Below are positions 1 to 64,000 of a DNA stretch of 64,000 bases, in pieces; within the stretch, counting starts at the first letter, position 1, and each line of letters opens with the position of its first letter. Made by a program: the position numbers and the translations under genes. The notes under the pieces are model-generated. The model made no database searches. It was not told the origin of the DNA and was given only the letters and a program-made list of their open reading frames with translations. This stretch comes from Alphaproteobacteria bacterium (GTDB lineage Bacteria; Pseudomonadota; Alphaproteobacteria; Sphingomonadales; Kordiimonadaceae): contig JAJFIS010000019.1 of NCBI GenBank assembly GCA_021774735.1, positions 1 through 64,000 of the forward strand, written 5' to 3'.

Positions 1-2
1 AC

Positions 3-93
3 CCGCTTCGACGCGAAAACCCTGATCCTCACCTTCCAGTCGCCCCTAACGGGGCTCCTTCCAGGTGAGGATCAGGGCAAATAACAGAAGCGG
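3..93. repeat. Imperfect long palindrome at the window edge
   Basis: CCCTGATCCTCACC (20-33) is the exact reverse complement of GGTGAGGATCAGGG (64-77). Between them lies a second stem, GCCCC (42-46) and GGGGC (51-55) around TAAC. Outside, CCGCTTC (3-9) matches GAAGCGG (87-93) with a length offset. The whole would fold into a long branched hairpin. No T-run follows, so a simple terminator is unlikely. A frame is also open from base 1 to a TAA at 82-84, so this could be the end of an upstream gene that contains or was invaded by the palindrome. The window edge prevents a decision. Confidence 0.5.
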
Positions 94-206
94 ACAATTG
101 ATATGGTACATAAACCGGTCAATTCAGAATGTTATCGACACATATATCGTAGACTTGCATCATAATAATTTTTCCCTCACACTTAAATTTATAAGGAGAA
201 TTATGC

Positions 207-599
207 ATGGATGATGGTATTTCGGTTAAAATATATCCCAAAAATATGGATGGACACGCTCACTATGAACATAATGCAATTGGTCCTGTATCATGCGCCT
301 CAAAGGTCTACTTAATACGGCCTGAATTAACTCTCATCTTAAATATTTATGGCCGAATGGTTGCCGCAGGAAAATGGCGCGATTATGCAATTGATATGCT
401 AAACGACCGGGCAATATTTTCGGTCTTTAAACGCACCCGCGATATGCCACTGTATCAGATCATCAAAGAGCCCGCCCTGCATACAAAACAAGGGCAGTGG
501 CGCATAACAACGACGACCGGTCATATAGTTAAAAGGGGACATATTCTACGCGATTTATTACGCTATTTTGACCGTCACCATTTGAAACCTGTGCCATAA
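207..599 (+). CDS. DUF2794 family protein
   Basis: A 130-residue protein of the DUF2794 family, which is largely restricted to alphaproteobacteria and has no assigned biochemical role. The family core is visible as 'ILNIYGRMVAAGKWRDYAID' (about residues 44-63) followed by 'AIFSVFKRT' and 'PLYQIIKEP'. Length is normal for the family. The start at 207 follows AGGAG at 194-198 with an 8-base spacer; another ATG at 203 is out of frame. It is cytosolic with no signal peptide or membrane segment. slyX follows after 54 bases, possibly on the same transcript. Confidence 0.88.
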   Translation: MDDGISVKIYPKNMDGHAHYEHNAIGPVSCASKVYLIRPELTLILNIYGRMVAAGKWRDYAIDMLNDRAIFSVFKRTRDMPLYQIIKEPALHTKQGQWRITTTTGHIVKRGHILRDLLRYFDRHHLKPVP

Positions 600-653
600 A
601 GCGCTATCAAGCCTCTCTGTGATTACCCTGACCCCTTATGAGTATAAAAAATC

Positions 654-872
654 ATGACTGATACCGAGCAGCTTGAAACCCGTCTTACAGAGCTGGAAAG
701 CCGCTTTGCTTTTCAGCAAGAAGCTAATGATAGCTTGAGCGATATGGTTAGTAAACAATGGCGCGAGATTGACCGGCTTACTAAATTGGTCAAACGGTTA
801 GATGGTCAACTTTTTGATTTAGAACAGAATATTGGTGGACCCGCAGGCGACAAGCCCCCTCCACATTATTAA
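654..872 (+). CDS. slyX: SlyX family protein
   Basis: A 72-residue protein matching SlyX in length and pattern: an N-terminal heptad-rich coiled coil (about residues 4-60, 'LETRLTELESRFAFQQ' onwards, 'LTKLVKRLDGQLFDLE') and a short proline-rich tail ending PPPHY, as is typical of the family. SlyX proteins are small cytosolic oligomerising proteins of unknown function, named from a cluster next to slyD in enterobacteria. No slyD is nearby here. The Shine-Dalgarno sequence is weak, suggesting coupling with the upstream gene or low expression. Confidence 0.85.
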   Translation: MTDTEQLETRLTELESRFAFQQEANDSLSDMVSKQWREIDRLTKLVKRLDGQLFDLEQNIGGPAGDKPPPHY

Positions 873-944
873 GGCTCCTTTTACTTTGCGCAGTAATTAT
901 CATACTGGTGAGGATGAAAAATATACATTGACGCTTTTCATGGC

Positions 945-973
945 TTGACAAAACCCTGTTTGCCACAGAACAT
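945..973 (+). promoter_or_regulatory. Weak candidate promoter for the nitronate monooxygenase gene
   Basis: A perfect -35 hexamer TTGACA (945-950) is followed 17 bases later by GAACAT (968-973), which matches the -10 consensus at only three of six positions. The site is 43 bases upstream of the ATG at 1016 in a non-coding gap. The poor -10 keeps confidence low. Confidence 0.25.
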
Positions 974-1015
974 GCTGCGCTGCACAAGAAACGATAATAG
1001 CATGAGGAACCCCAT

Positions 1016-1972
1016 ATGAGCCTTCCAGCAATTTTTGATAATTTACGTCTGCCCGCCGTTGGTGCACCGCTTTTCATTATCTCTGGCCCCGAGCTGGTCA
1101 TCGCCCAGTGTAAGGCTGGTATTGTTGGATCTTTTCCGTCACTGAATGCACGACCCATTGAAGTATTAGACCAATGGCTGACCGACATAACAGAAGAGCT
1201 CGACCGCTACAATCAGGCTAACCCTGATAACCCTGCGGCCCCTTTTGCGGTCAATCAGATTGTCCACCGCTCCAACGACCGCCTGATGCAGGATGTTGAG
1301 CTATGCGTTAAACATAAAGTGCCGATTGTCATCACATCACTGGGGGCAGTACCAGAAATTAACGATGCTGTTCATTCATACAGTGGTATTACCCTGCATG
1401 ACATTATCAATAATCGCTTTGCAAAAAAAGCCATTGAAAAAGGTGCTGATGGCCTTATCGCAGTTGCTGCTGGCGCGGGCGGTCATGCAGGAACACTTTC
1501 CCCCTTTGCTTTAATCCAAGAAATTCGTGACTGGTTTGACGGCCCTCTATTGCTTTCCGGTTCCATTGCAAGCGGCGGGGCTATTTTGGCAGCCCAGGCC
1601 ATGGGGGCTGATCTTGCCTATATCGGCTCGCCTTTCATTGCGACAAAGGAAGCCAACGCCGCCGACGCTTACAAAGATTGTATTGTCGAAAGTGGTGCCA
1701 GCGATATTGTTTACTCTAACCTTTTCACAGGGGTCCACGGTAACTATCTTAAACCATCCATCGAAGCGGCAGGCCTAGACCCCAACGACCTGCCCGAAGG
1801 GGATTTGAAAACCATGACCTTTGGCTCTGGCAGTAAGTCTGACGCAAAAGCATGGCGCGACATTTGGGGCTGCGGACAGGGCATTGGCGCCGTTAAAGCC
1901 GTCACGCCAGTCGCCGAACGCGTAGCACAATTAAGCGCAGAATATGCTGCCGCCAAAGCCCGTTTGGCATAA
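1016..1972 (+). CDS. Nitronate monooxygenase (NMO / 2-nitropropane dioxygenase family)
   Basis: A 318-residue FMN-dependent TIM-barrel protein of the nitronate monooxygenase family, which oxidises alkyl nitronates such as propionate 3-nitronate to aldehydes or keto acids plus nitrite. The substrate barrel is seen in 'FIISGPELVIAQCKAGIVGSF' near the N terminus. The catalytic-loop motif AAGAGGHAG places the expected active-site histidine at about residue 157. The FMN-phosphate region is 'LLLSGSIASGGAI' followed by 'GADLAYIGSPFIAT'. GAGGA lies 7 bases before the ATG. It stands alone between slyX and a convergent peptidase gene, so context does not name the substrate. Some relatives act as quinone reductases. 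Confidence 0.88.
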   Translation: MSLPAIFDNLRLPAVGAPLFIISGPELVIAQCKAGIVGSFPSLNARPIEVLDQWLTDITEELDRYNQANPDNPAAPFAVNQIVHRSNDRLMQDVELCVKHKVPIVITSLGAVPEINDAVHSYSGITLHDIINNRFAKKAIEKGADGLIAVAAGAGGHAGTLSPFALIQEIRDWFDGPLLLSGSIASGGAILAAQAMGADLAYIGSPFIATKEANAADAYKDCIVESGASDIVYSNLFTGVHGNYLKPSIEAAGLDPNDLPEGDLKTMTFGSGSKSDAKAWRDIWGCGQGIGAVKAVTPVAERVAQLSAEYAAAKARLA

Positions 1973-1993
1973 TTCGCTGTTAAACAAAAACCG

Positions 1994-3448
1994 TCACTTG
2001 CGGTAATCAAGTGGCGGTGTGCGCTCCCCTAGCAGGGCTTCATACTTGTAGTTATCACCCTTTTTTGCTTTAAATTCCGCTTTGGCTTTTTCCCGCAGCT
2101 CCGCATTTAAATATAGCTCTTCTGCCATCGCCGCCATCGCCTTTGCGGCTAAATGCGCGCCTTTATAGCCAATTGTGGTGCCGCCCGCTGCTACGGCTTG
2201 CCAAGAATGGGCGCTGGTGCCCGGCACCCATGCTGCCACTCGAATGCCCACGGTCGGAACGGTAATGGAAACATCACCGACATCGGTGGACCCATAGCCA
2301 AGCAAAACATCATAGGGCTGAATATCGCCTTCGCTGCCCATCGCCGATTTTGGATCATCAAAGCTTTCATAAAGCTTGTCGGCGAAAGCTTGTTCTTGCT
2401 TGGTGTAAGATAAGCCACCCAGCGCCCGCATTTTGGTGTCGGCCATTTTTGCCAAGGTTTCATTAACGAGCAAAGGATGATTGCCGTGGATGATTTCCCA
2501 TTCTACTTTGGTCCCCGTGCCCTCAGCCGCACCCTTGGCGGTTGCTTCTAACCTAGTCCAAAGTTTTTTCACTTCAGACGCTTTTGGGTGGCGCAAATAA
2601 TAAAATACTTCTGCGAAATCAGGCACCACATTAGGGGCGAGGCCGCCCTTAGTGATGACATAGTGAATACGGGTTTGCTGGGGCACATGCTCGCGCAGCA
2701 TATTGGCCATCATATTCATCGCTTCAACCCCGTCGAGCGCTGAGCGCGCACGCTCTGGTGCACCTGCGGCGTGGGCAGATTTACCGTAAAAACGAAATTT
2801 AGCGGACCTATTAGCAAGCGTTGTTCGGGCAGCGGCTGAGTTGCGGTCGGATGCATGCCAGTGAAGGGCAAAATCTACGTCATCAAACAGGCCAGCGCGG
2901 ACCATATATACCTTACCACTACCGCCTTCTTCGGCGGGTGTGCCGTAAAGCCGAACTGTTCCGGGTGTACCCGTACGTTCCAGCCAATTTTTAACCGCGA
3001 TTGCGGCTTGCACTGATCCCGCGCCAAATAAATTATGGCCGCAAGCATGGCCCGCGCCCTTGCCCGCCACCAATTGACGGATAGGCACTGCCGCTTGGTT
3101 TATGCCAGGAAGCGCGTCAAATTCTGCAAGGATGCCAATAACCGGTCCGCCGTTACCCCAACTGGCAACAAAGGCGGTGGGGATGTCAGCAACTGCCGCA
3201 TCAATTTTAAAGCCTGCATCGCTGAGCGTGGTCTGCAATAATTTACTGCTACGCTCTTCTTGGTAACCTACTTCGGCCCAATTCCACATGGAGCTGGCAA
3301 GCCGTTCCACCTCGCTGTAGCGACCGTTAATATCTGTTGATATGCCGTCCGGCTTGTCCTCAGCGCCAATAGGCGATACCCCAACCAAGCCTGCCGCCAG
3401 CGTGATTAAACCTGCTTTAATCCAATATTTTTTAAATGTCGCACCCAT
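1994..3448 (-). CDS. Exported M20-family amidohydrolase (AbgB-like)
   Basis: A 484-residue M20 metallopeptidase/amidohydrolase most like the AbgB subunit of p-aminobenzoyl-glutamate hydrolase. Metal-site motifs are visible: 'LAEFDALPGINQ', 'GHACGHNLFGAGS' and 'GTPAEEGGSGK'. A lid-domain stretch 'HYVITKGGLAPNVVPDFAEV' is also typical of the group. Unlike the cytosolic E. coli enzyme it begins with a basic stretch and a hydrophobic core (residues 6-28) ending near 'SPIGAED', a signal-peptide pattern, so it is probably periplasmic. The partner AbgA and transporter AbgT are absent. The natural amide substrate cannot be told from sequence. It converges on the nitronate monooxygenase gene with a 21-base gap. 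Confidence 0.82.
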   Translation of the reverse strand: MGATFKKYWIKAGLITLAAGLVGVSPIGAEDKPDGISTDINGRYSEVERLASSMWNWAEVGYQEERSSKLLQTTLSDAGFKIDAAVADIPTAFVASWGNGGPVIGILAEFDALPGINQAAVPIRQLVAGKGAGHACGHNLFGAGSVQAAIAVKNWLERTGTPGTVRLYGTPAEEGGSGKVYMVRAGLFDDVDFALHWHASDRNSAAARTTLANRSAKFRFYGKSAHAAGAPERARSALDGVEAMNMMANMLREHVPQQTRIHYVITKGGLAPNVVPDFAEVFYYLRHPKASEVKKLWTRLEATAKGAAEGTGTKVEWEIIHGNHPLLVNETLAKMADTKMRALGGLSYTKQEQAFADKLYESFDDPKSAMGSEGDIQPYDVLLGYGSTDVGDVSITVPTVGIRVAAWVPGTSAHSWQAVAAGGTTIGYKGAHLAAKAMAAMAEELYLNAELREKAKAEFKAKKGDNYKYEALLGERTPPLDYRK

Positions 3449-3515
3449 GCTACTTCCATCCTTTATAAACTGATGACCATCAGCCTATAAGCGATCCGTG
3501 TAAAGCGCAAATGCC

Positions 3516-4115
3516 TTAGATGGTTTCTTCTTGTTTTTTCATCAACTCATCAAGAATTTCTTGGTGCAAGGCATTACTGTCACCGCCACCGTAAACAAAC
3601 ATACCAGAGGTGAAACTGCCGCCAAAGCTGAGCGCTACATTCACTGTTTGGCCGAGACCAGATAGAAAGTCCCGCTCTTTCAAGCTGCTAAGCGGATGGA
3701 TGAAAACACCCCAGAGAAGGCCTTGACCAAGGGCATAGCGGGCATCAAGCGCCGCATCATAATTGGCCTGCATAAGCCGCTCTAACATGGCAGCATCCAG
3801 CGCAGATGCATTGGCAATGGGGGTGATGATGCGCATGCGATCCGCATTTGGGTCACTGACCACAATCATTGGCCGTTTGGCGATGGTAAATTGCCAGCTA
3901 TTGCCTTCGCGCTTTGCCTCAGCGTCCACCTTTTGAATGATAGCATGTAAACGATCAAGGGTCATGGCGTTGGGGTCAACTTGGGGGACAGGGTCGTCTT
4001 TCAGCGATTCTTCCGCCTCAGCCTGATCGCTTTCTTGCGCGATAGCTACATTCGAAGTTAGCAGAAATACTATGCTGAATAATATGCCTGTGAATATTAT
4101 TGAAGTGATACGCAT
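3516..4115 (-). CDS. Secreted or periplasmic protein of unknown function
   Basis: I chose the ATG at 4115, giving 199 residues, because GGGGAG lies a few bases upstream; an in-frame TTG exists at 4130. A signal peptide is clear: 'MRITS' then a hydrophobic core ending 'TSNVAIAQES', with likely cleavage after AIA. An acidic linker follows ('DQAEAEESLKDD'), then a compact alpha/beta domain of about 140 residues with 'SWQFTIAKRPMIVVSDPNADRMRIITPI'. This loosely resembles the YbjN/type III chaperone-like fold, but I cannot assign it. It sits downstream of the DUF2339 membrane protein on the same strand, 110 bases away. Confidence 0.7.
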   Translation of the reverse strand: MRITSIIFTGILFSIVFLLTSNVAIAQESDQAEAEESLKDDPVPQVDPNAMTLDRLHAIIQKVDAEAKREGNSWQFTIAKRPMIVVSDPNADRMRIITPIANASALDAAMLERLMQANYDAALDARYALGQGLLWGVFIHPLSSLKERDFLSGLGQTVNVALSFGGSFTSGMFVYGGGDSNALHQEILDELMKKQEETI

Positions 4116-4225
4116 CGATATTCTCCCCAAAGGTCAATCATGGTAGCAAGCGTAAGGCTTGCCTAAGCATGCGTAAAGTGCGCACAGGCAGCTCTCACAC
4201 CATTGTGAAAGACTATCACCCCTAC

Positions 4226-6988
4226 CTAGGCCGCGTCCTCGCTTACGGCCACCACTTTCAGCCGTTGGTACAAATAACCAATGCCAATGAGAGCGGCGCC
4301 AAGCCCCATAAAGGAAAGTGCGCGCGCGATACCGTCTAAGTTATTCATATCGAAGATAAAGACCTTGAGCACCACCACACCAAGCAAAGCTAGTCCTGCC
4401 ATGCGCAATTTTGTTTGCCCTCGGACGATACCACCGAACAGCAACAACACTGCATAAAGAAGCCACGCAAGAGAATAGCTATACGTCTCCCAATCACTAG
4501 AGGGAGTACTAACATTATAGGGATGGAAAAAATGCCTTACCTCAACGGAAATCCAGACAAAGAAGGTTACGAGAGCCACACCGCCATATATCTTCTGGCT
4601 GCGCAATTTGTCCGCCCTCAGCGCCAAATAAGCCTTGGAAGCATAGAGCAGGCCGGGGACGAAGAATTGCAACAATTGAAGATTAAACACCACCATGCTG
4701 CCAACATCAATATTTCGGAAAAAGACATTATTGGTAATAGTTCCCGCCAAAAGCAAACCACCAAGGCTAATCACCGTCATTACTTTGCGCAGCATTTGGA
4801 TAACTATATCACCGTGTTTGATCTCCATCCAAAACAATATGGTGGTCGCAACGCCCCAGTTTATAGTTTGCAGAGCCGCTTCAAGCTGAGTGACCTTACC
4901 CAGCAAATTCCCTGTCTCTCCCAAGAGCACCCTAATTTCAAAAGTTGTGAAGGCAATGACCATCATCACCGCACCGGCTTTTAGGGTTGAAAGCAGACCG
5001 TCATCTTGATCAATGGCATCTTCTTGTGAAAAGAGCTTCGCCGCATAAATAAACAGTCCAGCACTTAGGCCGTACCCGTAAAATAGCCAATTCACTATTC
5101 CCAAAGGTTGACCTCCCGCATAATCAAAAATAGAGCCATTCAAAAACAGGCGCACCAAAACAATTGCCGCTAAAACCAATGCCAATCTGCGCAGGCCTTT
5201 TAAGGGATAGAGCCGCCAAATATGGCCTAGCGCCACCACTTCGAGTGTCAAAGCAAAGCTGAGCCATGCATCGCGCAGGACCATGGTCAGGGCTAAGGCC
5301 AAAGCCGCCGTTGCCCCAGCGGCATAGGCCGCAATGGGAGCCTGCGTCCAATCAGCTCTCATTTTGTTCAGCTGCATAACTGCCATGGTCAATAATGCTG
5401 CCAATCCCACCGCCATAGCGGCAAAGGGGAAACTGACATCAAAATTATTCAGCCGCCCATAGATGACAACCAAGATAATAACAGGATAGGCCGCACCTAG
5501 TGACGCCCACATGGGCTTACGCTGCAAAGATGGCAGGGCGGCATAAATAGCCGCGCCCACGCCCATTGCAAGCATGAGGGCCATGGTAATGAAAGTGGTG
5601 AAACCGGGTGGTGCTATTGGCAAGAGCAGCAGAGGTGTAGCCGCATTGGCTCCATAGATGGTGTTGAAATCCACCAAATGGGGCATGTGCCATGTGGCGA
5701 GCAAAAATACGCTGGCCGCTAGCGCCGCTAGACCACCACTGTCCTGCTCAGCCGAGCGATATAAAATGAAGGCCTGACCCACCATTGCAACACCAAAAAG
5801 CATGAGCGCGAAGGCACTATAATGATCAATTCTAACCAGAGCTGCCAGAAGCACAAAGATAAACAATGTTGCTGCGTCATATAACATTGAAACGGGATGC
5901 ACAGGCCGAATGGAATTTGCTGTAGTGCCCTCAGCACGGCTCAAGCTAGCCCCGGTCAACCAGAAACCCGAAACGCCTCCAAGAGCTATTAAATAAAGAC
6001 CAACCGGGGCAATATCGCCGTCATGCCAATTGGTGGCAAACCAAATCAATACCCAAAACAGAGCTAAGGCGATTGTTGCCATAGCCGCGTCAATCCAACC
6101 ACGTTGCTTGACCACCCACAAACTACTTGTCGCGATGAACAATAGATAGGGGAAAAGTGCCCAAGCGTTATTGTTGCCCGTTGATACCAGAACCGGCACC
6201 AGCATGCCACCCAAAAGACCCAAATATATAAAGAACCGCCCTTGCGCCAGCGCCATAATTGACGCGCCAAGCGATATGCCCGCCATCAGCACGAAGGCGA
6301 GGATTGCCGGAATAAAGTCGTAAAGGGCATAAGCGCTGTAAACCACGGCAAACAAAGTGAACAGACCCGCCGCAGATATGGCGCTGGGTATATAATCGGG
6401 CGCACCGTCAAGCCAGCTAATGCCGCCCCGCTTGCGGCGGATATGCTCGCCGAAACCTATGAGCGCTACGCCAAATATTAGGCCGAGGACAATGCGAACC
6501 GCAGGGCTTAATAGACCTTCATCAATGGAATATTTGACCAAAAAGCCTCCGCCGAGCGCCAGTGCCAAACCACCAACCCAAATCATCCAGCGGGATGACA
6601 AATTATCTTCTAAATTTTCAAAATCCTTGGCCGGTGCTACAGCGATTGTTTCTTCCGCAATTTCTTGCTTGGGTGGCTCTGCCACATCCGTGACTTCCTC
6701 AGGCTCCATTAATATCGCATCAGCTTGAGCCGCCTCAACCTGCTCTGGAGCCGCTATCTCATCAGGCACAGGCTTTTCGGGTGACATGTCCTCTGCATCT
6801 GCTCGACGCTGTTTTTCTTGCGCGATGAAATCATCCAATATTCGCTCATTAGTGCGGACATGAAGGTTTAATTGATCCAAGAGAATGCTAAGCCGTTTAA
6901 GCTTGCCACTATTATTTGTCGCGATAAAAAAGCCGATAATGCCTAATACTGCTGCACCGAAAATGGCCAAAAATATTATGAATTCCAT
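4226..6988 (-). CDS. DUF2339 polytopic membrane protein
   Basis: A 920-residue protein of the DUF2339 family of large multi-pass inner-membrane proteins of unknown function. One N-terminal membrane segment (about residues 2-22) is followed by a short coiled region with 'QEKQRRADAEDM' and an acidic, proline-rich linker to about residue 125. After that come more than twenty hydrophobic segments running to the C terminus, starting at 'WMIWVGGLALALGGGFLVKY', which is characteristic of the family. Some annotations link the family to membrane-protein or envelope stress, but no catalytic motif is visible. A 255-base non-coding region separates it from the divergent pyrimidine operon. Confidence 0.85.
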   Translation of the reverse strand: MEFIIFLAIFGAAVLGIIGFFIATNNSGKLKRLSILLDQLNLHVRTNERILDDFIAQEKQRRADAEDMSPEKPVPDEIAAPEQVEAAQADAILMEPEEVTDVAEPPKQEIAEETIAVAPAKDFENLEDNLSSRWMIWVGGLALALGGGFLVKYSIDEGLLSPAVRIVLGLIFGVALIGFGEHIRRKRGGISWLDGAPDYIPSAISAAGLFTLFAVVYSAYALYDFIPAILAFVLMAGISLGASIMALAQGRFFIYLGLLGGMLVPVLVSTGNNNAWALFPYLLFIATSSLWVVKQRGWIDAAMATIALALFWVLIWFATNWHDGDIAPVGLYLIALGGVSGFWLTGASLSRAEGTTANSIRPVHPVSMLYDAATLFIFVLLAALVRIDHYSAFALMLFGVAMVGQAFILYRSAEQDSGGLAALAASVFLLATWHMPHLVDFNTIYGANAATPLLLLPIAPPGFTTFITMALMLAMGVGAAIYAALPSLQRKPMWASLGAAYPVIILVVIYGRLNNFDVSFPFAAMAVGLAALLTMAVMQLNKMRADWTQAPIAAYAAGATAALALALTMVLRDAWLSFALTLEVVALGHIWRLYPLKGLRRLALVLAAIVLVRLFLNGSIFDYAGGQPLGIVNWLFYGYGLSAGLFIYAAKLFSQEDAIDQDDGLLSTLKAGAVMMVIAFTTFEIRVLLGETGNLLGKVTQLEAALQTINWGVATTILFWMEIKHGDIVIQMLRKVMTVISLGGLLLAGTITNNVFFRNIDVGSMVVFNLQLLQFFVPGLLYASKAYLALRADKLRSQKIYGGVALVTFFVWISVEVRHFFHPYNVSTPSSDWETYSYSLAWLLYAVLLLFGGIVRGQTKLRMAGLALLGVVVLKVFIFDMNNLDGIARALSFMGLGAALIGIGYLYQRLKVVAVSEDAA

Positions 6989-7167
6989 TAGTCCACCCCT
7001 GAAAAATATATATAGTTCATTTTAACAATACCCTATTTGTAGAACTTATAATATAGATTCTACCAACCCATCAGCCAGCGCGTTTAAATGCGCCTCTTGC
7101 GGCATCGTTAAACCATAGCGTCTTTGCTATTAAGCCTATAATGGACAGCTTCAGTAGAACATAAATC

Positions 7168-7183
7168 TTGACTGAATGGTCAG
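7168..7183. promoter_or_regulatory. RutR-like operator upstream of the pyrimidine catabolic operon
   Basis: TTGACTGAATGGTCAG matches the enterobacterial RutR (TetR-family, uracil/thymine-responsive) palindrome TTGACCA-NN-TGGTCAA at 11 of 14 defined positions. It lies 60 bases before the ATG of the first gene of a pyrimidine/beta-alanine catabolic operon, where such a repressor would be expected. The rutR gene is not in the window. The match is by eye; binding is inferred. Confidence 0.5.
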
Positions 7184-7243
7184 GACATTGATAGTTTTTT
7201 ATCTCACTTTTCCCAGCCTGCCAACATCAGGAGGCTGGTTTCT

Positions 7244-8581
7244 ATGAAAGGCGTTAAATATATGTCTAAATTTTCGCGCGCTGAACTTGAGGCTTACTGG
7301 ATGCCCTATACCGGCAATCGCCAGTTTAAGGATGACCCACGGATGATTGCGGGTGCTGATGGTGCCTATTTAATTGATGATAGAGGTCGGCGTATCTTTG
7401 ATGGGCTATCAGGTCTTTGGACCACGGGTCTTGGCCATTGCAGGCCAGAGATATCCGATGCCATTGCCAACCAAACCCGCAAGCTAGATTTTGCACCGTC
7501 CTTTCAGTTTGGTCATGATGGTGCCTTTGAGCTCGCAAACCGGCTCAAGGACCTTGCACCAGAAGACCTGAACTATGTTTTCTATACCAATTCAGGTTCT
7601 GACGGCGCTGACACATCAACCAAAATTGCCCGGGCCTATTGGCGGCAACGGGGCCAGCCCGCCAAAACACGCATCATTGGCCGGGCCAAGGGCTATCACG
7701 GGGCTTCATGGGGGGCCATAAGCTTCGGCGGCATCGGGGCGAACCGTAAGCTTTGGGGCCAAGCGATGGAAGCCGATCACCTGAACCATACCCAGGTGGC
7801 GACCGACCTTTTCACGCGTGGCATGTCGAAAACCGGCGGTGAGTTAGCCGAGGAATTGCACGAGATTGTCGCGCTGCATGATGCCAGCAATATCGCCGCT
7901 GTAATTGTCGAACCTTTTTCGGGTTCAGGCGGGGTTATCATTCCGCCAGAGGGCTACCTGAAACGCCTGAGAGATATTTGTACTCAATATGATATTTTAC
8001 TGATCTTTGATGAGGTTATCACTGCTTTTGGCCGGGCGGGGTCTATGTTCGGGGCTATCGAATTTGGCGTCACGCCAGATATGATGACCATCGCCAAACA
8101 GCTTACCAATGGCGCAGTGCCCATGGGGGCTGTCATTGTCCGCGAAGGCATTTACCAAACATTTATGGATACCGGCGGTCCTGACTATATGTTGGAGCTA
8201 CCGCACGGCTATACCTATTCCGGCCATCCGCTTTCCTGTGCTGCGGCGCTGGCAACGCTGGACATTATCGAGCAAGAGCAAATCGTTGGCCGGGTCAAAT
8301 CCATGTCACCCTATTTTGAAGAGGCTGTTCACAGCTTAAAAGGGGCTAAGCATGTGGGTGATATTCGCAACTATGGCTTTGCGGCCGGTATCAGCCTTAA
8401 CCATATTCCCGGTGAACCGGCGCGTAGACCCTTTGAGATTGCACAGAGGATGTGGGAAAAAGGTTTCTTCGTGCGTTACGGCGGCGATAACCTTCAAATA
8501 GGCATCCCCTTCATCAGCGAAAAACATGAGATTGATAGTTTCTTCAATGCATTAGATGAAGAAATAAACCGCCAAGATTAA
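7244..8581 (+). CDS. Beta-alanine:pyruvate transaminase-type omega-aminotransferase
   Basis: A 445-residue class III PLP aminotransferase. It has the cofactor phosphate loop 'TNSGSDGADTS' (about 115-125), 'IFDEVITAFGR' with the ring-binding aspartate (about 254-264), and the Schiff-base lysine in 'TIAKQLTNG' (Lys285). AGGAGG lies 9 bases before the ATG. The reaction expected from context is beta-alanine (and 3-aminoisobutyrate) plus pyruvate to malonate (or methylmalonate) semialdehyde plus alanine. The next gene encodes the dehydrogenase that consumes those semialdehydes, and the three genes after that are pyrimidine-ring genes. Members of this family also transaminate taurine, GABA and polyamines, so the substrate rests on the neighbours. 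Confidence 0.85.
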   Translation: MKGVKYMSKFSRAELEAYWMPYTGNRQFKDDPRMIAGADGAYLIDDRGRRIFDGLSGLWTTGLGHCRPEISDAIANQTRKLDFAPSFQFGHDGAFELANRLKDLAPEDLNYVFYTNSGSDGADTSTKIARAYWRQRGQPAKTRIIGRAKGYHGASWGAISFGGIGANRKLWGQAMEADHLNHTQVATDLFTRGMSKTGGELAEELHEIVALHDASNIAAVIVEPFSGSGGVIIPPEGYLKRLRDICTQYDILLIFDEVITAFGRAGSMFGAIEFGVTPDMMTIAKQLTNGAVPMGAVIVREGIYQTFMDTGGPDYMLELPHGYTYSGHPLSCAAALATLDIIEQEQIVGRVKSMSPYFEEAVHSLKGAKHVGDIRNYGFAAGISLNHIPGEPARRPFEIAQRMWEKGFFVRYGGDNLQIGIPFISEKHEIDSFFNALDEEINRQD

Positions 8582-8614
8582 ACTATAATTACTACAGATG
8601 CTGGAGTGAAACCA

Positions 8615-10138
8615 ATGAACAACATGAAAAATACAGCAAATACCCTAGCCCCGCTCGGTCACTTGATTGATGGCGTTATGGTGGCGGATGATAACCGCCC
8701 TCAAGATATTTATAACCCCGCCACAGGTGCGGTCGTGCGCCAAGTCGCGATGGCATCGAAGGCGACGGTGGAAGACGCCATAAGTGCGGCTGAAAAAGCA
8801 TACCCCGCGTGGCGGCAAACCCCGCCAGCAAAGCGCGCTAAAATCATGTTCCGCTTTTTAGCCCTGCTGGAAACGAACAAAGACCGGGTTATATCGGCGC
8901 TAACCATGGAACACGGCAAAGTAAGTGATGATGCAGCGGGCGAATATGCGCGCGGCTTAGAAGTGGTGGAATATGCCTGCGGAGCGCCTGAGCTGCTAAA
9001 GGGCGAACATAGCAAAAATGTTGGCCCCGGCATTGATAGTTGGTCAGAGTTTCAATCTATGGGCGTATGTGCGGGCATCACGCCCTTCAACTTCCCCGCC
9101 ATGGTGCCGATGTGGATGTTCCCAATGGCGATCATTGCCGGCAATACCTTTGTCTTAAAACCATCAGAAAAAGACCCGAGCGCGCCAATGATCATTGCAG
9201 AGCTGCTGCATGAAGCTGGCCTGCCCGCAGGTGTGTTTAATGTGGTCAACGGCGACAAGGAAGCGGTGGATACGCTGCTTACCGACCCACGCGTTGAGGC
9301 GATATCTTTTGTTGGCTCGACCCATATTGCTGAATATGTTTATGCCACAGGCACTGCCCACGGCAAACGGGTACAAGCCTTGGGAGGCGCAAAAAACCAC
9401 GCTATTATTATGCCGGACGCGGACATTGAAAATGCTGCCAATATGTTGATGGGGGCAGCTTTTGGTTCCTGCGGAGAGCGCTGCATGGCGATATCGGTTG
9501 TTACTTGTGTCGGCGACGAAGCGGCTGATGCGCTGGTGGGTTTGCTGAAAGATAAGCTTCAGCACCTCAAAGTTGGTCCCGGTAATGAAAACAACGACAT
9601 GGGACCCCTGATTAGCCGTGAGCACCATGCAAAAGTAAAAGGCTATGTTGACCTAGGCGTCGAAGAGGGTGCAGACCTCAAAGTGGATGGCCGTGACCTG
9701 CAAGTTGACGGGCACGATGATGGCTATTTTCTCGGGCCCTGCCTGTTTGATAATGTCAAATCGAACATGACCATTTATAAGGATGAAATCTTTGGCCCTG
9801 TGCTCTGCGTTATGCGGGTATCAAACGCGGAAGAAGCCATGGGCCTGATCAACGATCATGAATATGGCAACGGCACTTGCATTTTCACCCGCGACGGGGA
9901 AGCCGCCCGCTATTTCGCTGATAATATTAAAGTTGGCATGGTTGGTATTAATGTGCCACTGCCGGTGCCGGTCGCTTATCATTCCTTCGGCGGCTGGAAA
10001 CGGTCCTTGTTTGGTGACTTATCCGCCTATGGCCCCGATGCCGTGCGCTTTTATACCCGCCGCAAGACCATAACCCAACGCTGGCCAGAAGGCGGGGTGC
10101 GCGAGCAAGCCCAATATTCCTTCCCCAGCAATGCTTAA
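8615..10138 (+). CDS. mmsA: CoA-acylating (methyl)malonate-semialdehyde dehydrogenase
   Basis: A 507-residue aldehyde dehydrogenase of the MmsA/IolA group, which converts malonate semialdehyde to acetyl-CoA or methylmalonate semialdehyde to propionyl-CoA with loss of CO2 and reduction of NAD. The Rossmann-type motif 'FVGSTHIAEYVY' and the catalytic cysteine in 'GSCGERCMA' (Cys290 from this start) are present, along with the family-typical 'ITPFNFPAMVPMWMFP'. The ATG at 8615 has GGAG 8 bases upstream and is preferred over an in-frame GTG at 8606. It lies 33 bases after the transaminase gene, completing beta-alanine catabolism to central metabolism. Confidence 0.9.
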   Translation: MNNMKNTANTLAPLGHLIDGVMVADDNRPQDIYNPATGAVVRQVAMASKATVEDAISAAEKAYPAWRQTPPAKRAKIMFRFLALLETNKDRVISALTMEHGKVSDDAAGEYARGLEVVEYACGAPELLKGEHSKNVGPGIDSWSEFQSMGVCAGITPFNFPAMVPMWMFPMAIIAGNTFVLKPSEKDPSAPMIIAELLHEAGLPAGVFNVVNGDKEAVDTLLTDPRVEAISFVGSTHIAEYVYATGTAHGKRVQALGGAKNHAIIMPDADIENAANMLMGAAFGSCGERCMAISVVTCVGDEAADALVGLLKDKLQHLKVGPGNENNDMGPLISREHHAKVKGYVDLGVEEGADLKVDGRDLQVDGHDDGYFLGPCLFDNVKSNMTIYKDEIFGPVLCVMRVSNAEEAMGLINDHEYGNGTCIFTRDGEAARYFADNIKVGMVGINVPLPVPVAYHSFGGWKRSLFGDLSAYGPDAVRFYTRRKTITQRWPEGGVREQAQYSFPSNA

Positions 10139-10173
10139 AACGCTTGAACCAAATATTTGAACGGAGAGCCACC

Positions 10174-12857
<2,684 letters not shown>

Positions 12858-12896
12858 GAGGCAAGATAAATCAAACTGAAGAAGAGGGCAGACTTC

Positions 12897-14378
12897 ATGC
12901 AGGACGATAATGCTTTAGAAGCGAATGCGGCTGAAAGTGCGGCACTGTGGAACGCCGATCTTGCGCCCACCACTGATGAGCAACGCACATGGGGCTGGCT
13001 GAACATCGGGGCCCTGTGGGTTGGTATGGTCATCTGCGTACCCGCCTATTTGCTGGCCTCCGGCCTTATCCAACAGGGTATGAACTGGTGGCAAGCGGTG
13101 ATGACGGTTTTCCTCGGCAACCTTGTGGTCATGGTACCAATGCTGCTCATCGGCCATGCAGGCACCAAATTCGGGGTGCCTTTTCCGGTATTGCTGCGCG
13201 CGTCCTTTGGCACCATTGGTGCGCGGCTACCGGGCCTGCTGCGCGGGCTTGTGGCCTGTGGTTGGTTTGGTATTCAAACATGGGTTGGCGGGTCGGCCAT
13301 CTACCAAATTGTCAATGGCCTAACAGGGAACGCCTTTATCAGTGCGCCCTTGCCCTTCCTTGATATTGATATCGCCCAGACACTCTGTTTTCTTGGCTTC
13401 TGGGCCGTGCAAGTTTGGTTTATCATGCGCGGCATGGAAAGCATCCGCTGGCTGGAAACACTTGCCGCGCCCCTGTTGCTCGGCATCGGCGTTTTGATGC
13501 TCATTTGGGCTTACAACGCCGCTGGTGGCCTCGGCGCGGTATTTGACCGCCCTTCTGCCTTTGTCGTGGGCGGTGCTAAAGAAGGCCAGTTCTGGGCCAC
13601 TTTCTGGCCGAGCTTCACCGCTATGGTCGGTTTTTGGGCGACATTAACCCTGAATATTCCCGACTTTACCCGCTATGCCAAAAGCCAGAAAGATCAGCTT
13701 ATCGGCCAAGCGATTGGCTTGCCAATACCGATGGCCTTTCTTGCCTTCATCAGCGTTATCGTAACGTCGGCGACGCTCGTGGTTTTCGGCGAAGAAATTT
13801 GGGACCCCGTTGCACTGGCCGGCAAGCTTGGCGGTGGCACGGCGCTCTTTGGTCTGTTTTTGCTAATCATTGCGACCCTGACGACCAATTTGGCGGCCAA
13901 TGTGGTGGCACCCGCCAATGGCTTTACCAACCTTGCGCCGGGTAAAATATCCTTCCGCACTGGGGGTTTGATCACGGCGGGCATTGGTATCGCCATGATG
14001 CCATGGAAATTGTTAGAGACCGCTGGCGATTATCTCTTTGTCTGGCTGGTGGGCTATAGCTCGCTGCTTGGCCCCATCGCTGGCATCATCATCACCGACT
14101 ATTTCTTTGTCCGCAAATGTAGGCTCGACACCAAAGCGCTATACGTTCGCGGCGGCGCATATGAATATACCAACGGCTGGAACATGCACGCGCTTGTCGC
14201 TTTGCTGGTTGGCATAGCACCTAACTTGCCGGGCTTTTTAAACGCCATCGGCATCAGCGGCATATTCCCTGATTGGATCGTCGGGCTCTATAACTACGCT
14301 TGGTTCATCGGGGCCTTTGTCGCCAGTGTGGTCTATTACCTATTGATGACATATATGAGCGGTAAAAAAGGCGCATAA
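12897..14378 (+). CDS. NCS1 family nucleobase:cation symporter
   Basis: A 493-residue inner-membrane transporter of the NCS1 family (uracil, cytosine, allantoin, hydantoin). It has an N-terminal amphipathic stretch leading into 'WGWLNIGALWVGM' and about twelve hydrophobic segments. The family signature 'NIPDFTRYAKSQKD' is in the middle loop. It is the last gene of the pyrimidine operon, 39 bases after hydA, so the likely cargo is uracil, thymine or their dihydro forms. AGAGGGCAG before the ATG provides a ribosome site. It converges with the aryl-CoA operon, leaving only 18 bases between stop codons. Confidence 0.87.
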   Translation: MQDDNALEANAAESAALWNADLAPTTDEQRTWGWLNIGALWVGMVICVPAYLLASGLIQQGMNWWQAVMTVFLGNLVVMVPMLLIGHAGTKFGVPFPVLLRASFGTIGARLPGLLRGLVACGWFGIQTWVGGSAIYQIVNGLTGNAFISAPLPFLDIDIAQTLCFLGFWAVQVWFIMRGMESIRWLETLAAPLLLGIGVLMLIWAYNAAGGLGAVFDRPSAFVVGGAKEGQFWATFWPSFTAMVGFWATLTLNIPDFTRYAKSQKDQLIGQAIGLPIPMAFLAFISVIVTSATLVVFGEEIWDPVALAGKLGGGTALFGLFLLIIATLTTNLAANVVAPANGFTNLAPGKISFRTGGLITAGIGIAMMPWKLLETAGDYLFVWLVGYSSLLGPIAGIIITDYFFVRKCRLDTKALYVRGGAYEYTNGWNMHALVALLVGIAPNLPGFLNAIGISGIFPDWIVGLYNYAWFIGAFVASVVYYLLMTYMSGKKGA

Positions 14379-14396
14379 CTTATTAGACGCAGTTAA

Positions 14397-16757
14397 TTAG
14401 CGGGTTGCCTGGGTATAATGCCGCCGATTGGGTCGCGCTTTGATCGCTAAATCCAATTGTTTTTCGTTGGTTTTTTCAGCTTCGCGGAACAATTGATATT
14501 GACCAGAGGTCAGCTGTACCGGCCAGTTTTGGTCTTCGACGCCGTAATGTCCGGCGGCTTTGCGGGTGAAGAAAGCATCGTTCAAATGCGGCCTACCAAG
14601 CGCGCATAGGTCCGCACGCCCGCCCGCAACGATAGTATTGATCTGCTCGGGCAAGGTGATGTCGCCCACCGCAATCGTCGGGATGCCCACATGGTGCTTA
14701 ATATGCTCGGCAAAGGGTGTTTGCCACATGCGGCCATATACGGGCTTTTGGCCCTTCACAGTCTCGCCCGATGAAGCATGGATAATATCAACACCTGCAT
14801 CTTTGAAGGCTTTACCAATAATCACCAAATCATCCAGCGTTATGCCGCCCTCCATCCAATCGCAGGAGGATAGTCGCACCGACATGGGTCGGTCCTCAGG
14901 CCAAACTTCTCGGCAGGCTTTAAATACTTCGACGGGAAATTTCGCACGGTTTTCTGCCGTGCCGCCGTATTCATCGCTGCGCCTATTGGTCAGAGGGGAG
15001 AGAAAGCTCGCGAGCAAATAGCCATGAGCGCAGTGCAGTTCTAGCATATCAAAGCCCGCTTCTGCCCCGCGCTTGGCGGCTGATACAAAGTCGTCTCGCA
15101 CAATATTCATCTGTTCCCGCGTTATCTCAGCCGGTGTGTCCGACACTCCGGCGATATAAGCAATAGGTGACGCTGATATGATCGGCCAATTGCCTGTGTC
15201 CATCGGCATATCCGCACCAAATTCTGGTGTTTTGGTCGAGCCTTTGCGCCCAGCATGGCCGAGCTGCAGGGCAACCTTGCTGGTGGAATTATCGTGGATA
15301 AAATCTACGATCTCCGCCCATGCCGCTTGCTGCTCCCCGTTCCACAGGCCGGTGCAGCCCTCGGTTATGCGAGCATCGGCACTGGGGCAGGTCATTTCCG
15401 TGAATATCAAGCCCGCACCGCCCATTGCCCGGGCGGTATAATGGGAAAAATGCCAAGACTGCGGCATGCCGTCTACGGCTGAATATTGCGCCATGGGAGC
15501 CACCGCCACCCGGTTCATAACCGTCATGGCACGTATGTCAAAGGGTGTGAACATCGGTGTTGGATGCTGGTCTGCCACATCGCGACCTGTTTCAGTCAAG
15601 TATTTTGCGTAAAAGTCAGCCTCGCATTTTGCCAGAAACGCAGGATCGCGGAGCTTCAAATTATCCCACGTGATGGATTTGGCGCGGGTCATGCAGCAAA
15701 ATTCAAAAGCTGCGCCCTCTTTTAGCCAGTGCATCTCCATGTTTTCGAACCATGTCAGGGAAACCTCAGCGTTATGCTGAATAATTTCCACCGGGGTCCG
15801 ACGGTCCGCCTCATATTGGTCAAAAGCACCCTCAGTATCGCCTTCATTATCGAGGATAGCCTTCGCGAGACCAATGGCACACTCCATGGCAAGCTTGGTA
15901 CCAGAGCCGATCGACCAATGGGCCGAGGCTTTATTATCTCCCACCATAACAATATTCCTGTGGTGCCACTTATCACAGGTGATTTTAGGGAAATTACGCC
16001 ACATGGAGCGATTAGTAATGAAAGGATGGCCTTTCAAGTCCGCCTTGAACACTTCCTCCAGCGCCTTGGCGCAGGTTTCCTCGTCCATATCGGCGTAACC
16101 TGCCGCTTGCCAACATTCGGGGGTCGTTTCCACCACCCATGTGGACATAGACTTTCCATCTTGGCCGATTTCATACTCGTATGTATGGGCGCAAAATAAG
16201 CCGTGCTCGGTTTCGCGGAAGAAAAAGGTAAAAGCATCCAGCGGGCACTTGGATCCCAACCAGACAAATTTATTGCGCTTTTCGATTATCTTGCAGCCAA
16301 ATTCCGTGGCATATCGCGTGCGGATGGGGCTGTTGATACCATCGGCAGCGATGATGATATCACTGTCCGCAAAGCGGCTATCAATCTCATCCACCGGAAT
16401 ATGGGCTTCGAAATGCAATCCAACGCCAACAGCTGCGCAGCGCTTATGCAGCATTTGCAGCAGGGTCATGCGCGAACAGCCCGCAAAGCCATTACCGCCA
16501 ATAACGGCCCTATCACCTCTATGCTCAATGGCAATATCGGTCCATACGGCAAAGCTATCGCGGATCAGGTCATAGCTTTCGATGTCTGCACTTAAAAATT
16601 CATCGAGCGTTTCATCCGAGAAAACCACCCCAAAGCCAAAGGTATCGTCCGCGCGGTTTTGCTCAAACACTTCAACATTAAAGTCAGGACGGGCTTTCTT
16701 GATCAAAAGCGCACTATAAAGCCCACCCGGACCGCCGCCAATCACTGTTATTTTCAC
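14397..16757 (-). CDS. 2-aminobenzoyl-CoA monooxygenase/reductase-type fused flavoprotein
   Basis: A 786-residue two-domain flavoenzyme. Residues 1 to about 390 form an FAD aromatic hydroxylase ('IGGGPGGLYSALLIKKARP' dinucleotide loop, 'ADGINSPIR', 'GDNKASAHWSIGSGTKLAME'). Residues from about 405 to the end form an Old Yellow Enzyme FMN barrel ('MTVMNRVAVAPMAQYSA', 'LHCAHGYLLASFLSPLTNRR'). This fusion is the hallmark of 2-aminobenzoyl-CoA monooxygenase/reductase, which hydroxylates and then reduces anthraniloyl-CoA. Databases often label it salicylyl-CoA 5-hydroxylase. It is the last gene of a five-gene operon with acyl-CoA enzymes and MarR, supporting aerobic aryl-CoA degradation. The CoA ligase that would supply the substrate is not present. 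Confidence 0.87.
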   Translation of the reverse strand: MKITVIGGGPGGLYSALLIKKARPDFNVEVFEQNRADDTFGFGVVFSDETLDEFLSADIESYDLIRDSFAVWTDIAIEHRGDRAVIGGNGFAGCSRMTLLQMLHKRCAAVGVGLHFEAHIPVDEIDSRFADSDIIIAADGINSPIRTRYATEFGCKIIEKRNKFVWLGSKCPLDAFTFFFRETEHGLFCAHTYEYEIGQDGKSMSTWVVETTPECWQAAGYADMDEETCAKALEEVFKADLKGHPFITNRSMWRNFPKITCDKWHHRNIVMVGDNKASAHWSIGSGTKLAMECAIGLAKAILDNEGDTEGAFDQYEADRRTPVEIIQHNAEVSLTWFENMEMHWLKEGAAFEFCCMTRAKSITWDNLKLRDPAFLAKCEADFYAKYLTETGRDVADQHPTPMFTPFDIRAMTVMNRVAVAPMAQYSAVDGMPQSWHFSHYTARAMGGAGLIFTEMTCPSADARITEGCTGLWNGEQQAAWAEIVDFIHDNSTSKVALQLGHAGRKGSTKTPEFGADMPMDTGNWPIISASPIAYIAGVSDTPAEITREQMNIVRDDFVSAAKRGAEAGFDMLELHCAHGYLLASFLSPLTNRRSDEYGGTAENRAKFPVEVFKACREVWPEDRPMSVRLSSCDWMEGGITLDDLVIIGKAFKDAGVDIIHASSGETVKGQKPVYGRMWQTPFAEHIKHHVGIPTIAVGDITLPEQINTIVAGGRADLCALGRPHLNDAFFTRKAAGHYGVEDQNWPVQLTSGQYQLFREAEKTNEKQLDLAIKARPNRRHYTQATR

Positions 16758-16800
16758 TTGCCGCTCCTAAATTTTCAATCGGGTTTATTCACTGGCTTGG

Positions 16801-17199
16801 TTAAACTGGAATAACTGCCGTTGTTTCAATTTCAATTTTCGCCGCGTCTTCAATCAGCGCCACCACCTGAACGCATGCCATACAGGGGAAAACCTTACCC
16901 AAAACATCTCGCCAGACAGCGCCTATTTCTTGCTGGTTATCCGTGTATTCTGCCTTGTCGGTAATGTACCATGTCATACGGATAATATGCTCCGGCCCTG
17001 CGCCCGCTTCGGCCAAGATCGCTTTGGTGCTCTCAAGCGCTGTGCGAAGCTGGCCCATGAGGTCAGTAGCCTCAAAAACCTCATCGCTATTCCAGCCGAT
17101 CACCCCGGCGGTAAAAACCATTTTACCCGTTGCTGCGATGCCATTGCTATAGCCCTTTGGGCGCGGCCAACCTGCGGGCTGTAAAATTTGATGGGTCAT
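16801..17199 (-). CDS. Rid (YjgF/YER057c/UK114) family protein lacking the deaminase arginine
   Basis: A 132-residue Rid-fold protein with '[21 protein letters not shown]' near the N terminus and '[13 protein letters not shown]' at the end, the usual length for these trimeric cytosolic proteins. Archetypal RidA hydrolyses enamines and imines using an arginine in the motif P-A-R-S-C-V. Here the aligned stretch is 'FPCMACVQV', with methionine at the arginine position, as in the Rid subfamilies not shown to be imine deaminases. Its start overlaps the stop of the acyl-CoA dehydrogenase gene (ATGA), and it sits 43 bases before the monooxygenase/reductase gene. It probably acts on a ring intermediate, but the reaction is unknown. 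Confidence 0.85.
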
Positions 17200-18374
17200 T
17201 TCTGCTCCCCGTGTGCTTGCAAATGCTGACGTGCGATGACTATTTTTTGAACGTCTGACGCCCCTTCATAAATGCGTAGGGCTCTAATTTCGCGGTAAAG
17301 CTCTTCCACCTTAACGCCCTTAGTGATGCCGAGACCGCCAAACAATTGCACGGCTTTGTCGATAACAATTTGGGCCTGGTCGGTGGCAAACATTTTCGCC
17401 ATCGCCGCTTCGCGGGTCACCCGCTGTTTCTGCGTATCTTTCACCCACGCCGCACGGTAAATAAGCAGAGCGGACGCATCCACATCCACGGCCATTTCAG
17501 CCAATCGTTCTTGCGCAATGGGCTGATCAGCGAGCGTGGCACCAAACATCTTGCGACTGACCGCACGGTCTGTTGCTTCATCCAGCGCCCGTCTAGCAAA
17601 TCCAAGCGCCGCCGCCCCCACCGTCGTGCGGAAAATATCGAGCGTACCTAGCGCTACGGACATGCCTTTGCCTTCAGTGCCAATAAGATTGCTGGCGGGC
17701 ACTTCAACGCCGTCAAAGGTGAGCGTTCCCAGCGGGTGCGGCGCGATAACATCAATGCGCTCGCTGACGGTAAAGCCATGCGTGTCCGCATCCACCACCA
17801 CCGCATTCACCTGTTTGCTGCCCGCAACCTCTTTACCAAACAGCGTATAAAAATCAGCAATGCCCCCATTGGATATCCATGTTTTAGTGCCTGAAACGCT
17901 GTAATTTTCACCTTGTGGAGTAATCGTCGTTTCCATCGCTGCAACGTCAGACCCCGCCCCTTCTTCCGACAGGGCAAAAGCAGCAATTTTGGCCCCCGAT
18001 GCCACATCCGGCAGATAGGCCTGCTTCAAAGCGTCATTGCCATAGGTGCTAATAGCGCCCGAGCCCAGCCCCTGCATGGCAAAGGCAAAGTCAGCGAGGC
18101 CTGAATGACGGGCCAGCGTTTCGCGGATGATGCATAGTGAGCGCACATCAAGTCCGCCGTGCACACCGCCATAAGCTTTAGGGACGCAGTAACGCAGCCA
18201 ACCACCAGCACCCAGCGCCCGCACCAAACGAATACAGGTGACATCGATATCGTCGTCGGCATCCTCGCCGCAAATTTCTGGTAAATGCTCGCACGCCCAA
18301 GCATCTAAGTCGCGGGCAAGCATGCGGTGATGGTCTTCAAAAAAGGGCCATTTAAGAAAGCTGGTGTCTGCCAT
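17196..18374 (-). CDS. Acyl-CoA dehydrogenase
   Basis: A 392-residue FAD acyl-CoA dehydrogenase. It has the substrate/FAD motifs '[17 protein letters not shown]' and '[13 protein letters not shown]', the C-terminal helical bundle with '[11 protein letters not shown]', and the family-position catalytic glutamate in '[10 protein letters not shown]'. I set the start at the ATG at 18374, one base after the stop of the upstream crotonase gene, with AGGG nearby; a longer frame to 18482 would run into that gene. In this operon it would oxidise a ring-derived or ring-opened acyl-CoA in the 2-aminobenzoyl-CoA pathway, passing electrons to ETF. Chain specificity is not visible. Confidence 0.87.
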
Positions 18375-18375
18375 A

Positions 18376-19191
18376 TCAATCACCCTCAAACACAGGTTTT
18401 TGTTTGTCGACAAAGGCATCATAAGCGCGGGTAAAATCTTTGGTTTGCATGCAAATTGCCTGTGCTTGGGCCTCGGCCTCAATGGCGGTGTCCAGGCTCA
18501 TGTCCCATTCCATATTGAGCTGGTTTTTGGTGATGCCGTTAGCGAAAGACGGGCCCGATGCAATCCGCAAAGCCATGGCCATCGCCACATCCTCCAACTC
18601 ATCCACTGCTACAATGCGGTTAAAATAGCCCCAGCGCTCACCTTCTTCTGCGCTAAGTGACCGTCCGGTGAAGAGTAAATCGCTAGCCCGCCCTTGACCG
18701 ATGATGCGCGGTAGCATGGCGCAGGCCCCCATGTCGCAGCCCGCCAAGCCTACCCGATTGAACAGAAAAGCAGTTTTAGCGTCAGGGGTGGCATAGCGAA
18801 AATCCGATGCCATGGAAATGATCGCCCCCGCGCCCACGCTGACGCCGTCGATGGCAGCAATTATGGGCTGTGGGCAGCTGCGCATGGCCTTGATCAGGTC
18901 ACCGGTCATGCGGGTAAAATTTAGCAGCTCGGGCATATCCATGCGGGTTAGGGGCCCAATGATATCATGCACATTACCGCCGGAGCAAAAATTACCCTCT
19001 GTGCTGCCAAACACAATCGCTTTCACCTGCGGCGTATAAACTAGACCCCGAAATAGGTCGCGCAGCTCAGCGTAAGACGCAAAGGTTAGCGGGTTTTTTT
19101 GCTCAGGCGCGTTCAAGGCAATGCGGCCAACGCCGTCCTTAAAATCCCACAAAAAATGTTCTGCTTCATAGGCGCTTGGGTCCATTGTCAT
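18376..19191 (-). CDS. Crotonase-fold (enoyl-CoA hydratase family) protein with atypical active site
   Basis: A 271-residue crotonase-superfamily protein. The oxyanion-hole segments are visible as '[10 protein letters not shown]' and '[19 protein letters not shown]', so CoA thioester binding is expected. The two glutamates that do hydratase chemistry in rat mitochondrial hydratase align with isoleucine (in 'GAGAIIS') and arginine (in '[10 protein letters not shown]'), so ordinary hydration is unlikely. The segment '[14 protein letters not shown]' offers an aspartate instead. A hydrolytic or isomerase step on an alicyclic CoA intermediate is a reasonable alternative. It overlaps marR upstream (ATGA) and nearly touches the acyl-CoA dehydrogenase gene downstream. 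Confidence 0.83.
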
Positions 19192-19655
19192 GCTACGTTC
19201 TTTTCTGTTGTTGTCGATTGATCTGAGAGATGCTCTAAAATCAGGCGCAATTGGGCTAGGTCAGTTGCCGGAACATGACCAAAAATTTCCCTAATCCACT
19301 GCTTGTGGACGGCGGCCATTTTGGTAAATAGCGCTTCACCCTCATCGGATAGGGAATAGATAACAACGCGGGCATCCCGCACATCATTGCGGCGCAGCAC
19401 ATAGCCCCTGTCGATTAATTTGGTCATCACCTGCGTAGTATTGCCTTCGCTTACCACCAGTTGGCGCGACAAAGCGCCGGCGCGCAGGCCATTGCGGTTG
19501 CTGCGCTCCAAAGCAGATAGAATATCAAAGCGAGAGATGGACATATCAAACTCTGCCCGCAGCTTGGCATCAATGACCTTCTTAATGCTGCCCGATGTGC
19601 GCAACAAAGATAGCCACGCCCGAAGAGCTTCACTGTCTAATATGTCATATGCCAC
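19188..19655 (-). CDS. MarR family transcriptional regulator
   Basis: A 155-residue winged-helix MarR protein. The recognition region '[33 protein letters not shown]' and the wing '[21 protein letters not shown]' are clear, flanked by dimerisation helices. It is the first gene of the aryl-CoA operon and overlaps the next gene by four bases. The likely ligand is an aryl-CoA pathway intermediate such as 2-aminobenzoyl-CoA, by analogy with MarR regulators of other aryl-CoA operons (inference). The start is a GTG at 19655 with a weak ribosome site. A perfect 15-base palindrome 55 bases upstream is a candidate autoregulatory operator. Confidence 0.87.
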
Positions 19656-19709
19656 CGAAAATATTCCGATCCATCGTTGGATAATGTATATAGTTTAGTA
19701 TTAAAATAA

Positions 19710-19724
19710 ATATTTGTCAAATAT
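19710..19724. promoter_or_regulatory. Candidate MarR operator (perfect palindrome)
   Basis: ATATTTGTCAAATAT is a perfect inverted repeat around one central T. Size and form fit a MarR dimer site. It lies in the 230-base AT-rich gap between marR and the divergent RraA-family gene, 54 bases upstream of the marR start codon, where a repressor would block the operon promoter. The rest of the gap holds AT-rich sequence without a coding frame. Confidence 0.5.
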
Positions 19725-19885
19725 GTTAATATACTCATATTTATGTATTATTTTTTACTTTTATACATAAAATATATATCGGTTCAAATTTATCTAACCA
19801 TGATTAGTCTTATGTCTATTATAGTGGCGGCACTGACATTACCGCTATAGCTACAATCACCTTCAAGAAAAAAGAGCTTTCCCCT

Positions 19886-20392
19886 ATGACCAGAAATCCA
19901 ATTGAAAAACCGACCCTGCCTACCGCTGATATCTGTGATCAAATCACAGGAGCTGAATGGATCAAAGGGACATTCGGTGATTACGGTAAAATATCCCATT
20001 TCTGCGGACCCGCTGTTACCATCAAAACCAATAATGATAATAGTATGGTGAAAAAGCTGCTATGCAGCCCGGGGGCTGGCAGGGTTTTAGTGGTCGACAA
20101 TGGCGGTGATTTGGACCGAGCGATGGTCGGCGGCAATTTGGCGCGCTGGGGCGCTGAAAATGACTGGTGCGCGATCATCATATCCGGCGCTGTTCGCGAC
20201 CGCCATGAATTACAACATGAAACCATCGCAGTGAAGGCGCTGGGAACATGCCCAAAAAAATCAGATAAAGGCAGCGCTGAAAGCCACCTTGAAGCCGTTA
20301 CCATTGGCGGGGTCACCGTCAACACTGGCGACTGGGTAACCGGCGATATGGACGGCATTGTGATAACAAAGGCCCAGCCAGATTTGGCTTAG
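19886..20392 (+). CDS. RraA-like / HMG aldolase family protein
   Basis: A 168-residue protein of the RraA fold with 'PTADICDQITGAEW' at the N terminus, 'GRVLVVDNGGDLDRAMVGGNLA' in the middle and 'GDWVTGDMDGIVIT' near the end. E. coli RraA inhibits RNase E and lacks the aldolase residues. This protein has G-x20-R-D-x2-E (ending 'GAVRDRHEL'), the signature reported for the metal-dependent HMG/CHA aldolase and oxaloacetate decarboxylase members of the family. An enzymatic role on a keto acid is therefore more likely than RNase control. It converges on soxG with the two stop codons overlapping. Confidence 0.8.
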   Translation: MTRNPIEKPTLPTADICDQITGAEWIKGTFGDYGKISHFCGPAVTIKTNNDNSMVKKLLCSPGAGRVLVVDNGGDLDRAMVGGNLARWGAENDWCAIIISGAVRDRHELQHETIAVKALGTCPKKSDKGSAESHLEAVTIGGVTVNTGDWVTGDMDGIVITKAQPDLA

Positions 20393-20955
20393 CTATATTC
20401 CCTTGCGGCATCGAGCAGCCAGCGCCCAATATAATCAGCAAAACTGCGGCGGATGATCAAGTTGAAGGAACCATCAGCTTTTTTAACCACTAATGCCCCT
20501 GCTTTTGCAAAAGTAGTTTGAACGCAGTTACCCACTTTAAACTTGCTCGGATGGAAATCATAAATACTCGATTTCTGGAGAATTTCTAAACTCGCACCCC
20601 CGCGCAAAGAGATGATAGTTTGACCGCCGGTAATATTAGTGACCGCAAAATGGCCTTTGAGCGCTACTCTCAGGGCGTCCTCCACCGCAATATCATTAGT
20701 AGTGATCAGCCATTCATCAGGTCCGAGCCAATAAGCAGCGCTTTCATCATGCCCTGAGAAACTGTTTGGGACGACAGGCAGGGCAAAGCCCAGTGTTTTT
20801 TGGGCCGCCTTCATGAAAGAACTATCGCTGGCACACCCGCGTAAATTCAGATGACTAACCATATCTGCTTCATGAATGTTTATGCCCCCCCCCGACAAAG
20901 TCATAAAAGCATCCGCCATATGATGCAGCGGGGTTTCAACTAATATATTAGACAT
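20389..20955 (-). CDS. soxG: Sarcosine oxidase gamma subunit
   Basis: A 188-residue SoxG-family protein, the small GcvT-like subunit of heterotetrameric sarcosine oxidase. Family features include 'DEWLITTNDIAVEDALRVAL', 'VTNITGGQTIISLRGGASLEILQKS' and the C-terminal 'FNLIIRRSFADYIGRWLLDAAREY'. I chose the ATG at 20955, with GGGAG about nine bases upstream and an 8-base overlap with the end of soxA, instead of an upstream frame extension to 20997. It is the last gene of soxBDAG. Its 3' end overlaps the convergent RraA-like gene by four bases. Confidence 0.87.
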   Translation of the reverse strand: MSNILVETPLHHMADAFMTLSGGGINIHEADMVSHLNLRGCASDSSFMKAAQKTLGFALPVVPNSFSGHDESAAYWLGPDEWLITTNDIAVEDALRVALKGHFAVTNITGGQTIISLRGGASLEILQKSSIYDFHPSKFKVGNCVQTTFAKAGALVVKKADGSFNLIIRRSFADYIGRWLLDAAREYS

Positions 20956-23900
20956 TTTGGCGCGCTCCCGATGGGTCATAAAAGACCGAACTGACAATTT
21001 CTGCGGCGATCACTCTGCCGTCTGCAAGCGGGCAGAAAACCTGCTCCCCTAGCCGGTCAAGCCCACCCTTGACCACTGCCAAGGCAATCGAGCGTTCAAG
21101 ACAAGCGCTATAATAACTGCTGGTGACATGGCCCTGCATGGCGGCTGGGATGGGGGCATTACGCTCGTTCACAATTTGCGCCCCTTCGGGTAAAACATCC
21201 AGCGGGTCCATGGTTTTAAGGCCGACAAGCTGCTTACGCATGGTGCGGGTACAATCGCTGCGGTCCAGCGAGCGTTTGCCCAAAAAGCTGAAAGACTTTT
21301 TGCTGGATACCACCCAAGCCATATTCATGTCATAGGGCGTTACCGAGCCGTCGGTGTCTTGGCCCACGATGATGAAGCCTTTTTCGGCGCGCAGCACATG
21401 CATGGTCTCGGTGCCATATGGGGTTATGCCGAACTCTGCCCCGGCTTCGATCAACTTTTCCCAAACATGACGACCATAGTGGGCGGGTACATTGACCTCA
21501 TAGGATAGCTCACCCGTGAAGCTAATGCGGAAAACCCGCGCTTTAACGCCCGAAACAGTGCCATCCCGCCAATCCATAAACTTAAAGGCATCGCCATCTA
21601 AGTCTATATCGCTGCAAACTTTAGCAATAACCTTGCGCGCATTGGGCCCGGTAACCGTGGCGGTGGTCCAATGATCCGTAACCGAGGTAAAATAAACTTT
21701 AAGCTCAGGCCATTCTGTTTGGTGCCAAATCTCTAACCAGTTTAGCACGCCCGCTGCGCCGCCCGTTGTGGTGAACATCAAATAATGATTTTCGCCGAGA
21801 CAGGCCGTTACACCATCATCAAAGATCATCCCATCTTCACCCAGCATAACCCCATATCGGCATTTACCGGGGGCAAGCTTCAAGTATGCATTGGTGTAAA
21901 CGCGGTTTAGAAACTCCGCCGCATCGGGGCCTTGAATGTCTATTTTTCCCAGTGTGGAGGCATCCAAAATTCCGACGTGATTGCGAACGGCCAAACATTC
22001 GCGCCCCACGGCATCATCCATATCTTCACCCGTTTTGGGGAAATACCATGGGCGTTTCCACTGGCCAACATCTTCGAACTTTGCCCCAGCTTGCTCGTGC
22101 CAGTGCTGCACCGCCGTAAAGCGGGCGGAGTCAAACAGTTCGCCAACATCGCGGCCTGCAATGGTCCCAAAGGTGGTCGGGGTATAAGATGGCCGGAATA
22201 TAGTGGTGCCGGTTTCCGCAATGGTCTGGTTCAGCTTACGCGCCAAAATAGCCATGCCGTTAATATTACCAAGCTTACCTTGGTCAGTGCCAAAGCCCAT
22301 CGCGGTATAACGTTTTACATGTTCAACAGATGTGTAGCCTTCCCGCGCGGCTAATTCAATGCCGGCAGCGGTGACGTCCAACTGGTAATCAACAAATTGA
22401 TATGGCGCGCGGCTGGTTGGCTTGCCGTGGGGCAGCAAAAATAAAGCTTGCGCCGGTCCTGCTGCCGTTTCCCCTGTAACATTATAAGATGTGGCAACAG
22501 CGCTGTGACCACAGTTTATGGCCGCCTGCACGCCACTAGCATCCCCTTCTGCCAAACAGCTGGCGGTATCATAGGTGCCCGCTGCCGCGCCAACAGAGCG
22601 CTCTGCTTGTGTAGACTTTCCCGGCCTAAAGCCGATAATTTCTTCATCCCATATCGGTTTAGCCCCAGTGTGAGAGCTTAAATGCACAACAGGGTTCCAG
22701 CCTCCCGACGAAGCAATAGTGTCACATTGTAACGCCTTAGCTTGGCCGGTAAGCTTGCTGCCATCGGCGCTAAGCGGTGCCACCATTGCTCCCTTAACGC
22801 GCTTACCGCCCAGCACCTCGATAACCGCATGGCCCGTAAGCACCTTGACGCCCTTAGCCGCCGCCTTTTGTACAAGGTCCCCTTGCGGGTTGTGGCGGCT
22901 ATCGACCACGGCAACGACCTGCCTGCCAGATGCATGCCAGTGCAAAGCAGTTTCATAGGCTCGGTCATTATTGGTGAATAAAATTAAGCCTTTGCCCGGC
23001 GTAACAGCGTAACGATTAATATAGGTTGATACCGCGCCAGCCAACATAACGCCCGGCACATCGCAGGCCGCAAACACCAGTGGGCGTTCAATAGCCCCGC
23101 ATGCCAACACCACTTCACGGGCCCGCACCCGGTGGATGCGCTGGCGGGCAGCTTTGTCATTCGTCAGGGCTATATGGTCGCTGCAGCGTTCCGCGATGGT
23201 TAAAAAATTATGGTCATAATAGCCAAAAACTGTACTGCGGGGCAACATGGTTACCGTTTCAAACTTTGCCAATTCTGCTAAAGTGACCGCCAGCCAATGT
23301 GCTGCAGCTTTGCCGTCAATATTAACGTCACTTGCCAGTAAGCTACCACCGAATTCCTCCTGCTCATCGGCGATGATAACCCGTGCGCCGGTGCGCGCTG
23401 CCGCCAGCGCTGCCGCCAGCCCCGCAGGCCCCGCGCCCACGACCAAGACATCACAGTGCTGATTAATTCTGTCATATATATCGGGGTCCCGCACGGTCGG
23501 CGCACGACCAAGTCCCGCGCCCTTGCGGATAAAATGCTCATAGAACATCCACAGCTTTTTTGGGCCCATAAAAGTTTTATAGTAAAAACCCGGCGGCATA
23601 AGGCGACCAAACAGTGAAAATATCCGCGTCAGATCAAAATTTACATTTGGCCAACCATTAACGCTGCGGGCCTCAAGCCCGTCATAAAGTGCCACTTGTG
23701 TCGCCCGCAGGTTGGGAATAGTTGCCGCCCCATGACCCAATTGCACGATGGCATTCGGCTCTTCGGCTCCCGCCGTCATGATACCCCGTGGTCGGCTATA
23801 TTTAAAGCTGCGCCCTACCACATCAACACCATTCGCAAGCAAGGCGGATGCAAGTGTATCACCGAGAAACCCACTATATCTCTTACCGTTAAAAGTGAAG

Positions 23901-23971
23901 GAAAGCGCGCGACTGCGGTCGATGCGCCCACCGATAGCTAGGCGGTTTTTCTGGGTATTTTCAAGACTCAT
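20948..23971 (-). CDS. soxA: Sarcosine oxidase alpha subunit
   Basis: A 1007-residue alpha subunit of heterotetrameric sarcosine oxidase, at the normal length. The N terminus has a ferredoxin-like fold ('FNGKRYSGFLGDTLASALLANG'). An NAD-binding Rossmann domain follows at about residue 174 ('DVLVVGAGPAGLAAALAAARTGARV'). The C-terminal third (from about 600) is a GcvT-like tetrahydrofolate domain ('RVFRISFTGELSYEVNVPAHYG'). The enzyme oxidises sarcosine to glycine and passes the methyl carbon to THF as methylene-THF or releases formaldehyde, reducing O2 to H2O2. The gene overlaps soxD by four bases and soxG by eight. Confidence 0.93.
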   Translation of the reverse strand: MSLENTQKNRLAIGGRIDRSRALSFTFNGKRYSGFLGDTLASALLANGVDVVGRSFKYSRPRGIMTAGAEEPNAIVQLGHGAATIPNLRATQVALYDGLEARSVNGWPNVNFDLTRIFSLFGRLMPPGFYYKTFMGPKKLWMFYEHFIRKGAGLGRAPTVRDPDIYDRINQHCDVLVVGAGPAGLAAALAAARTGARVIIADEQEEFGGSLLASDVNIDGKAAAHWLAVTLAELAKFETVTMLPRSTVFGYYDHNFLTIAERCSDHIALTNDKAARQRIHRVRAREVVLACGAIERPLVFAACDVPGVMLAGAVSTYINRYAVTPGKGLILFTNNDRAYETALHWHASGRQVVAVVDSRHNPQGDLVQKAAAKGVKVLTGHAVIEVLGGKRVKGAMVAPLSADGSKLTGQAKALQCDTIASSGGWNPVVHLSSHTGAKPIWDEEIIGFRPGKSTQAERSVGAAAGTYDTASCLAEGDASGVQAAINCGHSAVATSYNVTGETAAGPAQALFLLPHGKPTSRAPYQFVDYQLDVTAAGIELAAREGYTSVEHVKRYTAMGFGTDQGKLGNINGMAILARKLNQTIAETGTTIFRPSYTPTTFGTIAGRDVGELFDSARFTAVQHWHEQAGAKFEDVGQWKRPWYFPKTGEDMDDAVGRECLAVRNHVGILDASTLGKIDIQGPDAAEFLNRVYTNAYLKLAPGKCRYGVMLGEDGMIFDDGVTACLGENHYLMFTTTGGAAGVLNWLEIWHQTEWPELKVYFTSVTDHWTTATVTGPNARKVIAKVCSDIDLDGDAFKFMDWRDGTVSGVKARVFRISFTGELSYEVNVPAHYGRHVWEKLIEAGAEFGITPYGTETMHVLRAEKGFIIVGQDTDGSVTPYDMNMAWVVSSKKSFSFLGKRSLDRSDCTRTMRKQLVGLKTMDPLDVLPEGAQIVNERNAPIPAAMQGHVTSSYYSACLERSIALAVVKGGLDRLGEQVFCPLADGRVIAAEIVSSVFYDPSGARQNV

Positions 23972-24264
23972 CGGGCATCCCCTTTGGGCAGCGCCTTAGG
24001 GGTTGTCCCCATGGGGTAGCTTTCAAATATCTCATAGGTAACCGTATGACGTGTAACATTAAAATACCGGCGACATCCGGCAGAGTGCTGCCACATTTCA
24101 TGGTGCCAACCTCGGGTATTTTTCCTGAAAAAGAGATAATCCGCCCAGTCAGCATCGCTTAAAGCGCCCGGGTCCAGCGGCCTTGAAATATGCGCTTCAC
24201 CGCTATAGGAAAATTCTTCTTCTTCCCGCTGCTCGTCGCAATATGGGCAATGAATTTTTAACAT
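23968..24264 (-). CDS. soxD: Sarcosine oxidase delta subunit
   Basis: A 98-residue SoxD subunit, which binds zinc in the heterotetramer. The N-terminal 'IHCPYCDEQREEEEFSY' provides two cysteines, and 'HHEMWQHSAGCRRYFNVTR' provides histidine and cysteine ligands and the family-specific arginine pair. Length is typical. It lies 15 bases after soxB and overlaps soxA by four bases (ATGA). Confidence 0.9.
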   Translation of the reverse strand: MLKIHCPYCDEQREEEEFSYSGEAHISRPLDPGALSDADWADYLFFRKNTRGWHHEMWQHSAGCRRYFNVTRHTVTYEIFESYPMGTTPKALPKGDAR

Positions 24265-24279
24265 GCTTTCATTCCTGCT

Positions 24280-25530
24280 TTAATGTGCCACACCAGCCGC
24301 ACCGTGCTCATCAATGAGCGCGCCGCTAGTAAAACGATCAATGGTAAAGGCTTCGGCCAGTGGATGGGGGCGGTCATGGGCGACAGTGTCAGCAAAAACA
24401 TAACCCGACCCCGGGGTTGCCTTAAACCCGCCTGTGCCCCAGCCACAATTGAAAAACAATCCTTGCACTGATGTTTTGCTAACAATCGGGCAAGCGTCTG
24501 GGCAGGTATCAACGATACCGCCCCATTGGCGGTTCATCCTCACCCGTGAAAAGGCCGGAAATAATTCGCAGATCGCCTGCATAGTATGCTCGATCACATG
24601 AAAACTGCCCCGCTGGCCATAGCCATTATATTGGTCAACACCCGCGCCGATAACCAGATCACCCTTGTCAGACTGGCTGATATAACCATGAACGGCATTC
24701 GACATAACAACGGTATCAAGGCAGGGCTTTAAGGGTTCTGACACCATCGCCTGAAGGGGGCGCGATTCGATCGGTAGGCGCATGCCCGCCATTGCCGCCA
24801 CCACACCAGAATTACCGGCCACCACACAGCCCACCTTGGGCGCACCAATAAAGCCCTGGCTGGTTTCAACTCCCACCACCTTACCCGCGCTGGTGCGAAT
24901 GCCTGAAACTTCACACTGTTGGATCAGGTCCACCCCCATTGCTGCCGCCGCCCGTGCATAACCCCAAGCCACAGCATCATGGCGGGCAGTACCGCCCCGT
25001 GGTTGCCACGATGCGCCAAGAACAGGATAGCGGCTGGTGGGCGAACAATTTAACAAGGGGACAATTTTTTGTATCTCGGCAACGCCCAGCACTTCCCCGT
25101 CGATACCATTTAGGCGGTTGGCGTTAACCCGGCGGGCAATGTCGCGCATGTCTTGCAGGCTATGGCCCAAATTCAACACACCGCGCTGTGAGAACATGAC
25201 GTTGAAGTTTAGCTCTTGGCTTAACCCTTCCCATAATTTCATAGATAATTCATAAAGTTGGGAAGCTTCATCCCATAAATAATTAGAGCGAATGATGGTG
25301 GTGTTACGGGCGGTATTGCCGCCGCCAAGATAGCCCTTCTCAACCACGGCAACATTGGTTATGCCGTGTTCTTTGGCTAAATAATATGCCGTAGCCAAGC
25401 CATGACCGCCGCCACCAATGATGATGACATCATAGTGTTTCTTCGGCTTTGGACTGTGCCAAGCGGCTTGCCAATTTTCATGATAGCTCAAGGCGTTTTT
25501 CATCAGGCTAAAGACAGAATATCGTCCCAT
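24280..25530 (-). CDS. soxB: Sarcosine oxidase beta subunit
   Basis: A 416-residue flavoprotein beta subunit of heterotetrameric sarcosine oxidase. The FAD loop is '[23 protein letters not shown]', and '[20 protein letters not shown]' is diagnostic of SoxB. It holds non-covalent FAD and the covalent FMN shared with alpha. It is the first gene of soxBDAG. A 204-base gap upstream separates it from a divergent GlxA/AraC-type regulator and contains a perfect 17-base inverted repeat about 80 bases from the start codon, so induction by a methylated glycine is likely (inference). With the two demethylation systems at 32-44 kb it would complete betaine-to-glycine catabolism. Confidence 0.93.
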
Positions 25531-25609
25531 ATCACCCTTTCTGGATTTGTATGATTCTTACCGTTAATTCATCAATTTCTTGTCTTTTTTAATAGCATAT
25601 AAAGGTCAT

Positions 25610-25626
25610 GTTTATAGAATATAAAC
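25610..25626. promoter_or_regulatory. Candidate operator between soxB and its divergent regulator
   Basis: GTTTATA-GAA-TATAAAC is a perfect 7+7 inverted repeat in the 204-base divergent gap, 79 bases upstream of soxB and 108 bases upstream of the regulator start. The position suits control of both genes by the GlxA/AraC-type protein. No binding data are implied. Confidence 0.4.
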
Positions 25627-25734
25627 GACATTATGGTTTCTAATGATTATAAATATTGACATACACATCCAAAAAAATACTTATAATACTTGAATATATA
25701 TGCCAAAATATAGCTTCAAGACATTGCAAAAAGC

Positions 25735-26772
25735 ATGTATATTGCTCGGAAATCGCCTAAGGCTTTACCAAACATGCCAACGAATAGCTCAATATTGCCT
25801 AGTGAATCTCACCTGAATGTTGGCTTTATTTTATTGCCGCATTTTACGCTTTTACCTTTTGCGGCTTTCATTGATGCCTTGCGATTAGCAGCGGATGACG
25901 GAGACCAAAGTCGCCAAATTCGCTGTCATTGGACAGTGATGGGATCAAGCCTGAAAGCGGTTAGCTCCAGTTGTGGGGTAGCCGTCAATCCATGGGAAAC
26001 TTTTCAAGACCCCGCCAATTTTGACTATATTGTTATTGTTGGCGGCCTGTTGCATCATGGGCCTGCTGCAGGAAGTGACACGCTGCATTATTTGCAAAAA
26101 GCAGCGGCCAAGCAAGTTCCTTTGATAGGCCTTTGCACCGGCTCTTTTGCCTTAATCCATGCAGGCTTGATGAAAAATAGACGTTGTTGTGTTAGCTGGT
26201 TTCACTATAAAGATCTTTGGGAAGAAATGTCGGAAGATTTCATCGATATTATTCCGGTAGCTGAGCAATTGTTTGTTGATGATGGCGACCGGATTACTTG
26301 TGCCGGCGGGGCAGTGGCAGCGGATGTTGCCGCTTACATTATTGAACGTCATTTGGGTCAGCATTGGGCACGCAAAAGCCTGCGGATTATGATGATGGAT
26401 AATCCCCGCGCGGGGGATACACCGCAACCGCAGCCAGCAGCATTAGGGCATATTACTAACCCCTTGGTAAAACGAGCTATTTTGTTGTTAGAACACAATA
26501 TAAGCCGTCCGCTCAGCAACAAAGACATTGCCGATGAACTTGGTCTTTCAAAGCGTCAGCTTGAGCGAATTTTTTCAAATAAAGTCGGTGAAAGCCTTCA
26601 AAAATATTACCGCAAAATACGCTTGCAATATGGCCTGTGGTTATTACAAAATACGCTCAAGCCAGTAACAGATATTGCCTATGAATGTGGCTTTGCTGAT
26701 ACAGCACATTTTTCTCGACTGTTTCGGCAGAATTTCATGGTAACGCCGAGCTCCATCCGAAAGACAATATAG
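25735..26772 (+). CDS. GlxA/GbdR-type AraC family transcriptional regulator
   Basis: A 345-residue regulator with an N-terminal DJ-1/PfpI-like (glutamine amidotransferase fold) domain (about 28-195; 'LIGLCTGSFALIHAGLM', 'CAGGAVAADVAAYIIE'). A C-terminal double helix-turn-helix follows (about 250-340; 'SNKDIADELGLSKRQLERIFSNKVGES', 'ITDIAYECGFADTAHFSRLFRQ' region). This architecture is that of GbdR, CdhR and related activators of betaine, dimethylglycine and carnitine catabolism. Divergence from soxBDAG points to a methylated glycine as effector (inference). The start is uncertain: ATG at 25735 or at 25777, neither with a strong ribosome site. Confidence 0.85.
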   Translation: MYIARKSPKALPNMPTNSSILPSESHLNVGFILLPHFTLLPFAAFIDALRLAADDGDQSRQIRCHWTVMGSSLKAVSSSCGVAVNPWETFQDPANFDYIVIVGGLLHHGPAAGSDTLHYLQKAAAKQVPLIGLCTGSFALIHAGLMKNRRCCVSWFHYKDLWEEMSEDFIDIIPVAEQLFVDDGDRITCAGGAVAADVAAYIIERHLGQHWARKSLRIMMMDNPRAGDTPQPQPAALGHITNPLVKRAILLLEHNISRPLSNKDIADELGLSKRQLERIFSNKVGESLQKYYRKIRLQYGLWLLQNTLKPVTDIAYECGFADTAHFSRLFRQNFMVTPSSIRKTI

Positions 26773-26806
26773 CTCATACCCAGCAAAAATTTATCCAACG
26801 CATCCC

Positions 26807-27178
26807 CTAAGCCAAACGTGACCCGGGCAAAGCTTTTCCGTCCACATTTGCCAAAAGAATATGGCCTTTTGCATCAGGAACACCAAGCACCAATACATCT
26901 GACATAAAGGGTCCGATTTGGCGCGGGGGAAAATTCACCACAGCCAAAATTTGTTTACCTTTTAGGCTATCAATCGAATAATTTTCTGTGATCTGAGCAG
27001 AGCTTTTTTTCACGCCAATAACAGGTCCAAAATCAATCATTAACTTATAGGCAGGGTTGCGAGCTTCAGGAAAGACTTTTGCATCAATTATCGTGCCTAG
27101 GCGAATGTCTAATTTTACAAAATTATCATAATCTGTAGACGTAGAAATTGCATTATTTTCACTCAATATACGTTGCAT
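26807..27178 (-). CDS. csaA: CsaA-like tRNA-binding domain protein
   Basis: A 123-residue protein that is essentially one EMAP-II-like OB-fold tRNA-binding domain. 'FVKLDIRLGTIIDAKVFPEARNPAYKL' is followed by 'IGVKKSSAQITENYS' and 'ILAVVNFPPRQIGPFMSDVLVLG', matching the CsaA family of dimeric cytosolic proteins described as chaperone-like and tRNA-binding. The N terminus is about 12 residues longer than most, so the true start may be internal. It is convergent with the soxB-linked regulator (34-base gap) and seems unrelated to the surrounding catabolic genes. Confidence 0.83.
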   Translation of the reverse strand: MQRILSENNAISTSTDYDNFVKLDIRLGTIIDAKVFPEARNPAYKLMIDFGPVIGVKKSSAQITENYSIDSLKGKQILAVVNFPPRQIGPFMSDVLVLGVPDAKGHILLANVDGKALPGSRLA

Positions 27179-27925
27179 AAATAGCTCACATTATTCTAAG
27201 TTATGGATCATTTTATCATCAAGATTGAATGCATTTATGCAACAATTATTTTCTTGTATATTACAGCAGAAAAACTTTCACAGATTATTGAAAATTTTAT
27301 ATGTTCCCACTCCTGCCTGATGATTTAGATTGGATATAATTTCTCTCATTTTCACAAATGGCTTTTTTGCAGAAAAACCTTTCATTTGTGCGTGACTGCG
27401 GCTATTATCTACGCATGAATGTGAAAAAGATTCTGACATATACTAATGCAGATCAAATCATTTGCAGCGGCACTGTTCCGGCTAAGTTTTTAGTGCGGAG
27501 TTTTGACGATTTTATCGCAACAAAAATTCTTTTTTTGCGCCCTGCAATAAACTTTTATACGTACCTTTTAATGCGAAACTGACCATGCTTTGTTTGCGGG
27601 CCTTGGCCTATGCCAACTATTTTTCGGCGTGGTAAATGAGAGGAGAGTATTTTTAAATTAGAGTGTGGCGGGCATGTGCCTGCCTAGAGTGGTGAACATC
27701 AATAATAATACCCGTTTTAGGGGATTAATTTCTTATTTGTTCGATAGATAAAATTTAGAAATTTTTTGACTAAAGATTACTGTCGTATCGTGATTGATTT
27801 AACGCCTACTCAAAAAGCCAAAAAAATGGCTTTATCATTTGATCGCGGCTATGAATAAACCGCCGGTCATGTTTGCAATTATCAATATGGTTTTGCGGAC
27901 AAAATATTAATCAAGGGAGGAAATC
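27179..27925. other. Long AT-rich intergenic region with three hairpins
   Basis: No convincing gene is present. Three inverted repeats are visible. CACAAATG/CATTTGTG (27353-27360 and 27383-27390) encloses a T-run/A-run inner stem. A bulged stem with CGCAA at one end and TTTTTTTGCG at the other spans 27516-27539. GGCGGG-CATGTG-CCTGCC spans 27667-27684. The last lies about 240 bases before the TonB receptor start and could act in leader control. No cobalamin-riboswitch B12 box was recognised. A 74-codon frame at 27358 has no ribosome site or recognisable motif. Confidence 0.4.
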
Positions 27926-30427
27926 GTGAATAAATATCTTATGGGGGCATCGGTTATTGCCCTAGCCTCCTCAATGCAGCCTGTCGCAAATGCGCAGGAT
28001 TATCAGCTTGAGGAAATTATTGTTTCGGCGACCAAACGCATGGCAAGCACACAAGATGTGCCTGTTGCTGTTTCGGCACTGAGTGAAAATACACTTCACG
28101 AAACAAATATCAACGTCTTCACCGACTATTTGCTGCAACTGCCCGGCGTTTCCGCTGGCGGTAGTGGCCCCGGTCAAGGTACAATTTACATCCGGGGTCT
28201 GGCATCCACGACCCCCAACCTAACCACTGCGGGCGTTGCCGGCATTGCACCAAACGTGGCGCTTTATCTTGACGAACAACCCGTGACCCAAGTGGGCAGA
28301 AACTTGGATGTTTATGCTGCTGACTTGAACCGAATTGAGGTTTTGCCTGGACCACAAGGCACCCTATTTGGTGCCAGTTCACAGGCTGGAACAATTCGCC
28401 TTATCACCAACAAGCCGAACCTGAATGATTTTGAAGGCCGGGTTATTGCTGGCGTTTCCTTCACCGAAGGTGGCGAAATGAGCGAAAAAGTCGAAGTGAC
28501 CGTCAATGTGCCAATCGTTGAAGGCAAATTTGCTGTCCGTGGCGTCTTTTATAACGACAGCCAAGGCGGCTATATTGACAATGTTCCGGGCACGCGCTCG
28601 GCTGCTGAAAGCGCCCGCTTTGCTTCCAGAACGCGTCGGCCAAATAATACGCGCACCTCTGATGGTTTTCAGGCTGGTGTGGATATGTCCAATGTTAACT
28701 TCATTGAGGCAAACAATTTGGGTCTTACAGAAGAAAATTTCAACGACGCAAAATATACCGGTTTCCGGCTTAGTGCGCTTTATGATTTTGACAATGACTG
28801 GACATTGAATGTTAGCCATACTCGGCAGCAGATCGATTCAGACGGTGTTTTCTTCATTGATCCAGAGTTAGATGATCCTGACGATCTTTCAGTTCAGCGT
28901 TTTTCAGCTGACCGGGTCGAGGATGATTTCAACAATACATCATGGACCCTATCTGGACGTCTTGGTTCGCTCGAAGTTGTCTACACAGGGGCTTATCTTA
29001 ACCGTGATACAAATCAATCGGTGGATTACACTGATTATCTTTTTGTTGGCCAGTATCTTCCTTATTATATTTGTGATGGCTCTGTAACCTATCCTGGATC
29101 AGGTGGGCCTTCTGGCAACTGTCAGGCGCCAAATCTGTTTGTTGATTCAGAAACAGAAACAGATGTAAACACCCATGAACTGCGTTTTGTTACCGATGCT
29201 GACAAAGCATTCAGGGCAACTTTTGGTGGATTTTACAGCCGTCAAAAATTGGTCGAACGTAACGACTTTACCTACCCTGGTTCTATTTTAGCAGAAAGCT
29301 TTACCCCAGGTGTTTTTGGTTGGCCTCAAAACGGGCCACTTCCCGGGTCATCTGTTAGTGACCCTAACCCAAGACCTCTCGGCGTGATTTTCTTTAACGA
29401 CATCACCCGTATTGATAAGCAAGTCGGCCTTTTTGCTGAATTGACTTATGATCTTTCAGACACGCTTTCCATCACCGGCGGCATTCGCTGGCACGATGTG
29501 GATGTGACGATGAAAGGTAGTGCCAACTCCTCCTTCTTTAACTTCGGCGGGGTTGACGTCAATGCATTCGGCACCAATTTGGACACCCAGTTCGATGGTA
29601 CGCAAGTCATAAACGGCGTGCCGGTTCCAAAAGGAGCTGAAGCCAAAGGGGCTGTTATTAAAGCAAACCTTTCTTGGGCACCAAACGAAGATACCTTGGT
29701 CTATTTCACTTATTCAGAAGGCTTTAGACCTGGCCTGCCAAACCGTCCGGCTGGTGCTGGCGGCGGGGCTGTACCTGCTGTGGTTAGAACAGATGAAGTG
29801 ACCAACTATGAATTAGGTTGGAAAATGGACCTGCTTGATAAGACCATGCGCTTCAATGGTAATGTTTTCTTCGTTGATATTAAAGATCTGCAAACGACGA
29901 TCTTTGATCCAACGGTTACCAATCTTTTCTTCTCTGATAATGCTGCAGACGCAGAAATTAAAGGGGTAGAGGGGGACATTACTTGGGCACCACCTGCTAC
30001 ACCGGGATTAATCTTAACCGCCGCATTCTCCTTCTTGGATGCTAAAGTTACTGATCTTGTTGGTGCCAGTGTTGCCATTGCGGGGCCAGGTAAAGACCTT
30101 GCTTATGCGCCTGCTTTCCAAGGCAATTTACGCGCTCGCTATAATTGGGATGTGAATGATAAATATAACGCACATTTCCAAACCAGCATGGCATATTCTG
30201 CCTCGTCTCATAGTGACATTGTGTTGATTAACCGCGCACAACAAGACAGTTATTATCTGCTTGGCATGTCGGTTGGCCTACATACTGATACATGGTCGGT
30301 TGAAATCTTTGCTGACAACTTGACCGATGAGCGGGCTCAGTTGAATAACAATCTTGTCTTTGATCGTGAACGGATTAGTATCAACCGTCCAAGAACAATA
30401 GGCATGCGTGTTACGGCGGACTTTTAG
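27926..30427 (+). CDS. TonB-dependent outer-membrane receptor
   Basis: An 833-residue receptor. It has a signal peptide ('MNKYLMGASVIALASS' to 'VANAQ') and a TonB-box-like 'LEEIIVSATKR'. A plug domain follows (about 45-160; 'GTIYIRGLAS', 'LNRIEVLPGPQGTLFGASSQAGTIRLIT'), then a C-terminal beta barrel ending 'INRPRTIGMRVTADF' with the terminal aromatic expected for outer-membrane insertion. It starts at GTG with GGGAGG 5 bases upstream. Such receptors take up siderophores, cobalamin, glycans or other large ligands; nothing here fixes the substrate. A strong hairpin terminator follows. The next gene is a TPR-sulfotransferase, a pairing that recurs with TonB receptors in other alphaproteobacteria. 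Confidence 0.9.
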   Translation: MNKYLMGASVIALASSMQPVANAQDYQLEEIIVSATKRMASTQDVPVAVSALSENTLHETNINVFTDYLLQLPGVSAGGSGPGQGTIYIRGLASTTPNLTTAGVAGIAPNVALYLDEQPVTQVGRNLDVYAADLNRIEVLPGPQGTLFGASSQAGTIRLITNKPNLNDFEGRVIAGVSFTEGGEMSEKVEVTVNVPIVEGKFAVRGVFYNDSQGGYIDNVPGTRSAAESARFASRTRRPNNTRTSDGFQAGVDMSNVNFIEANNLGLTEENFNDAKYTGFRLSALYDFDNDWTLNVSHTRQQIDSDGVFFIDPELDDPDDLSVQRFSADRVEDDFNNTSWTLSGRLGSLEVVYTGAYLNRDTNQSVDYTDYLFVGQYLPYYICDGSVTYPGSGGPSGNCQAPNLFVDSETETDVNTHELRFVTDADKAFRATFGGFYSRQKLVERNDFTYPGSILAESFTPGVFGWPQNGPLPGSSVSDPNPRPLGVIFFNDITRIDKQVGLFAELTYDLSDTLSITGGIRWHDVDVTMKGSANSSFFNFGGVDVNAFGTNLDTQFDGTQVINGVPVPKGAEAKGAVIKANLSWAPNEDTLVYFTYSEGFRPGLPNRPAGAGGGAVPAVVRTDEVTNYELGWKMDLLDKTMRFNGNVFFVDIKDLQTTIFDPTVTNLFFSDNAADAEIKGVEGDITWAPPATPGLILTAAFSFLDAKVTDLVGASVAIAGPGKDLAYAPAFQGNLRARYNWDVNDKYNAHFQTSMAYSASSHSDIVLINRAQQDSYYLLGMSVGLHTDTWSVEIFADNLTDERAQLNNNLVFDRERISINRPRTIGMRVTADF

Positions 30428-30464
30428 GCCAAGTTTGGTCTCACTATCCGCTTAAGAAACGACG

Positions 30465-30498
30465 AAGGCGCCTCAAAAACTGGGGCGCCTTTGCTTTT
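30465..30498 (+). terminator. Rho-independent terminator after the TonB receptor gene
   Basis: AAGGCGCCTC (30465-30474) pairs with GGGGCGCCTT (30482-30491), ten pairs with one T-G wobble, around a 7-base loop. The T-rich TTTGCTTTT follows. It lies 38 bases after the receptor stop and 50 bases before the sulfotransferase start, so the two genes are probably separately transcribed or only partly read through. Confidence 0.75.
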
Positions 30499-30547
30499 GG
30501 GTAAAGTTTAAGATTATAATTTTCGCCGGCATGTTGCGCCGCGATGA

Positions 30548-32551
30548 ATGGGGAGCGATGATATTTCAACCGAATTAAAAAATGCCCAAGCCCATATTTA
30601 TGAAGGTCGATTTGATGCGGCCCTAAAATTGTTAAACTCTGCCTTGGCCAAACAACCAGATAATATTGACGCGCTTTACATGAAGGCCGTCGCAGAACGC
30701 TATTTGAAGCAAAGTGACAATGCTTTTTCCACGCTCGCCAAAATAAAGCAATTAGCACCTGAATTTGGCCGCGCTTATCAGGAAGAAGGCCATTTATACC
30801 GCACACGCGGTAATGACAAAATGGCCCTGAATGCATATATTCAAGCCTGTACCGCTAACCCAGCATTGGATGCAAGTTGGCGGGCGCAAGCTGAGATTTT
30901 CAGAAAACTAGGCCGCAACAACGACGCCGCAATGGCACAAGCGCAGTCAAAAAGACTTGCAGCCCTACCCAAAGAATTGCTGGCCGTCACCAACCTTATT
31001 CACGAAGGCAAGCTGCTGAAAGCCGAGCAGCTTTGCCGACAATTCTTGCAAAAAACACCCCACCATATCGAAGCCATGCGACTGCTCGCCGATATTGGTG
31101 TTCGCTTTGGCGTTTTGGAAGACGCCGACTTTCTGCTGGAAAGTGCCATAGAGTTTGATCCTGACAATATTCAAGTTCGCCTTGATTACATTCAAGTGTT
31201 GCGTAAACGCCAAAAGTTCGATGCCGCCCTTAAACAAGCACAAAATCTTTTGGACTTTGAACCTGAGAATCCAATGTTCCAATCCCGCTATGCTGTAGAG
31301 GCTATGCAGTCAGGGCAATATGATACGGCTTTTGAAATGTTTGATAAAGTTTTGGAACAGTTGCCCGGCGACGTCGCCACCTTAACGTCATTAGGCCATG
31401 CCCAAAAAACTGTCGGCCAACATGACGCCGCTATCAAATCATACCACAGCGCCATTAAAACCAACCCCGCGCATAGTGACGCTTTTTATGCTCTGGCAAA
31501 TTTGAAGACATATAATTTTTCAGATGAAGAATTAACGGCAATGCAAGCCCAAGAAAGCGTCGAGGGTGCCAGTTACAAAAACCGCATCAATTTATGTTTT
31601 GCGCTCGGCAAAGCTTATGAAGACCGCGCGGACTATGAACAATCTTTTACATATTACCAAAAGGGTAATGGCCTAAAATTAGTGCAATGTCGTTATGACA
31701 GCGACCAGATGGACGAGGAATTATCCGCCCAAGCGTCGGTTTGCAATGCTCAGCTTTTTGACCAGCAATCGGGCAGAGGCAACCCGGCAACCGATCCAAT
31801 TTTTATCGTTGGATTGCCGAGGGCAGGCTCAACCTTGCTAGAGCAAATATTAGCGTCGCATTCTGCGGTTGATGGCACCCTTGAATTGCCCAATATTTTA
31901 TCGCTTTCCCACCGCTTACGCGGCCATAAAAAAGTTGATGACCCCACCGGCTACCCAAACAACCTTATTTCCCTCAGCGAAAAACAGCTGAATGACCTCG
32001 GTGACCGATATATCAATGAGACCAAAATGCACCGGCTAGGCGCACCCTTTTTCACCGATAAAATGCCCAATAATTTTCGCCATATCGGCCTGATTAATCT
32101 TATTCTGCCCAATGCTAAAATCATCGATGCCCGGCGCGAACCCATGGCTTGCTGTTTCAGCGGCTTCAAGCAATTGTTCGCAGAAGGCCAAGAGTTCACC
32201 TATGGGCTCGACCAAATTGGTCGCTATTACAAAAGCTACGTCACCTTGATGGATCACTGGCATAAAGTTTTGCCCGGCAAAATTCTGGCCGTTCAGCATG
32301 AAGATGTGCTGGATGATTTGGAAAGCCAAGTGCGTAGAATTTTAGACTTTTGCGACCTGCCTTTTGAGCAAGCCTGCATCGATTTTCATAAAACAGACCG
32401 CGCGGTTAGAACCGCCAGCAGCGAGCAAGTTCGCCGACCCATTTTTAAAAGCGGCGCAGACCAATGGCGCAATTTTGAGCCATGGCTTGATCCCTTGAAA
32501 AATGCTCTCGGCGACACATTGGCCAACTACCGTGCGGTTGAAATTTCTTGA
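30548..32551 (+). CDS. TPR-repeat sulfotransferase family protein
   Basis: A 667-residue protein with two parts. Residues 1 to about 400 are tetratricopeptide repeats ('AHIYEGRFDAALKLLNSALAKQPDNIDALYMKA' is the first). Residues from about 415 form a sulfotransferase domain, with the PAPS 5'-phosphosulfate loop 'FIVGLPRAGSTLLEQILASH', 'IDARREPMACCFSGF' (3'-phosphate region) and 'ILAVQHEDVL'. It probably transfers sulfate from PAPS to a protein, lipid or small-molecule acceptor, with the TPRs binding the partner. The start has no clear Shine-Dalgarno sequence. It is a neighbour of the TonB receptor and converges on the demethylation operon with a 13-base gap. Confidence 0.87.
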   Translation: MGSDDISTELKNAQAHIYEGRFDAALKLLNSALAKQPDNIDALYMKAVAERYLKQSDNAFSTLAKIKQLAPEFGRAYQEEGHLYRTRGNDKMALNAYIQACTANPALDASWRAQAEIFRKLGRNNDAAMAQAQSKRLAALPKELLAVTNLIHEGKLLKAEQLCRQFLQKTPHHIEAMRLLADIGVRFGVLEDADFLLESAIEFDPDNIQVRLDYIQVLRKRQKFDAALKQAQNLLDFEPENPMFQSRYAVEAMQSGQYDTAFEMFDKVLEQLPGDVATLTSLGHAQKTVGQHDAAIKSYHSAIKTNPAHSDAFYALANLKTYNFSDEELTAMQAQESVEGASYKNRINLCFALGKAYEDRADYEQSFTYYQKGNGLKLVQCRYDSDQMDEELSAQASVCNAQLFDQQSGRGNPATDPIFIVGLPRAGSTLLEQILASHSAVDGTLELPNILSLSHRLRGHKKVDDPTGYPNNLISLSEKQLNDLGDRYINETKMHRLGAPFFTDKMPNNFRHIGLINLILPNAKIIDARREPMACCFSGFKQLFAEGQEFTYGLDQIGRYYKSYVTLMDHWHKVLPGKILAVQHEDVLDDLESQVRRILDFCDLPFEQACIDFHKTDRAVRTASSEQVRRPIFKSGADQWRNFEPWLDPLKNALGDTLANYRAVEIS

Positions 32552-32564
32552 TCCTCAATAGCCT

Positions 32565-35027
32565 TTAAGAACGCAATTTTTCATTCATGGGGTCATAGGG
32601 GCTTTCGTCCAAAACAGTGGCTTTAAACCGCTTGCCGAGAATGTCAATTTCAAGCGCCGTTCCAGCCGCAGCAAAAGCCGGATCGACCATTGCAAGAGCG
32701 AGAGACTTTTTAACCCGGAAACCATAATTCCCGCCGGTCGCACGGCCAATCACTTTGCCGCCAGAATATATCGGATTATTGCCCAAAACATCAGCGTCAT
32801 TACTGCCGAAAACTTCCATGGTGACAAAGGCGTTTTTCTCCCCGGCTTCCTTGCGAGCAAGCAGTGCGTCTCGGCCAACAAAGTCGCCTTTCTCCGTTGC
32901 GATAAAGCGATCAAGCGCCGATTCGTAAGCCGAATATTCGATCGACATTTCCGTGCCAATAAGCCGGTAAGATTTTTCAACCCGCATGCTATCCATCGCC
33001 CGAATACCAAATGGTTTCAGGCCGTGGGCTGCGCCGTTTTTAAACAACATATCAAAAATATGGTTTTGATATTCAATCGGATGGTGGATTTCCCAGCCAA
33101 GCTCGCCGACAAAATTCACCCGGATCAATTTAACCGGCGCATGACCGATCGCGGTTTCTTGGCCTGTTAACCACGGGAACGCTTTATGAGAAAGATCATT
33201 ACTGCAAAGCGGCTGCAATAAATCACGGGCTTTTGGCCCCGCCACCACAAACACGCCCATCGCCCCGGTTAAATTTTCAAACTGGACCGAGCCATCTTTT
33301 GGCATTTGTTTCTTGAGCCAATCATGGTCCATCCGCTGCCACGCCCCGGCGGACACAAGGTAATAACAGTTTTCTGATTCGCGCTGAATAGTGAATTCAC
33401 ACTGAACCCCACCGGTAGGAAGTAGGCCGTGCAAAAGACCCACCCGGCCAATTTTCTTTGGTAATTTATTGGCCAGAATATTGTTTAAAAAAGCTTCCGC
33501 CCCGGGGCCAGAAATGCGGCATTTGGCAAAAGCGGTCATATCCAACAGGCCGACATTTTCTTGCACATTTCGGCATTCATTACCCACATGCTCAAACCAC
33601 CGAGAGCGCCGGAAAGACCAATGGTCTTCTTGGGGGCTGCCATCCGGGGCAAAGAAATTGGGGCGTTCCCAACCAAAAAGCTGACCAAATACTGCGCCCT
33701 TTTCCTTCATTCGGTCATAGCATGGTGCCGTGCGCAGGGGCCGAGCCGCACCGCGTTCCTCATCGGGGTAATGCACCGAGAAAACATCGGCGTAAGCTTC
33801 TTCGTTTTTAGTGATCAGAAAATTCTTCGTGGCATAATCACCGAACCGGCGCGGTTCTACCCCGAGCATATCAACCGTCGGCGCGCCGTCCACAATCCAT
33901 TCTGCCAATTGCCAACCGGCACCGCCGGCCGCAGTAATGCCGAAACTGTGACCTTCATTCAGCCAAAAGTTTTTAAGATCCCACGCCGGGCCAACAATTG
34001 GGTTACCATCAGGTGTATAAGCGATGGCCCCATTATAGACGCGCTTAATGCCTAAATTTTCAAATATTGGTACCCGGTTTATGGCTGATTCTATATGGGG
34101 CAACAAACGGTCTAGGTCTTCTTGAAATAACTCATTTTCACTATTCTCATCAGGCCCATCAATATAGCATGCCGGTGCGCCAACTTCATAAGGGCCAAGC
34201 AACAAGCCGCCCGCTTCTTCGCGCATATACCATGACCCATCAGATTCGCGCAGAACACCAAGTTCCGGCAAACCTTTATCACGCCGGGCCAAAATTTCTG
34301 AGTGCGATTCGGTGACAATATATTGGTGCTCAACCGGTATAACAGGTATATCAAGCCCGACCATAGCCCCGGTTTGGCGGGCAAAATTACCGGTGGCAGA
34401 AACCACATGTTCACAGGTTATCTCGCCCTTGTCGGTGATGACGGTCCAGCTGTCATCCGGGTTTTGGGTGATGCCGGTGACGGTGGTGTAACGGTATATT
34501 TTTGCCCCGCCCGCCCGCGCGCCTGATGCCAATGCCATGGTTAAATCAGCGGGCTGAACATAGCCGTCACCCTCATGCTGCATCGCACCGATAAGACCGT
34601 CAGGCACTGCGAAAGGCCAAATATCGATAACGTCTTCAGGGCTTAAAAATTTCACATCAACACCAATGGTTTGGGCAACCCCGGCATATTGGTGATATTC
34701 ATCCATGCGGTCTTGGTTGGTGGCTAGGCGAATGTTAGACACTTTGCGCAGGCCAACATGCTGGCCTGTTTCAGCTTCTAAGCGGTCATAAAGTTCCACT
34801 GAATATTTATGTAACTGCCCGACAGAATAGCTCATGTTAAACAAAGGCAGCAAACCCGCCGCATGCCATGTGGAACCGGATGTTAATTCTTTCCGTTCGA
34901 TCAGCACCACGTCATTCCAGCCTTTTTTCACCAAATGATATAGGGTCGAAACGCCGACAACACCGCCGCCTATAACAACCACACGGGCATGTTTTTTCAT
35001 TGTGTTCTTATTTTCTTTTTCTGTCAT
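32565..35027 (-). CDS. Dimethylglycine/sarcosine dehydrogenase-type flavoprotein
   Basis: An 820-residue member of the DMGDH/SARDH family. The N-terminal DAO-type FAD domain begins 'ARVVVIGGGVVGVSTLYHL' and carries 'SGSTWHAAGLLP', where the histidine (His55) is the position of covalent FAD attachment in mammalian DMGDH. The C-terminal half (from about 430) is a GcvT-like tetrahydrofolate-binding region ('VNFVGELGWEIHHPIEYQ', 'GIRAMDSMRVEKSYR'). It oxidatively removes an N-methyl group and hands the carbon to THF. As the last gene of the corrinoid operon, 37 bases after the MttB-family gene, it probably takes the product of that enzyme, for example dimethylglycine. The exact N-methyl substrate is inferred. 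Confidence 0.87.
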   Translation of the reverse strand: MTEKENKNTMKKHARVVVIGGGVVGVSTLYHLVKKGWNDVVLIERKELTSGSTWHAAGLLPLFNMSYSVGQLHKYSVELYDRLEAETGQHVGLRKVSNIRLATNQDRMDEYHQYAGVAQTIGVDVKFLSPEDVIDIWPFAVPDGLIGAMQHEGDGYVQPADLTMALASGARAGGAKIYRYTTVTGITQNPDDSWTVITDKGEITCEHVVSATGNFARQTGAMVGLDIPVIPVEHQYIVTESHSEILARRDKGLPELGVLRESDGSWYMREEAGGLLLGPYEVGAPACYIDGPDENSENELFQEDLDRLLPHIESAINRVPIFENLGIKRVYNGAIAYTPDGNPIVGPAWDLKNFWLNEGHSFGITAAGGAGWQLAEWIVDGAPTVDMLGVEPRRFGDYATKNFLITKNEEAYADVFSVHYPDEERGAARPLRTAPCYDRMKEKGAVFGQLFGWERPNFFAPDGSPQEDHWSFRRSRWFEHVGNECRNVQENVGLLDMTAFAKCRISGPGAEAFLNNILANKLPKKIGRVGLLHGLLPTGGVQCEFTIQRESENCYYLVSAGAWQRMDHDWLKKQMPKDGSVQFENLTGAMGVFVVAGPKARDLLQPLCSNDLSHKAFPWLTGQETAIGHAPVKLIRVNFVGELGWEIHHPIEYQNHIFDMLFKNGAAHGLKPFGIRAMDSMRVEKSYRLIGTEMSIEYSAYESALDRFIATEKGDFVGRDALLARKEAGEKNAFVTMEVFGSNDADVLGNNPIYSGGKVIGRATGGNYGFRVKKSLALAMVDPAFAAAGTALEIDILGKRFKATVLDESPYDPMNEKLRS

Positions 35028-35064
35028 GGTCTTATCCTCGTCATTGGCCCTATGTGCCGTGCTC

Positions 35065-36603
35065 TTAACTAATGTTTGAATCTGGGAAACTGGCTTTTTT
35101 ATCGTCCATATATTTCAGCAACCTTGCGTCAATATCCGGGTCAAGTGCCGGGGGAACATAATCGGCCAGCATTTTCTTATATTGTTTTTCAGCCCGCATT
35201 TCAGCGTCCAAACTGCCATCCTCTTCCCATTGTTCATAACTGTTATTGTCCGCAATGCTGGAGGTGTAAAAAGCGGATTTGAAATTGGCTTGGGTATGGG
35301 CGCATCCAAGAAAATGTTGCCCCGGCCCAACTTCACGCAGCGCATCCAGCGCTTGGCCATTATCCGACATATCAACCCCGCGAGCATAAACCGCCATCAT
35401 GCCCGCTTGGTCAGCGTCCATGATAAATTTTTCATAGCCCATTGCCAGGCCGCCTTCCAGCCAGCCCGCAGTATGCAGCATAAAATTAACACCCGCTAAC
35501 AAGCCCGCTTGCAAGGTATTGGCCGCTTCATAAGCAGCTTGGGCATCGGGTACTTTGGAGGCATTAAAACCACCTGCACTGCGAAATGGCACCCCAAGCC
35601 GCCGGGCAAGGGCCGCGCCAATATTTATCACTTGCGATGCTTCGGGTGTGCCAAAGGTTGGTGCGCCAGATTGCATCGACATGGAACTGACAAAATTACC
35701 GTAAATAACCGGTGCGCCGGGGCGAACAAGTTGCGCCAGCGCCATGCCCATCATACCTTCTGCCAAACTTTGGGCCGCGACCGCCGCCACCGTTACTGGC
35801 GACATTGCGCCTGCAACAATGAAGGGGCTTACCATGCTGGCCTGACCGTGCAGGGCATAATTTTTCAGCGCTCCAAGCATTACGCTATCAAAAGTCATCG
35901 GCGAATTGGCATTGATCAAACTGACCAAAACACAATTTTCTTCGACAAAATCATCACCGAAAACTATTTTCGCCATATCAACCGTATCTAAGGCTCGGCG
36001 CGGTGCGGTTACCGACCCCATGAAAGCTTTGTCGGAGTATTTTATATGGCTATAAATCATATCATAGTGGCGCTTATTCACGGGCAGATCGACCGGTTCA
36101 CAGATCGTGCCGCCGGAATGGTGGATGTGCGGCGACATATAGGCCAGCTTCACAAAATTGCGGAAATCTTCAATGGTTGCGTAGCGCCTTCCGCCTTCGC
36201 GGGAATAAACAAAGGGCGACCCATAAGCGGGAACCAAGACCGTATTTCTACCGCCAATTTCCACATTATTAGCGCTGTTCCTGGCGTGCTGAGTGAATAT
36301 GGAAGGTGCAGATTTTTGAATGATCTCCCTGCACATGCCGCGCGGAAAGCGCACCCGCTCGCCGTCAGCACTGGCCCCGGCCGCCGTTAAAATATTTATA
36401 CTTTCAGGATCATCTTTGATATCGATGCCAATATCTTCAAGAATTGTGTCAGCGTTATATTCTAGTTGGGCAAGATCAGCGTCGCCTAAAATTTCATAGG
36501 GCGGAATTTTCCTAACAATAAATGGGTCGCGCGGCGCCACGGCCTCAGCTGTTGCTTGCGCTCTGCCTTTGCGGCCACCTCTGGTTCTGCCTTCTCGGGC
36601 CAT
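35065..36603 (-). CDS. MttB-superfamily (non-pyrrolysine) corrinoid-dependent methyltransferase
   Basis: A 512-residue member of the trimethylamine methyltransferase (MttB) superfamily. The TIM-barrel pattern is visible in 'YNADTILEDIGIDIKDDPESINILTAAGA' and 'RPGAPVIYGNFVSSMSMQSGAPTFGTPE'. There is no in-frame UAG, so no pyrrolysine. That places it with MtgB-type enzymes that demethylate quaternary amines such as glycine betaine, proline betaine or carnitine and methylate a corrinoid protein. The N terminus is unusually basic ('REGRTRGGRKGRAQ'). The stop of the activase gene is one base before its ATG, with AAGGAA inside the activase end as ribosome site. Glycine betaine is the best guess from the dimethylglycine-dehydrogenase-like and sarcosine oxidase genes. 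Confidence 0.87.
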   Translation of the reverse strand: MAREGRTRGGRKGRAQATAEAVAPRDPFIVRKIPPYEILGDADLAQLEYNADTILEDIGIDIKDDPESINILTAAGASADGERVRFPRGMCREIIQKSAPSIFTQHARNSANNVEIGGRNTVLVPAYGSPFVYSREGGRRYATIEDFRNFVKLAYMSPHIHHSGGTICEPVDLPVNKRHYDMIYSHIKYSDKAFMGSVTAPRRALDTVDMAKIVFGDDFVEENCVLVSLINANSPMTFDSVMLGALKNYALHGQASMVSPFIVAGAMSPVTVAAVAAQSLAEGMMGMALAQLVRPGAPVIYGNFVSSMSMQSGAPTFGTPEASQVINIGAALARRLGVPFRSAGGFNASKVPDAQAAYEAANTLQAGLLAGVNFMLHTAGWLEGGLAMGYEKFIMDADQAGMMAVYARGVDMSDNGQALDALREVGPGQHFLGCAHTQANFKSAFYTSSIADNNSYEQWEEDGSLDAEMRAEKQYKKMLADYVPPALDPDIDARLLKYMDDKKASFPDSNIS

Positions 36604-36604
36604 T

Positions 36605-38572
36605 TTACTGTTCCTTTTCTACATTGATAGAGGGGCGGCGACGCCGACGCTTATTTCTATTTTCATCTATATTCGCCCTCGGGGCGGTTGGAAATGCCAT
36701 CGCATCAACAAAATATTTTTGGAATTTTGCTTCGGTTGCCGTCTCTAATCTTTCTATTTTTTGTACCGCCTGAATGATACGGGTTTGCGCGTCCTGGTCC
36801 AACAATGCCATCGCCGCACCCATGCCTGCGGCGTTGCCGACCGCTTTAATCTGTGTCGCCTTGACCTTCGGAATAATGCCAATATCAGCCACATATGTGC
36901 TATCCAAATGCGTGCCAAAAGCGCCCGCCAACAACACTTCTTCAACAGCATCGCATTCAAGATAGTCTGTCAGCAGACTAACCCCGGCGTTAAGGGCAGC
37001 TTTGGCAAGCTGGACCGCCCGCACATCGGTTTGTTTGATAAAAATTTTATTCTTAGGGTGATCAACTAACAGATATTTCCACGTCTTGCCTTCTGGGACA
37101 AATCTGTCCGGGGCTTTTGTCGGAACAAAAAGACCGCTCTCATCAATCAGACCGTTGTTCGCCAGCTCGACCATCACTTCAAAAATACCGGAGCCACAAA
37201 TGCCGGTAATATTGTGCGCAGACAGGTCATCCTTGCCATCATCCAGCCAAGCCTCATGACCAATAATCTTAAACTGGGTCGTGTGATCATCCTTGATGCG
37301 AATGCGTTCAATCGCCCCTTTGCTAGCCCGAACGCCTGCACTTATTTCCGCCCCTTCAAAAGCAGGACCGGTGGGCGATGATGCCGCCACGACCCTGCCT
37401 TTATGGGTTAAGAGAATTTCAGCGTTGGTACCAATATCGACCAGCAAAACCGACCGCCCGGCCATAGCATCCATTTGGGTAAGATAGGCCCCCGCCATAT
37501 CGGCCCCAACATGACCCCCGATCAGAGGTAAAAAGGATATTTGCGCGGCGGCATTTAGGCCCATTGCCAAACCACCTGCGGGCATTGATATCCAATCTTT
37601 AACCGCCAAGGTGAAGGGCGCTTGGCCAAGTTCCACTGGTGATATACCAAAAAATAAATGATGCATGATCGGGTTGCCGACCATTACCAATTCCATGAAA
37701 TGTTCCATCGGCACTGCAAGCGTGTCCGCCGCTTCTTGCACCATCTGGGTAATTTCTGTTCGTATCGCTGTGGTTAATCGCGCGTCACCGCCTTTGTTCA
37801 TCATCACATAAGAAACCCGGCTCATTAAATCTTCACCGAATTTAATTTGCGGGTTCATCGCGGCATTTTCATAGACCAAATGACCACTGATAAGGTCATA
37901 AACATAAACCGCAAGCGAAGTAGAGCCAATATCAATCGCGGCGCCGTATAGGCCGCCATCATCTGGGGCGCGTACATCAACCACAATTGCACCGCCCCGG
38001 ACAACCGCAATTATGGTGCGATTGTTTGCGGATAATGTTGGCTGTAATTTCACGAGCACTGCCGGGTCAAGCGTGACGGTAAGCCCAAAATCCATCAGGG
38101 CTTTGACCAAACCATCAGCGTCACAGGGGTTATCGTCCAAGGTCGGCAGTGGCAATTGGCACATATAAATTTTCACCACAGGGTTCAGCTTGGCATCAAT
38201 AAAGCTGCTGGCTTTGCGGATGCTGCTGATAACCTCGCGGCTATCACTGGGAATTTCAACAATGACATCTCCGCGAATTTTGGCGCGGCATGCAAGACGG
38301 CGCTTTGGGGTTAAGCGCCCTCGGTCCATTGCTTCAAGCTCCACTGAATCAGGTGAAGAGAGACAGTCATCCCCGACGGTAATTTGATATTTTGCGTGGG
38401 TGCCACTTTCAACTTCAATCTGGCAGCGTTTGCATAGGCCTTTACCGCCACAAATAGAGCGCATATCAACCCCCGCCCGCAGCGCAGTTTCATAAACAGT
38501 TTCGCCTAATGCGGCAAAAGAGCGAACCCCTGACGGGGTGAATATCACACTATGTTGTTGGCCTACTGTCAC
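36605..38572 (-). CDS. RACo-type reductive activase of corrinoid proteins (ASKHA, DUF4445)
   Basis: A 655-residue ATP-dependent activator. The N-terminal [2Fe-2S] ferredoxin domain has Cys41, Cys47, Cys50 and Cys95 ('SICGGKGLCKRC', 'LACRAK'). A linker follows, then an actin-like ASKHA domain ('GAAIDIGSTSLAVYVYDL', 'LVDIGTNAEILLTHKG', 'GNAAGMGAAMALL'). This is the layout of RACo, which reduces inactive Co(II) corrinoid to Co(I). It differs from RamA, whose iron-sulfur cluster domain is C-terminal. The C terminus here ends in a basic run 'NKRRRRRPS'. It starts at a GTG overlapping the GFA stop (GTGA). It would reactivate the corrinoid protein of this operon after accidental oxidation, which must be frequent in air. 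Confidence 0.87.
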   Translation of the reverse strand: MTVGQQHSVIFTPSGVRSFAALGETVYETALRAGVDMRSICGGKGLCKRCQIEVESGTHAKYQITVGDDCLSSPDSVELEAMDRGRLTPKRRLACRAKIRGDVIVEIPSDSREVISSIRKASSFIDAKLNPVVKIYMCQLPLPTLDDNPCDADGLVKALMDFGLTVTLDPAVLVKLQPTLSANNRTIIAVVRGGAIVVDVRAPDDGGLYGAAIDIGSTSLAVYVYDLISGHLVYENAAMNPQIKFGEDLMSRVSYVMMNKGGDARLTTAIRTEITQMVQEAADTLAVPMEHFMELVMVGNPIMHHLFFGISPVELGQAPFTLAVKDWISMPAGGLAMGLNAAAQISFLPLIGGHVGADMAGAYLTQMDAMAGRSVLLVDIGTNAEILLTHKGRVVAASSPTGPAFEGAEISAGVRASKGAIERIRIKDDHTTQFKIIGHEAWLDDGKDDLSAHNITGICGSGIFEVMVELANNGLIDESGLFVPTKAPDRFVPEGKTWKYLLVDHPKNKIFIKQTDVRAVQLAKAALNAGVSLLTDYLECDAVEEVLLAGAFGTHLDSTYVADIGIIPKVKATQIKAVGNAAGMGAAMALLDQDAQTRIIQAVQKIERLETATEAKFQKYFVDAMAFPTAPRANIDENRNKRRRRRPSINVEKEQ

Positions 38573-39027
38573 GCCGTTACCCCTCGCAGCATATCGCCCG
38601 GGGGGTAGCTTTCAAACTGAGGCAAGCCATCGGTAATGTCATAATAAGTATTTTTTTCGCCAACAAATATATGCCCCTTGACCGCCAAACCACTAGCATC
38701 ATCGAAGCTGCCCGCCATAATGCTGATGGTTTCATTTTCCTCACTATCCCAAAAGAGCAAACTGCCACAAAGGCTACAGGAACCAGTTTTGGTGCGCGGC
38801 GAAATTGCCCGCCAAGTCACATCACCGCTTTGGGAAAAATTATCGCGCATCACTCCTGCCGCTGCCACAAAATGCCCGGTTAATTTCTGGCATTGATGAC
38901 AGTGGCAAAACCAAATGTCTGCGGCCTGCTCAGCAGAAAACTGCACCGCACCACAGTGACAACTTCCACCATGCTGCTGATTGCCCAAGCCCTTTTTAGC
39001 TGTTTTATGCTCTGCGCCGACGGCCAC
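38569..39027 (-). CDS. GFA/CENP-V family zinc protein
   Basis: A 152-residue protein of the glutathione-dependent formaldehyde-activating (GFA) fold. Three cysteine groups are visible: 'CHCGAVQF', 'CHCHQCQKL' and 'CSLCGSLLFW', the standard zinc sites. Founding members were proposed to speed the condensation of formaldehyde with glutathione, although most homologues have unknown substrates. It starts at a GTG with GGGGAGG upstream, 23 bases inside the end of the methyltransferase gene, and overlaps the activase gene. Its place inside a demethylation operon suggests formaldehyde capture from the flavoprotein demethylases (inference). Confidence 0.82.
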   Translation of the reverse strand: MAVGAEHKTAKKGLGNQQHGGSCHCGAVQFSAEQAADIWFCHCHQCQKLTGHFVAAAGVMRDNFSQSGDVTWRAISPRTKTGSCSLCGSLLFWDSEENETISIMAGSFDDASGLAVKGHIFVGEKNTYYDITDGLPQFESYPPGDMLRGVTA

Positions 39028-39901
39028 GACGACCTCCCCTGCCTTCGCCTTCTGCTACTGGTTCCCTGAATGTTTTAATCCAATAGGCACAGCTTCGATC
39101 AACACCGGTTAACACATCCGCCGCTTTGATAGATGGTACCAGCCCTTCATGCATCGGATTAAGGATCGCCGATGTCATGCCAGACGCCGCCAGCATTGGC
39201 AGAAATGCATTGTTAATTGCATGCCGGTTAGGCAAGCCAAACCCAATATTGGATGCGCCGCACGTTGTGTTTACTTTCAGCTCGTTCCGCAATCGGCGGA
39301 TAAGATGAAAAACATCACGTCCCGCACTATTGATGGCACCGATGGGCATAACCAGTGGGTCCACCACAACGTCACAGGGTTTTATGCCGTGATCTTGCGC
39401 CCGCTCAACAATTTTTTTAGCAACTTCAAAACGTTCATCCGGGTCTTCCGAGATGCCCGTGTCATCATTGGAAATAGCAACCACCGCCGCGCCGTATTTC
39501 TTCACCAGCGGCAAAACCTGTTCCATCACTTCATCTTCAGCCGTGGTTGAATTTACCAGCGCCTTACCTTGGTATACTTTCAAGCCGGCTTCGAGCGCCG
39601 CTATAATGGAAGAATCTATACATAAGGGGACATCGGTTATCGATTGCACCAATTGAATAACTTCTGCCAAAATTTTAGGTTCATCCGCCAAGGGGATGCC
39701 CGCATTCACATCCAGCATCTGCGCCCCTGCTGCCACTTGGGCTAGGGTATCAGCCTCCACACGGCTATAATCACCCACTTTCATTTCCGCCGCCAAAAGC
39801 TTGCGGCCCGTGGGGTTTATACGCTCGCCAATCATAACAAAGGGTTCATCAAAACCAATGATGGTTTCCCTTGTTGCTGAACTTAACACTGTTCTCGTCA
39901 T
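39005..39901 (-). CDS. Methyltetrahydrofolate:corrinoid methyltransferase
   Basis: A 298-residue pterin-binding TIM barrel of the MeTr/AcsE/MtvA-like group. 'FVMIGERINPTGRKLLAAEM' at the N terminus, 'GAQMLDVNAGIPLADEP' and 'CGASNIGFGLPNRHAINNAFL' are the family signatures for folate and corrinoid contact. In this operon it would move the methyl group from the methyl-corrinoid protein to THF, giving 5-methyl-THF. The core ends at about residue 280 and is followed by an Arg/Gly-rich tail ('GRGGRRGRRRRA') not seen in acetogen enzymes I know of. It precedes GFA with overlap and follows metF-like by 50 bases. Confidence 0.87.
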   Translation of the reverse strand: MTRTVLSSATRETIIGFDEPFVMIGERINPTGRKLLAAEMKVGDYSRVEADTLAQVAAGAQMLDVNAGIPLADEPKILAEVIQLVQSITDVPLCIDSSIIAALEAGLKVYQGKALVNSTTAEDEVMEQVLPLVKKYGAAVVAISNDDTGISEDPDERFEVAKKIVERAQDHGIKPCDVVVDPLVMPIGAINSAGRDVFHLIRRLRNELKVNTTCGASNIGFGLPNRHAINNAFLPMLAASGMTSAILNPMHEGLVPSIKAADVLTGVDRSCAYWIKTFREPVAEGEGRGGRRGRRRRA

Positions 39902-39951
39902 AATTTTTCTTTCTAAGAAATTACCTTGTTTATTTATTCAACGTCACGGGC

Positions 39952-40983
39952 TTAACCCACAATGCCGATGGATGTATCCATACTCAAAGGTGACCATGGT
40001 TTACGGCCGCCAAGCACGCCCGAGCGCGTTACCACATCACTCACATATTGTTCCTGTTTATAGGCCATCACATGGATGCCACTAACGCCGTCAATTTCAC
40101 TGATTTGCTGCATCAATTCGACGCAGATATCCCGCCCCGCCTGTTTTTGGTCGCTCGCCCCTTCAAGACGGTGGACAATCTCATCAGGGATGTGAACACC
40201 CGGCACATTTGATCGCAGCCATTTTGCTGTTCGCGCTGACGCCAAAACCCCAACGCCAACCAACATATAGCAGCGTTCCGTTAAGCCCATATCCACCGCT
40301 TGGCTCATGAAATTTTTCAGCATCTCCACATCAAAACAATATTGCGACTGAATATATTCTGCCCCGGCTTTAATCTTTTTCTCCAGCTGCAAAGCCCGAC
40401 TTTCAACCGGCGGCACAAAGGGATTGATCGATGCTCCCATAAACAGTTTCGGCGGGCTTGATATTTTCCGGCCACTTAAAAATTGTGCGTCATCGCGCAG
40501 GGTGCGAATTGTCTGTAAAAGTGACACACTATCCAGATCAAAAACTGCTTTTGCTTCTGGGTGGTCCCCGGCGCTAACGTCATCACCCGTCAAACATAAG
40601 ATATTGCAAACCCCAAGCGCCGATGCCCCCAAAACATCACCCTGAATGGCGATCCGGTTTCTATCACGGCAGGACACTTGAATGATCGGCGAATAGCCAA
40701 CCCGAGTTAAAATAGAACAAACTGCCAAGCTGGACATATGGCAATTTGCCCCGGATCCATCGGTAGCGTTGATCGCATCCACATAACCATCAAAAAGTTG
40801 GGCGCGGTGCAACACCTCGTCGGGGTCAGCGGAATCAGGTGGGGCTATTTCAGTGGTAACAGCAAAATGCCCTGCCTTTAAAACACGCTCCAAGCGGCCA
40901 TGGGAAACATGGTCAGGTAATTGCGGCAAGGGATCACCAGCATTTACACCAAACAGAGCCACATTTTCATCATGTTTTTTCAT
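39952..40983 (-). CDS. Methylenetetrahydrofolate reductase (MetF family)
   Basis: A 343-residue MetF-type FAD TIM barrel. The catalytic glutamate region is 'FAVTTEIAPPDSADPDE', followed by 'VDAINATDGSGANCHMSSLA', 'LCLTGDDVSAGDHPEAK' with the family FAD/NADH loop, and 'IQSQYCFDVEMLKNFM'. In assimilatory metabolism MetF makes 5-methyl-THF for methionine synthase. Here, coupled by a four-base overlap (ATGA) to a MetV-like gene and placed after the methyltransferase chain, it would run in the oxidative direction to methylene-THF. The electron acceptor cannot be read from sequence. Confidence 0.87.
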   Translation of the reverse strand: MKKHDENVALFGVNAGDPLPQLPDHVSHGRLERVLKAGHFAVTTEIAPPDSADPDEVLHRAQLFDGYVDAINATDGSGANCHMSSLAVCSILTRVGYSPIIQVSCRDRNRIAIQGDVLGASALGVCNILCLTGDDVSAGDHPEAKAVFDLDSVSLLQTIRTLRDDAQFLSGRKISSPPKLFMGASINPFVPPVESRALQLEKKIKAGAEYIQSQYCFDVEMLKNFMSQAVDMGLTERCYMLVGVGVLASARTAKWLRSNVPGVHIPDEIVHRLEGASDQKQAGRDICVELMQQISEIDGVSGIHVMAYKQEQYVSDVVTRSGVLGGRKPWSPLSMDTSIGIVG

Positions 40984-41432
40984 TGCCCTTGGTCCTTAGC
41001 CCGCGCCAAAGAAAGCCACGTTGATCTACCCTTAATGCTGTGGTCCACAGCAAAATCCAAGCTACGAATGGCCCCTGCGTCTTTCATTATGCCAGCACCA
41101 CTCCATGCCTCAACCCACACACAGCGCATATCTGCTTTTACTTCGCACATGCCATTTGCCCGCACGCCGCCACACGGTCCATTGCGAATGGTTTTTGGGC
41201 AATTCATCGGACAGCTCATCCCCGTTTTGGAAAGCACACAGTTGCCGCACATTTTGCAATCAAACATCACACCCTTAAATGACGCTTCAAGCGCAGTGAT
41301 AGGGCGGTCCAATTTGGTGCCAAACAAAAATGTAATGAAACGCAACACCACCAAAATAACAGGGTTGCCTAAATTATACACCGACTCTAAAAAGCGGGAA
41401 CGACGGCTTGACCATAAACGAACGCGGTACAT
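40980..41432 (-). CDS. MetV-like protein (MTHFR C-terminal zinc/iron-sulfur domain)
   Basis: A 150-residue protein matching the MTHFR_C/MetV family, the partner of MetF in acetogenic methylene-THF reductases. Eight cysteines are seen at 59, 62, 65, 74, 78, 87, 96 and 104 ('CKMCGNCVLSKTGMSCPMNC', then 'GPCGGVRANGMCEVKADMRC'), able to hold metal or iron-sulfur clusters. Residues 17-38 form a basic-flanked hydrophobic stretch ('NPVILVVLRFITFLFG') that may touch the membrane. I start at 41432, one base after the DUF1638 stop with GGGGGA upstream; a longer frame to 41486 would overlap DUF1638 by 53 bases. It is coupled to metF-like. Confidence 0.83.
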   Translation of the reverse strand: MYRVRLWSSRRSRFLESVYNLGNPVILVVLRFITFLFGTKLDRPITALEASFKGVMFDCKMCGNCVLSKTGMSCPMNCPKTIRNGPCGGVRANGMCEVKADMRCVWVEAWSGAGIMKDAGAIRSLDFAVDHSIKGRSTWLSLARAKDQGQ

Positions 41433-41433
41433 A

Positions 41434-42087
41434 TCACCGTCCCCCCATGCGGTCAGAGTTGGTCGGCACAAGGGCAGGTTTCTCACCCGCTAAAATACCC
41501 ACGGCACCAGCCAAATCACCATACCCGACATGACGGTGAACCAAAGACAAACCAAGCCGGTCTGCGGCGACCTGCGCTTTTTCAATCAAGACTGGATCAT
41601 GGGTCTGGGCCAGATAAACGACCTGTGTATAATTGCCAAAATAGCTATCCAACAAATGGGGAAAGCGATCAAGGCCAAGGCCTTTTATAACCAGTCGATC
41701 AAAGTTTTTAACCAAATAATCAGTTAAGAAAAAGCTGCCAATTTCAGTGTCTGTAATTTCGCGAAACTGGGATGCGCCCGCATAAAATTCATAACAATGC
41801 GCGCCGTGCAAGCGAGACGCACCGTAACTTTCCAGCACCGCGTCCAAAGCACCGCCAGTGCCACATTCACCGTAAGCCACAAATATTCTGTCGTAGCTAC
41901 TGGCCTCCCGGGCGAGAATTTCTTCTACAGCAGGGGCAATTTTAGCAGGCTGATTATGATATTCAGCAGGCACACACTTCAAAGTCATGGTGGCATCATC
42001 CAAACCAAGCTGCTGGCGGAGGGTAACTATTTCCCGCGCCAACGCACCGCATGCTACCAATAAGCTTTTATGAAGTTTTCTGCCCAT
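41434..42087 (-). CDS. DUF1638 family protein
   Basis: A 217-residue DUF1638 protein. The pattern 'LLVACGALAREIVTL' at the N terminus, 'FVAYGECGTGGALDAVL' and 'GAHCYEFYAG' is characteristic, with conserved cysteines (about residues 13, 74 and 97) that could bind metal or a cofactor. The family is found beside corrinoid methyltransferase genes in methanogens and other organisms and has no proven function. Here it lies between the corrinoid protein (10-base gap) and MetV-like genes. A role in corrinoid or folate handling is inferred only from position. Confidence 0.83.
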   Translation of the reverse strand: MGRKLHKSLLVACGALAREIVTLRQQLGLDDATMTLKCVPAEYHNQPAKIAPAVEEILAREASSYDRIFVAYGECGTGGALDAVLESYGASRLHGAHCYEFYAGASQFREITDTEIGSFFLTDYLVKNFDRLVIKGLGLDRFPHLLDSYFGNYTQVVYLAQTHDPVLIEKAQVAADRLGLSLVHRHVGYGDLAGAVGILAGEKPALVPTNSDRMGGR

Positions 42088-42097
42088 TCACTGCCCT

Positions 42098-42784
42098 TCA
42101 TATATTCCGGCCAACAATGGTCTTGGCTAGTTCAGCGCTCATGGCTGCGTCCCGGCCATAAGTGTGGGCATTGATCGCATCGGCAAATTCTTGGTTCAGC
42201 GGTGCCCCGCCCACCATAACGGGCAATTCTTTCAAAATACCGCGCTTGTCCAGCTCTTCAATCACCACACCCATATAAGGCATTGTTGTTGTTAACAGTG
42301 CTGACATGCCCAAAATGCTGGGCTTATGTTTGTCGATCGCTTCCAGATAATTTTCAACCGGATTGTTAATGCCAAGGTCGATAACCTCAAAGCCAGCACC
42401 TTCCAGCATCATGCCAACAAGGTTTTTGCCAATATCGTGGATATCGCCCTTAACCGTGCCGATCACATAGGTGCCGACGCTTGAATTTGTATCGCTGTCT
42501 GCCAAAATTGGCCGCAGTAAACCCATGCCGCTTTTCATCGCGTCGGCGCATTGCAGCACTTCGGGAACAAACAAAATACCATCGCGGAAATCAATGCCCA
42601 CAATGCGCATGCCTTCAACCAAAGCGTCGCTTAGAATTAAATTAGCGTCCCAGCCCCGCTCCAGCAAAATGGTTGTGCCTTCATGTATTTCTTCCGCAAG
42701 GCCGTCATACAGATCATCATGCATCTGCTCGATCAGCTCACTGTCGCTCAAGTCGCGCAGGATAATGTCTTCTTCATCAGCCAT
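42098..42784 (-). CDS. Corrinoid (B12-binding) methyl-carrier protein, MtbC/MttC-like
   Basis: A 228-residue two-domain corrinoid protein. Residues 1 to about 95 form the helical cap ('VPEVLQCADAMKSGMGLLRPIL'). From about 103 a Rossmann-like B12 domain carries D-x-H-x-x-G in 'KGDIHDIGKNLVGMML' (Asp114, His116, Gly119), where the histidine is the lower cobalt ligand, plus 'GMSALLTTTM' and 'VMVGGAPLNQEFA'. It would accept the methyl group from the MttB-family enzyme and donate it through the methyltransferase. The N-terminal 40 residues are strongly acidic ('MADEEDIILRDLSDSELIEQ'), in contrast to the basic tails of its three likely partners. Confidence 0.9.
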   Translation of the reverse strand: MADEEDIILRDLSDSELIEQMHDDLYDGLAEEIHEGTTILLERGWDANLILSDALVEGMRIVGIDFRDGILFVPEVLQCADAMKSGMGLLRPILADSDTNSSVGTYVIGTVKGDIHDIGKNLVGMMLEGAGFEVIDLGINNPVENYLEAIDKHKPSILGMSALLTTTMPYMGVVIEELDKRGILKELPVMVGGAPLNQEFADAINAHTYGRDAAMSAELAKTIVGRNI

Positions 42785-42827
42785 TATGTTCTCCAGCCCA
42801 AAAGGTGGGCAGCTAAATTTATTTCGA

Positions 42828-44528
42828 TCAACTCAAGCCAACAATTTGGCCGTCATCCCCCAGGCCAATGGAAAGCGCCGATGGCTTACGCGGCAAGCCC
42901 GGCATGGTCATAATATCGCCGCAGACGGCAACAATAAAACCAGCACCCGCCGAAAGCCGCGCTTCACGCACCTCCAACGTATGGCCCTTAGGCGCACCCT
43001 TTTTAGTGGGGTCAGAGGAAAAGCTATATTGGGTTTTGGCAATACAAATCGGCAAATGGCCATAGCCCAAATCTTCAAACTCGGCCAAAGTGCGGGCGGT
43101 GACTTTGCTAAGGGATATATCCGCAGCGCCATAGATTTTTTGAGCAACGGTACGAATTTTATCCGCCAATTGCATATCGTCAGGATAGAGAAGCTGCACA
43201 TCAGCTGATCCTTCATCAAGCTGAGCCATAACTTCGCCCGCTAAATCCACTGTACCATCACCGCCTTCTGCCCAGTGCTTGGCAACCGCCATTCGCACGC
43301 CTTGCTCGCGGCAAACCCGAGCAACAATGGCAATTTCTTCATCGCTGTCCGACACGAAATGGTTTAAGGCAACGACGGGTGTTATGCCAAACTTACGCAG
43401 GTTGGCAATATGCTGTTCAAGGTTAACACTGCCCCGCTCCAATGCCACCGGATCACTGACACCAAGATCATCTTTCGCCACGCCGCCTTGCATTTTCAAT
43501 GCCCGAATAGTGCTAACCAAAACAACAGCATCAGGCCGCAAGCCCGATTGGCGGCATTTAATATCTAGAAACTTTTCAGCGCCCAAGTCAGCGCCAAAGC
43601 CAGCTTCGGTCACCACCACATCACAGAGGCCAAGCGCGGTGCTGGTCGCCATTACGCTATTACAGCCATGGGCGATATTGGCAAAAGGTCCGCCGTGGAT
43701 GAAGGCCAAATTATGTTCAATCGTTTGAGCCAAATTGGGTTGAAGCGCATCTTTCAATAGCACCGTCATGGCACCATCAGCACCCAGATCACGCGCGGTT
43801 ACCGGGGCTTTATCATAAGTGCGGCCAACGATAATATTACCAATGCGAGTTTGCAGATCAGCGATATCAGTGGCGAGGCAGAGGATAGCCATAATTTCCG
43901 AAGCCACGGTAATATCAAAACCACTTTCGCGCGGCACCCCGTGTACAGGGCCACCAAGGCCAATATTGATGTTACGCAGAGCGCGGTCATTCATGTCCAC
44001 AACCCGCCGCCAACTGATCCGACGCGGATCTATATTGAGCGCATTGCCCCACTGCATATGATTATCGAGAAGTGCGGATAATAAACTATGGGCTGAGGTA
44101 ATCGCATGGAAGTCACCATTAAAATGCAGATTGATATCCTCCATCGGAACAACCTGCGCGCGGCCACCGCCAGCGGCGCCACCCTTCATGCCGAAACATG
44201 GCCCAAGTGATGGTTCCCGCAGGCAGACCATTGCATTAACACCAATTTTATTCAGACCATCCGTCAACCCCACGCTGGTGGTGGTTTTGCCTTCACCCGC
44301 TGGGGTCGGCGTAATCGCCGTCACCAAAATAAGTTTGCCTTTTTTGCCATCTTTATTTTTGGAGATATAGTCCAATGTTAATTTGGCCTTGTGGTGACCG
44401 TAAGGCACCAAGGCTTCGCCGGGAATACCAAGGCGATCAAAGGCCAATGGCAAAATAGGTTTCATTTCAGCCGCGCGCGCAATTTCAATATCCGGCGCAC
44501 CTGCGGGTGGTAACTTCGATTGTGACAT
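42828..44528 (-). CDS. fhs: Formate-tetrahydrofolate ligase
   Basis: A 566-residue 10-formyl-THF synthetase with the P-loop '[12 protein letters not shown]' (about 73-84), '[25 protein letters not shown]' and '[14 protein letters not shown]', at the normal length. It interconverts formate, ATP and THF with 10-formyl-THF. As the first gene of the demethylation operon it could run in reverse to free formate and conserve ATP from methyl-derived 10-formyl-THF, feeding the formate dehydrogenase at 57-62 kb. The cyclohydrolase/dehydrogenase (FolD) step is missing locally. The promoter region upstream is shared with a divergent GlxA-type regulator. Confidence 0.93.
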
Positions 44529-44557
44529 ATCCTGCGTAATCCCTTTTAATGTTTAAA

Positions 44558-44597
44558 TTTTTTACATCCCTAATTATGGGGTCCCAAGTGTAAAAAA
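44558..44597. promoter_or_regulatory. Candidate operator in the fhs/regulator divergent gap
   Basis: TTTTTTACA (44558-44566) and TGTAAAAAA (44589-44597) are exact inverted repeats with centres 31 bases apart, about three helical turns, placed 30-69 bases upstream of fhs. The spacing suits a dimeric activator such as the neighbouring AraC-type protein, although A/T-rich repeats can arise by chance. The rest of the 304-base gap (44529-44832) holds no gene. Confidence 0.4.
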
Positions 44598-44832
44598 TCC
44601 TACATGCTTTTCTAGCAATCAACGGATAGTACGCATTCTTTGGAAATAATATTTTCTCATAAGCGACATTTACTATAGAAAACTCGCCTTATTATGCTGA
44701 ATCTTGCCTATAAACATCAAATTAACGTCGTGGCACAGCGGCATAGTAATAATTCTGTGTCCGCTAAAAAACGATAGCATATTGTTAATTCTCGTGATTT
44801 ACTGATCCGTCAAAATAGATGAATGCAATTTT

Positions 44833-45801
44833 ATGTTCGGAAATAATCAGTTAAAGAAAACCCAAAATATTGGTTTTCTGCTAGTACCAGAGTTTTCTAT
44901 GATTGCCTTTACCGCATCGATAGAACCCTTGCGCACGGCCAACCGGATGAGTGGCAAAACGCTATATACATGGCAAATATTTACCCCCAACAATGAGCTC
45001 ATCGCCGCCAGCAACGGCGTGACAATTAAACCCAGCGCCAAGCTTGACGATTGCCGACTGGATGCCTTGTTTGTTTGTGCTGGTCTGAATGCTGAGAAAT
45101 ACACAAGTCGCGCTATACTGCAAAGCCTGCGCAGTGCGGTTAGAAAAGGTACGGCCCTTGGAAGCCTGTGCACCGGGTCTATCGCGCTGGCCGCAGCGGG
45201 TTTGTTAGACCAATATCGTTGCACCATACACTGGGAAAATATTGAGGGTTTTGTCGAAACCTTCCCAGAGCTTGATGTAACAGCCACTCTGTTTGAAATT
45301 GACCGAGGTCGTTACACTTGCTCTGGCGGGACCGCGCCTATCGACATGATGTTACATAGTATTTCCATCGAACATGGAGAAGAGCTGGCAACCTTATGTG
45401 CTGAACAATTACTGCATACATATGTGCGGCAAGCCCATGACCAACAACGTATGTCCCTGCAATATCGTACCGGCATTACGCACCCCAAGTTACTGGCAAC
45501 AATTGCTTATATGGAAGCCCATTTAGAAAGCCCCTTGTCCCAAGGAGAGCTATCGAAAGTTGTGGGATTGTCCATGCGCCAACTGGAGCGCCTATTCCAC
45601 AGCCATCTGGATAAAACACCCACGCGCTATTATCATGAATTGCGCCTGAAACGAGCGCAGGCCTTATTACTTCAAACCCCCATGTCAATCATGCAGGTGG
45701 CAGTGGCAACGGGCCATGGCTCAGCGGCTTATTTCACCAAATCTTACCGTGATTATTTTAACCGTCCACCAAGTGCTGAACGCCGTCTTAAAAAGGGCTA
45801 A
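44833..45801 (+). CDS. GlxA/GbdR-type AraC family transcriptional regulator
   Basis: A 322-residue regulator with an N-terminal DJ-1/PfpI-like domain (about 13-180; 'IGFLLVPEFSMIAFTASIEPLRTANR', 'LGSLCTGSIALAAAGLLD', 'CSGGTAPIDMMLHSI'). An AraC DNA-binding domain follows (about 225-320; 'SQGELSKVVGLSMRQLERLFHSHLDKTP', 'MQVAVATGHGSAAYFTKSYRDYF'). The 'PEFSMIAFTASIEPLRTANR' segment is typical of GbdR/CdhR regulators, which sense dimethylglycine, betaine or carnitine. It diverges from the ten-gene demethylation operon and is its likely activator. Its 3' end overlaps the convergent MFS gene by four bases. Confidence 0.87.
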   Translation: MFGNNQLKKTQNIGFLLVPEFSMIAFTASIEPLRTANRMSGKTLYTWQIFTPNNELIAASNGVTIKPSAKLDDCRLDALFVCAGLNAEKYTSRAILQSLRSAVRKGTALGSLCTGSIALAAAGLLDQYRCTIHWENIEGFVETFPELDVTATLFEIDRGRYTCSGGTAPIDMMLHSISIEHGEELATLCAEQLLHTYVRQAHDQQRMSLQYRTGITHPKLLATIAYMEAHLESPLSQGELSKVVGLSMRQLERLFHSHLDKTPTRYYHELRLKRAQALLLQTPMSIMQVAVATGHGSAAYFTKSYRDYFNRPPSAERRLKKG

Positions 45802-47078
45802 GGCGCAGGGTTGTCTTCTGGGTCGGCATCAGGGTTATTTTCAACATCGTCCGACAAAGTATTGCGTGGATCAATTTCAAAAATAGCTGGGGTCGTGCGC
45901 GGCACAGCAACATAGTCTTCTTGCACAGATAAAGGCACCGATGAGCGCCGCGTTAAGCGGTACACACCGAAGACAAATACCACCATATGAATAATGGCCG
46001 TATAGAGAAAAAGGCCCGATGGGGATGACCATTGCATAACCATTGGTGCCAGCACTGGACCAACGATTGAACCAAGGCCATAAAGCAGTAACAACCCGCC
46101 ACTGATGGATAGAAATTCATCACCCTCTGCATAATCATTGGCGTGGGCCGCGCAGAGTGCAAACAAGGGCATGGCAAACAAGCCATAAAGCAGACCACCT
46201 CCAAGCATGAAACTGGCTGAAACTGCTCCAAACATATATAGAAAAACACCGCCTGCAACGCTGCCCAAAGCCACAACGATCAAAACTTTACGGCGGTCCA
46301 CCAGATCTGAAATATAGCCCACAGGCCACTGGGCAATCGCACCGCTGATAATGGCGGCGCTCATAAAGCTGGCGACCATCAAAATATCATAGCCCATTTG
46401 TTGCACATAGACCGGCGCAATGCCCCAAAAAGCCCCGTTCGCAAGCCCCACCCCCAACACCCCAGCAACCGCAAAGGGAGAGGTTTTGATAAGCTTTGAC
46501 AAATTCAAGGACGTTTGTACCAATGGCTTAGGCGCGATGGCCCTTGTCATCGCCACTGGCACAATGGACAGTGAAATTAAAATTGCCACCAGTGAAAATA
46601 ACATAAAGCCTGCTGGGTTGGCCGCAGTAAGCATAAATTGCCCTGCTGTTACCGCCACCAAATCGACGATTCGGTACACCGCTAGCACCTGCCCGCGCAT
46701 CTTATTGGTGGCACGTTCATTGATCCAACTTTCGATGATCATATAGAGCCCGGCAAAACAGAAGCCTGTTATGACCCGCAATAGCATCCAGGCGACCATA
46801 TTAAGCGCTATGGCGTGCATCAGGGACGCGGCGGCTGTCAGGGCAGCCAAAGCCCCAAAGGCGCGTATGTGGCCCGCTGTGGCGACCATATGGGGGGTCA
46901 GCAAACATCCAGACACAAAACCAATATAATAACCCGACAGCAACAGCCCAATCATCGTCAGCGGAAAGCCTTCGATTTCTGCCCTCACAGCCACTAAGCT
47001 TGATAATAGCCCGCCCCCCGCCAGCAAAATTGCTGCCGATATCAACAGAGCGCCCACCGATAATAGCATGGTTTTCAT
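45798..47078 (-). CDS. MFS transporter, YcaD-like
   Basis: A 426-residue major facilitator protein with about twelve membrane segments. 'LLLSGYYIGFVSGCLLTPHMVATAGHIRAFG' covers TM2 to the first cytoplasmic loop, and 'GYISDLVDRRKVLIVVALG' is the TM8-9 loop. The pattern resembles the YcaD/YbcL-like subgroup of uncertain substrate. The C-terminal 40 residues are hydrophilic and acidic ('DDVENNPDADPEDNP'). It is convergent with the regulator gene (overlapping stops) and follows the BCCT gene by about 100 bases on the same strand. A role in import or export of the methylated amine or its products is possible but unproven. Confidence 0.82.
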   Translation of the reverse strand: MKTMLLSVGALLISAAILLAGGGLLSSLVAVRAEIEGFPLTMIGLLLSGYYIGFVSGCLLTPHMVATAGHIRAFGALAALTAAASLMHAIALNMVAWMLLRVITGFCFAGLYMIIESWINERATNKMRGQVLAVYRIVDLVAVTAGQFMLTAANPAGFMLFSLVAILISLSIVPVAMTRAIAPKPLVQTSLNLSKLIKTSPFAVAGVLGVGLANGAFWGIAPVYVQQMGYDILMVASFMSAAIISGAIAQWPVGYISDLVDRRKVLIVVALGSVAGGVFLYMFGAVSASFMLGGGLLYGLFAMPLFALCAAHANDYAEGDEFLSISGGLLLLYGLGSIVGPVLAPMVMQWSSPSGLFLYTAIIHMVVFVFGVYRLTRRSSVPLSVQEDYVAVPRTTPAIFEIDPRNTLSDDVENNPDADPEDNPAP

Positions 47079-47175
47079 CAGCTAAGTTCCAACATGACTA
47101 GCTGCTATAAAAGCAGCGTTAAAATCAGCCAATATTCTTGTTGAAACTATTTGTCCAGCTTTTGAATCTAAGCGA

Positions 47176-48759
47176 TCATTTTAACCCCTGATCATGATAG
47201 GCTTTTCGCAGCCCCTTTATCACCCCAATGCTCATCAAAAGTATGACAAACATAAAGGGTAGCCCCAGCACATTGGTTGCCGCCTGCAAGGACCGCAGCC
47301 CGCCGCCCAGATGCAACGCTATGGCCACACAGCCCACCAGCACCACCCAAAAGACCTTCTGGAATTTGCTGGTATTGATATTGCCGCCCGACGCCATGGT
47401 ATCGAGCACCAAGGCACCAGAATCCCACGACGTTGTGAAAAAGATCAACAACAGCACAATAGCAAACATCGAAACAATTTCCGTGAAGGGTAATTGTTGC
47501 AACATCACAAACAACTTCATGGAACTTTCCGCCTCGACCAAGGCAGTGTTACCGTGAGTGACAATCTGATCAATAGCGGAAGTGCCAAACACTGTCATCC
47601 AGATCGCGCCAACCAGCGAAGGTACCAGCAGGGCAAAGAATAAAAATTCCCGCACCGTGCGCCCCTTAGACACTCGAGCGATAAACATGCCAACAAACGG
47701 TGCCCATGCGGCCCACCATGCCCAATAAAAAATGGTCCAATCATTGAAGAACAGTTGATCATCACGATCTGTAATATCTGACAGTGCTATGATATTACTA
47801 AAATAAGCCCCAATGTTGCTAAAGACATCTGTCAAAATTAACAGCGTCGGCCCGACCACAATGACAAATAAAGCCAGCATCGCAGCCAGGAACATATTAA
47901 CCTCACTAAGCCGCTTCACCCCTTTATCCAAGCCCAGCGACACCGACAATAATGTGACACCTGCAACCGCCATCACCAACATGATTTGATTGATGGTATT
48001 TATTTCTGCGCCAAACAAGAAATTGACCCCCGACATTGCCTGATTAGCTCCAAGACCAAGCGATGTGGCTAGGCCAAACACTGTGGCTAAAATCGCTAAT
48101 ATATCAATGAAGTTACCAAATGTTCCCCATGTATATTTACCAATCAAGGGCTGAAAAGCGGACCTGATCGAAAGTGGTAAGCCAAAATTATAGCTAAAGA
48201 GTGCCAAAGACAAAGCCACCATGGCATAAATGGCCCATACATGGATCGACCAATGCATGATGGTTGCCGACATGGCAATGTCCTTCGCGGCCTGCATATC
48301 CCCCGGCGCACCGCCAAGGGGGGCATAGCTTCCCGCCTGACCCGCATCAGGGGCATAGGAGCTGGAAAAATGCGCAACCGGTTCCGCCACGCCGAAAAAG
48401 ACCAACCCCACACCAACGCCAGCGGCAAATAACATCGCGACCCAAGCTGTATAGCCAAATTCTGGTTTTGCCTCTAAGCCGCCAAGACGCACTTTGCCGT
48501 AGGGGGATAGCATTAAGGCAATGCAAATAAGCGCAATAATGTTGGCCATTGTTGCCATTGCACTATTGAACTGATTGGTAACAAATTTTAAGGCTATATC
48601 AAATAGACTGGCTGCTTCCTCAGGTAAGGCTAAGGTCAGCACCACCAAAGTTATGATCAAAATCGCAGAAATGAAAAAAACAGGCGGATTAATTTCCACC
48701 CCTTTATATGTCGCTGATTGATTTTGAATATTCATTTCGCTGTTATTATCATCCACCAT
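47176..48759 (-). CDS. BCCT family (betaine/choline/carnitine) transporter
   Basis: A 527-residue BCCT transporter with about twelve membrane segments. Diagnostic motifs are 'LFAAGVGVGLVFFGVAEPVAHF' (TM3) and the tryptophan-rich TM8 'YWAWWAAWAPFVGMFIARVSKG', which forms the quaternary-amine binding box. There is no long N- or C-terminal osmosensing extension, so nutrient uptake is more likely than osmoregulation. It sits beside the demethylation operon and its regulator, so it probably imports the substrate of the MttB-family enzyme. The ATG has GGGAG 9 bases upstream. A short inverted repeat, ATGCCT-AATC-AGGCAT (48788-48803), lies 29 bases before the start codon. Confidence 0.9.
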   Translation of the reverse strand: MVDDNNSEMNIQNQSATYKGVEINPPVFFISAILIITLVVLTLALPEEAASLFDIALKFVTNQFNSAMATMANIIALICIALMLSPYGKVRLGGLEAKPEFGYTAWVAMLFAAGVGVGLVFFGVAEPVAHFSSSYAPDAGQAGSYAPLGGAPGDMQAAKDIAMSATIMHWSIHVWAIYAMVALSLALFSYNFGLPLSIRSAFQPLIGKYTWGTFGNFIDILAILATVFGLATSLGLGANQAMSGVNFLFGAEINTINQIMLVMAVAGVTLLSVSLGLDKGVKRLSEVNMFLAAMLALFVIVVGPTLLILTDVFSNIGAYFSNIIALSDITDRDDQLFFNDWTIFYWAWWAAWAPFVGMFIARVSKGRTVREFLFFALLVPSLVGAIWMTVFGTSAIDQIVTHGNTALVEAESSMKLFVMLQQLPFTEIVSMFAIVLLLIFFTTSWDSGALVLDTMASGGNINTSKFQKVFWVVLVGCVAIALHLGGGLRSLQAATNVLGLPFMFVILLMSIGVIKGLRKAYHDQGLK

Positions 48760-48993
48760 TAATCCACGCTCCCCATGCTTACAAATAATGCCTAATCAGG
48801 CATGTCGGCTGCTTTTAAACCAAAAAATATATGATCAATTTAGCCTATAAATAACATATAGTCCGGCCAAACTTAATCCTCTCCCGCGAGGGATAAGATC
48901 ATATTGCCTCGTAAAATGAAATAGTAATCAGAGAATAAAAAATTGATATTGGCTCAAAAGTTCCTTCGCTTCACAGCAAAAGCTGCGGATTGT

Positions 48994-49827
48994 TTATTGC
49001 AACACACCACTATAAATAAGCCAAAGCAGGCCAAAACCTAGTGCTAAGCGGTAAATTACAAAAGCAGTCATGGTGGCATGCTTGAGCCAACGCATGAGAA
49101 AATGAATGGCCATAAGCGCCGCCACGCAAGATAGGGCCGCAACCAATAAAGCGTCCATAATTTGCGCGTCACTGCCTTTTTCAAGCAATTCAATTATCAT
49201 TAAAAAGCCAGCGCCAGCGATTGTTGGGATCGACAGTAGCATGGAAAAGCGCGCGGCCTCTGTGCGGTTAAAGCCCAAATATCGTGCTGCAGTCATCGTC
49301 ACCCCGGCCCGGCTTGTGCCAGGAATAAGAGCAAATATTTGCGCAATGCCAATAACGAGCGCTGGTCGAATTGCCATCTTCTCAAGGCTTTTGGTAACAG
49401 GGGCACGGCTGTCCGCCACATAGAGCAGAATACCAAAAATTATACTGCTCCACGCAATGACCTCAGCCGCCCGCAAGGCTGTCATATAGCCTGACGCTTT
49501 GGCAAAATAACCAATGATTATGACCGGAAGGGTCGCAATTATAAGTGCCCAAAAGAGTTTAGTATAAATACTGCCTTCAACGGCCCGCCGTGCTGGGGCA
49601 ACACCGATAGCCCCAAAACCCGCAAGTGCCAAGCCTTTCGTATCACGCCAAAAATACACCAATACGGCTGCCAAAGTGCCCATATGTACAGCTACATCAA
49701 TAGCTAAGCCTTGGTCTGGCCAACCAGTGAAGGCCGGAATAAGGATGAGATGGCCAGAGGAACTGATGGGCAAAAATTCCGTAATGCCTTGGATAAGAGC
49801 GATGATCAAAATTTGGATAGCTGTCAC
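48994..49827 (-). CDS. uppP: Undecaprenyl-diphosphatase
   Basis: A 277-residue BacA/UppP membrane phosphatase that recycles undecaprenyl pyrophosphate for peptidoglycan synthesis. Both catalytic signatures are present: 'GITEFLPISSSGHLIL' (about 14-29) and 'ALIPGTSRAGVTMTAARYLG' (about 164-183), within about eight membrane segments. I set the start at a GTG (49827) with GAGGG five bases upstream; a longer TTG frame to 49842 has no better site. Its housekeeping role is unrelated to the catabolic genes on either side. Confidence 0.92.
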   Translation of the reverse strand: MTAIQILIIALIQGITEFLPISSSGHLILIPAFTGWPDQGLAIDVAVHMGTLAAVLVYFWRDTKGLALAGFGAIGVAPARRAVEGSIYTKLFWALIIATLPVIIIGYFAKASGYMTALRAAEVIAWSSIIFGILLYVADSRAPVTKSLEKMAIRPALVIGIAQIFALIPGTSRAGVTMTAARYLGFNRTEAARFSMLLSIPTIAGAGFLMIIELLEKGSDAQIMDALLVAALSCVAALMAIHFLMRWLKHATMTAFVIYRLALGFGLLWLIYSGVLQ

Positions 49828-50272
49828 AATTACCCTCACCAAATAGCATTACATTAAAAATGTATGTTCAAAATCTATTGGTCACAAGATGCCCCAACAA
49901 ATAACCAGATGAACCATGCCCTATGATGGACCCTATCACCAGCGACAGTGCAAGAAAAAAATATTAGTACAGTAATGATACTAAATATAGGCCATTAATA
50001 GGATTTAATCGCTTTATAACAAATGATTATCTTTATATTAAGTCAGCATTACTGTCTTAATGGTGTTTTTTTGCTCGCTATCTGCATATTTTGTTGTTAT
50101 AGTACTGGAAGTTTCGTGTTGCTGTTCTTTCATTTCAATCAGCGTCACAAAGGGCCAGTTTAGGCCCTATCTGTTTTGCTGAGTATCTCCGTAAACTGCA
50201 GCAGTTCCTTTTGGCGCTGCTCAATGAATGATTAAGCTGCCAGACATTGTGTGGCTAAATAAGGAATGGTTG
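49828..50272. other. Intergenic region upstream of gltD
   Basis: A divergent 445-base AT-rich gap between uppP and gltD that should hold both promoters. The one clear structure is a perfect hairpin AGGGCC-AGTTTA-GGCCCT at 50151-50168 followed by ATCTGTTTT, about 105 bases before the gltD ATG. It could be an attenuator, a terminator of a short leader RNA, or chance. No gene or known riboswitch was recognised. Confidence 0.35.
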
Positions 50273-51733
50273 ATGGCTACACCGAACCAAGCTGAAATAA
50301 TGCTCAAATTTACCAAGCATCAAAAAAACATGCCAAACAAACGGGGTGCGGTTGAGCGTTTACAGGATTTTGATGAGGTCTATCAAAACTTCTCGCCGCC
50401 GAGGGCTGCCGAGCAGGCTTCGCGCTGCTCGCAGTGTGGGGTGCCCTTCTGCCATATTCACTGCCCACTGGGAAATAACATCCCCGACTGGTTGCGCTTA
50501 ACCGCTGAGGGTCGCTTGCAGGACGCCCATGAGATGGCGAGTATGACCAATAATATGCCCGAAATTTGTGGACGCATTTGCCCGCAAGACCGCCTGTGTG
50601 AAGGCAACTGCGTTATTGAAAATGATTTTTCATCTGTCACGATTGGCAGCGTTGAAAAATATATCACAGAGGTCGCTTGGGAAAATGGCTGGATAAAAAC
50701 CATAACCCCACCCCATGAGCGCACCGAGAGCATCGGCATCATTGGGTCAGGACCGACGGGTTTAACGGCGGCTGAAGAGCTGAGAAAATATGGTTTTCAG
50801 GTCCATATTTATGACCGTCATGACCGATCTGGTGGCTTGCTTATTTACGGCATTCCTAGTTTTAAGTTAGAAAAACACGTGGTGACCCGGCGCACCAATT
50901 ACCTTGAAAAATCTGGCGTTATTTTTCACCAAAATTTTGAAGTAGGTGTTGATGCCACCCTATCTGAACTGCGCAGTAAACATGATGCGATTTTAATTGC
51001 CACAGGGGTTTACAAAGCGCGGGAGATAAAAGTGCCCGGCGCGGGGCTTGGTAATATCTTTCCTGCTCTTGAATATTTAACAGCAGAGTGCCGCACAGAT
51101 TTGGGCGACAACGTGCCTGCTTTTGAAAGTGGTGCGCTGGATGCCTCGGGTAAAAATGTCATCGTAATCGGTGGCGGTGACACGGCGATGGACTGTGTCC
51201 GTACCGCTGTTCGCCAAGGGGCAAAGTCAGTAAAATGCCTCTATCGCCGGGACCGAGATAACATGCCCGGTTCCATGCGAGAGGTAGAAAATGCAGAAGA
51301 AGAAGGTGTTGAATTTGTCTGGCTGACCGCCCCGGAGGCCTTCATTGATGAAGGTGACAAGCAGGGAAGTGTTAAAGCCGTTCGCATCACCCGCATGCGC
51401 CTTGGTGCCCCCGACGCCACAGGGCGACAATCCCCTGAACCTGTGCCCGGCAGCGATGAAACTTTACCATGCGACATGGCTATAACCGCACTTGGTTTTT
51501 CCCCTGAAAACCTACCTACTATGTTCTGTACGCCCGAACTTGGGGTAACCCGCTGGGGGACGGTGAAAGTGAATCATAGCAGCTTAATGACTAATTTAGA
51601 CGGCATTTTTGCTGCTGGTGATATTGTTCGGGGTGCATCTCTTGTGGTTTGGGCTATTCGTGATGGCCGAGATGCCAGCAATACCATTGCCAATTGGCTA
51701 GACGAAAAAGCCAACGCCGTAGCAGCAGAATAA
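50273..51733 (+). CDS. gltD: Glutamate synthase small (beta) subunit
   Basis: A 486-residue GltD, the NADPH-oxidising FAD subunit of glutamate synthase. N-terminal cysteine clusters '[20 protein letters not shown]' and '[15 protein letters not shown]' bind [4Fe-4S]. '[21 protein letters not shown]' is the FAD loop and '[21 protein letters not shown]' the NADPH loop. The ATG at 50273 has AAGGA 7 bases upstream and is preferred over an in-frame ATG at 50228, which would add 15 residues absent from typical GltD. gltB follows after 12 bases. The pair assimilates ammonia, including that released by pyrimidine and glycine catabolism. Confidence 0.93.
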
Positions 51734-51745
51734 GGGCCATAGAAA

Positions 51746-54700
51746 ATGACCGAAACCACCATACCCCACCAAGATACGGCCCCAGAAGCTATCGGCCTTT
51801 ATGACCCCATGGATGAGCATAGCGCCTGCGGGGTTGGCCTTATCGCCTCCATTAACGGCCAACCAAGCCGCGAAGTGGTGCTGAAAGGCATCGAAGCGCT
51901 CAAGGCCATATGGCACCGAGGTGCTGTGGACGCGGACGGCAAAACTGGTGACGGTGCCGGTATTCACCTGCAAATTCCACAAGCTTTTTTCAAGGAGCAT
52001 GTTCGCGCCACAGGTCATGAGCCCTTGGATGGCAGCCTTGCGGTTGGCATGGTTTTTCTGCCTAGAACCGACCTCGCCGCGCAGGAAGCCTGCCGCGCCA
52101 TAATTGAGAGCGAAATATTAAACTTCGGCTATTATATTTATGGCTGGCGACAAGTGCCCGTTGATATATCTGTCATCGGTGATAAGGGCGAGGTAACAAG
52201 GCCTGAAATTGAGCAGATCATGATTGCCAACCCGCACGGCAGCGATGATGAAGCTTTTGAGCGTGACCTTTACATCATCCGTCGCCGGGTGGAAAAAGCC
52301 GTAGCTCAGGCACAGATCAACGGACTTTATATCTGTTCGCTCTCCTGTCGGTCGGTAATATATAAAGGACTTTTTTTAGCCGAACAGCTCGCCATTTTTT
52401 ACCCTGACCTGCAAGATGATAATTTCTTGTCATCCTTTGCGCTCTATCATCAACGTTATAGCACCAACACTTTTCCCCAGTGGTGGCTCGCTCAGCCCTT
52501 TCGTATGTTGGCCCATAACGGTGAAATAAACACTATTCGCGGCAACAATAATTGGATGAAAAGCCACCAAATTCGTATGGCCTCCATTGCCTTTGGTGAC
52601 AATTCAGAGGACATCAAGCCTGTGATACCCGTCGGGGCATCCGATTCGGCTGCTCTCGACGCAGTTTATGAGGTAATGGTGCGCGCAGGACGCAATGTGC
52701 CGATGACCAAGACTATGTTGATCCCCGAATCCTGGTCCAAAAATGACACTATTCCTGAAGCTCACCGAGCGATGTATGCCTATAATGCCAGCGTCATGGA
52801 ACCATGGGACGGCCCAGCTGCTCTGGCCATCACAGATGGCAATTGGATTATAGCCGGCGTTGACCGCAATGGCCTGCGTCCCATGCGCTATAGCGTTACC
52901 CATGATGGTCTGCTTATCGTTGGCTCAGAAACTGGTATGGTGGTTGTTAGCGAAGACAATGTCCGCGAAAAAGGGGCGCTCGGACCGGGTCAAATGATTG
53001 GCGTTAATCTGCTAGAAGGCCGCCTTTACCATGACGTTGAAATGAAGGATAGCCTTGCTGCCTCTCAGCCTTTTGCCGATTGGGTGAAAGAATTTAAAAG
53101 CCTTGCTGATATTGATATTACCGGCGGACAAGAGGTCAAGCGCTATGACGTCGATCATTTAAGAACTCGTCAAATGGTCGCTGGGCATACCACAGAAGAT
53201 ATGGAGCTGTTGCTCCATCCACAAGTAGCCACTTGCAAGGAAGCTATTGGCTCCATGGGGGATGATACGCCGATTGCGGTTTTGTCAGGGGAATACCGTA
53301 ATCTTGCTCATTATTTTCGCCAGAATTTTTCTCAAGTAACAAATCCGCCCATCGATAGCCTGCGCGAGCACCGGGTGATGAGCCTTAAGACCCGCTTTGG
53401 TAATTTTACCAATGTGCTGGATGAGGGCCACACCCAAGCCGGGGCCTTGGTTCTACAAAGCCCGGTTCTAACCAACCGTGAATATGCGGTTTTACGGGAG
53501 CATTTCGGCAAAACCGCGCAAATTATTGACTGCACATTTGAAGTGAAGGGCGGCGCATCTAGCCTGCGAGAAAATATTGAGCGTATCCGCTTTGAAGCGG
53601 AAAATGCAGTGCTTGAAGGACGCTGTCATTTATTTTTGTCAGACGAAAACATCTCTGCCGCCCGCGCACCTGTGCCGATGATCTTGGCGACCGGCGGCGT
53701 CCATACCCACTTAATAAAAAAAGGCCTGCGCAGCTTTACCAGCTTAAATGTGCGCTCCAGTGAATGTTTGGACACCCATTATTTTGCGGTCCTGATTGGT
53801 GCTGGGGCAACCACGGTAAATGCTTATGTAACCCAAGACGCCATCGCCCACCGCCAAGAAAAAGGCTTATTTGGCGGCCTGACACTAGACGAATGTTGTG
53901 TCCGCCATAAAGAGGCTATCAACCAAGGCCTTTTGAAAATAATGTCCAAAATGGGCATCAGCATCATCTCAAGCTACCGGGGCGGATATAACTTTGAAGC
54001 ACTAGGCTTATCGCGGGCTTTGGTCGCAGAATTTTTCCCCGGTATGCCTTCTAAAATATCCGGCATTGGTATGGCGGGTATTGAGAAAAAACTATTAGAA
54101 CAACATGGAAAAGCTTTTCGCAAGCAGGTGACCCATTTACCCATCGGCGGATTTTATCGCTATAGGCAAGGCAGCGAGGTCCATGCCTATGACGGCAACC
54201 TTATCCATATGCTGCAAACCGCTGTCGGCAATGATAATTACGCCAAATATTTAAACTATAGTCGCGGCCTTGCGCAGCTACCGCCCATAAATCTACGCGA
54301 TTTGCTGGACTTCCGCCGGGCAAAACAGCCGCTACCGCTGGATAAAATCGAATCTATCACCAGCTTGCGCAAGCGTTTCATCACCCCGGGCATGTCGCTA
54401 GGGGCGCTTAGCAAAGAAGCGCATGAAACTCTCGCCATTGCCATGAACCGCATTGGTGCCAAGTCTGTCTCCGGTGAAGGGGGCGAAGACCGACGGCGCT
54501 TCACCCCTTATGATAACGGCGACAATGCAAATTCGCCGATAAAGCAAATAGCCTCTGGCCGCTTTGGGGTCACGGCGGAATATTTAAACGCCTGCGAAGA
54601 GCTGGAAATTAAGGTCGCGCAAGGGGCCAAGCCCGGGGAAGGCGGGCAACTGCCCGGCTTTAAAGTGACCAATATGATTGCCAAATTGCGCCATGCCACG

Positions 54701-56269
54701 CCGGGGGTAACGCTTATCTCGCCGCCGCCGCACCATGATATTTACTCGATCGAAGATTTGGCCCAGCTTATTTACGATTTGAAGCAAATTAATCCGCGCG
54801 CCAAGGTTTGTGTTAAGCTTGTATCATCAGCCGGTATTGGTACCATCGCTGCTGGCGTCGCGAAAGCCCACGCCGATGTTATTTTGGTATCGGGCCATTC
54901 AGGTGGCACGGGCGCCAGCCCGCAGACCAGCATAAAATACGCTGGTACCCCGTGGGAAATTGGCTTGGCGGAAGTGAACCAAGTTCTAACTCTTAATGGG
55001 CTACGGCATAAAGTGAAGCTGCGCACTGACGGCGGCATTCGCACTGGCCGCGATGTGGTGATAGGCGCTATATTGGGCGCGGAAGAATTTGGGGTAGGCA
55101 CCAGCTCATTAGTTGCCATGGGCTGTATTATGGTGCGCCAGTGCCATTCAAACACCTGCCCTGTGGGCATTTGTACGCAGGATGATAAACTGCGCGAAAA
55201 ATTCTCCGGCAGCGCCGATAAGGTCGTAAACCTTTTCAGCTTTATCGCCGAAGAGGTCCGCGAAATATTATCTGAGCTTGGCTTTACCAAGTTGCAAGAT
55301 ATCATTGGCCGCACTGAGCTTTTACATCAAGTTAGCAGAGGTGCCCAGCATTTAGATGACCTAGATCTCAATCCGCTTCTTGTACAAGTGGGTGGCAAAG
55401 GTGGGCAACGGGTATGCACCGTCAAAGGACGCAATGAAGTGCCTGAGACCCTAGACGCCCAAATGATCGAGGATGCTAGTGCGGTGTTTGACCGCGGCGA
55501 AAAAATGCAGCTGACATACTCGGTTCAAAATACCCAGCGCGCTATCGGCACCCGTTTTTCCAGTGAAATCACCAATGTGTTTGGCATGTCCGGCTTAAAC
55601 CCGGACCATGTGACCGTGCGGCTGCGCGGGTCTGCTGGGCAATCGCTTGGTGCCTTTGCCGTTCAAGGCTTAAAGATGATTGTTGCGGGCGATGCCAATG
55701 ACTATGTCGGCAAGGGCCTATCGGGTGGCACCATAATTGTGCGCCCCAGCAACAGGTCCAACCTCGCCAGCCAAGATAATACTATTATCGGCAATACAGT
55801 TCTTTACGGGGCCACAGCGGGTAAATTATTTGCCGCAGGCCGGGCGGGGGAACGCTTCGCGGTGCGCAATAGCGGCGCTGATGTCGTCATTGAAGGCTGC
55901 GGGGCCAATGGCTGCGAATATATGACCGGCGGAAATGCCGTTATTCTAGGCCGTGTTGGCGATAATTTTGGTGCCGGCATGACCGGCGGTATGGCTTTTG
56001 TCTATGACGATACGGATAGCTTCAAAGGCAAAGCCAATCTTGAGACCATCACTTTCGACAGAGTCCGCAACAGCCACTGGGAAGCAGTGTTAAAAGCGCA
56101 AATTGAAGAACATGTCACAGAGACCGGCTCCCGGTGGGGCAGAATGATCCTGACCAATTGGGAAGCAAAACGCGGCTATTTTTGGCAAGTGACGCCGAAG
56201 GAAATGCTGGAACGGTTAAGCCATCCGCTGTGCGATGACGAGAATGAAAACATTTTGGAGCGGGCATAA
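51746..56269 (+). CDS. gltB: Glutamate synthase large (alpha) subunit
   Basis: A 1507-residue full-length GltB. A 27-residue propeptide precedes the N-terminal nucleophile Cys28 ('[11 protein letters not shown]') of the class II glutaminase domain (to about 430). A central linker domain follows. The FMN-binding synthase barrel runs from about 830 to 1200 ('[11 protein letters not shown]', '[10 protein letters not shown]', '[14 protein letters not shown]'), with the [3Fe-4S] cysteines in '[15 protein letters not shown]'. The C-terminal GXGXG beta-helix follows ('[19 protein letters not shown]'). It makes two glutamates from glutamine and 2-oxoglutarate. A split N-methylglutamate synthase (MgsABC) is excluded because all domains are on one chain. 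Confidence 0.95.
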
Positions 56270-56274
56270 TTATG

Positions 56275-56364
56275 GTCATTCTGAACTTGTTTCAGAATCC
56301 ATTGCTCTATCAAATGAAGATTGTGCCGGATGCGACATGGACCCTGAAATAAATTCAGGGTGAC
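56275..56364. repeat. Alphaproteobacterial-style intergenic palindromic repeat
   Basis: A 90-base element bounded by GTCA (56275-56278) and TGAC (56361-56364). It contains two perfect hairpins: ATTCTGAA/TTCAGAAT (56278-56285 and 56291-56298) and CCCTGAA/TTCAGGG (56342-56348 and 56354-56360). The sequence resembles mobile-like intergenic repeats dispersed in several alphaproteobacterial genomes (from memory). It starts six bases after gltB and may also act as its terminator. No second full copy occurs in this window. Confidence 0.65.
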
Positions 56365-56368
56365 TGAC

Positions 56369-56692
56369 CTAGTCTTTAACGGCCATATGACCTAATGCCC
56401 ATTTATGGCCACAGAGATAGTCACAATACCATAATAACTCTTTGATATTTAAAAGCTTCTTGTTTAAAGAAATCTCAGCAATTGGTCCTTGTGCATTATG
56501 CACAGTTGAGTTTCTAGCTGATATAGAGCTTTTAAGGGCACCAATAATATTTGAATTAATATAGTTGCTATAGTTTTTATCTATTCGTGGGAAATATTCA
56601 TTAATCAACTTAATTATCGGTGGTGAGTTTGTATTTTCAAAAAACCATTCAGCTTCTGGAAATTTTCGAATGATAACTTGTATTACAGCCAC
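56369..56692 (-). pseudogene. HEPN-like protein remnant
   Basis: A 107-codon AT-rich frame, unlike its neighbours in composition. The protein is helical and contains 'SARNSTVHNA', where Arg60 and His65 form the R-x4-H motif of HEPN-domain RNases. HEPN proteins act in toxin-antitoxin, abortive infection and RNA-processing systems. The frame begins at a GTG right beside a repeat half-element (56695-56721) and ends five bases from the 90-base repeat, so it looks like the surviving C-terminal part of a longer gene cut by repeat insertion or deletion. A small intact HEPN protein cannot be excluded. No cognate antitoxin is visible. Confidence 0.45.
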
Positions 56693-56694
56693 CT

Positions 56695-56721
56695 CAGGCT
56701 ACCGCCTTCGCTGGGAATGAC
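56695..56721. repeat. Partial dispersed repeat (half element)
   Basis: The reverse strand reads GTCATTCCCAGCGAAGGCGG (56702-56721), resembling one arm of a common alphaproteobacterial palindromic repeat of the GTCATTCCCGCGAAGGCGGG type. The opposite arm is missing, so it appears degraded. It borders the HEPN-like remnant. Confidence 0.45.
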
Positions 56722-56758
56722 ATTGGACCTCCTGTCACTTCACCATTTACAACGCTAC

Positions 56759-57358
56759 TTATGATTTTCTTGAAATAGTATAAACATGCTTTTCTGGGAA
56801 TTGATCCAATTCTAGATGCATTATGGATAATCCATTTTCAAACAGCAGCTCGATATTTTGCCTGATACCTATGGAGCTGTAATAAAATTCTTGGCCGAGC
56901 CATGTGTCGGTGTGCGCGCCCACACCATCCCCGAATGTATGGATCATAACGCCGTGCTTGGATAACATTCGACAGAGTTTCGCTAAAACGGGCTTCTGCA
57001 TATCTAGGGGCAGATGAAAAAGGCAATCCCAAGCGAGAATGAAGTCATACTGCATGTCGGTGTCCCAGAACCTAATATCGTCCTCAATAAACAGGTTTTT
57101 GGGGTGGTTCAATCGCGCCAAATTTATCATTTCTGACGATGCATCAATTCCGGTGATTTCAAATCCTCTATCTTCGAGGAGCTTCATCAACCTGCCACCG
57201 GCCCCACAGCCGACATCTAACGCTTTTCCGCTGGCATTCGAAAAAGCAAGCGCCTTTTCCACTTGGGCTACGCCGTAATTGGACGCCTTATGGCGATCGT
57301 TCCACCATAGGGCTATTTCATCATACTGCTGGCCTATATTATCTGGTGTATCTGTCAC
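56759..57358 (-). CDS. Class I SAM-dependent methyltransferase
   Basis: A 199-residue Rossmann-fold methyltransferase. Motif I is 'ALDVGCGAGGRLMKLL' (about 47-62), with 'GIDASSEMINLARLNHP' supplying the acidic ribose contact and 'YDFILAWDCLFHLPLDMQ' as motif IV/post-motif. The substrate is unknown; the fold is shared by small-molecule and natural-product methyltransferases. It starts at a GTG that overlaps the fdsD stop (GTGA), so it is translationally coupled to the formate dehydrogenase operon and may serve it, which is unusual for fds loci. Confidence 0.85.
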   Translation of the reverse strand: MTDTPDNIGQQYDEIALWWNDRHKASNYGVAQVEKALAFSNASGKALDVGCGAGGRLMKLLEDRGFEITGIDASSEMINLARLNHPKNLFIEDDIRFWDTDMQYDFILAWDCLFHLPLDMQKPVLAKLCRMLSKHGVMIHTFGDGVGAHTDTWLGQEFYYSSIGIRQNIELLFENGLSIMHLELDQFPEKHVYTISRKS

Positions 57359-57567
57359 GCCACCATCTGCATCACGGCTTTGTTAGCAAGGGGATGTAGG
57401 TCTGAGCCGCCATCACTGCCTGCAATGGCTTTAATGTCGTCGATCATCCGCGGTTCCCAGAAGCTGGTGATATGATTATTGATGCCGCTGACGGCCTCTT
57501 CCTCAGGATAGGCGTCGAAATAATCAGCGATCTGGTTGGCCATTTTTATGAGCTTATGCGCGTCCAT
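57355..57567 (-). CDS. fdsD: Formate dehydrogenase delta subunit
   Basis: A 70-residue FdsD-family protein with the characteristic 'LIKMANQIADYFDAYPEEEAVSGINNHITSFWEPRM', followed by 'LHPLANKAVMQMV'. The small delta subunit helps assembly or stability of cytosolic NAD-dependent formate dehydrogenases. It lies 44 bases after fdsA. In the usual order fdsC (the FdhD-type sulfurtransferase/chaperone) stands between fdsA and fdsD; here it is missing. Confidence 0.9.
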   Translation of the reverse strand: MDAHKLIKMANQIADYFDAYPEEEAVSGINNHITSFWEPRMIDDIKAIAGSDGGSDLHPLANKAVMQMVA

Positions 57568-57611
57568 ATTACCGTCCTTTGCCTGTTTTATTATATTAGT
57601 AACTTAGCGCT

Positions 57612-60452
57612 TCATTCACCCGCTTGCAAAATATGCGTAACTGATTCTGCGCGGCCATCGCGTTCCTCTTGCCAACTGGTTTGGGCATTCGAGAGCCTAA
57701 CCTCAACCGCTGTTACCTTATATTCGGGGCAATTGGTTGCCCAGTCGGAATTCTCCGTGGTGACAACATTGGCCCCTGTGGTTGGGTGATGAAAAGTGGT
57801 ATAGACCACCCCTTGGGGCATGCGATCACTAACCACGGCCCTGAGCACCGTGTCACCCTTACGGCTGGCGAGCGAAATAAGGTCACCGTCGCGCACGCCG
57901 CGCAGTTCAGCGTCATGGGGGTGAATCTCCAGCAGGTCTTCCCCGTGCCAGATATTATTTTCCGTCCGCCGGGTCTGTGCCCCTACATTATATTGGCTAA
58001 GGATGCGACCTGTGGTCAAAATAAGCGGATATTTACGGGTCGAGCGCTCGTCCGTTGGCACGAAGCGAGTGAGCATAAATTGGCCCTTACCACGCACAAA
58101 ACCATCCACATGCATGGTGCGGGTGCCATTCGGGTTTTTCTCATTACACGGCCATTGCAGACTGCCCTCATCGTCTAACCGCTTGAAAGAAACGCCCGTG
58201 AAACTTGGTGTAAGCCGGGCGATTTCATCCATTATATCAGCAGCACTGTCCCACGCCATAGGGTAGCCCATCGCGTTTGAAAATGCACAAAGCGTTTGCC
58301 ATTCATCCATACCCTGCATCGGTGCGCGCACGGGCCGCACCCGGTTTATCCGCCGCTCCGCATTGGTGAAGGTGCCGTCTTTTTCCAAAAAGGACGTGCC
58401 GGGCAGAAACACATGGGCGAACTGGGCGGTTTCATTAAGAAATAGATCTTGGACGATGATACAGTCCATCGCCGAAAGTGCGGCTGATACATGTTGGATA
58501 TCCGGGTCCGATTGGGCGATATCTTCGCCCTGCACAAACAGTCCCTTAAAAGTGCCGTCCACTGCGGCGTCAAACATATTGGGGATACGCAAGCCCGGGG
58601 TCGGCATAATGCTTGTGCCCCAGTCACCTTCAAACAGCTCCCGCACACTGTCGATACTTACATGGCGATAACCGGGCAGTTCATGAGGAAAGCTGCCCAT
58701 ATCGCAGGAGCCTTGTACGTTATTTTGGCCCCTGAGCGGGTTGATACCCACCCCTTCGCGGCCAACATTGCCGGTGAGCATGGCGAGGTTCGCCATCGCC
58801 ATAACAGCCGATGACCCTTGGCTGTGCTCGGTAACACCTAAGCCATAATAAATGGCGCCGTTGCCCGCACCCGCATATAGCCGCGCCGCCGCTCGCAGCG
58901 TTTCCGCTGGCACGCCGCAAGTTTCCGCCAAAGCCTCTGGCGCATTTTCCGGCGTTTGAATAAAGTCTCGCCAACGCTTGTAGGCCGCATCGTCACAGCG
59001 CTCTGCGATATAATCAACCGATTCCAGCCCTTCGGTGATGATGGTGTAGGCCAGCGCATTCAGCACCGCAACATTGGTACCTGGGCGCATTTGCAGGTGG
59101 TGGCTAGCGCTTATATGGGCGCTTTTCACCAAATCAATCCGGCGCGGGTCGATGACAATTAACGCGGCTCCCGCCCGTAAACGCTTTTTCATCCGGGAAG
59201 CAAAAACAGGGTGGGCATCGGTGGGATTAGCGCCGATAACCATGATGACATCAGCTTCTTCCACCGATTTAAAGTCTTGTGTGCCAGCGCTGGTACCAAA
59301 GGTTTGGCCGAGACCATAACCAGTTGGTGAATGACAGACCCGAGCACAGGTATCGACATTATTATTGCCGAATGCCGCTCGTACCATTTTTTGAACCGCG
59401 TAAACTTCCTCATTGGTGCAACGCGATGAAGTGATGCCGCCAATGGATGTTTTGCCATGCTTAGCTTGAATGGCCTTAAAGCGTTCAGCAGCGTAATTGA
59501 TGGCTTCATCCCAACTGACCTCTTGCCATGGATCTGACGTTTTTTCGCGGATCATCGGCTTCATAATGCGATCCGCATGGGTGGCATAGCCCCAGGCAAA
59601 GCGGCCTTTGACGCAGCTATGGCCTTCGTTCGCACCGCCAGCTTTGGATGGCACCATGCGGATAAGTTTTTCGCCTTGCAGCTCCGCGCGGAACGAACAA
59701 CCCACACCGCAATAAGCACAAGTTGTCTCAACCAACTTTGTCGGTTGACCTTCGGTTATAATAGATTTTTCGCTCAACGTTGCCGTCGGGCAGGCTTGAA
59801 CGCAAGCACCGCAGGAAACACAGTCCGACGACAGAAAATCATTATCCGCTGTGCCGGCTGATACTTTCGAATTAAAACCTTTACCGTCAATAGTTAGCGC
59901 GTAGGTGCCTTGAACTTCTTCGCAAGCCCGCACGCAGCGAGAGCAAACAATACATTTGGCCGGATCAAAGGTAAAATAAGGATTGCTGGTGTCTTTTTCA
60001 GCATCCAGATGGTTTTCACCCTTATAGCCATAGCGCACATCCCGCAGGCCGACCTCGCCCGCCGTGTCTTGCAGTTCGCAATTGCCATTGGCGGCACAGG
60101 TTAAACAGTCCAACGGATGGTCGGAGATATAAAGTTCCATAATGCCCCGACGCAAGGTCGCAAGACGATCGCTTTGGGTATTGACCACCATGCCATCCGT
60201 CACCGGCGTTGTGCAGGATGATGGTGTGCCGCGCATGCCATCAATTTCCACCAAACACATGCGACATGAACCAAAGGGCTCAATGCTATCGGTTGCACAT
60301 AATTTGGGAATACTGGTGCCACAAACATTGGCCGCCCGCATAACAGTGGTGCCCTCTGGCACACTTACTTGCTTGCCGTCGATGGTCAGTGTGACCTGAT
60401 CACCGCCTTCAATTTTAGGCGTACCAAGGTCTATTTCAGGGGTATATTTCAT
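57612..60452 (-). CDS. fdsA: Formate dehydrogenase alpha subunit, molybdenum NAD-dependent
   Basis: A 946-residue catalytic subunit. The N terminus binds [2Fe-2S] (Cys52, 63, 66, 80). A His/Cys [4Fe-4S] site follows (His112, Cys116, 119, 125), then two ferredoxin-type clusters (Cys167-177 and 211-221) and a proximal cluster (Cys245, 248, 252, 280). The bis-MGD domain has the catalytic cysteine in 'RVCHSPTGYG' (Cys373), a cysteine not selenocysteine enzyme, and the C-terminal molybdopterin domain begins around 'PLILTTGRILSQYN'. It oxidises formate to CO2 and passes electrons to FdsB for NAD reduction. It overlaps fdsB by four bases. Confidence 0.95.
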   Translation of the reverse strand: MKYTPEIDLGTPKIEGGDQVTLTIDGKQVSVPEGTTVMRAANVCGTSIPKLCATDSIEPFGSCRMCLVEIDGMRGTPSSCTTPVTDGMVVNTQSDRLATLRRGIMELYISDHPLDCLTCAANGNCELQDTAGEVGLRDVRYGYKGENHLDAEKDTSNPYFTFDPAKCIVCSRCVRACEEVQGTYALTIDGKGFNSKVSAGTADNDFLSSDCVSCGACVQACPTATLSEKSIITEGQPTKLVETTCAYCGVGCSFRAELQGEKLIRMVPSKAGGANEGHSCVKGRFAWGYATHADRIMKPMIREKTSDPWQEVSWDEAINYAAERFKAIQAKHGKTSIGGITSSRCTNEEVYAVQKMVRAAFGNNNVDTCARVCHSPTGYGLGQTFGTSAGTQDFKSVEEADVIMVIGANPTDAHPVFASRMKKRLRAGAALIVIDPRRIDLVKSAHISASHHLQMRPGTNVAVLNALAYTIITEGLESVDYIAERCDDAAYKRWRDFIQTPENAPEALAETCGVPAETLRAAARLYAGAGNGAIYYGLGVTEHSQGSSAVMAMANLAMLTGNVGREGVGINPLRGQNNVQGSCDMGSFPHELPGYRHVSIDSVRELFEGDWGTSIMPTPGLRIPNMFDAAVDGTFKGLFVQGEDIAQSDPDIQHVSAALSAMDCIIVQDLFLNETAQFAHVFLPGTSFLEKDGTFTNAERRINRVRPVRAPMQGMDEWQTLCAFSNAMGYPMAWDSAADIMDEIARLTPSFTGVSFKRLDDEGSLQWPCNEKNPNGTRTMHVDGFVRGKGQFMLTRFVPTDERSTRKYPLILTTGRILSQYNVGAQTRRTENNIWHGEDLLEIHPHDAELRGVRDGDLISLASRKGDTVLRAVVSDRMPQGVVYTTFHHPTTGANVVTTENSDWATNCPEYKVTAVEVRLSNAQTSWQEERDGRAESVTHILQAGE

Positions 60453-62014
60453 TTATCAAACTCCTGCCCACGGTCGCTGCGGGTAAAATCTTCAGCAAAA
60501 TGAGTGATGGCGCTTTTTACTGGCATGGGGGTAAGGCCTCCCATAGCGCAAAGCGACCCAGCCTCCATTATATCACATAAATCGGTAAGAAGCGCCATAT
60601 TGTCTGACGGACACTCCCCGGCGATTATTTTCTCAATCGTTTCACGTCCACGCACGGAACCAATGCGGCAAGGGGTACATTTCCCGCAAGATTCAACCGC
60701 ACAAAATTCCATCGCAAAAGCTGCTTGCTGCGCCATATCCACGCTGTCATCAAAGACCACAATGCCGCCATGACCGAGCATGGCACCAATTTCCCCTAAC
60801 GCTTCATAGTCCATCGGCGTGTCCAATGCGCTGGCCGAAACATAAGCCCCAAGCGGCCCGCCGAGCTGAATAGCCCGCACTGGACGCCCTGATTTTGTAT
60901 CGCCGCCATAGCCTTCAATAAGCTCACGAAGCGTGACGCCGTAAGCTAACTCCACAAGACCACCATGCTTGATATTGCCCGCTAGTTGAAAAGGCTGGGT
61001 TCCCCGGGCGCGGCCTTGGCCAAATGCATAATAAGCTTCTGGCCCGTCCGCCATAATACTTGGCACCGCCGCCAGCGTCAGCACATTGTTGACCAAAGTT
61101 GGCATGCCGAACAAGCCCGATAGCGCTGGAATAGGCGGCTTGGAGCGCACCATGCCGCGCTTGCCTTCCAGGCTGTCTAACATCGAGGTTTCCTCGCCGC
61201 AGATATAAGCCCCGGCACCGCGCCTAATTTTAATATTGAAACTAAAGTCAGTGCCCAGAATATTGCTGCCCAACAGGCCTGCATCCTGTAGCACTTCCAC
61301 CGCACCCTTGATTTTGTCTATCGCCGCTGGATATTCACTTCGGATATAGATATAGCCGACTTCAGCGCCCACCGCATAACCCGCGATCATCATGCCCTCA
61401 AGTAATTGGAACGGATCGCCCTCCATCAGCATACGGTCAGCGAAAGTGCCGCTATCGCCTTCGTCAGCGTTGCAGCAGATATATTTATGTTTGGCCTCGG
61501 CCTGCATCACGGTTTGCCATTTTATGCCTGCCGGAAAACCAGCCCCACCACGACCGCGCAGGCCGGACGCCAAAATATCCGCGACCACATCCGCTTGTGG
61601 GCGTTTCAACGCGGCCTCAAAACCCTTAAAGCCGTCTGTTGCTTTATAGGCTGCCAAATCAAGCGGAGCAGCAATGCCGCAGCGGGCAAAAGTAACCCGG
61701 TCTTGCTTGGCCAAATAAGGAATGTCAGCCACCAAGCCAAGCGCCAAAGAATGGTCCCCTCCAGAGGTAAAATCAGCTTTGAAAAGCCTGTCCACATCTG
61801 AAATGGTCACCGGGCCGTAAGCTACACGACCCGCGCCTGTTTCAACTTCGATCATGGGCTCTAACCAAAACATCCCACGAGATCCCGTACGGATAAGGTC
61901 AATAGCTACATTTTGAGCTGAAGCCATTTCCGCAACCCGCTGCGCTACATCATCAGCGCCAACCGATATGGCCGACGAATCATCAGGGATATAAATTTTC
62001 ACTTTATCAACCAT
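60449..62014 (-). CDS. fdsB: Formate dehydrogenase beta subunit (NADH-binding, NuoF-like)
   Basis: A 521-residue diaphorase subunit. After an N-terminal thioredoxin-like region (to about 100) comes the FMN/NAD domain ('GLRGRGGAGFPAGIKWQ', 'NADEGDSGTFADRMLMEGDP'), then 'YICGEETSMLDSLEGKRG' and an SLBB stretch. The C-terminal [4Fe-4S] site is 'CGKCTPCRIGS' followed by 'GSLCAMGG'. It accepts electrons from FdsA/FdsG and reduces NAD. It begins two bases after the fdsG stop and overlaps fdsA (ATGA). Confidence 0.94.
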   Translation of the reverse strand: MVDKVKIYIPDDSSAISVGADDVAQRVAEMASAQNVAIDLIRTGSRGMFWLEPMIEVETGAGRVAYGPVTISDVDRLFKADFTSGGDHSLALGLVADIPYLAKQDRVTFARCGIAAPLDLAAYKATDGFKGFEAALKRPQADVVADILASGLRGRGGAGFPAGIKWQTVMQAEAKHKYICCNADEGDSGTFADRMLMEGDPFQLLEGMMIAGYAVGAEVGYIYIRSEYPAAIDKIKGAVEVLQDAGLLGSNILGTDFSFNIKIRRGAGAYICGEETSMLDSLEGKRGMVRSKPPIPALSGLFGMPTLVNNVLTLAAVPSIMADGPEAYYAFGQGRARGTQPFQLAGNIKHGGLVELAYGVTLRELIEGYGGDTKSGRPVRAIQLGGPLGAYVSASALDTPMDYEALGEIGAMLGHGGIVVFDDSVDMAQQAAFAMEFCAVESCGKCTPCRIGSVRGRETIEKIIAGECPSDNMALLTDLCDIMEAGSLCAMGGLTPMPVKSAITHFAEDFTRSDRGQEFDK

Positions 62015-62016
62015 GG

Positions 62017-62472
62017 TCAGCCCTTCCGCACTTGGGCTAGCAGGCCATCAACGGTGGCCCGGCCTTGGGGTTTACCGTCCAGCATAACAGCCGGACCAAG
62101 CGCACAGTTGCCGAGACAGTAAACAGCCTCGATTGCCACATGGTTGTCGGCAGTGGCCTCCCCCATTTTTACACCAAGAGCCGTGCTTAAATTTTTCTCT
62201 AAGCCCCTAGAACCCTGCGCTTGGCATGCCTCTGCCCGGCATATTTTAATAGTATGCTTGGCTGGTGGCGTAGTTTTAAAGTCAGGATAAAAACTGATCA
62301 CGCCCTGCACCTCAGCCGCAGATAAGTTAAGCGCATCCGCAATAATATGAATGTCGTCTGGCGCAACAAAACCATTTTCATGCTGCACATCATGCAAAAT
62401 TTCGAGCAAATTAGCCGCATTGTTGCCGTGGCTTGTGCATAAATCCATCAGAGCTTTTTCACCGTCTGACAT
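62017..62472 (-). CDS. fdsG: Formate dehydrogenase gamma subunit (NuoE-like)
   Basis: A 151-residue thioredoxin-fold [2Fe-2S] subunit with ligands Cys78, Cys83 ('CRAEAC'), Cys119 and Cys123 ('CLGNC'). I start at the ATG at 62472, with GGGGA nine bases upstream and four bases after the fghA stop. A longer frame from an ATG at 62511 adds 13 residues that overlap fghA and do not resemble FdsG. It is the first fds gene and follows the formaldehyde-oxidation genes directly, so formaldehyde-to-CO2 is encoded as one run. Confidence 0.9.
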   Translation of the reverse strand: MSDGEKALMDLCTSHGNNAANLLEILHDVQHENGFVAPDDIHIIADALNLSAAEVQGVISFYPDFKTTPPAKHTIKICRAEACQAQGSRGLEKNLSTALGVKMGEATADNHVAIEAVYCLGNCALGPAVMLDGKPQGRATVDGLLAQVRKG

Positions 62473-62476
62473 AAGC

Positions 62477-63351
62477 TTAATTCCCCGTCTCATCGTGTAA
62501 ATATTTAGCATGGTGCCTCAAGTGATCTTCGATGAAGCTGCTGATAAAAAAGTAACTATGATCATAGCCCGCGTGTCGCCGCAAGTTTAAAGTTTGACCC
62601 GAATTATGGCATGCTGCCACAAACAGTTCAGGCTTGAGCTGGTCTTTGAGAAAAGGGTCATCCAGTCCTTGGTCGATAAGAATTTCAGCCTTGTGGGTCG
62701 CACCAGAATTTACCAATGCACAGGCGTCATACGCCGCCCATTTTGAGCTGTCTTCACCCAAATAGGCCTTGAGCGCCTTCTGCCCCCACGGGCATTGCAT
62801 TGGTGCAACGATGGGCGCAAAAGCGGAAATACTTTTATAGACATCCGGGTTTTTAAGGCCAATAGTCAAAGCCCCGTGACCCCCCATACTGTGGCCCATA
62901 ATGCTTTGGCGGAACATATCCACCGGCAAACCAGAGGCCACCAATTCAGCCGGTAATTCGTTGACAATATAATCATACATAGCAAAATTATTCGCCCACG
63001 GCGCCTCCACGGCATTGACGTAAAAGCCAGCCCCTTGACCAAGGTCATAGGATTCATCGTCCGCAACACTATCAGCCATTTCACCCCTGCCCCGCGGGCT
63101 TGTGTCCGGACAGACCACCATGATGCCAAGCTCGGCTGCTACGCGCTGAAAGCCAGCTTTAACCGTGGCATTTTCTTCTGTGCAGGTTAACCCTGACAGA
63201 TACCAAATGACAGGGACAAGGTTGTCACTATCAGCCTGTGGCGGTGTAAAAACCGAATATTGCATATCGCAGCCAAGCACGGCAGATGCATGGCCGTAGG
63301 TTGCCATGCGGCCACCAAAGCAAGTTGTTTCGCTGATCGGCGCCCTAGTCA

Positions 63352-63352
<1 letters not shown>
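62477..63352 (-). CDS. fghA: S-formylglutathione hydrolase
   Basis: A 291-residue alpha/beta hydrolase of the esterase D type. The nucleophile is Ser155 in 'GHSMGGHG'. 'PVIWYLSGLTCTEENATVKAG' is the oxyanion-hole region and 'GYDHSYFFISSFIEDHLRHH' carries the catalytic histidine. The enzyme hydrolyses S-formylglutathione to formate and glutathione. Its ATG shares one base with the stop of the formaldehyde dehydrogenase gene (TAATG), and fdsG follows directly, linking formate production to formate oxidation. Confidence 0.94.

Positions 63353-64000
<648 letters not shown>

Follow-up and report, generated by a model that had tools for sequence, protein, structure and literature searches.

The window, a stretch of 64,000 nucleotides from contig JAJFIS010000019.1 of an alphaproteobacterium of the family Kordiimonadaceae (assembly GCA_021774735.1), contains an operon with the order mtgC–DUF1638–metV–metF–mtgD–GFA–RACo–mtgB, and genes for C1 oxidation lie alongside. 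A formate-tetrahydrofolate (THF) ligase gene stands ahead of mtgC, and a dimethylglycine/sarcosine dehydrogenase-like gene follows mtgB. The features are as follows.

32565..35027, minus strand: dimethylglycine/sarcosine dehydrogenase-like protein (DAO + GcvT)
35065..36603, minus strand: mtgB-like MTTB-family methyltransferase, a probable glycine betaine methyltransferase (PMC12478193)
36605..38572, minus strand: RACo/RamA-like reductive activator of corrinoid proteins, with a [2Fe-2S] domain
38569..39027, minus strand: GFA-domain protein, between mtgD and RACo
39005..39901, minus strand: mtgD-like methyl-THF:corrinoid methyltransferase
39952..40983, minus strand: metF of the MetV-associated class, MTHFR barrel; catalytic Glu, Asp and Gln kept, Leu at the equivalent of Phe223
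40980..40983, minus strand: stop/start overlap of metV and metF, 4 bp, ATGA (metV stop TGA at 40980-40982)
40980..41432, minus strand: metV-like gene, short form, 150 aa; helical N-terminus (1-58) and eight-Cys PF12225 domain
41082..41312, minus strand: PF12225/DUF5981 domain, eight conserved Cys and NGPCGG motif
41319..41384, minus strand: hydrophobic stretch, codons 17-38, predicted helix; more hydrophobic than is usual in homologues, where it is amphipathic
41434..42087, minus strand: DUF1638 gene, whose product is a corrinoid-reactivation partner in Phaeobacter inhibens (PMC5764234)
42098..42784, minus strand: mtgC-like corrinoid protein
42828..44528, minus strand: formate-tetrahydrofolate ligase
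44833..45801, plus strand: GbdR-like AraC regulator, divergent
47176..48759, minus strand: BCCT betaine/carnitine/choline transporter
57612..62511, minus strand: subunits of an NAD-linked formate dehydrogenase, for the last step of C1 oxidation

Sarcosine-oxidase-like genes also occur within the window, and together these genes plausibly make up a route from the methyl groups of glycine betaine to formate and CO2. The GC content of the operon (32565-44528) is 50.3%, and that of the whole window is 50.2%.

The metV-like open reading frame runs on the minus strand from 41432 to 40980 and encodes 150 aa with eight Cys at positions 59, 62, 65, 74, 78, 87, 96, and 104. A sequence-only reading of the window had described a 150-residue eight-cysteine protein overlapping metF by four bases; its coordinates were right, and it left the strand unstated. 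The start is the ATG at 41432, one base after the end of the DUF1638 gene. An in-frame GTG at 41486 would give a protein of 168 aa, and the homologues favour the ATG. The protein matched Pfam family PF12225 ('Methylene-tetrahydrofolate reductase C terminal') with an E-value of 3.9e-24 and 84.6 bits, so far above the cut-off of 23 that the match is not due to chance; no NCBIfam model matched it. The NGPCGG motif occupies residues 84-89. The spacing C-x2-C-x2-C-x8-C-x3-C-x8-C-x8-C-x7-C was identical in 81 of 81 homologues retrieved with peptide patterns (some of the Cys fall within these patterns). Of 34 loci retrieved with only the Pfam model, 33 have the same spacing and the remaining one has one-residue spacing changes. 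The homology to MetV that had been proposed earlier is borne out by the Pfam score, the motif, and the conserved Cys. Eight Cys are enough for two [4Fe-4S] clusters, and the protein, judged by its sequence, probably binds up to two. A sequence search of solved structures found no MetV chain, and the sole match of a profile search, an unrelated zinc-finger structure (E 0.032), was rejected. In the predicted model the Cys region has low confidence (pLDDT about 50), and a Foldseek search with this model returned nothing at E up to 10.

In a set of 289 alphaproteobacterial genomes, PF12225 was found in 24. Of 100 near relatives, 9 have it, and a search of 29 other genomes from the window's own family found no copy; this patchy distribution suggests that the operon was acquired by transfer or lost repeatedly. 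Scanning GTDB genomes gave at least 590 pattern matches, of which 589 were confirmed. The best 80 of these at least 590 matches fall in the alpha-, beta-, and gammaproteobacteria, including Halomonas, Pseudomonas, Agrobacterium, and Novosphingobium, and the carriers are, to judge by taxa, mostly oxygen-respiring. The statement that a MetV-like protein occurs here outside the acetogens therefore holds true, with the correction that such proteins are not rare. In public records the gene is annotated as 'methylenetetrahydrofolate reductase C-terminal domain-containing protein'. The same operon is carried by the pSymB replicon of Sinorhizobium meliloti. A PF13769 ('virulence factor') protein of ~104 aa lies by the operon in 26 of the best 80 loci, between DUF1638 and metV where checked (L073:9652-9999, L121, L123), and is lacking in the window. 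The GFA-domain gene was present in 17 of the best 80 loci.

The pairing of MetV with MetF is tight. Across the 289 alphaproteobacterial genomes, all 27 MetV proteins over the cut-off adjoin a MetF, and all 26 MetF proteins of the window's class (profile score of at least 555 bits) adjoin a MetV. The metF gene directly follows metV in 76 of the best 80 of the at least 590 loci. The four exceptions are a locus cut by a contig end (L044), one with metF further downstream (L085), and two with none in the locus (L061, L114), whose genomes encode this MetF class elsewhere. Twelve plasmid records matched MetV, and all ten full-length ones also carry an adjacent MetF of the window's class. In addition, natural MetV-MetF fusions of about 470-520 aa were found (L036/L037, L039, L140), and L142 is a fusion in the reverse order, with an MTHFR-like domain followed by a MetV domain. 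The fusions may stem from one event or several; a tree joins L036 and L039 with a support of 0.16. The mirror-tree correlation of MetV with MetF does not stand out and is uninformative since the operon is inherited together. The coupling of MetV to MetF noted in the sequence-only reading is supported by the adjacency in 27 of 27 cases and by the fusions, and we infer that the two proteins form a two-subunit complex. Weaker MetF proteins (about 300-465 bits) in the 289 genomes are mostly without a MetV of their own. Some of these precede a metVF pair as a second MetF, others come from genomes that lack MetV, and one (G125:C1) comes with an acetogen-like MetV of its own. Since such MetV-less paralogues exist, part of the wider MetF clade may work without MetV. 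In L009, L011, L018, and L022, a second MetF paralogue, of a class mostly without MetV, lies directly upstream of metV.

The MetF of the window matched the Pfam MTHFR family with 112.5 bits. Its AlphaFold model is an MTHFR barrel (pLDDT 88.4) with Thermus MTHFR as the best match (Z 26.5, rmsd 2.6 over 266 residues). Against TIGR00676, it scored 58.5 bits with a curated cut-off of 293.7 and thus fails the canonical NAD(P)H class. A second MetF in the genome scored 347.3 bits against the same model and is canonical; it is encoded beside a split metH, so that methionine supply should not need the MetV-linked MetF. The equivalents of Escherichia coli E28, D120, and Q183 are retained in MetV-associated MetF (Q183 with one exception), and the surrounding pocket is changed: position F223 is L, M or I, F30 is mostly A, D, N or S, T59 is N, H88 is Q, and R118 is T or S in nearly all, and H156 is mostly N. 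The MetF of a clostridial MetVF has most of the same changes, and the window-class MetF groups with it, apart from canonical MetF (tree support 0.82). The E. coli F223L variant has been reported to raise the Km for NADH about 12-fold and that for methylene-THF 16-fold (PMC11094777). Phe223 also contacts folate, and its loss alone is no proof of a loss of NADH use.

Acetogen MetVF contains two [4Fe-4S] clusters and FMN and makes no use of NADH (PMC8760232, PMC8515935). The window pair resembles the type II/2S enzymes of Clostridium ljungdahlii and C. formicoaceticum in having metV upstream of metF, the NGPCGG motif, and an altered MetF pocket. In enzymes of the MetVF type, metV immediately precedes metF, with an overlap in some species, and the 4-bp overlap in the window agrees with this. 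The clostridial MetV of Acetoanaerobium (L124) has the same eight Cys and, in an N-terminal domain that the window protein lacks, five additional Cys (37, 40, 44, 76, 103). Acetogen-type MetV proteins are about 23–24 kDa (200–225 aa) with this extra Cys-bearing domain, whereas the window protein has 150 aa and no Cys before position 59. The type II/2S enzymes are reductive and use ferredoxin in vitro, whereas the window protein has a helical N-terminus and is encoded in a catabolic demethylation operon. The type III (RnfC2) and type IV (Hdr-MvhD) enzymes of A. woodii, M. thermoacetica, and S. ovata resemble the proposed system in having a MetVF core with an additional module as its partner in electron exchange. 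Genes for RnfC2 or HdrCBA-MvhD were found neither among the window genes scanned nor as recurrent neighbours in the best 80 of the at least 590 loci. A survey found MetVF enzymes mainly in anaerobes (PMC8515935), and MetVF is described as an anaerobe enzyme in the literature searched; what is new here is the short MetV in a proteobacterial catabolic setting. The window protein belongs to the known MetVF kind as a short MetV found in a new context, and its function is assigned by association.

Among the closest described systems is MtgBCD-MetF2 of Ruegeria pomeroyi and Phaeobacter, which shares MtgB, MtgC, MtgD, DUF1638, a RamA-like protein, and a second MetF with the window. The main text of the paper on it mentions no MetV, whereas the window operon has metV placed between DUF1638 and metF (PMC12478193). 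Betaine demethylation in Ruegeria pomeroyi depends on MtgC and MtgD; on N-osmolytes, no other protein is induced as strongly as MetF2, which has been proposed as the methyl-H4F oxidiser (PMC12478193). In Methylobacterium CM4, MetF2 is essential for chloromethane use, in which methyl-THF from corrinoid methyl transfer needs to be oxidised (PMC3621897); the plasmids that matched the window MetV or its MetF class do not include that of CM4.

MtgC was present in 65, MtgD in 67, DUF1638 in 70, and RACo in 63 of the best 80 of the at least 590 loci. This company, together with the [2Fe-2S] domain of RACo, would also suit a MetV that serves as electron donor for corrinoid reactivation, with MetF and MetV feeding RACo, which reduces Co(II) using ATP. 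Such a role is improbable, as no corrinoid gene lies near metV in 8 of the 80 loci, and the genetics of B12 reactivation in Phaeobacter named the RamA-like protein and DUF1638 and no MetV (PMC5764234). In several of the eight corrinoid-free loci, metV or metVF is accompanied by folD, purU, and a DMSP-demethylase-like gene. The metV of Halomonas has on one side the DMSP-demethylase-like gene, whose best family match (370–384 bits) is below the cut-off of 410, and on the other purU-folD. One plasmid carries folD-metV-metF beside serine-cycle genes. The common element of the loci is the methyl-THF/methylene-THF step in catabolic company, which points to the oxidation of methyl-THF. The Halomonas loci L061, L062, and L114 have metV with the DMSP-demethylase-like gene, purU, and folD and no adjacent metF, and their genomes contain extra metV copies.

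In the proposed mechanism, MtgB, MtgC, and MtgD would transfer a methyl group from glycine betaine to tetrahydrofolate, and MetV and MetF would act as a two-subunit methyl-THF oxidase in the catabolic direction. The flavin of MetF would accept a hydride from 5-methyl-THF, and the clusters of MetV (eight Cys; probably up to two [4Fe-4S]) would take the electrons singly, in place of NAD(P)+, and pass them on, probably to ETF/ETF-QO or a quinone-linked carrier. The later steps of the oxidation would fall to FolD, formyl-THF enzymes, and formate dehydrogenase. This reading as a whole, with electrons from methyl-THF leaving through the MetV clusters, is considered likely. The relatives in acetogens run in the other direction (PMC8760232), and a reductive MetVF would supply methyl-THF for methionine or corrinoid methylation. 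That direction is very unlikely here, given the canonical NAD(P)H-class MetF beside the split metH and the catabolic context of glycine betaine transport and demethylation, dimethylglycine dehydrogenase, and formate dehydrogenase.

The standard potential (E0') of methylene/methyl-THF is -200 mV versus -320 mV for NADH (PMC8760232), which makes NAD+ a poor acceptor for methyl-THF oxidation. The view of the sequence-only reading that an oxidative MetF needs a high-potential acceptor is upheld by these values and by the catabolic setting. The same uphill step speaks against MetV as a structural or zinc-binding subunit with MetF alone carrying out the redox reaction with NAD(P)+, as do the pocket changes that a clostridial MetVF also shows. 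Such a role would accord with the annotation of acetogen MetV as a zinc as well as an Fe-S protein (PMC8515935) and with the related MetF paralogues that lack MetV, and it is judged unlikely. In Sporomusa, the quinone analogue AQDS was reduced with methyl-THF (PMC9430772). The genome of the window encodes ETF and ETF-QO, and a search of it for RnfC found none. From the potentials, the Sporomusa result, and this gene content, we infer that ETF or a quinone is the likeliest acceptor.

Electrons might also pass straight to the quinone pool if residues 17-38 of MetV tethered MetF to the cytoplasmic membrane; docking of this kind had been suggested from the sequence. The hydrophobic stretch is real, with a best 19-residue Kyte-Doolittle mean of 1.76. 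It lies within a 26-residue predicted helix, one of three predicted in residues 1-58, and the MetVF of Sporomusa is partly membrane-associated (PMC9430772). The stretch, however, has one arginine inside it (Arg31), and the median best 19-mer hydropathy of the 80 homologues is 0.75, with only one of them above 1.6; the window stretch, an outlier, ranks first in hydrophobicity among the 81. Most homologue sequences printed have at least two charged residues within the stretch, and the membrane link in Sporomusa was assigned to MvhD and not to MetV. There is thus little likelihood of membrane docking in the window. As a trait of the MetV family, a membrane anchor was rejected, since no transmembrane segment is conserved and the hydropathy is not kept.

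Methyl groups of glycine betaine and DMSP are a large marine carbon flow, and mtgC is highly expressed in the sea (PMC12478193). Oxidation of methyl-THF is the entry to C1 oxidation, and its electron acceptor in aerobes was not identified in the literature searched, in which no biochemistry of MetVF from aerobic proteobacteria was found either. If the ETF/quinone-linked reading is true, MetVF would make methyl-group oxidation energy-conserving and separate from NAD. A widespread class of MetVF that oxidises 5-methyl-THF in respiring proteobacteria through the short MetV, with electrons entering the respiratory chain by ETF or quinone in an energy-conserving, NAD-independent manner, is a tentative generalization with somewhat less than even chances. 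The operon on S. meliloti pSymB offers a genetically tractable carrier in which the question is directly testable. No electron-carrier or acceptor gene recurs beside metV in the best 80 of the at least 590 loci, and ETF was found near metV in Azoarcus only. In some alphaproteobacteria, an eight-Cys ferredoxin-like protein with no Pfam match is encoded near mtgB (L121:741-1445 on S. meliloti pSymB, L101, L107, L119, and L122) and is a possible candidate for an electron carrier.
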